From Ulva prolifera (taxonomy: Eukaryota > Chlorophyta > Ulvophyceae > Ulvales > Ulvaceae): a DNA stretch of 64,000 nt. Below are positions 1 to 64,000 of this stretch, piece after piece; the first letter of the stretch is position 1; each line of letters starts with the position of its first letter. The notes beneath the pieces are model-generated. The model made no database searches. It saw only the letters and a list, made by a program, of their open reading frames with translations, and was not told where the DNA came from. The translations under genes were made by a program, and so were the position numbers. The stretch spans positions 9,429,315 to 9,493,314 of the forward strand of contig CM041199.1 in assembly GCA_023078555.1 (NCBI GenBank), in the 5' to 3' direction.

Positions 1-177
1 CGGGCACTATGTTGGGCACTATGTCGGCATGGTTCCATGTCCGTGCAGTATGCCGGGCACTATGCCAGGCACTATGTAGGCATGGTTCCATGTCCGTGCA
101 GTATGTTGGGCACTATGTTGGGCACTATGTAGGCATGGTTCCATGTCCGTGCAGTGTGTTGGGCACTATGTTAGGAA

Positions 178-968
178 CTATGTAGGCATGGTTCCATGTC
201 CGTGCAGTATGTCGGGTACTATGTTGGGCGCTATGTCGGCATGCTTCCATGTCCGTGCAGTATGCCGGGCACTATGTCGGGCACTATGTAGGCATGGTTC
301 CATGTCCGTGCGGTATGTCGGGCACTATGTCAGGCACTATGTAGGCATGGTTCCATGTCCGTGCAGTATGCTGGGCACTATGTCGGGCACTATGTAGGCA
401 TGGTTCCATGTCCGTGCAGTATGTTGGGCACTATGTCGGGCACTATGTAGGCATGGTTCCATGTCCGTGCAGTATGCCGGGCACTATGTTGGGCACTATG
501 TAGGCATGGTTCCATGTCCGTGCAGTGTGTCGGGCACTATGTCGGGCACTATGTTGGGCACTATGTCGGCATGGTTCCATGTCCGTGCAGTATGTCGGGC
601 ACTATGTCAGGCACTATGTTGGCATGGTTCCATGTCCGTGCAGTATGTTAGGCACTATGTTGGGCACTATGTAGGCATGGTTCCATGTCCGTGCAGTGTG
701 TCGGGCACAATGTCGGGCACTATGTTGGGCACTATGTCGGCATGGTTCCATGTCCGTGCAGTATGTCGGGCACTATGTCAGGCACTATGTTGGGCACTAT
801 GTCGGCATGGTTCCATGTCCGTGCAGTATGTCGGGTACTATGTTGGGCGCTATGTCGTCATGCTTCCATGTCCGTGCAGTATGCCGGGCACTATGTCGGG
901 CACTATGTAGGCATGGTTCCATGTCCGTGCGGTATGCCGGGCACTATGTGAGGCACTATGTAGGCATG
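178..968. repeat. Higher-order block in A, copied at 3,078-3,868
   Basis: This stretch of about 790 bp reappears 2,900 bp downstream with the same succession of monomer variants, including the GGGTACTATG and GGGCGCTATG units and the 65-bp units. I see only scattered differences, for example GGGCACAATG near 712 against GGGCACTATG in the other copy. The right limit is where the next core reads GGTTCC here but GGATCC in the second copy. Such copies are usual products of unequal exchange within satellites. Confidence 0.75.
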
Positions 969-2401
969 GTTCCATGTCCGTGCAGTATGCTGGGCACTAT
1001 GTCGGGCACTATGTAGGCATGGTTCCATGTCCGTGCAGTATGTTGGGCACTATGTCGGGCACTATGTAGGCATGGTTCCATGTCCGTGCAGTGTGCCGGG
1101 CACTATGTTGGGCACTATGTTGGGCGCTATGTCGGCATGCTTCCATGTCCATGCAGTATGCCGGGCACTATGCCAGGCACTATGTAGGCATGGTTCCATG
1201 TCCGTGCAGTATGTTGGGCACTATGTTGGACACTATGTAGGCTTGGTTCCATGTCCGTGCAGTGTGTTGGGCACTATGTTAGGAACTATGTAGGCATGGT
1301 TCCATGTCCGTGCAGTGTGTTGGGCACTATGTTGGGCACTATGTCGGCATGGTTCCATGTCCGTGCAGTATGTCGGGCACTATGTCAGGCACTATGTAGG
1401 CATGGTTCCATGTCCGTGCAGTATGCCGGGCAATATGTCGGGCACTATGTAGGCATGGTTCCATGTCCGTGCAGTGTGTTGGGCACTATGTTAGGAACTA
1501 TGTAGGCATGGTTCCATGTCCGTGAAGTATGTCGGGCACTATGTTGGGCACTATGTAGGCATGGTTCCATGTCCGTGCAGTGTGTCGGGCACTATGCCGG
1601 GCACTATGTTGGGCACTATGTCGGCATGGTTCCATGTCCATGCAGTGTGTCGGGCACTATGTCGGGCACTATGTTGGGCACTATGTACGCATGGTTCCAT
1701 GTCCGTGCAGTATGTTGGGCAATATGTTGGGCACTATGTAGGCATGGTTCCATGTCCGTGCAGTGTGTTGGGCACTATGTTGGGCACTATGTCGGCATGG
1801 TTCCATGTCCGTGCAGTATGTTGGGCACTATGTTGGGCACTATGTAGGCATGGATCCATGTCCGTGCACTGTGCCGGGCACTATGTTGGGCACTATGTTG
1901 GGCGCTATGTCGGCATGCTTCCATGTCCATGCAGTATGCCGGGCACTATGCCAGGCACTATGTAGGCATGGTTACATGTCCGTGCAGTATGCCGGGCACT
2001 ATGTCGGGCACTATGTAGGCATGGTTCCATGTCCGTGCAGTGTGTTGGGCACTATGTTAGGAACTATGTAGGCATGGTTCCATGTCCGTGCAGTATGTTG
2101 GGCACTATGTCGGGCACTATGTAGGCATGGTTCCATGTCCGTGCAGTGTGTTGGGCACTATGTTAGGAACTATGTAGGCATGGTTCCATGTCCGTGAAGT
2201 ATGTCGGGCACTATGTTGGGCACTATGTAGGCATGGTTCCATGTCCGTGCAGTGTGTCGGGCACTATGCCGGGCACTATGTTGGGCACTATGTCGGCATG
2301 GTTCCATGTCCATGCAGTGTGTCGGGCACTATGTCGGGCACTATGTTGGGCACTATGTACGCATGGTTCCATGTCCGTGCAGTATGTTGGGCAATATGTT
2401 G

Positions 2402-4474
2402 GGCACTATGTAGGCATGGTTCCATGTCCGTGCAGTGTGTTAAGCACTATGTTAGGAACTATGTAGGCATGGTTCCATGTCCGTGCAGTGTGTTGGGCAC
2501 TATGTTGGGCACTATGTCGGCATGGTTCCATGTCCGTGCAGTATGTCGGGCACTATGTCAGGCACTATGTAGGCATGGTTCCATGTCCGTGCAGTATGCC
2601 GGGCACTATGTCGGGCACTATGTAGGCATGGTTCCATGTCCGTGCAGTATGTTGGGCACTATGTGGGGCACTATGTAGGCATGGTTCCATGTCCGTGCAG
2701 TGTGTCGGGCACTATGTCGGGCACTATGTTGGGCACTATGTCGGCATGGTTCCATGTCCGTGCAGTATGTCGGGCACTATGTCAGGCACTATGTAGGCAT
2801 GGTTCCATGTCCGTGCAGTATGCCGGGCACTTTGTCGAGCACTATGTAGGCATGGTTCCATGTCCGTGCGGTATGTCGGGCACTATGTCGGGCACTATGT
2901 TGGGCACTATGTAGGCATGGTTCCATGTCCGTGCAGTATGTTGGGCAGTATGTTGGGCACTATGCCGGCATGCTTCCATGTCCATGCAGTATGCCGGGCA
3001 CTATGTCGGGCACTATGTAGGCATGGTTCCATGTCCGTGCGGTATGTCGGGCACTATGTCGGGCACTATGTCAGGCACTATGTAGGCATGGTTCCATGTC
3101 CGTGCAGTATGTCGGGTACTATGTTGGGCGCTATGTCGGCATGCTTCCATGTCCGTGCAGTATGCCGGGCACTATGTCGGGCACTATGTAGGCATGGTTC
3201 CATGTCCGTGCGGTATGTCGGGCACTATGTCAGGCACTATGTAGGCATGGTTCCATGTCCGTGCAGTATGCTGGGCACTATGTCGGGCACTATGTAGGCA
3301 TGGTTCCATGTCCGTGCAGTATGTTGGGCACTATGTCGGGCACTATGTAGGCATGGTTCCATGTCCGTGCAGTATGCCGGGCACTATGTTGGGCACTATG
3401 TAGGCATGGTTCCATGTCCGTGCAGTGTGTCGGGCACTATGTCGGGCACTATGTTGGGCACTATGTCGGCATGGTTCCATGTCCGTGCAGTATGTCGGGC
3501 ACTATGTCAGGCACTATGTTGGCATGGTTCCATGTCCGTGCAGTATGTTAGGCACTATGTTGGGCACTATGTAGGCATGGTTCCATGTCCGTGCAGTGTG
3601 TCGGGCACTATGTCGGGCACTATGTTGGGCACTATGTCGGCATGGTTCCATGTCCGTGCAGTATGTCGGGCACTATGTCAGGCACTATGTTGGGCACTAT
3701 GTCGGCATGGTTCCATGTCCGTGCAGTATGTCGGGTACTATGTTGGGCGCTACGTCGTCATGCTTCCATGTCCGTGCAGTATGCCGGGCACTATGTCGGG
3801 CACTATGTAGGCATGGTTCCATGTCCGTGCGGTATGCCGGGCACTATGTGAGGCACTATGTAGGCATGGATCCATGTCCGTGCACTGTGCCGGGCACTAT
3901 GTTGGGCACTATGTTGGGCGCTATGTCGGCATGCTTCCATGTCCATGCAGTATGCCGGGCACTATGCCAGGCACTATGTAGGCATGGTTCCATGTCCGTG
4001 CAGTGTGTCGGGCACTATGTCGGGCACTATGTTGGGCACTATGTCGGCATGGTTCCATGTCCGTGCAGTATGCCGGGCACTTTGTCGAGCACTATGTAGG
4101 CATGGTTCCATGTCCGTGCGGTATGTCGGGCACTATGTCGGGCACTATGTTGGGCACTATGTCGGCATGGTTCCATGTCCGTGCAGTATGTCGGGTACTA
4201 TGTCGGGCACTATGTTGGGCACTATGTAGGCATGGTTCCATGTCCGTGCAGTATGTTGGGCAGTATGTTGGGCACTATGCCGGCATGCTTCCATGTCCAT
4301 GCAGTATGCCGGGCACTATGTCGGGCACTATGTAGGCATGGTTCCATGTCCGTGCGGTATGTCGGGCACTATGTCGGGCACTATGTCAGGCACTATGTAG
4401 GCATGGTTCCATGTCCGTGCAGTATGTCGGGCACTATGTCAGGCACTATGTAGGCATGGTTCCATGTCCGTGCA
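2402..4474. repeat. Higher-order block in A, copied at 4,955-7,028 and partly at 8,080-9,610
   Basis: About 2.07 kb recurs at an offset of 2,553 bp. The rare TTAAGCAC variant marks it at 2,441 and 4,994. The offset becomes 2,554 after a single extra G in the second copy (GTCGGGGTACT near 6,285, GTCGGGTACT near 3,731). The right part (from about 3,016) recurs a third time at an offset of 5,066, at about 8,080-9,610. Near-identity over some 40 monomers implies recent large-scale amplification relative to divergence between neighbouring monomers. Confidence 0.8.
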
Positions 4475-7119
4475 GTATGCCGGGCACTATGTCGGGCACT
4501 ATGTAGGCATGGTTCCATGTCCGTGCAGTATGTTGGGCACTATGTTGGGCACTATGTAGGCATGGTTCCATGTCCGTGCAGTGTGTCGGGCACTATGCCG
4601 GGCACTATGTTGGGCACTATGTCGGCATGGTTCCATGTCCATGCAGTGTGTCGGGCACTATGTCGGGCACTATGTTGGGCACTATGTACGCATGGTTCCA
4701 TGTCCGTGCAGTATGTTGGGCAATATGTTGGGCACTATGTAGGCATGGTTCCATGTCCGTGCAGTGTGTTGGGCACTATGTTGGGCACTATGTCGGCATG
4801 GTTCCATGTCCGTGCAGTATGTTGGGCACTATGTTGGGCACTATGTAGGCATGGATCCATGTCCGTGCACTGTGCCGGGCACTATGTTGGGCACTATGTT
4901 GGGCGCTATGTCGGCATGCTTCCATGTCCATGCAGTATGCCGGGCACTATGCCAGGCACTATGTAGGCATGGTTCCATGTCCGTGCAGTGTGTTAAGCAC
5001 TATGTTAGGAACTATGTAGGCATGGTTCCATGTCCGTGCAGTGTGTTGGGCACTATGTTGGGCACTATGTCGGCATGGTTCCATGTCCGTGCAGTATGTC
5101 GGGCACTATGTCAGGCACTATGTAGGCATGGTTCCATGTCCGTGCAGTATGCCGGGCACTATGTCGGGCACTATGTAGGCATGGTTCCATGTCCGTGCAG
5201 TATGTTGGGCACTATGTGGGGCACTATGTAGGCATGGTTCCATGTCCGTGCAGTGTGTCGGGCACTATGTCGGGCACTATGTTGGGCACTATGTCGGCAT
5301 GGTTCCATGTCCGTGCAGTATGTCGGGCACTATGTCAGGCACTATGTAGGCATGGTTCCATGTCCGTGCAGTATGCCGGGCACTTTGTCGAGCACTATGT
5401 AGGCATGGTTCCATGTCCGTGCGGTATGTCGGGCACTATGTCGGGCACTATGTTGGGCACTATGTAGGCATGGTTCCATGTCCGTGCAGTATGTTGGGCA
5501 GTATGTTGGGCACTATGCCGGCATGCTTCCATGTCCATGCAGTATGCCGGGCACTATGTCGGGCACTATGTAGGCATGGTTCCATGTCCGTGCGGTATGT
5601 CGGGCACTATGTCGGGCACTATGTCAGGCACTATGTAGGCATGGTTCCATGTCCGTGCAGTATGTCGGGTACTATGTTGGGCGCTATGTCGGCATGCTTC
5701 CATGTCCGTGCAGTATGCCGGGCACTATGTCGGGCACTATGTAGGCATGGTTCCATGTCCGTGCGGTATGTCGGGCACTATGTCAGGCACTATGTAGGCA
5801 TGGTTCCATGTCCGTGCAGTATGCTGGGCACTATGTCGGGCACTATGTAGGCATGGTTCCATGTCCGTGCAGTATGTTGGGCACTATGTCGGGCACTATG
5901 TAGGCATGGTTCCATGTCCGTGCAGTATGCCGGGCACTATGTTGGGCACTATGTAGGCATGGTTCCATGTCCGTGCAGTGTGTCGGGCACTATGTCGGGC
6001 ACTATGTTGGGCACTATGTCGGCATGGTTCCATGTCCGTGCAGTATGTCGGGCACTATGTCAGGCACTATGTTGGCATGGTTCCATGTCCGTGCAGTATG
6101 TTAGGCACTATGTTGGGCACTATGTAGGCATGGTTCCATGTCCGTGCAGTGTGTCGGGCACTATGTCGGGCACTATGTTGGGCACTATGTCGGCATGGTT
6201 CCATGTCCGTGCAGTATGTCGGGCACTATGTCAGGCACTATGTTGGGCACTATGTCGGCATGGTTCCATGTCCGTGCAGTATGTCGGGGTACTATGTTGG
6301 GCGCTACGTCGTCATGCTTCCATGTCCGTGCAGTATGCCGGGCACTATGTCGGGCACTATGTAGGCATGGTTCCATGTCCGTGCGGTATGCCGGGCACTA
6401 TGTGAGGCACTATGTAGGCATGGATCCATGTCCGTGCACTGTGCCGGGCACTATGTTGGGCACTATGTTGGGCGCTATGTCGGCATGCTTCCATGTCCAT
6501 GCAGTATGCCGGGCACTATGCCAGGCACTATGTAGGCATGGTTCCATGTCCGTGCAGTGTGTCGGGCACTATGTCGGGCACTATGTTGGGCACTATGTCG
6601 GCATGGTTCCATGTCCGTGCAGTATGCCGGGCACTTTGTCGAGCACTATGTAGGCATGGTTCCATGTCCGTGCGGTATGTCGGGCACTATGTCGGGCACT
6701 ATGTTGGGCACTATGTCGGCATGGTTCCATGTCCGTGCAGTATGTCGGGTACTATGTCGGGCACTATGTTGGGCACTATGTAGGCATGGTTCCATGTCCG
6801 TGCAGTATGTTGGGCAGTATGTTGGGCACTATGCCGGCATGCTTCCATGTCCATGCAGTATGCCGGGCACTATGTCGGGCACTATGTAGGCATGGTTCCA
6901 TGTCCGTGCGGTATGTCGGGCACTATGTCGGGCACTATGTCAGGCACTATGTAGGCATGGTTCCATGTCCGTGCAGTATGTCGGGCACTATGTCAGGCAC
7001 TATGTAGGCATGGTTCCATGTCCGTGCAGTGTGTCGGGCACTATGTCGGGCACTATGTTGGGCACTATGTCGGCATGGTTCCATGTCCGTGCAGTATGTT
7101 GGGCACTATGTGGGGCACT

Positions 7120-8030
7120 ATGTAGGCATGGTTCCATGTCCGTGCAGTATGTTGGGCAGTATGTTGGGCACTATGCCGGCATGCTTCCATGTCCATGCAG
7201 TATGCCGGGCACTATGTCGGGCACTATGTAGGCATGGTTCCATGTCCGTGCGGTATGTCGGGCACTATGTCGGGCACTATGTCAGGCACTATGTAGGCAT
7301 GGTTCCATGTCCGTGCAGTATGTCGGGCACTATGTCAGGCACTATGTAGGCATGGTTCCATGTCCGTGCAGTATGCCGGGCACTATGTCGGGCACTATGT
7401 AGGCATGGTTCCATGTCCGTGCAGTATGTTGGGCACTATGTGGGGCACTATGTAGGCATGGTTCCATGTCCGTGCAGTGTGTCGGGCACTATGTCGGGCA
7501 CTATGTTGGGCACTATGTCGGCATGGTTCCATGTCCGTGCAGTATGTCGGGCACTATGTCAGGCACTATGTAGGCATGGTTCCATGTCCGTGCAGTATGC
7601 CGGGCACTTTGTCGAGCACTATGTAGGCATGGTTCCATGTCCGTGCGGTATGTCGGGCACTATGTCGGGCACTATGTTGGGCACTATGTAGGCATGGTTC
7701 CATGTCCGTGCAGTATGTTGGGCAGTATGTTGGGCACTATGTCGGCATGCTTCCATGTCCATGCAGTATGCCGGGCACTATGTCGGGCACTATGTAGGCA
7801 TGGTTCCATGTCCGTGCGGTATGTCGGGCACTATGTCGGGCACTATGTCAGGCACTATGTAGGCATGGTTCCATGTCCGTGCAGTATGCCGGGCACTATG
7901 TCGGGCACTATGTCGGCATGGTTCCATGTCCGTGCAGTGTGTTGGGCACTATGTTAGGAACTATGTAGGCATGGTTCCATGTCCGTGCAGTGTGTCGGGC
8001 ACTATGTCGGGCACTATGTTGGGCACTATG
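7120..8030. repeat. Higher-order block in A, copied at 9,290-10,200
   Basis: About 910 bp recurs at an offset of 2,170 bp. Shared marks are the GGGCAGTATG variant, the CACTTTGTCGAGCAC variant and the TTAGGAAC unit. The copies part where this one reads ATGTACGCATGG and the other ATGTCGGCATGG. The second copy overlaps the right end of the third copy of the 2.55-kb block, so block types have been shuffled against each other. Confidence 0.7.
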
Positions 8031-11000
8031 TACGCATGGTTCCATGTCCGTGCAGTATGTTGGGCACTATGTTGGGCACTATGTAGGCATGGTTCCATGT
8101 CCGTGCGGTATGTCGGGCACTATGTCGGGCACTATGTCAGGCACTATGTAGGCATGGTTCCATGTCCGTGCAGTATGTCGGGTACTATGTTGGGCGCTAT
8201 GTCGGCATGCTTCCATGTCCGTGCAGTATGCCGGGCACTATGTCGGGCACTATGTAGGCATGGTTCCATGTCCGTGCGGTATGTCGGGCACTATGTCAGG
8301 CACTATGTAGGCATGGTTCCATGTCCGTGCAGTATGCTGGGCACTATGTCGGGCACTATGTAGGCATGGTTCCATGTCCGTGCAGTATGTTGGGCACTAT
8401 GTCGGGCACTATGTAGGCATGGTTCCATGTCCGTGCAGTATGCCGGGCACTATGTTGGGCACTATGTAGGCATGGTTCCATGTCCGTGCAGTGTGTCGGG
8501 CACTATGTCGGGCACTATGTTGGGCACTATGTCGGCATGGTTCCATGTCCGTGCAGTATGTCGGGCACTATGTCAGGCACTATGTTGGCATGGTTCCATG
8601 TCCGTGCAGTATGTTAGGCACTATGTTGGGCACTATGTAGGCATGGTTCCATGTCCGTGCAGTGTGTCGGGCACTATGTCGGGCACTATGTTGGGCACTA
8701 TGTCGGCATGGTTCCATGTCCGTGCAGTATGTCGGGCACTATGTCAGGCACTATGTTGGGCACTATGTCGGCATGGTTCCATGTCCGTGCAGTATGTCGG
8801 GTACTATGTTGGGCGCTACGTCGTCATGCTTCCATGTCCGTGCAGTATGCCGGGCACTATGTCGGGCACTATGTAGGCATGGTTCCATGTCCGTGCGGTA
8901 TGCCGGGCACTATGTGAGGCACTATGTAGGCATGGATCCATGTCCGTGCACTGTGCCGGGCACTATGTTGGGCACTATGTTGGGCGCTATGTCGGCATGC
9001 TTCCATGTCCATGCAGTATGCCGGGCACTATGCCAGGCACTATGTAGGCATGGTTCCATGTCCGTGCAGTGTGTCGGGCACTATGTCGGGCACTATGTTG
9101 GGCACTATGTCGGCATGGTTCCATGTCCGTGCAGTATGCCGGGCACTTTGTCGAGCACTATGTAGGCATGGTTCCATGTCCGTGCGGTATGTCGGGCACT
9201 ATGTCGGGCACTATGTTGGGCACTATGTCGGCATGGTTCCATGTCCGTGCAGTATGTCGGGTACTATGTCGGGCACTATGTTGGGCACTATGTAGGCATG
9301 GTTCCATGTCCGTGCAGTATGTTGGGCAGTATGTTGGGCACTATGCCGGCATGCTTCCATGTCCATGCAGTATGCCGGGCACTATGTCGGGCACTATGTA
9401 GGCATGGTTCCATGTCCGTGCGGTATGTCGGGCACTATGTCGGGCACTATGTCAGGCACTATGTAGGCATGGTTCCATGTCCGTGCAGTATGTCGGGCAC
9501 TATGTCAGGCACTATGTAGGCATGGTTCCATGTCCGTGCAGTATGCCGGGCACTATGTCGGGCACTATGTAGGCATGGTTCCATGTCCGTGCAGTATGTT
9601 GGGCACTATGTGGGGCACTATGTAGGCATGGTTCCATGTCCGTGCAGTGTGTCGGGCACTATGTCGGGCACTATGTTGGGCACTATGTCGGCATGGTTCC
9701 ATGTCCGTGCAGTATGTCGGGCACTATGTCAGGCACTATGTAGGCATGGTTCCATGTCCGTGCAGTATGCCGGGCACTTTGTCGAGCACTATGTAGGCAT
9801 GGTTCCATGTCCGTGCGGTATGTCGGGCACTATGTCGGGCACTATGTTGGGCACTATGTAGGCATGGTTCCATGTCCGTGCAGTATGTTGGGCAGTATGT
9901 TGGGCACTATGTCGGCATGCTTCCATGTCCATGCAGTATGCCGGGCACTATGTCGGGCACTATGTAGGCATGGTTCCATGTCCGTGCGGTATGTCGGGCA
10001 CTATGTCGGGCACTATGTCAGGCACTATGTAGGCATGGTTCCATGTCCGTGCAGTATGCCGGGCACTATGTCGGGCACTATGTCGGCATGGTTCCATGTC
10101 CGTGCAGTGTGTTGGGCACTATGTTAGGAACTATGTAGGCATGGTTCCATGTCCGTGCAGTGTGTCGGGCACTATGTCGGGCACTATGTTGGGCACTATG
10201 TCGGCATGGTTCCATGTCCGTGCAGTATGCCGGGCACTATGTCGGGCACTATGTAGGCATGGTTCCATGTCCGTGCGGTATGTCGGGCACTATGTCGGGC
10301 ACTATGTTGGGCACTATGTAGGCATGGTTCCATGTCCGTGCGGTATGTCGGGCACTATGTCAGGCACTATGTCGGCATGGTTCCATGTCCGTGAAGTATG
10401 TCGGGCACTATGTTGGGCACTATGTCGGCATGGTTCCATGTCCGTGCAGTATGTCGGGCACTATGTCAGGCACTATGTTGGGCACTATGTCGGCATGGTT
10501 CCATGTCCGTGCAGTATGTCGGGCACTATGTCAGGCACTATGTCGGCATGCTTCCATGTCCATGCAGTATGCCGGGCACTATGCCAGGCACTATGTAGGC
10601 ATGGTTCCATGTCCGTGCAGTATGCCGGGCACTATGTCGGGCACTATGTAGGCATGGTTCCATGTCCGTGCGGTATGTCGGGCACTATGTCGGGCACTAT
10701 GTTGGGCACTATGTAGGCATGGTTCCATGTCCGTGCGGTATGTCGGGCACTATGTCAGGCACTATGTCGGCATGGTTCCATGTCCGTGAAGTATGTCGGG
10801 CACTATGTTGGGCACTATGTCGGCATTGTTCCATGTCCGTGCAGTGTGTCGGGCACTATGCCGGGCACTATGCTGGGCGCTATGTCGGCATGCTTCCATG
10901 TCCATGCAGTATGCCGGGCACTATGCCAGGCACTATGTAGGCATGGTTCCATGTCCGTGCAGTATGCCGGGCACTATGTCGGGCACTATGTAGGCATGGT

Positions 11001-12059
11001 TCCATGTCCGTGCGGTATGTCGGGCACTATGTCGGGTACTATGTTGGGCACTATGTAGGCATGGTTCCATGTCCGTGCAGTATGCCGGGCACTATGTCGG
11101 GCACTATGTCGGCATGGGTCCATGTCCGTGAAGTATGTCGGGCACTATGTTGGGCACTATGTAGGCATGGTTCCATGTCCGTGCAGTGTGTCGGGCACTA
11201 TGCCGGGCACTATGTTGGGCACTATGTCGGCATGGTTCCATGTCCATGCAGTGTGTCGGGCACTATGTCGGGCACTATGTTGGGCACTATGTACGCATGG
11301 TTCCATGTCCGTGCAGTATGTTGGGCACTATGTTGGGCACTATGTAGGCATGGTTCCATGTCCGTGCAGTGTGTTGGGCACTATGTTGGGCACTATGTCG
11401 GCATGGTTCCATGTCCGTGCAGTATGTCGGGCACTATGTCAGGCACTATGTAGGCATGGTTCCATGTCCGTGCAGTATGCCGGGCACTATGTCGGGCACT
11501 ATGTAGGCATGGTTCCATGTCCGTGCAGTATGTTGGGCACTATGTTGGGCACTATGTAGGCATGGATCCATGTCCGTGCAGTATGTCGGGCACTATGTCA
11601 GGCACTATGTCGGCATGCTTCCATGTCCATGCAGTATGCCGGGCACTATGCCAGGCACTATGTAGGCATGGTTCCATGTCCGTGCAGTATGCCGGGCACT
11701 ATGTCGGGCACTATGTAGGCATGGTTCCATGTCCGTGCGGTATGTCGGGCACTATGTCAGGCACTATGTAGGCATGGTTCCATGTCCGTGCAGTAAGCCG
11801 GGCACTATGTCGGGCACTATGTAGGCATGGTTCCATGTCCGTGCAGTATGTTGGGCACTATGTTGGGCACTATGTAGGCATGGTTCCATGTCCGTGCAGT
11901 GTGTCGGGCACTATGTCAGGCACTATGTTGGGCACTATGTCGGCATGGTTCAATGTCCGTGCAGTATGTCGGGCACTATGCCAGGCACTATGTAGGCATG
12001 GTTCCATGTCCGTGCAGTATGCCGGGCACTATGTCGGGCCCTATGTAGGCATGGTTCCA

Positions 12060-13808
12060 TGTCCGTGCGGTATGTCGGGCACTATGTCGGGCACTATTTT
12101 GGGCACTATGTCGGCATGGTTCCATGTCCGTGCAGTATGTCGGGGTACTATGTCGGGCACTATGTTGGGCACTATGTCGGCATGGTTCCATGTCCGTGCA
12201 GTATGTTGGGCACTATGTTGGGCACTATGTAGGCATGGTTCCATGTCCGTGCAGTGTGTTGGGCACTATGTTGGGCACTATGTCGGCATGGTTCCATGTC
12301 CGTGCAGTATGTCGGGCACTATGTCAGGCACTATGTAGGCATGGTTCCATGTCCGTGCAGTATGCCGGGCACTATGTCGGGCACTATGTAGGCATGGTTC
12401 CATGTCCGTGCAGTATGTTGGGCACTATGTTGGGCACTATGTAGGCATGGATCCATGTCCGTGCAGTGTGCCGGGCACTATGTTGGGCACTATGTTGGGC
12501 GCTATGTCGGCATGCTTCCATGTCCATGCAGTATGCCGGGCACTATGCCAGGCACTATGTAGGCATGGTTCCATGTCCGTGCAGTATGTTGGGCACTATG
12601 TTAGGCACTATTTAGGCATGGTTCCATGTCCGTGCAGTGTGTCGGGCACTATGTCGGGCACTATGTTGGGCACTATGTCGGCATGGTTCAATGTCCGTGC
12701 AGTATGTCGGGCACTATGTCAGGCACTATGTAGGCATGGTTCCATGTCCGTGCAGTATGCCGGGCACTATGTCGGGCCCTATGTAGGCATGGTTCCATGT
12801 CCGTGCGGTATGTCGGGCACTATGTCGGGCACTATTTTGGGCACTATGTCGGCATGGTTCCATGTCCGTGCAGTATGTCGGGTACTATGTCGGGCACTAT
12901 GTTGGGCACTATGTAGGCATGGTTCCATGTCCGTGCAGTATGTTGGGCACTATGTTGGGCACTATGTAGGCATGGTTCCATGTCCGTGCAGTGTGTTGGG
13001 CACTATGTTGGGCACTATGTTGGGCACTATGTCGGCATGGTTCCATGTCCGTGCAGTATGTCGGGTACTATGTCGGGCACTATGTTGGGCACTATGTAGG
13101 CATGGTTCCATGTCCGTGCAGTATGTTGGGCACTATGTCGGGCACTATGTTGGGCACTATGTCGGCATGGTTCAATGTCCGTGCAGTATGTCGGGCACTA
13201 TGTCAGGCACTATGTAGGCATGGTTCCATGTCCGTGCAGTATGCCGGGCACTATGTCGGGCTTTATGTTGGGCACTATGTAGGCATGGTTCCATGTCCGT
13301 GCAGTATGCCGGGCACTATGTCGGGCACTATGTCGGCATGGTTCCATGTCCGTGAAGTATGTCGGGCACTATGTTGGGCACTATGTAGGCATGGTTCCAT
13401 GTCCGTGCAGTGTGTCGGGCACTATGTCGGGCACTATGTTGGGCGCTATGTCGGCATGCTTCCATGTCCATGCAGTATGCCGGGCACTATGCCAGGCACT
13501 TTGTAGGCATGGTTCCATGTCCGTGCAGTATGCCGGGCACTATGTCGGGCACTATGTAGGCATGGTTCCATGTCCGTGCGGTATGTCGGGCACTATGTCG
13601 GGCACTATGTCAGGCACTATGTAGGCATGGTTCCATGTCCGTGCAGTATGCCGGGCACTATGTCGGGCACTATGTCGGCATGGTTCCATGTCCGTGAAGT
13701 ATGTCGGGCACTATGTTGGGCACTATGTAGGCATGGTTCCATGTCCGTGCAGTGTGTCGGGCACTATGCCGGGCACTATGTTGGGCACTATGTCGGCATG
13801 GTTCCATG
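12060..13808. repeat. Higher-order block in A, copied at 14,598-16,344
   Basis: About 1.75 kb recurs at an offset of 2,536-2,537 bp. Shared rare variants include GGGCCCTATG, CACTATTTTGGG, GGTTCAATGTCC and GGGCTTTATG. The offset changes by one at an extra G in the first copy (GTCGGGGTACT near 12,140). The copies diverge where the first reads CCGTGAAG and the second CCATGCAG. Confidence 0.78.
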
Positions 13809-14250
13809 TCCGTGAAGTATGTCGGGCACTATGTTGGGCACTATGTAGGCATGGTTCCATGTCCGTGCAGTGTGTCGGGCACTATGCCGGGCACTATGTT
13901 GGGCGCTATGTCGGCATGCTTCCATGTCCATGCAGTATGCCGGGCACTATGCCAGGCACTTTGTAGGCATGGTTCCATGTCCGTGCAGTATGCCGGGCAC
14001 TATGTCGGGCACTATGTAGGCATGGTTCCATGTCCGTGCGGTATGTCGGGCACTATGTCGGGCACTATGTCAGGCACTATGTCGGCATGGTTCCATGTCC
14101 GTGAAGTATGTCGGGCACTATGTTGGGCACTATGTCGGCATGGTTCCATGTCCGTGCAGTGTGTTGGGCACTATGCCAGGCACTATGTAGGCATGATTTC
14201 ATGTCCGTGCTTTATGTCGGGCACTTTGTCAGGCACTATGTTGGGCACTA
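13806..14250. repeat. Higher-order block in A, copied at 16,472-16,916
   Basis: About 445 bp recurs at an offset of 2,666 bp, just after the 2,536-bp-offset block. The unusual unit CATGATTTCATGTCC followed by GTGCTTTATG is in both copies and I saw it nowhere else in the array. The change of offset from 2,536 to 2,666 shows the first copy of the compound block lacks, or the second gained, about 130 bp of monomers between the two parts. Confidence 0.68.
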
Positions 14251-17200
14251 TTTCGGCATGGTTCCATGTCCGTGTAGTATGTCGGGCACTATGTTGGGCA
14301 CTGTGTAGGCATGGTTCCATGTCCGTGCAGTGTGTCGGGCACTATGTCGGGCACTAAGTAGGCATGGTTCCATGTCCGTGCAGTATGCCGGGCACTATGT
14401 CGGGCACTATGTCGGCATGGTTCCATGTCCGTGAAGTATGTCGGGCACTATGTTGGGCACTATGTAGGCATGGTTCCATGTCCGTGCAGTGTGTCGGGCA
14501 CTATGCCGGGCACTATGTTGGGCACTATGTCGGCATGGTTCCATGTCCATGCAGTGTGTCGGGCACTATGTCAGGCACTATGTAGGCATGGTTCCATGTC
14601 CGTGCGGTATGTCGGGCACTATGTCGGGCACTATTTTGGGCACTATGTCGGCATGGTTCCATGTCCGTGCAGTATGTCGGGTACTATGTCGGGCACTATG
14701 TTGGGCACTATGTCGGCATGGTTCCATGTCCGTGCAGTATGTTGGGCACTATGTTGGGCACTATGTAGGCATGCTTCCATGTCCGTGCAGTGTGTTGGGC
14801 ACTATGTTGGGCACTATGTCGGCATGGTTCCATGTCCGTGCAGTATGTCGGGCACTATGTCAGGCACTATGTAGGCATGGTTCCATGTCCGTGCAGTATG
14901 CCGGGCACTATGTCGGGCACTATGTAGGCATGGTTCCATGTCCGTGCAGTATGTTGGGCACTATGTTGGGCACTATGTAGGCATGGATCCATGTCCGTGC
15001 AGTGTGCCGGGCACTATGTTGGGCACTATGTTGGGCGCTATGTCGGCATGCTTCCATGTCCATGCAGTATGCCGGGCACTATGCCAGGCACTATGTAGGC
15101 ATGGTTCCATGTCCGTGCAGTATGTTGGGCACTATGTTAGGCACTATTTAGGCATGGTTCCATGTCCGTGCAGTGTGTCGGGCACTATGTCGGGCACTAT
15201 GTTGGGCACTATGTCGGCATGGTTCAATGTCCGTGCAGTATGTCGGGCACTATGTCAGGCACTATGTAGGCATGGTTCCATGTCCGTGCAGTATGCCGGG
15301 CACTATGTCGGGCCCTATGTAGGCATGGTTCCATGTCCGTGCGGTATGTCGGGCACTATGTCGGGCACTATTTTGGGCACTATGTCGGCATGGTTCCATG
15401 TCCGTGCAGTATGTCGGGTACTATGTCGGGCACTATGTTGGGCACTATGTAGGCATGGTTCCATGTCCGTGCAGTATGTTGGGCACTATGTTGGGCACTA
15501 TGTAGGCATGGTTCCATGTCCGTGCAGTGTGTTGGGCACTATGTTGGGCACTATGTTGGGCACTATGTCGGCATGGTTCCATGTCCGTGCAGTATGTCGG
15601 GTACTATGTCGGGCACTATGTTGGGCACTATGTAGGCATGGTTCCATGTCCGTGCAGTATGTTGGGCACTATGTCGGGCACTATGTTGGGCACTATGTCG
15701 GCATGGTTCAATGTCCGTGCAGTATGTCGGGCACTATGTCAGGCACTATGTAGGCATGGTTCCATGTCCGTGCAGTATGCCGGGCACTATGTCGGGCTTT
15801 ATGTTGGGCACTATGTAGGCATGGTTCCATGTCCGTGCAGTATGCCGGGCACTATGTCGGGCACTATGTCGGCATGGTTCCATGTCCGTGAAGTATGTCG
15901 GGCACTATGTTGGGCACTATGTAGGCATGGTTCCATGTCCGTGCAGTGTGTCGGGCACTATGTCGGGCACTATGTTGGGCGCTATGTCGGCATGCTTCCA
16001 TGTCCATGCAGTATGCCGGGCACTATGCCAGGCACTTTGTAGGCATGGTTCCATGTCCGTGCAGTATGCCGGGCACTATGTCGGGCACTATGTAGGCATG
16101 GTTCCATGTCCGTGCGGTATGTCGGGCACTATGTCGGGCACTATGTCAGGCACTATGTAGGCATGGTTCCATGTCCGTGCAGTATGCCGGGCACTATGTC
16201 GGGCACTATGTCGGCATGGTTCCATGTCCGTGAAGTATGTCGGGCACTATGTTGGGCACTATGTAGGCATGGTTCCATGTCCGTGCAGTGTGTCGGGCAC
16301 TATGCCGGGCACTATGTTGGGCACTATGTCGGCATGGTTCCATGTCCATGCAGTGTGTCGGGCACTATGTCGGGCACTATGTTGGGCACTATGTAGGCAT
16401 GGTTCCATGTCCGTGCAGTATGTTGGGCACTATGTTGGGCACTATGTCGGGCACTATGTCGGCATGGTTCCATGTCCGTGAAGTATGTCGGGCACTATGT
16501 TGGGCACTATGTAGGCATGGTTCCATGTCCGTGCAGTGTGTCGGGCACTATGCCGGGCACTATGTTGGGCGCTATGTCGGCATGCTTCCATGTCCATGCA
16601 GTATGCCGGGCACTATGCCAGGCACTTTGTAGGCATGGTTCCATGTCCGTGCAGTATGCCGGGCACTATGTCGGGCACTATGTAGGCATGGTTCCATGTC
16701 CGTGCGGTATGTCGGGCACTATGTCGGGCACTATGTCAGGCACTATGTCGGCATGGTTCCATGTCCGTGAAGTATGTCGGGCACTATGTTGGGCACTATG
16801 TCGGCATGGTTCCATGTCCGTGCAGTGTGTTGGGCACTATGCCAGGCACTATGTAGGCATGATTTCATGTCCGTGCTTTATGTCGGGCACTTTGTCAGGC
16901 ACTATGTTGGGCACTATGTACGCATGGTTCCATGTCCGTGCAGTATGTTGGGCAATATGTTGGGCACTATGTAGGCATGGTTCCATGTCCGTGCAGTGTG
17001 TTGGGCACTATGTTGGGCACTATGTCGGCATGGTTCCATGTCCGTGCAGTATGTCGGGCACTATGTCAGGCAGTATGTAGGCATGGTTCCATGTCCGTGC
17101 AGTATGCCGGGCACTATGTCGGGCACTATGTAGGCATGGTTCCATGTCCGTGCAGTATGTTGGGCACTATGTTGGGCACTATGTAGGCATGGATCCATGT

Positions 17201-20200
17201 CCGTGCAGTGTGCCGGGCACTATGTTGGGCACTATGTTGGGCGCTATGTCGGCATGCTTCCATGTCCATGCAGTATGCCGGGCACTATGCCAGGCACTAT
17301 GTAGGCATGGTTCCATGTCCGTGCAGTGTGTTAAGCACTATGTTAGGAACTATGTAGGCATGGTTCCATGTCCGTGCAGTGTGTTGGGCACTATGTTGGG
17401 CACTATGTCGGCATGGTTCCATGTCCGTGCAGTATGTCGGGCACTATGTCAGGCACTATGTAGGCATGGTTCCATGTCCGTGCAGTATGCCGGGCACTAT
17501 ATCGGGCACTATGTAGGCATGGTTCCATGTCCGTGCAGTATATTGGGCACTATGTTGGGCACTATGTAGGCATGGATCCATGTCCGTGCAGTGTGTCGGG
17601 CACTATGTCGGGCACTATGTTGGGCACTATGTCGGCATGGTTCCATGTCCGTGCAGTATGTCGGGCACTATGTCAGGCACTATGTAGGCATGGTTCCATG
17701 TCCGTGCAGTATGCCGGGCACTTTGTCGGGCACTATGTAGGCATGGTTCCATGTCCGTGCGGTATGTCGGGCACTATGTCGGGCACTATGTTGGGCACTA
17801 TGTCGGCATGGTTCCATGTCCGTGCAGTATGTCGGGTACTATGTCGGGCACTATGTTGGGCACTATGTAGGCATGGTTCCATGTCCGTGCAGTATGTTGG
17901 GCAGTATGTTGGGCACTATGTCGGCATGCTTCCATGTCCATGCAGTATGCCGGGCACTATGTCGGGCACTATGTAGGCATGGTTCCATGTCCGTGCGGTA
18001 TGTCGGGCACTATGTCGGGCACTATGTCAGGCACTATGTAGGCATGGTTCCATGTCCGTGCAGTATGCCGGGCACTATGTCGGGCACTATGTCGGCATGG
18101 TTCCATGTCCGTGCAGTGTGTTGGGCACTATGTTAGGAACTATGTAGGCATGGTTCCATGTCCGTGCAGTGTGTTGGGCACTATGTTGGGCACTATGTCG
18201 GCATGGTTCCATGTCCGTGCAGTATGTCGGGCACTATGTCAGGCACTCTGTAGGCATGGTTCCATGTCCGTGCAGTATGCCGGGCACTATGTCGGGCACT
18301 ATGTAGGCATGGTTCCATGTCCGTGCAGTATGTTGGGCACTATGTTGGGCACTATGTAGGCATGGTTCCATGTCCGTGCAGTGTGTCGGGCACTATGTCG
18401 GGCACTATGTTGGGCACTATGTCGGCATGGTTCCATGTCCGTGCAGTGTGTTGGGCACTATGTTGGGCACTATGTCGGCATGGTTCCATGTCCGTGCAGT
18501 ATGCCGGGCACTATGTCAGGCACTATGTCGGCATGCTTCCATGTCCATGCAGTATGCCGGGCACTATGCCAGGCACTATGTAGGCATGGTTCCATGTCCG
18601 TGCAGTATGCCGGGCACTATGTCGGGCACTATGTAGGCATGGTTCCATGTCCGTGCGGTATGTCGGGCACTATGTCGGGCACTATGTTGGGCACTATGTA
18701 GGCATGGTTCCATGTCCGTGAAGTATGTCGGGCACTATGTTGGGCACTATGTCGGCATGGTTCCATGTCCGTGCAGTGTGTCGGGCACTATGTCGGGCAC
18801 TATGTTGGGCACTATGTCGGCATGGTTCCATGTCCGTGCAGTATGTCGGGCACTATGTCAGCCACTATGTAGGCATGGTTCCATGTCCGTGTAGTATGCC
18901 GGGCACTATGTCGGGCACTATGTAGGCATGGTTCAATGTCCGTGCAGTGTGTCGGGCACTATGCCGGGCACTATGTTGGGCACTATGTCGGCATGGTTCC
19001 ATGTCCATGCAGTGTGTCGGGCACTATGTTGGGCACTATGTTGGGCACTATGTAGGCATGGTTCCATGTCCGTGCAGTATGTTGGGCACTATGTTGGGCA
19101 CTATGTCGGGCACTATGTAGGCATGGTTCCATGTCCGTGCAGTGTGTTGGGCACTATGTTGGGCACTATGTTGGCATGGTTCCATGTCCGTGCAGTATGT
19201 CGGGCACTATGTCAGGCACTATGTCGGCATGCTTCCATGTCCATGCAGTATGCCGGGCACTATTCCAGGCACTATGTAGGCATGGTTCCATGTCCGTGCA
19301 GTATGCCGGGCACTATGTCGGGCACTATGTAGGCATGGTTCCATGTCCGTGCGGTATGTCGGGCACTATGTCGGGCACTATGTTGGGCACTATGTAGGCA
19401 TGGTTCCATGTCCGTGAAGTATGTCGGGCACTATGTTGGGCACTATGTCGGCATGGTTCCATGTCCGTGCAGTATGTCGGGTACTACGTCGGGCACTATG
19501 TTGGGCACTATGTAGGCATGGTTCCATGTCCGTGCAGTATGTTGGGCACTATGTTGGGCACTATGTAGGCATGGTTCCATGTCCGTGCAGTGTGTTGGGC
19601 ACTATGTTGGGCACTATGTCGGCATGGTTCCATGTCCGTGCAGTATGCCGGGCACTATGTCAGGCACTATGTCGGCATGCTTCCATGTCCATGCAGTATG
19701 CCGGGCACTATGCCAGGCACTATGTAGGCATGGTTCCATGTCCGTGCAGTATGCCGGGCACTATGTCGGGCACTATGTAGGCATGGTTCTATGTCCGTGC
19801 GGTATGTCGGGCACTATGTCGGGCACTATGTTGGGCACTATGTAGGCATGGTTCCATGTCCGTGCAGTATGCCGGGCACTATGTCGGGCACTATGTCAGG
19901 CACTATGTAGGCATGGTTCCATGTCCGTGCAGTATGCCGGGCACTATGTCGGGCACTATGTCGGCATGGTTCCATGTCCGTGATGTATGTCGGGCACTAT
20001 GTTGGGCGCTATGTCGGCATGCTTCCATGTCCATGCAGTATGCCGGGCACTATGCCAGGCACTATGTAGGCATGGTTCCATGTCCGTGCAGTATGCCGGG
20101 CACTATGTCGGGCACTATGTAGGCATGGTTCAATGTCCGTGCGGTATGTCGGGCACTATGTCGGGCACTATGTCAGGCACTATGTAGGCATGGTTCCATG

Positions 20201-20475
20201 TCCGTGCAGTATGCCGGGCACTATGTCGGGCACTATGTCGGCATGGTTCCATGTCCGTGAAGTATGTCGGGCGCTATGTTGGGCACTATGTAGGCATGGT
20301 TCAATGTCCGTGCAGTGTGTCGGGCACTATGCCGGGCACTATGTTGGGCACTATGTCGGCATGGTTCCATGTCCATGCAGTGTGTCGGGCACTATGTCGG
20401 GCACTATGTTGTGCACTATTGAGGCATGGTTCCATGTCCGTGCAGTATGTTGGGCACTATGTTGGGCACTATGTC

Positions 20476-23400
20476 GGGCACTATGTAGGCATGGTTCCAT
20501 GTCCGTGCAGTGTGTTGGGCACTATGTTGGGCACTATGTCGGCATGGTTCCATGTCCGTGCAGTATGTCGGGCACTATGTCAGGCACTATGTAGGCATGG
20601 TTCCATGTCCGTGCAGTATGTTGGGCACTATGTTGGGCACTATGTAGGCATGGATCCATATCCGTGCAGTGTGCCGGGCACTATGTTGGGAACTATGTTG
20701 GGCGCTATGTCGGCATGCTTCCATGTCCATGCAGTATGCCGGGCACTATGCCAGGCACTATGTAGGCATGGTTCCATGTCCGTGCAGTATGTTGGGCACT
20801 ATGTTGGGCACTATGTCGGGCACTATGTAGGCATGGTTCCATGTCCGTGCAGTGTGTTGGGCACTATGCCAGGCACTATGTAGGCATGATTCCATGTCCG
20901 TGCGGTATGTCGGGCACTTTGTCAGGCACTATGTTGGGCACTATTTCGGCATGGTTCCATGTCCGTGCAGTATGTTGGGCACTATGTTGGGCACTGTGTA
21001 GGCATGGTTCCATGTCCGTGCAGTGTGTCGGGCACTATGTCGGGCACTATGTAGGCATGGTTCCATGTCCGTGCAGTATGCCGGGCACTATGTCGGGCAC
21101 TATGTCGGCATGGTTCCATGTCCGTGCAGTATGTCGGGCACTATGTCAGGCACTATGTAGGCATGGTTCCATGTCCGTGCAGTATGCCGGGCACTATGTC
21201 GGGCACTATGTAGGCATGGTTCCATGTCCGTGCAGTATGTTGGGCACTATGTTGGGCACTATGTAGGCATGGTTCCATGTCCGTGCAGTGTGTCGGGCAC
21301 TATGTCGGGCACTATGTTGGGCACTATGTCGGCATGGTTCCATGTCCATGCAGTGTGTCGGGCACTATGTCGGGCACTATGTTGGGCACTATGTACGCAT
21401 GGTTCCATGTCCGTGCAGTATGTTGGGCAATATCTTGGGCACTATGTAGGCATGGTTCCATGTCCGTGCAGTGTGTTGGGCACTATGTTGGGCACTATGT
21501 CGGCATGGTTCCATGTCCGTGCAGTATGTCGGGCACTATGTCAGGCACTATGTAGGCATGGTTCCATGTCCGTGCAGTATGTTGGGCACTATGTTGGGCA
21601 CTATGTAGGCATGGATCCATATCCGTGCAGTGTGCCGGGCACTATGTTGGGAACTATGTTGGGCGCTATGTCGGCATGCTTCCATGTCCATGCAGTATGC
21701 CGGGCACTATGCCAGGCACTATGTAGGCATGGTTCCATGTCCGTGCAGTATGTTGGGCACTATGTTGGGCACTATGTCGGGCACTATGTAGGCATGGTTC
21801 CATGTCCGTGCAGTGTGTTGGGCACTATGCCAGGCACTATGTAGGCATGATTCCATGTCCGTGCGGTATGTCGGGCACTTTGTCAGGCACTATGTTGGGC
21901 ACTATTTCGGCATGGTTCCATGTCCGTGCAGTATGTTGGGCACTATGTTGGGCACTGTGTAGGCATGGTTCCATGTCCGTGCAGTGTGTCGGGCACTATG
22001 TCGGGCACTATGTAGGCATGGTTCCATGTCCGTGCAGTATGCCGGGCACTATGTCGGGCACTATGTCGGCATGGTTCCATGTCCGTGCAGTATGTCGGGC
22101 ACTATGTCAGGCACTATGTAGGCATGGTTCCATGTCCGTGCAGTATGCCGGGCACTATGTCGGGCACTATGTAGGCATGGTTCCATGTCCGTGCAGTATG
22201 TTGGGCACTATGTTGGGCACTATGTAGGCATGGTTCCATGTCCGTGCAGTGTGTCGGGCACTATGTCGGGCACTATGTTGGGCACTATGTCGGCATGGTT
22301 CCATGTCCATGCAGTGTGTCGGGCACTATGTCGGGCACTATGTTGGGCACTATGTACGCATGGTTCCATGTCCGTGCAGTATGTTGGGCAATATCTTGGG
22401 CACTATGTAGGCATGGTTCCATGTCCGTGCAGTGTGTTGGGCACTATGTTGGGCACTATGTCGGCATGGTTCCATGTCCGTGCAGTATGTCGGGCACTAT
22501 GTCAGGCACTATGTAGGCATGGTTCCATGTCCGTGCAGTATGTTGGGCACTATGTTGGGCACTATGTAGGCATGGATCCATATCCGTGCAGTGTGCCGGG
22601 CACTATGTTGGGAACTATGTTGGGCGCTATGTCGGCATGCTTCCATGTCCATGCAGTATGCCGGGCACTATGCCAGGCACTATGTAGGCATGGTTCCATG
22701 TCCGTGCAGTATGTTGGGCACTATGTTGGGCACTATGTCGGGCACTATGTAGGCATGGTTCCATGTCCGTGCAGTGTGTTGGGCACTATGCCAGGCACTA
22801 TGTAGGCATGATTCCATGTCCGTGCGGTATGTCGGGCACTTTGTCAGGCACTATGTTGGGCACTATTTCGGCATGGTTCCATGTCCGTGCAGTATGTTGG
22901 GCACTATGTTGGGCACTGTGTAGGCATGGTTCCATGTCCGTGCAGTGTGTCGGGCACTATGTCGGGCACTATGTAGGCATGGTTCCATGTCCGTGCAGTA
23001 TGCCGGGCACTATGTCGGGCACTATGTCGGCATGGTTCCATGTCCGTGCAGTATGTCGGGCACTATGTCAGGCACTATGTAGGCATGGTTCCATGTCCGT
23101 GCAGTATGCCGGGCACTATGTCGGGCACTATGTAGGCATGGTTCCATGTCCGTGCAGTATGTTGGGCACTATGTTGGGCACTATGTAGGCATGGTTCCAT
23201 GTCCGTGCAGTGTGTCGGGCACTATGTCGGGCACTATGTTGGGCACTATGTCGGCATGGTTCCATGTCCATGCAGTGTGTCGGGCACTATGTCGGGCACT
23301 ATGTTGGGCACTATGTACGCATGGTTCCATGTCCGTGCAGTATGTTGGGCAATATGTTGGGCACTATGTAGGCATGGTTCCATGTCCGTGCAGTGTGTTG

Positions 23401-23497
23401 GGCACTATGTTGGGCACTATGTCGGCATGGTTCCATGTCCGTGCAGTATGTCGGGCACTATGTCAGGCAGTATGTAGGCATGGTTCCATGTCCGTGC
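20476..23497. repeat. 961-bp higher-order repeat in A, about 3.1 tandem copies
   Basis: The only clearly tandem, regular higher-order repeat in satellite A. The variant GGATCCATATCC occurs at 20,652, 21,613 and 22,574, exactly 961 bp apart, and surrounding units repeat with it. A GCAATATCTTGGG unit is shared by the first two full periods but reads GCAATATGTTGGG in the third, near 23,355. Left limit: where CGGGCAC replaces TGGGCAC. Right limit: where the following unit switches from TGTTGGG to TGCCGGG. Few differences between copies indicate a very recent expansion, or an assembly effect. Confidence 0.88.
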
Positions 23498-25018
23498 AGT
23501 ATGCCGGGCACTATGTCGGGCACTATGTAGGCATGGTTCCATGTCCGTGCAGTATGTTGGGCACTATGTTGGGCACTATGTAGGCATGGATCCATGTCCG
23601 TGCAGTATGTTGGGCACTATGTTGGGCACTATGTAGGCATGGTTCCATGTCCGTGCAGTGTGTCGGGCACTATGTCGGGCACTATGTAGGCATGGTTCCA
23701 TGTCCGTGCAGTATGCCGGGCACTATGTCGGGCACTATGTCGGCATGGTTCCATGTCCGTGCAGTATGTCGGGCACTATGTCAGGCACTATGTAGGCATG
23801 GTTCCATGTCCGTGCAGTATGCCGGGCACTATGTCGGGCACTATGTAGGCATGGTTCCATGTCCGTGCAGTATGTTGGGCACTATGTTGGGCACTATGTA
23901 GGCATGGTTCCATGACCGTGCAGTGTGTCGGGCACTATGTCGGGCACTATGTTGGGCACTATGTCGGCATGGTTCCATGTCCATGCAGTGTGTCGGGCAC
24001 TATGTCGGGCACTATGTTGGGCACTATGTACGCATGGTTCCATGTCCGTGCAGTATGTTGGGCAATATGTTGGGCACTATGTAGGCATGGTTCCATGTCC
24101 GTGCAGTGTGTTGGGCACTATGTTGGGCACTATGTCGGCATGGTTCCATGTCCGTGCAGTATGTCGGGCACTATGTCAGGCAGTATGTAGGCATGGTTCC
24201 ATGTCCGTGCAGTATGCCGGGCACTATGTCGGGCACTATGTAGGCATGGTTCCATGTCCGTGCAGTATGTTGGGCACTATGTTGGGCACTATGTAGGCAT
24301 TGATCCATGTCCGTGCAGTGTGCCGGGCACTATGTTGGGCACTATGTTGGGCGCTATGTCGGCATGCTTCCATGTCCATGCAGTATGCCGGGCACTATGC
24401 CAGGCACTATGTAGGCATGGTTCCATGTCCGTGCAGTGTGTTGGGCACTATGTTAGGAACTATGTAGGCATGGTTCCATGTCCGTGCAGTGTGTTGGGCA
24501 CTATGTTGGGCACTATGTCGGCATGGTTCCATGTCCGTGCAGTATGTCGGGCACTATGTCAGGCACTATGTAGGCATGGTTCCATGTCCGTGCAGTATGC
24601 CGGGCACTATGTCGGGCACTATGTAGGCATGGTTCCATGTCCGTGCAGTATGTTGGGCACTATGTTGGGCACTATGTAGGCATGGTTCCATGTCCGTGCA
24701 GTGTGTCGGGCACTATGTCGGGCACTATGTTGGGCACTATGTCGGCATGGTTCCATGTCCGTGCAGTATGTCGGGCACTATGTCAGGCACTATGTAGGCA
24801 TGGTTCCATGTCCGTGCAGTATGCCGGGCACTATGTCGGGCACTATGTAGGCATGGTTCCATGTCCGTGCGGTATGTCGGGCACTATGTCGGGCACTATG
24901 TTGGGCACTATGTCGGCATGGTTCCATGTCCGTGCAGTATGTCGGGTACTATGTCGGGCACTATGTTGGGCACTATGTAGGCATGGTTCCATGTCCGTGC
25001 AGTATGTTGGGCACTATG

Positions 25019-25021
25019 TTG
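25019..25021. other. Junction of satellite A and satellite B
   Basis: Satellite A ends inside a 12-mer (GGGCACTATG then TTG) and satellite B starts inside a monomer (TTGACTCCAATCC), sharing only TTG. No unique DNA, transposon end or degenerate transition zone lies between them. The B sequence just right of the junction matches ordinary interior B sequence (GACTCCAATCCACGGAG also occurs near 37,797 and 38,660). So this is a breakpoint within both arrays, consistent with end joining or microhomology-mediated recombination. Confidence 0.9.
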
Positions 25022-25108
25022 ACTCCAATCCACGGAGTTGACTCCACGGACTTCACTCCACTCCTTACACTTAACTCTACTCCGCTGACTTGACTCCGCG
25101 GACTTGAC

Positions 25109-25130
25109 TCCACGGACTTGCCTCCGTGGA
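25109..25130. repeat. Representative satellite B hairpin (8-bp stem, 6-nt loop)
   Basis: TCCACGGA (25,109-25,116), loop CTTGCC, TCCGTGGA (25,123-25,130): a perfect 8-bp inverted repeat made by two adjacent 14-bp monomers with complementary centres. The same pair recurs through both arms of satellite B, usually just after a TCCGCGGA monomer. A second version has the loop CTTGAC (for example near 54,633). It can form a small hairpin or cruciform; no function can be assigned. Confidence 0.8.
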
Positions 25131-27829
25131 CTTGACTCCACGGACTTCACTTCACTCCACAGACTTGACTCCGTGGACTTGACTCCACTCCACGGACTTG
25201 ACTCCACGGATTTGACTCAACTCCGCTGACTTGACTCCACAGACCTGACTCCATGGATTTGACTCCAATCCACGGACTTGACTCCACGGACTTCACTCCA
25301 CTCCTTAGACTTAACTCTACTCCGCTGACTTGACTCCGCGGACTTGCCTCCGTGGACTTTACTCCACTCCACGGACTTGACTCCACGCACTTCACTCCAC
25401 TCCGCTGACTTGACTCCACGGATTTGACTCCACTCCGCTGACTTCACTCCACGGACTTCACTCCACTCCTTAGACTGAACTCTACTCCGCTGACTTGACT
25501 CCGCGGACTTGACTCCGCGGACTTGACTCCACGGCCTTGCCTCCGTGGACTTGACTCCACTCCACGGACTTGAATCCACGGACTTCACTCCACTCCGCTG
25601 ACTTGACTCCGTGGACTTGACTCCACTCCACGGACTTGACTCCACGCACTTCACTCCACTCCGCTGACTTGACTCCACGGACTTGACTCCACTCCGCTGA
25701 CTTCACTCCACGGACTTCACTCAACTCCTTAGACTTAACTCTACTCCGCTGACTTGACTCCGCGGACTTGACTCCACGGACTTGCCTCCGTGGACTTGAC
25801 TCCACTCCACGGACTTGAATCCACGGACTTCACTCCACTCCACAGACTTGACGCCGTGGACTTGACTCCGTGGACTTGACTCCACTCCACGGACTTGAAT
25901 CCACGGACTTGACTCCACTCCGCTGACTTGACTCCTTGAACTTGAATCCACTCCACGAACTTGACTCCACGGACTTCACTCCACTCCTTACACTTAACTC
26001 TACTCCGCTGACTTGACTCCGCGGACTTGACTCCACGGACTTACCTCTGTGGACTTGACTCCACTCCACAGACTTGACTCCACGCACTGCACTCCACTCT
26101 GCTGACTTGACTCCACGGACTTGACTCCACTCCACGGACTTGACTCCACACACTTCACTCCACTCCGCTGACTTGACACCACGGACTTGACTCCACTCCA
26201 CGGACTTGACTCCACGCACTTCACTCCACTCCGCAGACTTGACTCCACGGACTTGAATCCACTCCACGGACTTGACTCCACGGACTTCACTCCACTCCTT
26301 ACACTTAACTCTACTCCGCTGACTTGACTCCGCGGACTTGACTCCACGGACTTGCCTCCGTGGACTTGACTCCACTCCACGGACTTGACTCCACGCACTT
26401 CACTCCACTCCGCTGACTTGACTCCACGGATTTGACTCCACTCCGCTGACTTCACTCCACAGACTTCACTCCACTCCTTAGACTGAACTCTACTCCGCTG
26501 ACTTGACTCCGCGGACTTGACTCCACGGACTTGCCTCCGTGGACTTGACTCCACTCCACGGACCTGAATCCACGGACTTCACTCCACTCCACAGACTTGA
26601 CTCCGTGGAGTTGACTCCGTGGACTTGACTCCACTCCACGGACTTGAATCCACGGACTTGACTCCACTCCGCTGACTTGACTCCTTGAACTTAAATCCAC
26701 TCCACGGACTTGACTCCACGGACTTCACTCCACTCCTTACACTTAAATCTACTCCGCTGACTTGACTCCGCGGACTTGACTCCACGGACTTGCCTCCGTG
26801 GACTTGGCTCCACTCCACGGACTTGAATCCACGGACTTCACTCCACTCCACAGACTTGATTCCGTGGACTTGACTCCGTGGACTTGACTCCACTCCACGG
26901 ACTTGAATCCACGGACTTGACTCCACTCCGCTGACTTGACTCCTTGAACTTGAATCCACTCCACGGACTTGACTCCACGGACTTCACTCCACTCCTTACA
27001 CTTAAATCTACTCCGCTGACTTGACTCCGCGGACTTGACTCCACTCCACGGACTTGACTCCACGCACTTCACTCCACTCCGCTGACTTGACTCCACGGAT
27101 TTGACTCCACTCCGCTGACTTCACTCCACAGACTTCACTCCACTCCTTAGACTGAACTCTACTCCGCTGACTTGACTCCGCGGACTTGACTCCACGGACT
27201 TGCCTCCGTGGACTTGACTCCACTCCACGGACTTGAATCCACGGACTTGACTCCACTCCGCTGACTTGACTCCTTGAACTTGAATCCACTCCACGGACTT
27301 GACTCCACGGACTTCACTCCACTCCTTAGACTTAACTCTACTCCGCTGACTTGACTCCGCGGACTTGACTCCACGGACTTGCCTCCGTGGACTTGACTCC
27401 GTGGACTTGACTCCACTCCACGGACTTGAATCCACGGACTTGACTCCACTCCTTAGACTTAACTCTACTCCGCTGACTTGACTCCGCGGACTTGACTCCA
27501 CGGACTTGCCTCCGTGGACTTGACTCCACTCCACAGACTTGACTCCACGCACTGCACTCCACTCTGCTGACTTGACTCCACGGACTTGACTCCACTCCAC
27601 GGACTTGACTCCACACACTTCACTCCACTCCGCTGACTTGACACCACGGACTTGACTCCACTCCACGGACTTGACTCCACGCACTTCACTCCACTCCGCT
27701 GACTTGACTCCACGGACTTGACTCCACGGACTTGCCTCCGTGGACTTGACTCCACTCCACGGACTTGACTCCACACACTTCACTCCACTCCGCTGACTTG
27801 ACACCACGGACTTGACTCCACTCCACGGA

Positions 27830-28827
27830 CTTGACTCCACGCACTTCACTCCACTCCGCTGACTTGACTCCACGGACTTGAATCCACTCCACGGACTTGA
27901 CTCCACGGACTTCACTCCACTCCTTACACTTAACTCTACTCCGCTGACTTGACTCCGCGGACTTGACTCCACGGACTTGCCTCCGTGGACTTGACTCCAC
28001 TCCACGGACTTGACTCCACGCACTTCACTCCACTCCGCTGACTTGACTCCACGGATTTGACTCCACTCCGCTGACTTCACTCCACAGACTTCACTCCACT
28101 CCTTAGACTGAACTCTACTCCGCTGACTTGACTCCGCGGACTTGACTCCACGGACTTGCCTCCGTGGACTTGACTCCACTCCACGGACTTGAATCCACGG
28201 ACTTCACTCCACTCCACAGACTTGACTCCGTGGAGTTGACTCCGTGGACTTGACTCCACTCCACGGACTTGATTCCACGGACTTGACTCCACTCCGCTGA
28301 CTTGACTCCTTGAACTTGAATCCACTCCACGGACTTGACTCCACGGACTTCACTCCACTCCTTACACTTAAATCTGCTCCGCTGACTTGACTCCGCGGAC
28401 TTGACTTCACGGACTTGCCTCCGTGGACTTGACTCCACTCCACGGACTTGAATCCACGGACTTCACTCCACTCCACAGACTTGATTCCGTAGACTTGACT
28501 CCGTGGACTTGACTCCACTCCACGGACTTGACTCCACGCACTGCACTCCACTCTGCTGACTTGACTCCACGGACTTGACTCCACTCCACGGACTTGACTC
28601 CACGCACTTCACTCCACTCCGCTGACTTGACTCCACGGACTTGAATCCACTCCACGGACTTGACTCCACGGACTTCACTCCACTCCTTACACTTAACTCT
28701 ACTCTGCTGACTTGACTCCGCGGACTTGACTCCACGGACTTGCCTCCGTGGTCTTGACTCCACTCCACGGACTTGAATCCACGGACTTCACTCCACTCCA
28801 CAGACTTGACTCCGTGGACTTGACTCC
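27830..28827. repeat. Higher-order block in B, copied at 36,723-37,720
   Basis: About 1.0 kb recurs 8,893 bp away with the same order of monomer variants, including TTGATTCCGTAGAC and the CACTGCACTCCACTCTGC units. I noticed few differences, one being CACGGATTTG near 28,057 against CACGGATATG near 36,950. Parts also resemble 29,980-30,340. Long-range copies without a tandem neighbour suggest repeated unequal exchange or segment insertion within the array. Confidence 0.65.
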
Positions 28828-31800
28828 GTGGACTTGACTCCACTCCACGGACTTGAATCCACGGACTTGACTCCACTCCACGGACTTGACTCCACGCACT
28901 TCACTCCACTCCGCTGACTTGACTCCACGGATTTGACTCCATTCCGCTGACTTGACTCCACAGACCTGACTCCATGGATTTGACTCCAATCCACGGACTT
29001 GACTCCACGGACTTCACTCCACTCCTTAGACTTAACTCTACTGCGCTGGCTTGACTCCGCGGACTTGACTCCACGGACTTGCCTCCGTGGACTTGACTCC
29101 ACTCCACGGACTTGAATCCACGGACTTCACTCCACTCCTTAGACTGAACTCTACTCCGCTGACTTGACTCCGCGGACTTGACTCCACGGACTTGACTCCA
29201 CTCCACGGACTTGACTCCACGCACTGCACTCCACTCCGCTGACTTGACTCCACGGATTTGACTCCACTCCGCTGACTTCACTCCACGGACTTCACTCCAC
29301 TCCTTACCCTTAACTCTACTCCGCTGACTTGACTCCGCGGACTTGACTCCACGGACTTGCCTCCGTGGACTTGACTCCACTCCACGGACTTGACACCACG
29401 GACTTGACTCCACTCCACGGACTTGAATCCACGGACTTGACTCCACTCCGCTGACTTGACTCCTTGAACTTGAATCCACTCCACGGACTTGACTCCACGG
29501 ACTAAACTCCACTCCTGAGACTGAACTCTACTCCGCTGACTTGACTCCGCTGACTTGACGCCACGGACTTGCCTCCGTGGACTTGACTCCATTCAACAGA
29601 CTTGACTCCACGCACTGCACTCCACTCTGCTGACTTGACTCCACGGACTTGACTCCACTCCACGGACTTGACTCCACACACTTCACTCCACTCCGCTGAC
29701 TTGACACCACGGACTTGACTCCACTCCACGGACTTGACTCCACGCACTTCACTCCACTCCGCTGACTTGACTCCACGGACTTGAATCCACTCCACGGACT
29801 TGACTCCACGGACTTCACTCCACTCCTTACACTTAACTCTACTCCGCTGACTTGACTCCGCGGACTTGACTCCACGGACTTGCCTCCGTGGACTTGACTC
29901 CACTCCACGGACTTGACTCCACGCACTTCACTCCACTCCGCTGACTTGACTCCACGGATTTGACTCCACTCCGCTGACTTCACTCCACAGACTTCACTCC
30001 ACTCCTTAGACTGAACTCTACTCCGCTGACTTGACTCCGCGGACTTGACTCCACGGACTTGCCTCCGTGGACTTGACTCCACTCCACGGACTTGAATCCA
30101 CGGACTTCACTCCACTCCACAGACTTGACTCCGTGGAGTTGACTCCGTGGACTTGACTCCACTCCACGGACTTGAATCCACGGACTTGACTCCACTCCGC
30201 TGACTTGACTCCTTGAACTTGAATCCACTCCACGGACTTGACTCCACGGACTTCACTCCACTCCTTACACTTAAATCTACTCCGCTGACTTGACTCCGCG
30301 GACTTGACTTCACGGACTTGCCTCCGTGGACTTGACTCCACTCCACGGACTTGAATCCACGGACTTCACTCCACTCCACAGACTTGATTCCGTGGACTTG
30401 ACTCCGTGGACTTGACTCCACTCCACGGACTTGACTCCACGCACTGCACTCCACTCTGCTGACTTGACTCCACGGACTTGACTCCACTCCACGGACTTGA
30501 ATCCACGGACTTGACTCCACTCCGCTGACTTGACTCCTTGAACTTGAATCCACTCCACGGAGTTGACTCCACGGACTTCACTCCACTCCTTAGACTTAAC
30601 TCTACTCCGCTGACTTGACTCCGCGGACTTGACTCCACGGACTTGCCTCCGTGGACTTGACTCCACTCCACGGACTTGAATCCACGGACTTCACTCCACT
30701 CCACAGACTTGACTCCGTGGAGTTGACTCCACGGACTTGACTCCACTCCACGGACTTGACTCCACGCACTGCACTCCACTCCGCTGACTTGACTCCACGG
30801 ATTTGACTCCACTCCGCTGACTTCACTCCACGGACTTCACTCCACTCCTTACCCTTAACTCTACTCCGCTGACTTGACTCCGCGGACTTGACTCCACGGA
30901 CTTGCCTCCGTGGACTTGACTCCACTCCACGGACTTGAATCCACGGACTTCACTCCACTCCACAGACTTGACTCCGTGGACTTGACTCCACTCCACGGAC
31001 TTGACTCCACGCACTTCACTCCACTCCTTAGACTTAACTCTACTCCGCTGACTTGACTCCGCGGACTTGACTCCACGGACTTGCCTCTGTGGACTTGACT
31101 CCACTCCACGGACTTGACTCCACGCACTGCACTCCACTCCACAGACTTTACTCAACGGATTTGACTCCACTCCGCTGACTTCACTCCACGGACTTCACTC
31201 CACTCCTTACACTTAACTCTACTCCGCTGACTTGACTCCGCGGACTTGACTCCACGGACTTGCCTCCGTGGACTTGACTCCACTCCACAGACTTGACTCC
31301 ACGCACTGCACTCCACTCTGCTGACTTGACTCCACGGACTTGACTCCGTGGACTTGACTCCACTCCACGGACTTGAATCCACGGACTTGACTCCACTCCA
31401 CGGACTTGACTCCACGCACTTCACTCCACTCCGCTGACTTGACTCCACGGATTTGACTCCACTCCGCTGACTTGACTCCACAGACCTGACTCCATGGATT
31501 TGACTCCAATCCACGGACTTGACTCCACGGACTTCACTCCACTCCTTAGACTTAACTCTACTGCGCTGGCTTGACTCCGCGGACTTGACTCCACGGACTT
31601 GCCTCCGTGGACTTGACTCCACTCCACGGACTTGAATCCACGGACTTCACTCCACTCCACAGACTTGACTCCGTGGACTTGACTCCACTCCACGGACTTG
31701 ACTCCACGCACTTCACTCCACTCCGCTGACTTGACTCCACGGATTTGACTCCACTCCGCTGACTTCACTCCACGGACTTCACTCAACTCCTTAGACTTAA

Positions 31801-33429
31801 CTCTACTCCGCTGACTTGACTCCGCGGACTTGACTCCACGGACTTGCCTCCGTGGTCTTGACTCCACTCCACGGACTTGAATCCACGGACTTCACTCCAC
31901 TCCACAGACTTGACTCCGTGGACTTGACTCCGTGGACTTGACTCCACTCCACGGACTTGAATCCACGGACTTGACTCCACTCCGCTGACTTGACTCCTTG
32001 AACTTGAATCCACTCCACGGACTTGACTCCACGGACTTCACTCCACTCCTTAGACTGAACTCTACTCCGCTGACTTGACTCCGCGGACTTGACTCCACGG
32101 ACTTGCCTCCGTGGACTTGACTCCACTCCACAGACTTGACTCCACGCACTGCACTCCACTCTGCTGACTTGACTCCACGGACTTGACTCCACTCCACGGA
32201 CTTGACTCCACACACTTCACTCCACTCCGCTGACTTGACACCACGGACTTGACTCCACTCCACGGACTTGACTCCACGCACTTTACTCCACTCCGCTGAC
32301 TTGACTCCACGGACTTGACTCCCCGGACTTGCCTCCGTGGACTTGACTCCACTCCACGGACTTGAATCCACGGACTTCACTCCACTCCACAGACTTGACT
32401 CCGTGGACTTGACTCCGTGGAATTGACTCCACTCCACGGACTTGAATCCACGGATTTGACTCCACTCCGCTGACTTGACTCCACAGACCTGACTCCATGG
32501 ATTTGACTCCAATCCACGGACTTGACTCCACGGACTTCACTCCACTCCTTAGACTTAACTCTACTCCGCTGGCTTGACTCCGCGGACTTGACTCCACGGA
32601 CTTGCCTCCGTGGACTTGACTCCACTCCACGGACTTGAATCCACGGACTTCACTCCACTCCACAGACTTGACTCCGTGGACTCGAATCCACTCCACGGAC
32701 TTGACTCCACGCACTTCACTCCACTCCGCTGACTTGACTCCACGGATTTGACTCCACTCCGCTGACTTCACTCCACGGACTTCACTCAACTCCTTAGACT
32801 TAACTCTACTCCGCTGACTTGACTCCGCGGACTTGACTCCACGGACTTGCCTCTGTGGACTTGACTCCACTCCACGGACTTGACTCCACGCACTGCACTC
32901 CACTCCACAGACTTTACTCCACGGATTTGACTCCACTCCGCTGACTTCACTCCACGGACTTCACTCAACTCCTTAGACTTAACTCTACTCCGCTGACTTG
33001 ACTCCGCGGACTTGACTCCACGGACTTGCCTCCGTGGACTTGACTCCACTCCACGGACTTGAATTCACGGACTTCACTCCACTCCACAGACTAGACTCCG
33101 TGGACTTGACTCCGTGGACTTGACTCCACTCCACGGACTTGAATCCACGGACTTGACTCCACTCCACGGACTTGAATCCACGGACTTGACTCCACTCCGC
33201 TGACTTGACTCCTTGAACTTGACTCCACTCCACGGACTTGAATCCACGGACTTCACTTCACTCCACAGACTTGAATCCACGGACTTCACTTCACTCCACA
33301 GACTTGACTCCGTGGACTTGACTCCACTCCGCTGACTTGACTCCACGGATTTGACTCCACTCCGCTGACTTGACTCCACGCACTTCACTCCACTCCGCTG
33401 ACTTGACTCCACGGATTTGACTCCACTCC

Positions 33430-34162
33430 GCTGACTTCACTCCACGGACTTCACTCAACTCCTTAGACTTAACTCTACTCCGCTGACTTGACTCCGCGGA
33501 CTTGACTCCACGGACTTGCCTCCGTGGACTTGACTCCGTGGACTTGACTCCACTCCACGGACTTGACTCCACGGACTTCACTCCACTCCTTACACTTAAC
33601 TCTACTCCGCTGACTTGACTCCGCGGACTTGACTCCGCGGACTTGCCTCCGTGGACTTGACTCCACTCCACGGACTTGAATCCACGGACTTCACTTCACT
33701 CCACAGACTTGAATCCACGGACTTCACTTCACTCCACAGACTTGACTCCGTGGACTTGACTCCACTCCACGGACTTGACTCCACGCACTTCACTCCACTC
33801 CGCTGACTTCACTCCACGGACTTCACTCAACTCCTTAGACTTAACTCTACTCCGCTGACTTGACTCTGCGGACTTGACTCCACGGACTTGCCTCCGTGGA
33901 CTTGACTCCGTGGACTTGACTCCACTCCACGGACTTGACTCCACGGACTTCACTCCACTCCTTACACTTAACTCTACTCCGCTGACTTGACTCCGCGGAC
34001 TTGACTCCGCGGACTTGCCTCCGTGGACTTGACTCCACTCCACGGACTTGAATCCACGGACTTCACTTCACTCCACAGACTTGAATCCACGGACTTCACT
34101 TCACTCCACAGACTTGACTCCGTGGACTTGACTCCACTCCACGGACTTGACTCCACGCACTT
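33430..34162. repeat. 372-bp higher-order repeat in B, two tandem copies
   Basis: The order of monomers from CACTCAACTCCTTAGAC onward repeats after 372 bp. Related sequence recurs at longer offsets (about 1,239 and 1,371 bp) across 33.8-36.9 kb, and again right of the transposon at 47.7-48.1 kb (offset 14,253 bp). The second copy has a TCTGCGGA monomer near 33,866 where the first has TCCGCGGA. Confidence 0.7.
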
Positions 34163-37100
34163 CACTCCACTCCGCTGACTTGACTCCACGGATTTGACTC
34201 CACTCCGCTGACTTCACTCCACGGACTTCACTCAACTCCTTAGACTTAACTCTACTCCGTTGACTTGACTCCGCGGACTTGACTCCACGGACTTGCCTCC
34301 GTGGACTTGACTCCACTCCACGGACTTGAATCCACGGACTTCACTCCACTCCACAGACTTGACTCCGTGGACTTGACTCCGTGGACTTGACTCCACTCCA
34401 CGGAGTTGAATCCACGGACTTGACTCCACTCCACGGACTTGAATCCACGGACTTGACTCCACTCCGCTGACTTGACTCCGTGGACTTGACTCCACTCCAC
34501 GGACTTGACTCAACGCACTTCACTCCACTCCGCTGACTTGACTCCACGGATTTGACTCCACTCCGCTGACTTCACTCCACGGACTTCACTCAACTCCTTA
34601 CACTTAACTCTACTCCGCTGGCTTGACTCCGCGGACTTGACTCCACGGACTTGCCTCCGTGGACTTGACTCCACTCCACGGACTTGAATCCACGGACTTC
34701 ACTCCACTCCACAGACTTGACTCCGTGGACTTGACTCCACTCCACGGAGTTGAATCCACGGACTTGACTCCACTCCACGGACTTGAATCCACGGACTTGA
34801 CTCCACTCCGCTGACTTGACTCCTTGAACTTGACTCCACTCCACGGACTTGAATCCACGGACTTCACTTCACTCCACAGACTTGAATCCACGGACTTCAC
34901 TTCACTCCACAGACTTGACTCCGTGGACTTGACTCCACTCCGCTGACTTGACTCCGTGGACTTGACTCCACTCCACGGACTTGACTCCACGCACTTCACT
35001 CCACTCCGCTGACTTGACTCCACGGATTTGACTCCACTCCGCTGACTTCACTCCACGGACTTCACTCAACTCCCTAGACTTAACTCTACTCCGCTGACTT
35101 GACTCCGCGGACTTGACTCCACGGACTTGCCTCCGTGGACTTGACTCCGTGGACTTGACTCCACTCCACGGACTTAACTCCACGGACTTCACTCCACTCC
35201 TTACACTTAACTCTACTCCGCTGACTTGACTCCGCGGACTTGACTCCGCGGACTTGCCTCCGTGGACTTGACTCCACTCCACGGACTTGAATCCACGGAC
35301 TTCACTTCACTCCACAGACTTGAATCCACGGACTTCACTTCACTCCACAGACTTGACTCCGTGGACTTGACTCCACTCCACGGACTTGACTCCACGCACT
35401 TCACTCCACTCCGCTGACTTGACTCCACGGATTTGACTCCACTCCGCTGACTTCACTCCACGGACTTCACTCAACTCCTTAGACTTAACTCTACTCCGTT
35501 GACTTGACTCCGCGGACTTGACTCCACGGACTTGCCTCCGTGGACTTGACTCCACTCCACGGACTTGAATCCACGGACTTCACTCCACTCCACAGACTTG
35601 ACTCCGTGGACTTGACTCCGTGGACTTGACTCCACTCCACGGAGTTGAATCCACGGACTTGACTCCACTCCACGGACTTGAATCCACGGACTTGACTCCA
35701 CTCCGCTGACTTGACTCCTTGAACTTGACTCCACTCCACGGACTTGAATCCACGGACTTCACTTCACTCCACAGACTTGAATCCACGGACTTCACTTCAC
35801 TCCACAGACTTGACTCCGTGGACTTGACTCCACTCCGCTGACTTGACTCCGTGGACTTGACTCCACTCCACGGACTTGACTCCACGCACTTCACTCCACT
35901 CCGCTGACTTGACTCCACGGATTTGACTCCACTCCGCTGACTTCACTCCACGGACTTCACTCAACTCCTTACACTTAACTCTACTCCGCTGGCTTGACTC
36001 CGCGGACTTGACTCCACGGACTTGCCTCCGTGGACTTGACTCCACTCCACGGACTTGAATCCACGGACTTCACTCCACTCCACAGACTTGACTCCGTGGA
36101 CTTGACTCCACTCCACGGAGTTGAATCCACGGACTTGACTCCACTCCACGGACTTGAATCCACGGACTTGACTCCACTCCGCTGACTTGACTCCTTGAAC
36201 TTGACTCCACTCCACGGACTTGAATCCACGGACTTCACTTCACTCCACAGACTTGAATCCACGGACTTCACTTCACTCCACAGACTTGACTCCGTGGACT
36301 TGACTCCACTCCGCTGACTTGACTCCGTGGACTTGACTCCACTCCACGGACTTGACTCCACGCACTTCACTCCACTCCGCTGACTTGACTCCACGGATTT
36401 GACTCCACTCCGCTGACTTCACTCCACGGACTTCACTCAACTCCTTAGACTTAACTCTACTCCGCTGACTTGACTCCGCGGACTTGACTCCACGGACTTG
36501 CCTCCGTGGACTTGACTCCGTGGACTTGACTCCACTCCACGGACTTGACTCCACGGACTTCACTCCACTCCTTACACTTAACTCTACTCCGCTGACTTGA
36601 CTCCGCGGACTTGACTCCGCGGACTTGCCTCCCTGGACTTGACTCCACTCCACGGACTTGAATCCACGCACTTCACTCCACTCCGCTGACTTGACTCCAC
36701 GGATTTGACTCCACTCCGCTGACTTGACTCCACGCACTTCACTCCACTCCGCTGACTTGACTCCACGGACTTGAATCCACTCCACGGACTTGACTCCACG
36801 GACTTCACTCCACTCCTTACACTTAACTCTACTCCGCTGACTTGACTCCGCGGACTTGACTCCACGGACTTGCCTCCGTGGACTTGACTCCACTCCACGG
36901 ACTTGACTCCACGCACTTCACTCCACTCCGCTGACTTGACTCCACGGATATGACTCCACTCCGCTGACTTCACTCCACAGACTTCACTCCACTCCTTAGA
37001 CTGAACTCTACTCCGCTGACTTGACTCCGCGGACTTGACTCCACGGACTTGCCTCCGTGGACTTGACTCCACTCCACGGACTTGAATCCACGGACTTCAC

Positions 37101-37664
37101 TCCACTCCACAGACTTGACTCCGTGGAGTTGACTCCGTGGACTTGACTCCACTCCACGGACTTGAATCCACGGACTTGACTCCACTCCGCTGACTTGACT
37201 CCTTGAACTTGAATCCACTCCACGGACTTGACTCCACGGACTTCACTCCACTCCTTACACTTAAATCTACTCCGCTGACTTGACTCCGCGGACTTGACTT
37301 CACGGACTTGCCTCCGTGGACTTGACTCCACTCCACGGACTTGAATCCACGGACTTCACTCCACTCCACAGACTTGATTCCGTAGACTTGACTCCGTGGA
37401 CTTGACTCCACTCCACGGACTTGACTCCACGCACTGCACTCCACTCTGCTGACTTGACTCCACGGACTTGACTCCACTCCACGGACTTGACTCCACGCAC
37501 TTCACTCCACTCCGCTGACTTGACTCCACGGACTTGAATCCACTCCACGGACTTGACTCCACGGACTTCACTCCACTCCTTACACTTAACTCTACTCTGC
37601 TGACTTGACTCCGCGGACTTGACTCCACGGACTTGCCTCCGTGGTCTTGACTCCACTCCACGGA

Positions 37665-39402
37665 CTTGAATCCACGGACTTCACTCCACTCCACAGACTT
37701 GACTCCGTGGACTTGACTCCACTCCACGGACTTGACTCCACGGATTTGACTCCACTCCGCTGACTTGACTCCACAGACCTGACTCCGTGGATTTGACTCC
37801 AATCCACGGAGTTGACTCCACGGACTTCACTCCACTCCTTAGACTTAACTCGACTCCGCTGGCTTGACTCCGCGGACTTGACTCCACAGCCTTGCCTCCG
37901 TGGACTTGACTCCACTCCACGGACTTTGAATCCACGGACTTCACTCCACTCCACAGACTTGACTCCGTGGACTTGACTCCACTCCACGGACTTGACTCCA
38001 CGCACTTCACTCCACTCCGCTGACTTGACTCCTTGAACTTGAATCCACTCCGCTGACTTGACTCCGCGGACTTGACTCCACGGACTTGCCTCCGTGGACT
38101 TGACTCCACTCCACAGACTTGACTCCACGCACTGCACTCCACTCTGCTGACTTGACTCCACGGACTTGACTCCACTCCACGGACTTGACTCCACACACTT
38201 CACTCCACTCCGCTGACTTGACACCACGGACTTGACTCCACTCCACGGACTTGACTCCACGCACTTCACTCCACTCCGCTGACTTGACTCCACGGACTTG
38301 AATCCACTCCACGGACTTGACTCCACGGACTTCACTCCACTCCTTACACTTAACTCTACTCCGCTGACTTGACTCCGCGGACTTGACTCCACGGACTTGC
38401 CTCCGTGGAGTTGACTCCACTCCACGGACTTGAATCCACGGACTTGACTCCACTCCGCTGACTTGACTCCTTGAACTTGACTCCACTCCACGGACTTGAA
38501 TCCACGGACTTCACTTCACTCCACAGACTTGAATCCACGGACTTCACTCCACTCCACAGACTTGACTCCGTGGACTTGACTCCACTCCACGGACTTGACT
38601 CCACGGATTTGACTCCACTCCGCTGACTTGACTCCACAGACCTGACTCCGTGGATTTGACTCCAATCCACGGAGTTGACTCCACGGACTTCACTCCACTC
38701 CTTAGACTTAACTCGACTCCGCTGGCTTGACTCCGCGGACTTGACTCCACAGCCTTGCCTCCGTGGACTTGACTCCACTCCACGGACTTTGAATCCACGG
38801 ACTTCACTCCACTCCACAGACTTGACTCCGTGGACTTGACTCCACTCCACGGACTTGACTCCACGCACTTCACTCCACTCCGCTGACTTGACTCCTTGAA
38901 CTTGAATCCACTCCGCTGACTTGACTCCGCGGACTTGACTCCACGGACTTGCCTCCGTGGACTTGACTCCACTCCACAGACTTGACTCCACGCACTGCAC
39001 TCCACTCTGCTGACTTGACTCCACGGACTTGACTCCACTCCACGGACTTGACTCCACACACTTCACTCCACTCCGCTGACTTGACACCACGGACTTGACT
39101 CCACTCCACGGACTTGACTCCACGCACTTCACTCCACTCCGCTGACTTGACTCCACGGACTTGAATCCACTCCACGGACTTGACTCCACGGACTTCACTC
39201 CACTCCTTACACTTAACTCTACTCCGCTGACTTGACTCCGCGGACTTGACTCCACGGACTTGCCTCCGTGGAGTTGACTCCACTCCACGGACTTGAATCC
39301 ACGGACTTGACTCCACTCCGCTGACTTGACTCCTTGAACTTGACTCCACTCCACGGACTTGAATCCACGGACTTCACTTCACTCCACAGACTTGAATCCA
39401 CG
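37665..39402. repeat. 863-bp higher-order repeat in B, two tandem copies
   Basis: Positions 37,681 and 38,544, and 38,041 and 38,904, carry the same sequence 863 bp apart. Both copies share rare marks: a monomer junction GGACTTTGAATCC with an extra T, CACAGCCTTGCC, and TTGACACCACGG. The extra T occurs again near 41,711, so it is an inherited variant and not a one-off read error. I saw almost no differences between the copies. Confidence 0.85.
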
Positions 39403-40729
39403 GACTTCACTTCACTCCACAGACTTGACTCCGTGGACTTGACTCCACTCCGCTGACTTGACTCCACGGATTTGACTCCACTCCGCTGACTTGACTCCAC
39501 AGACCTGACTCCATGGATTTGACTCCAATCCACGGACTTGACTCCACGGACTTCACTCCACTCCTTAGACTTAACTCTACTCCGCTGGCTTGACTCCGCG
39601 GACTTGACTCCACGGACTTGAATCCACGGACTTCACTTCACTCCACAGACTTGAATCCACGGACTTCACTTCACTCCACAGACTTGACTCCGTGGACTTG
39701 ACTCCACTCCACGGACTTGACTCCACGGATTTGACTCCACTCCGCTGACTTGACTCCACAGACCTGACTCCGTGGATTTGACTCCAATCCACGGAGTTGA
39801 CTCCACGGACTTCACTCCACTCCTTAGACTTGACTCTACTCCGCTGGCTTGACTCCGCGGACTTGACTCCACGGACTTGAATCCGTGGACTTGACTCCAC
39901 TCCACGGACTTGAATCCACGGACTTCACTTCACTCCACAGACTTGAATCCACGGACTTCACTCCACTCCACAGACTTGACTCCGTGGACTTGACTCCGTG
40001 GACTTGACTCCACTCCACGGACTTGAATCCACGGACTTGACTCCACTCCGCTGACTTGACTCCTTGAACTTGACTCCACTCCACGGACTTGAATCCACGG
40101 ACTTCACTTCACTCCACAGACTTGAATCCACGGACTTCACTTCACTCCACAGACTTGACTCCGTGGACTTGACTCCACTCCGCTGACTTGACTCCACGGA
40201 TTTGACTCCACTCCGCTGACTTGACTCCACAGACCTGACTCCATGGATTTGACTCCAATCCACGGACTTGACTCCACGGACTTCACTCCACTCCTTAGAC
40301 TTAACTCTACTCCGCTGGCTTGACTCCGCGGACTTGACTCCACGGACTTGAATCCACGGACTTCACTTCACTCCACAGACTTGAATCCACGGACTTCACT
40401 TCACTCCACAGACTTGACTCCGTGGACTTGACTCCACTCCACGGACTTGACTCCACGGATTTGACTCCACTCCGCTGACTTGACTCCACAGACCTGACTC
40501 CGTGGATTTGACTCCAATCCACGGAGTTGACTCCACGGACTTCACTCCACTCCTTAGACTTGACTCTACTCCGCTGGCTTGACTCCGCGGACTTGACTCC
40601 ACGGACTTGCCTCCGTGGACTTGACTCCACTCCACGGACTTGAATCCACGGACTTCACTTCACTCCACAGACTTGAATCCACGGACTTCACTCCACTCCA
40701 CAGACTTGACTCCGTGGACTTGACTCCAC
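39275..40729. repeat. 730-bp higher-order repeat in B, two tandem copies
   Basis: The run of monomers repeats at exactly 730 bp (for example 39,407 to 40,137 and 39,577 to 40,307), directly after the 863-bp repeat. A related partial copy follows at an offset of 683 bp around 41.0-41.3 kb. A local difference near 39,881 (CTTGAATCCGTGG against CTTGCCTCCGTGG) separates the copies. Confidence 0.78.
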
Positions 40730-43700
40730 TCCACGGACTTGAATCCACGGACTTCACTCCACTCCACAGACTTGACTCCGTGGACTTGACTCCACTCCAC
40801 GGACTTGAATCCACGGACTTGACTCCACTCCACGGACTTGACTCCACGCACTTCACTCCACTCCGCGGACTTGACTCCACGGATTTGACTCCACTCCGCT
40901 GACTTGACTCCACAGACCTGACTCCATGGATTTGACTCCAATCCACGGACTTGACTCCACGGACTTCACTCCACTCCTTAGACTTAACTCTACTCCGCTG
41001 GCTTGACTCCGCGGACTTGACTCCACGGACTTGAATCCACGGACTTCACTTCACTCCACAGACTTGAATCCACGGACTTCACTTCACTCCACAGACTTGA
41101 CTCCGTGGACTTGACTCCACTCCACGGACTTGACTCCACGGATTTGACTCCACTCCGCTGACTTGACTCCACAGACCTGACTCCGTGGATTTGACTCCAA
41201 TCCACGGAGTTGACTCCACGGACTTCACTCCACTCCTTAGACTTGACTCTACTCCGCTGGCTTGACTCCGCGGACTTGACTCCACGGACTTGCCTCCGTG
41301 GACTTGACTCCACTCCACGGACTTGAATCCACGGACTTCACTCCACTCCACAGACTTGACTCCGTGGACTTGACTCCACTCCACGGACTTGAATCCACGG
41401 ACTTCACTCCACTCCACAGACTTGACTCCGTGGACTTGACTCCACTCCACGGACTTGAATCCACGGACTTGACTCCACTCCACGGACTTGACTCCACGCA
41501 CTTCACTCCACTCCGCTGACTTGACTCCACGGATTTGACTCCACTCCGCTGACTTGACTCCACAGACCTGACTCCGTGGATTTGACTCCAATCCACGGAG
41601 TTGACTCCACGGACTTCACTCCACTCCTTAGACTTAACTCGACTCCGCTGGCTTGACTCCGCGGACTTGACTCCACGGCCTTGCCTCCGTGGACTTGACT
41701 CCACTCCACGGACTTTGAATCCACGGACTTCACTCCACTCCACAGACTTGACTCCGTGGACTTGACTCCACTCCACGGACTTGACTCCACGCACTTCACT
41801 CCACTCCGCTGACTTGACTCCTTGAACTTGAATCCACTACGCTGACTTGACTCCGCGGACTTGACTCCACGGACTTGCCTTCGTGGACTTGACTCCACTC
41901 CACAGACTTGACTCCACGCACTGCACTCCACTCTGCTGACTTGACTCCACGGACTTGACTCCACTCCACGGACTTGACTCCACACACTTCACTCCACTCC
42001 GCTGACTTGACTCCACGGACTTGAATCCACTCCACGGACTTGACTCCACGGACTTCACTCCACTCCTTACACGTAACTCTACTCCGCTGACTTGACTCCG
42101 CGGACTTGACTCCACGGACTTGCCTCCGTGGAGTTGACTCCACTCCACGGACTTGAATCCACGGACTTCACTCCACTCCACAGACTTGACTCCGTGGACT
42201 TGACTCCGTGGACTTGACTCCACTCCACGGACTTGAATCCACGGACTTGACTCCACTCCGCTGACTTGACTCCTTGAACTTGACTCCACTCCACGGACTT
42301 GAATCCACGGACTTCACTTCACTCCACAGACTTGAATCCACGGACTTCACTTCACTCCACAGACTTGACTCCGTGGACTTGACTCCACTCCACGGACTTG
42401 ACTCCACGGATTTGAATCCACTCCGCTGACTTGACTCCACAGACCTGACTCCGTGGATTTGACTCCAATCCACGGAGTTGACTCCACGGACTTCACTCCA
42501 CTCCTTAGACTTAACTCTACTCCGCTGGCTTGACTCCGCGGACTTGACTCCACTCCACGGACTTGAATCCACGGACTTCACTTCACTCCACAGACTTGAA
42601 TCCACGGACTTCACTTCACTCCACAGACTTGACTCCGTGGACTTGACTCCACTCCACGGACTTGACTCCACGGATTTGACTCCACTCCGCGGACTTGACT
42701 CCACAGACCTGACTCCGTGGATTTGACTCCAATCCACGGAGTTGACTCCACGGACTTCACTCCACTCCTTAGACTTGACTCTACTCCGCTGGCTTGACTC
42801 CGCGGACTTGACTCCACGGACTTGCCTCCGTGGACTTGACTCCACTCCACGGACTTGACTCCACGCACTTCACTCCACTCCGCTGACTTGACTCCACGGA
42901 CTTGAATCCACTCCACGGACTTGACTCCACGGACTTCACTCCACTCCTTACACGTAACTCTACTCCGCTGACTTGACTCCGCGGACTTGACTCCACGGAC
43001 TTGCCTCCGTGGAGTTGACTCCACTCCACGGACTTGAATCCACGGACTTCACTCCACTCCACAGACTTGACTCCGTGGACTTGACTCCGTGGACTTGACT
43101 CCACTCCACGGACTTGAATCCACGGACTTGACTCCACTCCGCTGACTTGACTCCTTGAACTTGACTCCACTCCACGGACTTGAATCCACGGACTTCACTT
43201 CACTCCACAGACTTGAATCCACGGACTTCACTTCACTCCACAGACTTGACTCCGTGGACTTGACTCCACTCCACGGACTTGACTCCACGGATTTGAATCC
43301 ACTCCGCTGACTTGACTCCACAGACCTGACTCCGTGGATTTGACTCCAATCCACGGAGTTGACTCCACGGACTTCACTTCACTCCTTACACTTAACTCTA
43401 CTCCGCTGACTTGACTCCGCGGACTTGACTCCGCGGACTTGACTCCACTCCACGGACTTGAATCCACGGACTTCACTTCACTCCACAGACTTGAATCCAC
43501 GGACTTCACTCCACTCCACAGACTTGACTCCGTGGACTTGACTCCACTCCACGGACTTGACTCCACGGATTTGACTCCAATCCACGGAGTTGACTCCACG
43601 GACTTCACTCCACTCCTTAGACTTAAATCTACTCCGCTGGCTTGACTCCGCGGACTTGACTCAACGGACTTGCCTCCGTGGACTTGACTCCACTCCACGG

Positions 43701-43742
43701 ACTTGAATCCACGGACTTCACTCCACTCCACAGACTTGACTC

Positions 43743-43744
43743 CG
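43743..43744. other. Left copy of CG target-site duplication
   Basis: CG completes the satellite motif ACTTGACTCCG immediately before CACAGG. A second CG (47,597-47,598) follows CCTGTG and leads into TGGACTTGAC. The uninterrupted satellite reads ACTTGACTCCGTGGAC with one CG. Because CG is its own reverse complement, it could instead be the outermost 2 bp of the inverted repeats; the empty-site comparison favours a duplication. Confidence 0.7.
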
Positions 43745-43800
43745 CACAGGTCCTACGCCACACTTGCACACCCAGGTGCGCCACTGGACTGGGTGCGCAA
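43745..43800 (+). repeat. Left terminal inverted repeat of the island
   Basis: Compared with the reverse complement of 47,543-47,596, three blocks match in the same order: the terminal CACAGG (with the flanking CG, an 8-bp match), TGCACACCCA at the same distance from the end (43,765-43,774), and TGGGTGCGCAA (43,790-43,800), shifted by 2 bp. The stretches between are diverged. Confidence 0.85.
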
Positions 43801-43804
43801 TCTT

Positions 43805-44328
43805 GGGGTGAGCCGAACCGTAAGTCCTTCGGAAATGCGAGATTTGATGATCTAAAGGTATAATTGTGCTCTAGAGTCAGTTTAACATACTTTGGTGGGC
43901 TTGGAACCCCTGTGATAGCTAGGGGATGCATCTGATGGCCACCCATCACCTTTTTTGCCCACCTGGTGGGTGCTCCACGTCCAAGGGTGCGCCGACTGTG
44001 GGTGAGCTGGTCTAGCAAAGTCACTGCAACCGGGTCTGCGGCGGGCCTAATCGTGTTGGAATGCAAAATCACAGTACCAGAGTTGCTGTATAGCTGTTGG
44101 AATGTGGAGCTGGGTTCCTGGAGCGTGGGTCACTACGAACAGCTCACCCAGAGGGTGTGCCATGGTTCTGAGTGAGGTGTGCTTTGTGGGAACCTGGCCG
44201 ATGAAAGGCCCATCGCCATGGGAATTCGGAGAGCATGGCATGTTACACCATCTCATCAAGTGGAGGAAGGCTGCTAGGCTCAGTCTGCTGGTTGGATACT
44301 GTTTACTATGTAAAGGTTGTGGGTGAGC
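43805..44328. repeat. Left subterminal motif cluster (GGGTGAGC / GGGTGCGC)
   Basis: Copies seen: GGGGTGAGCC at 43,805-43,814, GGGTGCTCC at about 43,968, AGGGTGCGCC at 43,984-43,993, TGGGTGAGCTGG ending at 44,010, the inverted GCTCACCCA at 44,142-44,150, and TGGGTGAGC at 44,320-44,328. Others lie at 46,431-46,439 (TGGGTGAGC), 46,468-46,478 (TGGGTGCGCAG region) and in the right end. Short motifs repeated in both orientations near the ends are typical transposase-binding sites of several DNA transposon superfamilies; binding here is inferred. Confidence 0.6.
43894..43963. other. Nested inverted repeats near the left end of the island
   Basis: An outer 7-bp stem, GGTGGGC (43,894-43,900) with GCCCACC (43,957-43,963), encloses two hairpins: CCCCT/AGGGG (43,907-43,911 with 43,921-43,925, 9-nt loop) and TGATGG/CCATCA (43,933-43,938 with 43,943-43,948, 4-nt loop). 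A run of six T lies at 43,951-43,956. The minus strand has GGTTCCAAGCC, close to a Pol III B box, but no convincing A box or tRNA fold. It could be a structured transposon end or chance in a short GC-rich stretch. Confidence 0.45.
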
Positions 44329-44636
44329 AAGTCAACACTGAGGCGGGCTCAGCACCCACTGCACATGCCAACGTGAATTTGGTTGGCTTAAATCATCTGG
44401 GATGTGTCCGTGAATGGTGAATGGAGATTGCACGTGGTGTCCATGCCGTGTGACTGAACTAAGAAGCCAATTGCGCCATACACCAGATCAGATATCCGTG
44501 CATTCGCATAAATCTGTCACCATTGAAGAGCATGCTGTAATTCGTGGTCGATTGTCCGCAAGGTCTGTCCTAGCAAAGGCCACACAGAGCCATCGACAGC
44601 CCGTTCAATGGTGTTGCAGGCGTAAACAGTTCCGTC

Positions 44637-45002
44637 ATGTCATATCCAACGGTCTACACAAAGTGCAGCATCCTTGAATGCGGCGCATTGCAATGGCGCG
44701 CGATGGTGTTCATGCTTTTAGACGTCGCCGAGGTACGAACAACTGTAGATCAGTGCATCGTTGCCACTCCGCCACACATGGTTGAACATCAGAAGACCCG
44801 TGCAGCTGCCAGCTATGCCGTGTACGCCAGTGCAAGACATGTTATACTGGTGCAATTACATGTCGAAGCGATTGCATGGACAGATAACGGCCAGGACACA
44901 GCATTCGCGTGTAGTACTTGCGGTAGCGTCGCCTGCAGGCAGCCGTCGCTACGAAACATAATTACTTCTGAAGTGGATATTTACCTTTGGTGCGTTAGAT
45001 AA
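44637..45002 (+). CDS. Unassigned open frame, 121 codons
   Basis: ATG-to-stop frame beginning MSYPTVYTKCSILECGAL within the transposon-like island. Composition is mixed, with several cysteines (including a C-x-x-C near residues 91-94) but no zinc-finger arrangement I can name. I recognise no family and saw no splice, promoter or poly(A) signal that fixes it as a gene. A frame this long can arise by chance in 3.85 kb. Confidence 0.12.
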   Translation: MSYPTVYTKCSILECGALQWRAMVFMLLDVAEVRTTVDQCIVATPPHMVEHQKTRAAASYAVYASARHVILVQLHVEAIAWTDNGQDTAFACSTCGSVACRQPSLRNIITSEVDIYLWCVR

Positions 45003-46232
45003 GGCTTGTGATGCTGCGTCGATCAGCTCTTGCATGTCGCGGTGTTAGTTGCAGCTCCCCGTTGCAGTATAACCAGGTGATCTGCATTCACCGATGGCGC
45101 AGATCGTTTCGCAAGTATGTATTACTTCATCCTGCATGGCCTAATATATCTTATGTCTGTACACTGTGCTGTCGCGCACATTTCACGAGCGCTTGTTGTT
45201 TATCACATGTATCCTGATCAAGCCCCTCGAGCAGGCCCCGGGCCCGGCGAAGACAAGGGCGAGCTTGTGTTCGCGTGAGTGACGTTGATTAGACTCTTTG
45301 TTCCATAGAGTGTCTTGAACTGGTGCATACCTCGAAGCGTTTGCCTGATGTCAAGAGCTGTGCGTGCATGCAGGTGCACTTGCTACACCTCTCCAACTTG
45401 AGACACAGATCCGACAGTCAATGTGTATTTTTCAACTTCAACTTCGGAGACCTTTGTTGTGCAGAGGTTCGTTCTGAGACTGTCAAGCTAGCTATTGACT
45501 TTCCGTTGCAGCTTTGGCACAAACGGTCGGTCACATGATACTGATACAGTTGCTGTAAATGGTCACAACGCCTGGCTGTTGTAGCTGATGTCCTGACACG
45601 GACGGCTGCCAGCTCTGGACGTCTCAGGAATGCTTGCTCATGTAGGTCTACGACCAGCACCCAGATTTCAACATACGGAGATTGAGGCATCGACAATCGG
45701 TACAGCCACAATGAGGACATGCAGCATATATCTGCTAACCGAAGTGGCCTGATGGTACAAATGGTTTGCTGCTGCCCCGATAGCTTGCTGCTGTGTTAGG
45801 TCGACTTACGTGTTCAGTCGATCGATAGACTTATTTCGTACGAAGGTGCTCTAGATCTGAATGAAAAAACTGATCGCATGCAGGATGGCAATTGCCACAG
45901 CTTTGGATACCTGACAAGCGCAAGATCTAGACCGATGCAGTAAGCCTAGCATGGCAGGTGTGCATACACTGTCTTGCATCTCTGAATGCCACCTTGCACC
46001 TTCATTATTTTCTGTCCGTGAATTTTTACCCCGTAGATGCCTTGGTCTGTGCAACAAGGCGTCATATCATCTCTGGTATGCAGGAGCAGACTTGGCGAAG
46101 GAGCAGACCTCCTCTCGATCAGGCCACGTTCAATTGTGCAGGGAGCAAGTATATACCAGCTAGTGTTGATTTGATGGTGAATGTTGAGTGTATTTTATGT
46201 ATGGTAGTAAGCAATTTGAGCAAGACTGAGCA

Positions 46233-46721
46233 GTGCATGGTGGGAGCGACTTGAGGTGGTTCAAGGACCACCGTAGATGGGCGCCAGCGATGATAGGAAT
46301 GTACCAAACACGTATTACAATGCTATACCTGATCATGAAGCATCTATTTGATGATTTGCGTGTTCATGCAATTCAGCGCACCCAGCATGCTCACGCATTC
46401 ATGTGTCGCGCACTCGATGGCGCACTCCAATGGGTGAGCCTTGGTTTCACAGGCGCGCAAACGCGAGTGGGTGCGCAGACGCAGAGTGCGCCAACTAGAA
46501 GACGTGCCATATGGCACACAATCAAGGCTTATTGCCCGCTATTATATTGCATAAGTGATCCTGGGCAAAAGTGTTTCCAGGGACATCGAATTGATGAATA
46601 TCGACCGGTGTGCAGTGGCTCGCGAATCGTAACGCACGGAGGCTTCCACATTGTCATCGTGCAACTGGTACTGTGCACTTATCATATGAAAAAGTACTTG
46701 TATTCAGCGAGGTTGTGTTGA
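46233..46721 (+). CDS. Unassigned open frame, 162 codons (longest in the island)
   Basis: ATG-to-stop frame beginning MHGGSDLRWFKDHRRWAP. It is rich in H, R and C, with no transmembrane or signal segment obvious and no transposase catalytic pattern that I can identify. It runs over the internal TGGGTGAGC/GGGTGCGC motif copies at 46,431-46,478, which argues that part of it is motif DNA, not selected coding sequence. It may be chance or a fragment of an intron-containing or decayed transposon gene. Confidence 0.15.
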   Translation: MHGGSDLRWFKDHRRWAPAMIGMYQTRITMLYLIMKHLFDDLRVHAIQRTQHAHAFMCRALDGALQWVSLGFTGAQTRVGAQTQSAPTRRRAIWHTIKAYCPLLYCISDPGQKCFQGHRIDEYRPVCSGSRIVTHGGFHIVIVQLVLCTYHMKKYLYSARLC

Positions 46722-47542
46722 GAGGGGCGTTCGCGAGGGCTGCAACCTCACATTCATGCTTGCAGTGCGCTTTGCTTAAATGGCAACGCCACGTAACCAG
46801 AAGCTTTTGCCACACCATTCCGCGGCTGAGATAATCAGATCTCATCATCGTGAAAACACTGTGGACATGATCGTGGCTTTGCCAGGGATGACATCAGACA
46901 GCTTGGGCATTTTCGCAACAGCACGAACACACACGACACCTGGCATGTCCTGATTTGGTTGGAGTCGGCACTCCCATACATACCAGAGAGCTTTCTATTG
47001 TTCCTGACGTAGACTTCTCGCGCGCACGGCACCTATAGTGGATCTGTCCAACATACAGAGCATACGATGGCCGCACATGTATCTGTCTCACTGCAAGCGC
47101 ACCAGTCACAGGGTGGCATGCAGCAGCATACTACCATAACTAGAGTTCGCCAATTGGCTAAAGCCATACATTTTAGCCTTTTCCGGCCTTGGATCTGGAT
47201 TTCACTATCAATTCGTGCTGCGTTGCCGTGGAGCCATGGCATCACGGAGCGGACACGAGAGAGCCGGATCATGGCAGACCGTGCCGCAAACCAGTCATGT
47301 GTACAAACTAAGTAACTAAGAACATTATTTCACGGTCTGTGCACAATGCTATGTCTCCTGCGTGCCATGTCGCTGTTCGCTGCGTCGCGTCCGAGCCACT
47401 ATCATGAAGCCACGGGAGGCCAAGTTCTCCAGCGATCACCTTCGGAATGCTTCACTGACCCATTAAATGTACATATCTACTACTGTGGGCCTTCGCGAGC
47501 CAAATTGAAGCTATTTCAGCACATTTTATATTTCAGTGCAGC

Positions 47543-47596
47543 TTGCGCACCCAACATGCTCACCCATGGGTGTGCATGCTGGTCGTCTGCCCTGTG
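47543..47596 (-). repeat. Right terminal inverted repeat of the island
   Basis: Read on the minus strand it gives CACAGG, TGCACACCCA and TGGGTGCGCAA in the order seen at the left end. It also holds the palindrome CACCCATGGGTG (47,561-47,572) and a GCTCACCCA motif (47,558-47,566), which join the subterminal motif family. Satellite B resumes at 47,597 with CGTGGACTTG. Confidence 0.85.
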
Positions 47597-48365
47597 CGTG
47601 GACTTGACTCCACTCCACGGACTTGACTCCACGCACTTCACTCCACTCCGCTGACTTGACTCCACGGATTTGACTCCACTCCGCTGACTTCACTCCACGG
47701 ACTTCACTCAACTCCTTAGACTTAACTCTACTCCGCTGACTTGACTCCGCGGACTTGACTCCACGGACTTGCCTCCGTGGACTTGACTCCGTGGACTTGA
47801 CTCCACTCCACGGACTTGACTCCACGGACTTCACTCCACTCCTTACACTTAACTCTACTCCGCTGACTTGACTCCGCGGACTTGACTCCGCGGACTTGCC
47901 TCCGTGGACTTGACTCCACTCCACGGACTTGAATCCACGGACTTCACTTCACTCCACAGACTTGAATCCACGGACTTCACTTCACTCCACAGACTTGACT
48001 CCGTGGACTTGACTCCACTCCACGGACTTGACTCCACGCACTTCACTCCACTCCGCTGACTTGACTCCACGGATTTGACTCCACTCCGCTGACTTCACTC
48101 CACGGACTTCACTCAACTCCTTAGACTTAACTCTACTCCGCTGACTTGACTCCGCGGACTTGACTCCACGGACTTGCCTCCGTGGACTTGACTCCACTCC
48201 ACGGACTTGAATCCACGGACTTCACTCCACTCCACAGACTAGACTCCGTGGACTTGACTCCGTGGACTTGACTCCACTCCACGGACTTGAATCCACGGAC
48301 TTGACTCCACTCCACGGACTTGAATCCACGGACTTGACTCCACTCCGCTGACTTGACTCCTTGAA

Positions 48366-48867
48366 CTTGACTCCACTCCACGGACTTGAATCCACGGACT
48401 TCACTTCACTCCACAGACTTGAATCCACGGACTTCACTCCACTCCACAGACTTGACTCCGTGGACTTGACTCCACTCCACGGACTTGACTCCACGGATTT
48501 GACTCCAATCCACGGAGTTGACTCCACGGACTTCACTCCACTCCTTAGACTTAACTCTACTCCGCTGGCTTGACTCCGCGGACTTGACTCAACGGACTTG
48601 CCTCCGTGGACTTGACTCCACTCCACGGACTTGAATCCACGGACTTCACTCCACTCCACAGACTTGACTCCGTGGACTTGACTCCACTCCACGGACTTGA
48701 CTCCACGCACTTCACTCCACTCCGCTGACTTGACTCCACGGATTTGACTCCACTCCGCTGACTTCACTCCACGGACTTCACTCAACTCCTTAGACTTAAC
48801 TCTACTCCGCTGACTTGACTCCGCGGACTTGACTCCACGGACTTGCCTCCGTGGACTTGACTCCACT
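48366..48867. repeat. Uninterrupted (empty-site) copy of the insertion locus
   Basis: 48,366-48,672 matches the left flank of the island (43,438-43,744, offset 4,928), including the rare ACTCAACGGAC monomer; the one difference noticed is AACTCT here against AAATCT there. 48,673-48,867 matches the right flank (47,599-47,793). The two halves join at CCG|TGG with a single CG. It is a second array copy that never received the insertion, or had it replaced. Confidence 0.85.
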
Positions 48868-51800
48868 CCACGGACTTGAATCCACGGACTTCACTCCACT
48901 CCACAGACTTGACTCCGTGGACTTGACTCCGTGGACTTGACTCCACTCCACGGACTTGAATCCACGGACTTGACTCCACTCCACGGACTTGACTCCACGC
49001 ACTTCACTCCACTCCGCTGAATTGACTCCTTGAACTTGAATCCACTCCACGGACTTGACTCCACGGACTTCACTCCACTCCTTAGACTTAACTCTACTCC
49101 GCTGGCTTGACTCCTTAGACTTAACTCTACTCCGCTGACTTGACTCCTTGAACTTGACTCCACTCCACGGACTTGAATCCACGGACTTCACTTCACTCCA
49201 CAGACTTGAATCCACGGACTTCACTTCACTCCACAGACTTGACTCCGTGGACTTGACTCCACTCCGCTGACTTGACTCCACGGATTTGACTCCACTCCGC
49301 TGACTTGACTCCACAGACCTGACTCCATGGATTTGACTTCAATCCACGGACTTGACTCCACGGACTTCACTCCACTCCTTAGACTTAACTCTACTCCGCT
49401 GGCTTGACTCCGCGGACTTGACTCCACGGACTTGAATCCACGGACTTCACTTCACTCCACAGACTTGAATCCACGGACTTCACTTCACTCCACAGACTTG
49501 ACTCCGTGGACTTGACTCCACTCCACGGACTTGACTCCACGGATTTGACTCCACTCCGCTGACTTGACTCCACGGATTTGACTCCACTCCGCTGACTTGA
49601 CTCCACAGACCTGACTCCATGGATTTGACTTCAATCCACGGACTTGACTCCACGGACTTCACTCCACTCCTTAAACTTAACTCTACTCCGCTGGCTTGAC
49701 TCCGCGGACTTGACTCCACGGACTTGAATCCACGGACTTCACTTCACTCCACAGACTTGAATCCACGGACTTCACTTCACTCCACAGACTTGACTCCGTG
49801 GACTTGACTCCACTCCACGGACTTGACTCCACACACTTCACTCCACTCCGCTGACTTGACACCACGGACTTGACTCCACTCCACGGACTTGACTCCACGC
49901 ACTTCACTCCACTCCGCTGACTTGACTCCACGGACTTGAATCCACTCCACGGACTTGACTCCACGGACTTCACTCCACTCCTTACACTTAACTCTACTCC
50001 GCTGACTTGACTCCGCGGACTTGACTCCACGGACTTGCCTCCGTGGAGTTGACTCCACTCCACGGACTTGAATCCACGGACTTCACTCCACTCCACAGAC
50101 TTGACTCCGTGGACTTGACTCCGTGGACTTGACTCCACTCCACGGACTTGAATCCACGGACTTGACTCCACTCCGCTGACTTGACTCCTTGAACTTGACT
50201 CCACTCCACGGACTTGAATCCACGGACTTCACTTCACTCCACAGACTTGAATCCACGGACTTCACTTCACTCCACAGACTTGACTCCGTGGACTTGACTC
50301 CACTCCGCTGACTTGACTCCACGGATTTGACTCCACTCCGCTGACTTGACTCCACAAACCTGACTCCATGGATTTGACTCCAATCCACGGACTTGACTCC
50401 ACGGACTTCACTCCACTCCTTAGACTTAACTCTACTCCGCTGGCTTGACTCCGCGGACTTGACTCCACTCCACGGACATGAATCCACGGACTTCACTTCA
50501 CTCCACAGACTTGAATCCACGGACTTCACTTCACTCCACAGACTTGACTCCGTGGACTTGACTCCACTCCGCTGACTTGACTCCACGGATTTGACTCCAC
50601 TCCGCTGACTTGACTCCACAGACCTGACTCCATGGATCTGACTTCAATCCACGGACTTGACTCCACGGACTTCACTCCACTCCTTAGACTTAACTCTACT
50701 CCGCTGGCTTGACTCCGCGGACTTGACTCCACGGACTTGCCTCCGTGGACTTGACTCCACTCCACGGACTTGAATCCACGGACTTCACTCCACTCCACAG
50801 ACTTGACTCCGTGGACTTGACTCCACTCCACGGACTTGACTCCACGGATTTGACTCCACTCCGCTGACTTGACTCCACGGATTTGACTCCACTCCGCTGA
50901 CTTCACTCCACGGACTTCACTCCACTCCGCTGACTTGACTCCTTGAACTTGAATCCACTCCACGGACTTGACTCCACGGACTTCACTCCACTCCTTACAC
51001 TTAACTCTACTCCGCTGACTTGACTCCGCGGACTTGACTCCGCGGACTTGCCTCCGTGGACTTGACTCCACTCCACGGACTTGAATCCACGGACTTCACT
51101 TCACTCCACAGACTTGAATCCACGGACTTCACTTCACTCCACAGACTTGACTCCGTGGACTTGACTCCACTCCACGGACTTGACTCCACGCACTGCACTC
51201 CACTCTGCTGACTTGACTCCACGGACTTGACTCCACTCCACGGACTTGACTCCACACACTTCACTCCACTCCGCTGACTTGACACCACGGACTTGACTCC
51301 ACTCCACGGACTAATATCCACGGACTTCACTCCACTCCACAGACTTGACTCCGTGGACTTGACTCCGTGGACTTGACTCCACTCCACGGACTTGAATCCA
51401 CGGACTTGACTCCACTCCGCTGACTTGACTCCTTGAACTTGACTCCACTCCACGGACTTGAATCCACGGACTTCACTTCACTCCACAGACTTGAATCCAC
51501 GGACTTCACTTCACTCCACAGACTTGACTCCGTGGACTTGACTCCACTCCACGGACTTGACTCCACGGATTTGACTCCACTCCGCTGACTTGACTCCACA
51601 GACCTGACTCCATGGATTTGACTCCAATCCACGGACTTGACTCCACGGACTTCACTCCACTCCTTAGACTTAACTCTACTCCGCTGGCTTGACTCCGCGG
51701 ACTTGACTCCACGGACTTGCCTCCGTGGACTTGACTCCACTCCACGGACTTGAATCCACGGACTTCACTCCACTCCACAGACTTGACTCCGTGGACTTGA

Positions 51801-53808
51801 CTCCACTCCACGGACTTGACTCCACGGATTTGACTCCACTCCGCTGACTTGACTCCACAGACCTGACTCCGTGGATTTGACTCCAATCCACGGAGTTGAC
51901 TCCACGGACTTCACTCCACTCCTTAGACTTAACTCTACTCCGCTGGCTTGACTCCGCGGACTTGACTCCACGGACTTGCCTCCGTGGACTTGACTCCACT
52001 CCACGGACTTGAATCCACGGACTTCACTCCACTCCACAGACTTGACTCCGTGGACTTGACTCCACTCCACGGACTTGACTCCACGGACTTGACTCCGTGG
52101 ACTTGACTCCACTCCACGGACTTGACTCCACGCACTTCACTCCACTCCGCTGACTTGACTCCACGGATTTGACTCCACTCCGCTGACTTCACTCCACGGA
52201 CTTCACTTAACTCCTTAGACTTAACTCTACTCCGCTGACTTGACTCCGCGGACTTGACTCCACGGACTTGCCTCCGTGGACTTGACTCCACTCCACGGAC
52301 TTGAATCCACGGACTTCACTCCACTCCACAGACTTGACTCCGTGGACTTGACTCCGTGGACTTGACTCCACTCCAAGGACTTGAATCCACGGACTTGACT
52401 CCACTCCACGGACTTGACTCCACGCACTTCACTCCACTCCGCTGACTTGACTCCTTGAACTTGAATCCACTCCACGGACTTGACTCCACGGACTTCACTC
52501 CACTTCTTACACTTAACTCTACTCCGCTGACTTGACTCCGCGGACTTGACTCCGCGGACTTGCCTCCGTGGACTTGACTCCACTCCACGGACTTGAATCC
52601 ACGGACTTCACTTCACTCCACAGACTTGAATCCACGGACTAAACTTCACTCCACAGACTTGACTCCGTGGACTTGACTCCACTCCACGAACTTGACTCCA
52701 CGGATTTGACTCCACTCCGCTGACTTGACTCCACAGACCTGACTCCATGGATTTGACTCCAATCCACGGACTTGACTCCACGGACTTCACTCCACTCCTT
52801 ACACTTAACTCTACTCCGCTGACTTGACTCCGCGGACTTGACTCCGCGGACTTGCCTCCGTGGACTTGACTCCACTCCACGGACTTGAATCCACGGACTT
52901 CACTTCACTCCACAGACTTGAATCCACGGACTAAACTTCACTCCACAGACTTGACTCCGTGGACTTGACTCCACTCCACGAACTTGACTCCACGGATTTG
53001 ACTCCACTCCGCTGACTTGACTCCACAGACCTGACTCCATGGATTTGACTCCAATCCACGGACATGACTCCACGGACTTCACTCCACTCCTTAGACTTAA
53101 CTCTACTCCGCTGGCTTGACTCCGCGGACTTGACTCCACGGCCTTGCCTCCGTGGACTTGACTCCACTCCACGGACTTGAATCCACGGACTTCACTCCAC
53201 TCCACAGACTTGACTCCGTGGACTTGACTCCACTCCACGGACTTGACTCCACGCACTTCACTCCACTCCGCTGACTTGACTCCACGGATTTGACTCCACT
53301 CCGCTGACTTCACTCCACGGACTTCACTCAACTCCTTAGACTTAACTCTACTCCGCTGACTTGACTCCGCGGACTTGACTCCACGGACTTGCCTCCGTGG
53401 ACTTGACTCCACTCCACGGACTTGAATCCACGGACTTCACTCCACTCCACAGACTTGACTCCGTGGACTTGACTCCGTGGACTTGACTCCACTCCACGGA
53501 CTTGAATCCACGGACTTGACTCCACTCCGCTGACTTGACTCCACAGACCTGACTCCACGGACTTGAATCCACTCCACGGACTTGACTCCACGGACTTCAC
53601 TCCACTCCTTACACTTAACTCTACTCCGCTGACTTGACTCCGCGGACTTGACTCCACGGATTTGCCTCCGTGGACTTGACTCCACTCCACGGACTTGAAT
53701 CCACGGACTTGACTCCACTCCGCTGACTTGACTCTTTGAACTTGACTCCACTCCACGGACTTGAATCCACGGACTTCACTTCACTCCACAGACTTGAATC
53801 CACGGACT

Positions 53809-56040
53809 TCACTTCACTCCACAGACTTGACTCCGTGGACTTGACTCCACTCCACGGACTTGAATCCACGGACTTGACCTCACTCCACGGACTTGACTCC
53901 ACGGATTTGACTCCACTCCGCTGACTTGACTCCACAGACCTGACTCCGTGGATTTGACTCCAATCCACGGAGTTGAATCCACGGACTTCACTCCACTCCC
54001 TAGACTTAACTCTACTCCGCTGGCTTGACTCCGCGGACTTGACTCCACGGACCTGCCTCCGTGGACTTGACTCCACTCCACGGACTTGACTCCACGCACT
54101 TCACTCCACTCCGCTGACTTGACTGCACGGATTTGACTCCACTCCGCTGACTTCACTCCACGGACTTCACTCCACTCCTTAGACTTAACTCTACTCCGCT
54201 GGCTTGACTCCGCGGACTTGACTCCGCGGACTTGCCTCCGTGGACTTGACTCCACTCCACGGACTTGACCCCACGGATTTGACTCCACTCCGCTGACTTG
54301 ACTCCACGGATTTGACTCCACTCCGCTGACTTGACTCCACGGATTTGACTCCACTCCGCTGACTTGACTCCACAGACCTGACTCCATGGATTTGACTCCA
54401 ATCCACGGACTTGACTCCACGGACTTCACTCCACTCCTTAGACTTAACTCTACTCCGCTGGCTTGACTCCGCGGACTTGACTCCACGGACTTGCCTCCGT
54501 GGACTTGACTCCACTCCACGGACTTGAATCCACGGACTTCACTCCACTCCACAGACTTGACTCCGTGGACTTGACTCCACTCCACGGACTTGACTCCACG
54601 GATTTGACTCCACTCCGCGGACTTGACTCCACGGACTTGACTCCGTGGACTTGACTCCACTCCACGGACTTGACTCCACGCACTTCACTCCACTCCGCTG
54701 ACTTGACTCCACGGATTTGACTCCACTCCGCTGACTTCACTCCACGGACTTCACTCAACTCCTTAGACTTAACTCTACTCCGCTGACTTGACTCCGCGGA
54801 CTTGACTCCACGGACTTGCCTCCGTGGACTTGACTCCACTCCACGGACTTGAATCCACGGACTTCACTCCACTCCACAGACTTGACTCCGTGGACTTGAC
54901 TCCGTGGACTTGACTCCACTCCACGGACTTGAATCCACGGACTTCACTCCACTCCACAGACTTGACTCCGTGGACTTGACTCCACTCCACGGACTTGACT
55001 CCACGCACTTCACTCCACTCCGCTGACTTGACTCCACGGATTTGACTCCACTCCGCTGACTTCACTTCACGGACTTCACTCAACTCCTTAGACTTAACTC
55101 TACTCCGCTGACTTGACTCCGCGGACTTGACTCCACGGACTTGCCTCCGTGGACTTGACTCCACTCCACGGACTTGAATCCACGGACTTCACTCCACTCC
55201 ACAGACTTGACTCCACGGATTTGACTCCACTCCGCTGACTTGACTCCACAGACCTGACTCCGTGGATTTGACTCCAATCCACGGAGTTGAATCCACGGAC
55301 TTCACTCCACTCCCTAGACTTAACTCTACTCCGCTGGCTTGACTCCGCGGACTTGACTCCACGGACCTGCCTCCGTGGACTTGACTCCACTCCACGGACT
55401 TGACTCCACGCACTTCACTCCACTCCGCTGACTTGACTCCACGGATTTGACTCCACTCCGCTGACTTCACTCCACGGACTTCACTCCACTCCTTAGACTT
55501 AACTCTACTCCGCTGACTTGACTCCGCGGACTTGACTCCGCGGACTTGCCTCCGTGGACTTGACTCCACTCCACGGACTTGACCCCACGGATTTGACTCC
55601 ACTCCGCTGACTTGACTCCACGGATTTGACTCCACTCCGCTGACTTGACTCCACGGATTTGACTCCACTCCGCTGACTTGACTCCACAGACCTGACTCCA
55701 TGGATTTGACTCCAATCCACGGACTTGACTCCACGGACTTCACTCCACTCCTTAGACTTAACTCTACTCCGCTGGCTTGACTCCGCGGACTTGACTCCAC
55801 GGACTTGCCTCCGTGGACTTGACTCCACTCCACGGACTTGAATCCACGGACTTCACTCCACTCCACAGACTTGACTCCGTGGACTTGACTCCGTGGACTT
55901 GACTCCACTCCACGGACTTGACTCCACGGATTTGACTCCACTCCGCGGACTTGACTCCACGGACTTGACTCCGTGGACTTGACTCCACTCCACGGACTTG
56001 ACTCCACGCACTTCACTCCACTCCGCTGACTTGACTCCAC
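53809..56040. repeat. Higher-order repeat in B, offsets about 1,314-1,380 bp
   Basis: Two compound blocks share the same succession of monomers. Central parts are 1,314 bp apart (for example 54,191 and 55,505), outer parts 1,380 bp apart. Marks include three successive TTGACTCCACGGATTTGACT-type units and GGACTTGACCCCACGG (near 54,262 and 55,576). The two offsets show that about 66 bp of monomers differ between the copies. Confidence 0.65.
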
Positions 56041-57477
56041 GGATTTGACTCCACTCCGCTGACTTCACTCCACGGACTTCACTCAACTCCTTAGACTTAA
56101 CTCTACTCCGCTGACTTGACTCCGCGGACTTGACTCCACGGACTTGCCTCCGTGGACTTGACTCCACTCCACGGACTTGAATCCACGGACTTCACTCCAC
56201 TCCACAGACTTGACTCCGTGGACTTGACTCCGTGGACTTGACTCCACTCCACGGACTTGAATCCACGGACTTGACTCCACTCCGCTGACTTGACTCCACA
56301 GACCTGACTCCACGGACTTGAATCCACTCCACGGACTTGACTCCACGGACTTCACTCCACTCCTTACACTTAACTCTACTCCGCTGACTTGACTCCGCGG
56401 ACTTGACTCCACGGACTTGCCTCCGTGGACTTGACTCCACTCCACGGACTTGAATCCACGGACTTCACTCCACTCCACAGACTTGACTCCGTGGACTTGA
56501 CTCCGTGGACTTGACTCCACTCCACGGACTTGAATCCACGGACTTGACTCCACTCCGCTGACTTGACTCTTTGAACTTGACTCCACTCCACGGACTTGAA
56601 TCCACGGACTTCACTTCACTCCACAGACTTGAATCCACGGACTTCACTTCACTCCACAGACTTGACTCCGTGGACTTGACTCCACTCCACGGACTTGAAT
56701 CCACGGACTTGACTCCACTCCACGGACTTGACTCCACGGATTTGACTCCACTCCGCTGACTTGACTCCACAGACCTGACTCCATGGATTTGACTCCAATC
56801 CACGGACTTGACTCCACGGACTTCACTCCACTCCTTAGACTTAACTCTACTCCGCTGGCTTGACTCCGCGGACTTGACTCCACGGACTTGCCTCCGTGGA
56901 CTTGACTCCACTCCACGGACTTGAATCCACGGACTTCACTCCACTCCACAGACTTGACTCCGTGGACTTGACTCCACTCCACGGACTTGACTCCACGGAT
57001 TTGACTCCACTCCGCTGACTTGACTCCACAGACCTGACTCCGTGGATTTGACTCCAATCCACGGAGTTGACTCCACGGACTTCACTCCACTCCTTAGACT
57101 TAACTCTACTCCGCTGGCTTGACTCCGCGGACTTGACTCCACGGACTTGCCTCCGTGGACTTGACTCCACTCCACGGACTTGAATCCACGGACTTCACTC
57201 CACTCCACAGACTTGACTCCGTGGACTTGACTCCACTCCACGAACTTGACTCCACGGATTTGACTCCACTCCGCTGACTTGACTCCACAGACCTGACTCC
57301 ATGGATTTGACTCCAATCCACGGACTTGACTCCACGGACTTCACTCCACTCCTTAGACTTAACTCTACTCCGCTGGCTTGACTCCGCGGACTTGACTCCA
57401 CGGCCTTGCCTCCGTGGACTTGACTCCACTCCACGGACTTGAATCCACGGACTTCACTCCACTCCACGGACTTGACT

Positions 57478-59335
57478 CCGTGGACTTGACTCCACTCCAC
57501 GGACTTGACTCCACGCACTTCACTCCACTCCGCTGACTTGACTCCACGGATTTGACTCCACTCCGCTGACTTCACTCCACGGACTTCACTTAACTCCTTA
57601 GACTTAACTCTACTCCGCTGACTTGACTCCGCGGACTTGACTCCACGGACTTGCCTCCGTGGACTTGACTCCACTCCACGGACTTGAATCCACGGACTTC
57701 ACTCCACTCCACAGACTTGACTCCGTGGACTTGACTCCGTGGACTTGACTCCACTCCACGGACTTGAATCCACGGACTTGACTCCACTCCACGGACTTGA
57801 CTCCACGCACTTCACTCCACTCCGCTGACTTGACTCCTTGAACTTGAATCCACTCCACGGACTTGACTCCACGGACTTCACTCCACTCCTTACACTTAAC
57901 TCTACTCCGCTGACTTGACTCCGCGGACTTGACTCCGCGGACTTGCCTCCGTGGACTTGACTCCACTCCACGGACTTGAATCCACGGACTTCACTTCACT
58001 CCACAGACTTGAATCCACGGACTAAACTTCACTCCACAGACTTGACTCCACGGACTTCACTTCACTCCACAGACTTGACTCCGTGGACTTGACTCCACTC
58101 CACGGACTTGAATCCACGGACTTGACTCCACTCCACGGACTTGACTCCACGGATTTGACTCCACTCCGCTGACTTGACTCCACAGACCTGACTCCGTGGA
58201 TTTGACTCCAATCCACGGACTTGACTCCACGGACTTCACTCCACTCCACAGACTTGACTCCGTGGAGTTGACTCCGTGGACTTGACTCCACTCCACGGAC
58301 TTGAATCCACGGACTTGACTCCACTCCACGGACTTGACTCCACGCACTTCACTCCACTCCGCTGACTTGACTCCTTGAACTTGAATCCACTCCACGGACT
58401 TGACTCCACGGACTTCACTCCACTCCTTACACTTAACTCTACTCCGCTGACTTGACTCCGCGGACTTGACTCCGCGGACTTGCCTCCGTGGACTTGACTC
58501 CACTCCACGGACTTGAATCCACGGACTTCACTTCACTCCACAGACTTGAATCCACGGACTAAACTTCACTCCACAGACTTGACTCCGTGGACTTGACTCC
58601 ACTCCACGAACTTGACTCCACGGATTTGACTCCACTCCGCTGACTTGACTCCACAGACCTGACTCCATGGATTTGACTCCAATCCACGGACTTGACTCCA
58701 CGGACTTCACTCCACTCCTTAGACTTAACTCTACTCCGCTGGCTTGACTCCGCGGACTTGACTCCACGGCCTTGCCTCCGTGGACTTGACTCCACTCCAC
58801 GGACTTGAATCCACGGACTTCACTCCACTCCACAGACTTGACTCCGTGGACTTGACTCCACTCCACGGACTTGACTCCACGCACTTCACTCCACTCCGCT
58901 GACTTGACTCCACGGATTTGACTCCACTCCGCTGACTTCACTCCACGGACTTCACTCAACTCCTTAGACTTAACTCTACTCCGCTGACTTGACTCCGCGG
59001 ACTTGACTCCACGGACTTGCCTCCGTGGACTTGACTCCACTCGACGGACTTGAATCCACGGACTTCACTCCACTCCACAGACTTGACTCCGTGGACTTGA
59101 CTCCGTGGACTTGACTCCACTCCACGGACTTGAATCCACGGACTTGACTCCACTCCGCTGACTTGACTCCACAGACCTGACTCCACGGACTTGAATCCAC
59201 TCCACGGACTTGACTCCACGGACTTCACTCCACTCCTTACACTTAACTCTACTCCGCTGACTTGACTCCGCGGACTTGACTCCACGGACTTGCCTCCGTG
59301 GACTTGACTCCACTCCACGGACTTGAATCCACGGA
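57478..59335. repeat. Higher-order block in B, copied at 61,698-63,555
   Basis: About 1.86 kb recurs at an exact offset of 4,220 bp (for example CACTTAACTCCTTAGAC at 57,588 and 61,808). Shared rare variants include the GGACTAAACTTCAC units and CACGGCCTTGCC. Near the right limit one TCCACGGA monomer becomes TCCGCGGA, then the copies part. Sub-blocks also recur at 1,931 bp (59,249 to 61,180) and 2,939 bp (60,650 to 63,589), so the last 7 kb are a mosaic of recent copies. Confidence 0.75.
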
Positions 59336-62300
59336 CTTCACTCCACTCCACAGACTTGACTCCGTGGACTTGACTCCGTGGACTTGACTCCACTCCACGG
59401 ACTTGAATCCACGGACTTGACTCCACTCCGCTGACTTGACTCTTTGAACTTGACTCCACTCCACGGACTTGAATCCACGGACTTCACTTCACTCCACAGA
59501 CTTGAATCCACGGACTTCACTTCACTCCACAGACTTGACTCCGTGGACTTGACTCCACTCCACGGACTTGAATCCACGGACTTGACTCCACTCCACGGAC
59601 TTGACTCCACGGATTTGACTCCACTCCGCTGACTTGACTCCACAGACCTGACTCCGTGGATTTGACTCCAATCCACGGAGTTGAATCCACGGACTTCACT
59701 CCACTCCCTAGACTTAACTCTACTCCGCTGGCTTGACTCCGCGGACTTGACTCCACGGACCTGCCTCCGTGGACTTGACTCCACTCCACGGACTTGACTC
59801 CACGCACTTCACTCCACTCCGCTGACTTGACTCCACGGATTTGACTCCACTCCGCTGACTTCACTCCACGGACTTCACTCCACTCCTTAGACTTAACTCT
59901 ACTCCGCTGACTTGACTCCGCGGACTTGACTCCACGGACTTGCCTCCGTGGACTTGACTCCACTCCACGGACTTGAATCCACGGACTTCACTCCACTCCA
60001 CAGACTTGACTCCGTGGACTTGACTCCGTGGACTTGACTCCACTCCACGGACTTGACTCCACGGATTTGACTCCACTCCGCGGACTTGACTCCACGGACT
60101 TGACTCCGTGGACTTGACTCCACTCCACGGACTTGACTCCACGCACTTCACTCCACTCCGCTGACTTGACTCCACGGATTTGACTCCACTCCGCTGACTT
60201 CACTCCACGGACTTCACTCAACTCCTTAGACTTAACTCTACTCCGCTGACTTGACTCCGCGGACTTGACTCCACGGACTTGCCTCCGTGGACTTGACTCC
60301 ACTCCACGGACTTGAATCCACGGACTTCACTCCACTCCACAGACTTGACTCCGTGGACTTGACTCCGTGGACTTGACTCCACTCCACGGACTTGAATCCA
60401 CGGACTTGACTCCACTCCACGGACTTGACTCCACGCACTTCACTCCACTCCGCTGACTTGACTCCTTGAACTTGAATCCACTCCACGGACTTGACTCCAC
60501 GGACTTCACTCCACTCCTTACACTTAACTCTACTCCGCTGACTTGACTCCACGGACTTGACTCCGCGGACTTGCCTCCGTGGACTTGACTCCACTCCACG
60601 GACTTGAATCCACGGACTTCACTTCACTCCACAGACTTGAATCCACGGACTAAACTTCACTCCACAGACTTGACTCCGTGGACTTGACTCCACTCCACGA
60701 ACTTGACTCCACGGATTTGACTCCACTCCGCTGACTTGACTCCACGGACTTGAATCCACTCCACGGACTTGACTCCTCGGACTTCACTCCACTCCACAGA
60801 CTTGACTCCGTGGACTTCACTCCACTCCGCTGACTTGACTCCACGGACTTGACTCCACTCCGCTGACTTCACTCCACGGACTTCACTCAACTCCTTAGAC
60901 TTAACTCTACTCCGCTGACTTGACTCCACGGACTTGACTCCACGGCCTTGCCTCTGTGGACTTGACTCCACTCCTCGGACTTGAATCCACGGACTTCACT
61001 CCACTCCACAGACTTGACTCCGTGGACTTGACTCCGTGGACTTGACTCCACTCCACGGACTTGAATCCACGGACTTGACTCCACTCCGCTGACTTGACTC
61101 CACAGACCTGACTCCACGGACTTGAATCCACTCCACGGACTTGACTCCACGGACTTCACTCCACTCCTTACACTTAACTCTACTCCGCTGACTTGACTCC
61201 GCGGACTTGACTCCACGGACTTGCCTCCGTGGACTTGACTCCACTCCACGGACTTGAATCCACGGACTTCACTCCACTCCACAGACTTGACTCCGTGGAC
61301 TTGACTCCGTGGACTTGACTCCACTCCACGGACTTGAATCCACGGACTTGACTCCACTCCGCTGACTTGACTCTTTGAACTTGACTCCACTCCACGGACT
61401 TGAATCCACGGACTTCACTTCACTCCACAGACTTGAATCCACGGACTTCACTTCACTCCACAGACTTGACTCCGTGGACTTGACTCCACTCCACGGACTT
61501 GAATCCACGGACTTGACTCCACTCCACGGACTTGACTCCACGGATTTGACTCCACTCCGCTGACTTGACTCCACAGACCTGACTCCGTGGATTTGACTCC
61601 AATCCACGGAGTTGAATCCACGGACTTCACTCCACTCCCTAGACTTAACTCTACTCCGCTGGCTTGACTCCGCGGACTTGACTCCACGGACCTGCCTCCG
61701 TGGACTTGACTCCACTCCACGGACTTGACTCCACGCACTTCACTCCACTCCGCTGACTTGACTCCACGGATTTGACTCCACTCCGCTGACTTCACTCCAC
61801 GGACTTCACTTAACTCCTTAGACTTAACTCTACTCCGCTGACTTGACTCCGCGGACTTGACTCCACGGACTTGCCTCCGTGGACTTGACTCCACTCCACG
61901 GACTTGAATCCACGGACTTCACTCCACTCCACAGACTTGACTCCGTGGACTTGACTCCGTGGACTTGACTCCACTCCACGGACTTGAATCCACGGACTTG
62001 ACTCCACTCCACGGACTTGACTCCACGCACTTCACTCCACTCCGCTGACTTGACTCCTTGAACTTGAATCCACTCCACGGACTTGACTCCACGGACTTCA
62101 CTCCACTCCTTACACTTAACTCTACTCCGCTGACTTGACTCCGCGGACTTGACTCCGCGGACTTGCCTCCGTGGACTTGACTCCACTCCACGGACTTGAA
62201 TCCACGGACTTCACTTCACTCCACAGACTTGAATCCACGGACTAAACTTCACTCCACAGACTTGACTCCACGGACTTCACTTCACTCCACAGACTTGACT

Positions 62301-64000
62301 CCGTGGACTTGACTCCACTCCACGGACTTGAATCCACGGACTTGACTCCACTCCACGGACTTGACTCCACGGATTTGACTCCACTCCGCTGACTTGACTC
62401 CACAGACCTGACTCCGTGGATTTGACTCCAATCCACGGACTTGACTCCACGGACTTCACTCCACTCCACAGACTTGACTCCGTGGAGTTGACTCCGTGGA
62501 CTTGACTCCACTCCACGGACTTGAATCCACGGACTTGACTCCACTCCACGGACTTGACTCCACGCACTTCACTCCACTCCGCTGACTTGACTCCTTGAAC
62601 TTGAATCCACTCCACGGACTTGACTCCACGGACTTCACTCCACTCCTTACACTTAACTCTACTCCGCTGACTTGACTCCGCGGACTTGACTCCGCGGACT
62701 TGCCTCCGTGGACTTGACTCCACTCCACGGACTTGAATCCACGGACTTCACTTCACTCCACAGACTTGAATCCACGGACTAAACTTCACTCCACAGACTT
62801 GACTCCGTGGACTTGACTCCACTCCACGAACTTGACTCCACGGATTTGACTCCACTCCGCTGACTTGACTCCACAGACCTGACTCCATGGATTTGACTCC
62901 AATCCACGGACTTGACTCCACGGACTTCACTCCACTCCTTAGACTTAACTCTACTCCGCTGGCTTGACTCCGCGGACTTGACTCCACGGCCTTGCCTCCG
63001 TGGACTTGACTCCACTCCACGGACTTGAATCCACGGACTTCACTCCACTCCACAGACTTGACTCCGTGGACTTGACTCCACTCCACGGACTTGACTCCAC
63101 GCACTTCACTCCACTCCGCTGACTTGACTCCACGGATTTGACTCCACTCCGCTGACTTCACTCCACGGACTTCACTCAACTCCTTAGACTTAACTCTACT
63201 CCGCTGACTTGACTCCGCGGACTTGACTCCACGGACTTGCCTCCGTGGACTTGACTCCACTCCACGGACTTGAATCCACGGACTTCACTCCACTCCACAG
63301 ACTTGACTCCGTGGACTTGACTCCGTGGACTTGACTCCACTCCACGGACTTGAATCCACGGACTTGACTCCACTCCGCTGACTTGACTCCACAGACCTGA
63401 CTCCACGGACTTGAATCCACTCCACGGACTTGACTCCACGGACTTCACTCCACTCCTTACACTTAACTCTACTCCGCTGACTTGACTCCGCGGACTTGAC
63501 TCCGCGGACTTGCCTCCGTGGACTTGACTCCACTCCACGGACTTGAATCCACGGACTTCACTTCACTCCACAGACTTGAATCCACGGACTAAACTTCACT
63601 CCACAGACTTGACTCCGTGGACTTGACTCCACTCCACGAACTTGACTCCACGGATTTGACTCCACTCCGCTGACTTGACTCCACGGACTTGAATCCACTC
63701 CACGGACTTGACTCCTCGGACTTCACTCCACTCCACAGACTTGACTCCGTGGACTTCACTCCACTCCGCTGACTTGACTCCACGGACTTGACTCCACTCC
63801 GCTGACTTCACTCCACGGACTTCACTCAACTCCTTAGACTTAACTCTACTCCGCTGACTTGACTCCACGGACTTGACTCCACGGCCTTGCCTCTGTGGAC
63901 TTGACTCCACTCCTCGGACTTGAATCCACGGACTTCACTTCACTCCACAGACTTGACTCCGTGGACTTGACTCCACTCCACGAACTTGACTCCACGGATT

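Follow-up and report, generated by a model that had tools for sequence, protein, structure and literature searches.

An array of short repeats in Ulva prolifera, here called satellite B, is interrupted by an island of 3,852 bp, the only non-repetitive one found in this satellite within the window (the whole 64,000-nucleotide stretch that was analysed). What the island is, how it arrived, and whether a neighbouring satellite unit lacking it represents the earlier state are the questions that this locus raises. The features used to compare the filled and empty units were the following.

25019..64000, plus strand: satellite B, based on 14/19/33-bp repeats with irregular longer repeats (repeat scan), extending to C4:9496087
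43438..43744, plus strand: left satellite flank, which makes the empty-site match diagnostic (identity 99.67% with 48366-48672 and 93.16% with the second-best stretch of the window)
43743..43744, no strand: left copy of the 2-bp target duplication, CG (empty-site alignment, insertion survey)
47597..47598, no strand: right copy of the 2-bp target duplication, CG (empty-site alignment, insertion survey)
47599..47790, plus strand: right satellite flank, with the identical sequence at 48673-48864 and in 8 further units
48366..48864, plus strand: empty-site copy, insertion point at 48672/48673 (flank alignment)

Comparison of the flanks with the empty copy gave the structure CG-[43,745..47,596]-CG, a 3,852-bp element with a 2-bp CG duplication. 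The left flank reads ...TCCG, the element CACAGG...CCTGTG and the right flank CGTGG..., and the empty site reads TCCGTGG. When 43,438-43,744 and 47,599-47,793 were joined and aligned to 48,366-48,867 (502 bp), 498 of the first 499 positions were identical and the final three differed. The sole mismatch within the 499 positions lies at 43,627, 117 bp left of the junction. Homology between the filled and empty copies extends 308 bp leftward and 192 bp rightward of the junction. This alignment bears out the preliminary description, which had fixed the insertion to the base with its CG duplication; the outer bounds given there, 43,743-47,598, comprise the element plus both CG copies. Since the right 192 bp are 100% identical in eight window units besides the partner 48,366-48,864 and the query itself, only the left 307 bp are diagnostic of the partner unit. 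The locus had also been presented as rare direct evidence of insertion into a satellite. The empty copy is real, but "rare" was an overstatement because wherever an element inserts into tandem repeats, paralogous units remain empty.

The empty unit 48,366-48,864 is probably ancestral and not a product of precise excision. The window contains 33 occurrences, partner included, of a 49-bp string spanning the empty junction, so that units without an insertion are the usual condition in this array. At the mismatch, the filled copy carries a private variant: its 20-mer is found once in the window and the alternative form 53 times. That the empty unit instead lost the element by precise excision or gene conversion, the filled state predating the duplication, is improbable. 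Cut-and-paste elements do excise, and in a 167-bp satellite the outer flanks of an apparently co-amplified insertion are shuffled, which suggests exchange of sequence between satellite units; yet the empty junction is clean, with no footprint, it is the common state, and the single flank difference belongs to the filled copy. An ancestral empty unit agrees with the earlier argument that, barring gene conversion or precise excision, the insertion is younger than the separation of the two satellite units most similar to each other. That argument is sound, and the private substitution agrees with it. The resulting date is weak and relative only; the changes observed are one in about 500 bp of flank and three private ones in 2,359 element sites.

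A search of the whole assembly (88.9 Mb) found 14 full-length copies including that of the window, plus deleted, nested and truncated ones. The limits proposed for the element held elsewhere in the genome: the other full-length copies end at the same CACAGG...CCTGTG bounds, with one of the 13 matching from base 4 on. Among 19 copies with both ends, 18 begin with CACAGG (TCTAGG in L012) and 18 finish with CCTGTG (ACTGTG in L008). Insertions with both ends numbered 18, comprising 15 of the element's family and three of a 10.8-kb relative. A 2-bp duplication was present in 17 of the 18 and a 3-bp duplication in none (binomial tail 6e-20 for 17/18, at a chance of 1/16 each); within the element's own family the count was 14/15, or 13 of the 14 events other than that of the window, and the 2-bp repeat expected from the preliminary description was thus confirmed. 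The exception, L010, has AA/TT in place of a duplication. The duplications seen were CG, AT, TG, CT, AA, CA, GG, GA, GT and AG.

In the largest group, full-length copies of different events are 99.0-99.6% identical, and L020 is 99.7% identical to the window copy. Identity at the 99% level between copies at different sites indicates recent mobility. Two other ideas were discarded. Capture of the interior from elsewhere found no support, as only one of the 44 matches to the element, all but some weaker ones of which were retrieved, is interior-only, and this match (L023, at a contig end) is a fragment of the element's family. A concentration of events towards contig ends was the second idea: three of 17 lie within 110 kb of one (p 0.008). 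This was rejected as evidence because the 110-kb cut-off had been chosen after the fact; p was 0.17 with a cut-off of 50 kb, 0.04 with 200 kb and 0.30 with 500 kb.

The structure of the element was resolved as follows.

43745..47596, plus strand: probable non-autonomous transposon, 3,852 bp, CACAGG...CCTGTG (13 other full-length copies with the same bounds, 2-bp duplications)
43745..43774, plus strand: left terminal inverted repeat of 30 nt, with 73% complementarity to its right counterpart and perfect pairing of the outer 6 bp
47567..47596, minus strand: right terminal inverted repeat, pairing with the left repeat 43745..43774
43791..44149, no strand: left subterminal GGGTGVGC / GCBCACCC cluster, starts 43791, 43806, 43985, 44000 and 44142
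47545..47565, minus strand: right subterminal GCBCACCC motifs, starts 47545 and 47558
43745..44220, plus strand: 5' 476 bp common to the 10.8-kb autonomous-type element, 69.5% identity
44221..46284, no strand: interior without blastn match to the 10.8-kb element and with no sign of a conserved gene (blastn, ORF/Pfam checks)
46285..46520, plus strand: 236 bp common to the 10.8-kb element, 74%, at a nearly equal distance from the 3' end in both
47359..47596, plus strand: 3' 238 bp common to the 10.8-kb element, 72%

The subterminal motif, GGGTGVGC / GCBCACCC, which was picked after inspecting the sequence, occurs seven times in the two terminal 480-bp stretches versus 0.16 expected, and the maximum among 1000 first-order Markov resamples was two.

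The 3.85-kb element seems to encode no protein, as no coding signal was found in its sequence. Comparison of 10 of its ORFs with Pfam identified no convincing gene (best E-value 0.09). The frames of the six ORFs of at least 100 aa are open in 8, 1, 1, 1, 14 and 0 of 16 other copies, which are not all independent. The 142-aa ORF is open in 1/16 and the 163-aa ORF in 8/16, with no excess of variable sites at third positions (18/55 and 19/56, respectively), and the length of many indels among the copies is not divisible by three. A small protein is still conceivable, because two ORFs of 78 and 82 aa are open in all 16 other copies and, in a 70-aa ORF, third positions account for 13 of 26 variable sites. 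These two small open frames could be taken to favour an old autonomous transposon that moves itself, its transposase gene decayed or unrecognised in the 2-kb interior, and so could the interior itself, since 44,221-46,284 is not that of a deleted 10.8-kb element and is retained in full-length copies. However, the state of the 142-aa and 163-aa frames and the Pfam result speak against such a gene, and a decayed gene is at odds with the recent movement indicated by near-identical copies at different sites. We regard self-mobilisation as unlikely and favour mobilisation by the 10.8-kb relative.

This relative was found at three places, with duplications AT, AG and GG. Its 5' terminus is identical to that of the 3.85-kb element at 29 of 30 bases, and its 349-aa exon does not differ between the three copies. 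A search of the genome with the transposase yielded 125 matching segments. D, D and C(2)C were present in 18 of 18 paralogues read, some of which are near-identical to each other; among those whose DNA reaches so far, H(4)H was found in 11/12 and the following E in 12/12 (D in one). The H, H and E are invariant in an alignment of eight sequences. The putative catalytic residues are those that these motifs suggest. The transposase had no Pfam match above the cut-off, and hmmscan of seven paralogues gave nothing better than E 0.09. PF02992, the plant CACTA model, had no match in the genome, and its 14 control genomes also gave none. The only Pfam link is a sub-threshold DUF4218 match (E 0.16) that covers the H(4)H..E stretch of a distant relative. 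PDB searches by sequence returned nothing for a single transposase and three chance-level matches for a profile (best E 0.49). Towards its 3' end, the 10.8-kb element also contains open frames (L025:7953-9520). No relative was confirmed in the viral contigs searched. In the same genome PF00504 has 38 matches, and the one protein compared with the PDB (L049) matches chlorophyll a/b proteins, its two top-scoring chains being named LHCI and most of the next ones Lhcb/LHCII or chlorophyll a-b binding. A transposase group missed by standard family models is thus indicated in this green alga.

Passages on the CACTA/EnSpm-Mirage-Chapaev-Transib (CMCT) clade define it by 5'-CA..TG-3' termini, a 2-5 bp duplication and a transposase in which D, D, C(2)C, H(3-4)H and E follow one another in this order (PMC12730594). 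On these terms the 3.85-kb family has both the termini (CACAGG/CCTGTG) and the duplication (2 bp), and the order of residues is found in its partner's transposase only. Membership of the window element in CMCT rests on the shared ends because the element encodes no transposase. Clustered subterminal repeats, as in the 3.85-kb element, are a CACTA trait. The family also resembles plant CACTA/EnSpm elements in CAC..GTG ends, terminal inverted repeats and the DDE-type transposase of the partner. Plant CACTA elements are described as having CACTA..TAGTG inverted repeats, a 3-bp duplication and a second ORF beside the transposase (PMC4158355); the present family differs in its CACAG..CTGTG ends, the 2-bp duplication and the transposase without PF02992 match. 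The same passages on CMCT give PlavakaA a 2-bp duplication and TGT..ACA ends, PlavakaB 2 or 3 bp and CATCA..TGATG, and ESTA a TA target duplication (PMC12730594), and an excerpt of another report places "EnSpm-Plavaka" transposons in the green alga Auxenochlorella (PMC12636532). Going by these excerpts, the 2-bp duplication and a green-algal host are common to Plavaka and the present family, the termini differ, and, unlike in ESTA, no duplication seen here is TA. Giant EnSpm elements are reported in Ectocarpus (PMC12477816). A literature search, a weak negative because it was not directed at a species, found no description of the present family. Non-autonomous derivatives of the dSpm type have ends in common with the autonomous element and are without transposase. 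The 3.85-kb element is like them in having its relative's ends and no transposase, and unlike them in that its interior, with about 2.06 kb without blastn match, cannot be derived from the known relative by internal deletion alone.

The insert is thus very probably a non-autonomous CMCT-type DNA transposon mobilised by the 10.8-kb relative. With the CACAGG termini and the subterminal GGGTGVGC repeats as its recognition sites, the transposase of the 10.8-kb relatives, the likely agent, would excise the 3.85-kb element by what we infer to be a cut-and-paste path and insert it at a break in satellite B with a 2-bp stagger. Repair of the gaps would then yield the CG-CG duplication, and the neighbouring unit 48,366-48,864 would never have been hit. 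The transposition mechanism is ordinary; the family appears to be new. Two things could favour a misjoin of the island into the array: the high repetitiveness of the array and the end of contig C4, which falls inside another copy of the 3.85-kb element. Such a misjoin is nevertheless highly improbable, because it would create neither a CG duplication with intact ends nor flanks matching a continuous unit so closely, copies at other sites have the same ends, and the assembly gave no sign of the misjoin that the preliminary description had raised as a concern.

Of the 17 insertion events, three had a satellite as their target, judged from 0.5-1.5 kb of scanned flank and, for the window's own copy, from the window itself. 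Two further family insertions lie in other tandem arrays, one with clear empty units and the other with poor matches. In the 167-bp satellite (C4:10.38-11.04 Mb), one junction recurs at five places over 650 kb, once with a deleted left end; this insertion was apparently amplified together with the satellite. Within the same low-copy family, therefore, one satellite insertion is single (that of the window) and another seemingly multiplied with its satellite, each beside empty units. Such filled/empty pairs allow the relative ages of insertion and array turnover to be read. We suggest, tentatively, that these elements belong to an undescribed, recently active green-algal CMCT lineage marked by CACAGG ends, duplications of strictly 2 bp and a transposase of the H(4)H kind missed by current Pfam models, whose protein-free members inserted repeatedly in satellites, a single insertion being multiplied by the satellite. 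If this is true, satellite amplification raises the copy number of an element without transposition.

The joined flanks of the element (43,438-43,744 plus 47,599-47,793) were aligned to the satellite B unit at 48,366-48,867, and a single mismatch was found until the final 3 bp. The filled site reads TCCG-[element]-CGTGG and the empty one TCCGTGG. Therefore, the target duplication is CG, and the alignment bears out the preliminary description, which had placed the insertion to the base with a 2-bp duplication. The left flank matches the partner unit at 99.67% (the runner-up in the window reaches 93.16%); the 192-bp right flank is identical in eight further units and hence has no power to single out the partner. 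The one flank mismatch is a change private to the filled copy. The flank match, the diagnostic left flank and the private change indicated that the insertion is real and most likely younger than the split of the filled and empty units, as had been proposed before. The 49-bp string of the empty junction has 33 exact copies in the window, the partner counted, and the empty junction is the normal state of the satellite B array.

The window corresponds to C4:9429315-9493314 in a searched genome of 88.9 Mb and 44 contigs. A scan of the window detected no non-repetitive 100-bp bins outside the element, the rest being satellites A and B throughout. The satellites of the region are:

Window 1 to about 25,018, satellite A
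Window 25,019 to C4:9496087, where it stops, satellite B
From C4:9496087, third satellite, 14-bp-based, unit GCAATCTCGCCCTA

The third satellite was seen again at C4:9,520,000, ending near 9,521,400 (sequence was read up to 9,499,314 and from 9,520,000). All three satellites have short units and directly abut (junctions at window 25,019 and L057:2774). PF00504 has 38 matches in the genome, one of which was compared with the PDB and led to chlorophyll a/b light-harvesting proteins, so the host is probably a green alga.

A genome search with the element returned 44 matches. Fourteen, including the window copy, span it without interruption, 13 starting at base 1 and one at base 4. Others carry nested inserts, have lost an internal part (L020) or are truncated. 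The nested inserts, whose ends resemble inverted repeats, are probably other transposon families within element copies:

L016:3310-4488, nested insert of 1,179 bp
L017:1695-2452, nested insert of 758 bp
L018:1684-3155, nested insert of 1,472 bp

Contig C4 terminates within an element copy (L023, C4:11,179,400-11,183,602), where the assembly probably broke because of the repeat.

The 22-base 5′-end pattern, with at most one mismatch, was found in 23 places, relatives included, versus 0 for the reversed control, and the 14-base 3′-end pattern had 27 matches versus 8 for its control. Target duplications were tallied for 18 insertions, 15 of the element family and three of a 10.8-kb relative with similar ends and a transposase; a common junction was counted once (L003 was kept; L004, L007 and L008 were dropped), and copies missing an end (L015, L019 and L021-L024) were excluded. 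Identical 2-bp flanks were present in 17 of the 18, the 10.8-kb relative included, and identical 3-bp flanks in none, so the 2-bp repeat looked for across the assembly holds at other copies. The sole exception, L010, is a full-length copy (L010:545-4379) with AA on one side and TT on the other, and has possibly recombined. L012 has a GA duplication, but its first bases are altered (TCTAGG). It is one of three copies near contig ends that have a common right flank, probably a duplicated end region:

C7:6.41 Mb, L012
C3:12.375 Mb, L021
C7:6.496 Mb, L022

The fetched copies represent 17 insertion events of the element family, common junctions counted once. Besides the window's, two events lie in tandem arrays (0.5-1.5 kb of flank scanned):

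C4:8,326,317-8,330,137, L009, inside a 13/45-bp array, unit TCCGTGTGGAGTG
C4:10,384,911-11,037,670, L003, L004, L007, L008 and L015, inside a satellite of 167-bp period

The empty-site match of L009 is poor (81-91%, gapped in most). The joined L003 flanks align ungapped to adjacent empty units of the 167-bp satellite (at up to 97.3%, over 298 bp), and therefore there are empty sites in this satellite too. Both junctions are common to L003, L004, L007 and L008; L015 has the same right junction and a deleted left end, and at L015:760-830 the satellite is fused to element position ~220, a deletion over one junction within the array. L003 and L004 are identical across the element and 1,500 bp on either side. 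In L007 and L008 the element is 99.7% identical to that of L003, the first 100 bp of each flank are nearly identical and the outer flanks are divergent. Because of the common junctions, near-identical inner flanks and divergent outer flanks, the five copies look like one insertion amplified with the satellite, which is favored over repeated hits at the same site.

Identity across 23 copies and fragments is 94.7-100% (gaps ignored; 248 pairs that share 200 sites or more), and their tree has at least three groups, in the largest of which full-length copies of separate events are 99.0-99.6% identical. The window copy is nearest to L020 (99.7%), followed by L002 (97.4%); with L002 as the outgroup, the window copy and L020 have three private changes each over 2,359 sites. 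The family moved recently, a date that is relative only.

The three copies of the 10.8-kb relative are:

C4:7943755 (L025/L026), 10,778 bp
C1, 10,818 bp, duplication AG
C2, 10,784 bp, duplication GG

Three stretches align between the element and this relative at 70-74%: a 5′-terminal one of 476 bp, an internal one of 236 bp and a 3′-terminal one of 238 bp, the latter two at nearly matching end distances; blastn found no similarity beyond these stretches. The motif GGGTGVGC or its complement, picked after inspection of the sequence, occurs seven times in the element's terminal 960 bp versus 0.16 expected (maximum of 1000 resamples, 2) and four times in its other 2,892 bp. The relative has six occurrences in its terminal 960 bp and two in the other 9,818 bp.

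A 349-aa transposase exon is identical in all three 10.8-kb copies. Genome searches with this exon and with the downstream exon gave at least 125 and at least 150 matching segments, respectively (segments, not genes). DGVQLH, ADTPA and C(2)C were found in 18 of 18 transposase paralogues, some near-identical to one another. Among the 12 whose DNA extends to the downstream exon, H(4)H is present in 11 (L028, where the frame is broken, lacks it) and the acidic site that follows in all (GER, or GDR in L037). In an alignment of eight transposases both H and the E are invariant, even in a 32%-identical relative. These are the motifs that PMC12730594 gives for the CACTA/EnSpm-Mirage-Chapaev-Transib (CMCT) clade, alongside CA..TG termini and target duplications of 2-5 bp. 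A Pfam search with the relative's transposase named no family; a distant transposase relative gave a weak DUF4218 match (E 0.16) in the expected stretch.

In the element itself, 22 ORFs reach 70 aa or more. Two (78 and 82 aa, on opposite strands) stay open in each of the 16 other copies checked, four of which have one common junction and three of which had a nested insert removed; the variable sites of these two ORFs by codon position are 9/6/7 and 10/8/10. For the six ORFs that reach 100 aa, the frame is open in 8, 1, 1, 1, 14 and 0 of the 16 copies, and the top third-position share, 13 of 26 variable sites, is in a 70-aa ORF open in 8. A Pfam search with ten element ORFs gave a best E of 0.09, and the element is apparently protein-free. 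That it moves itself is very unlikely, a reading given slightly more weight, at slight cost to the best explanation, because the two small frames are open in every copy checked.

The window element works like a CACTA element. However, neither CACTA ends nor a 3-bp duplication was found in the family, and since both are defining features, ends and duplication length rule out a canonical plant CACTA member. EnSpm-Plavaka transposons have already been reported in a green alga (PMC12636532). The insertion of the element into the satellite is confirmed, and the element is most likely a non-autonomous CMCT-type transposon that would be moved by the transposase of its 10.8-kb relatives.
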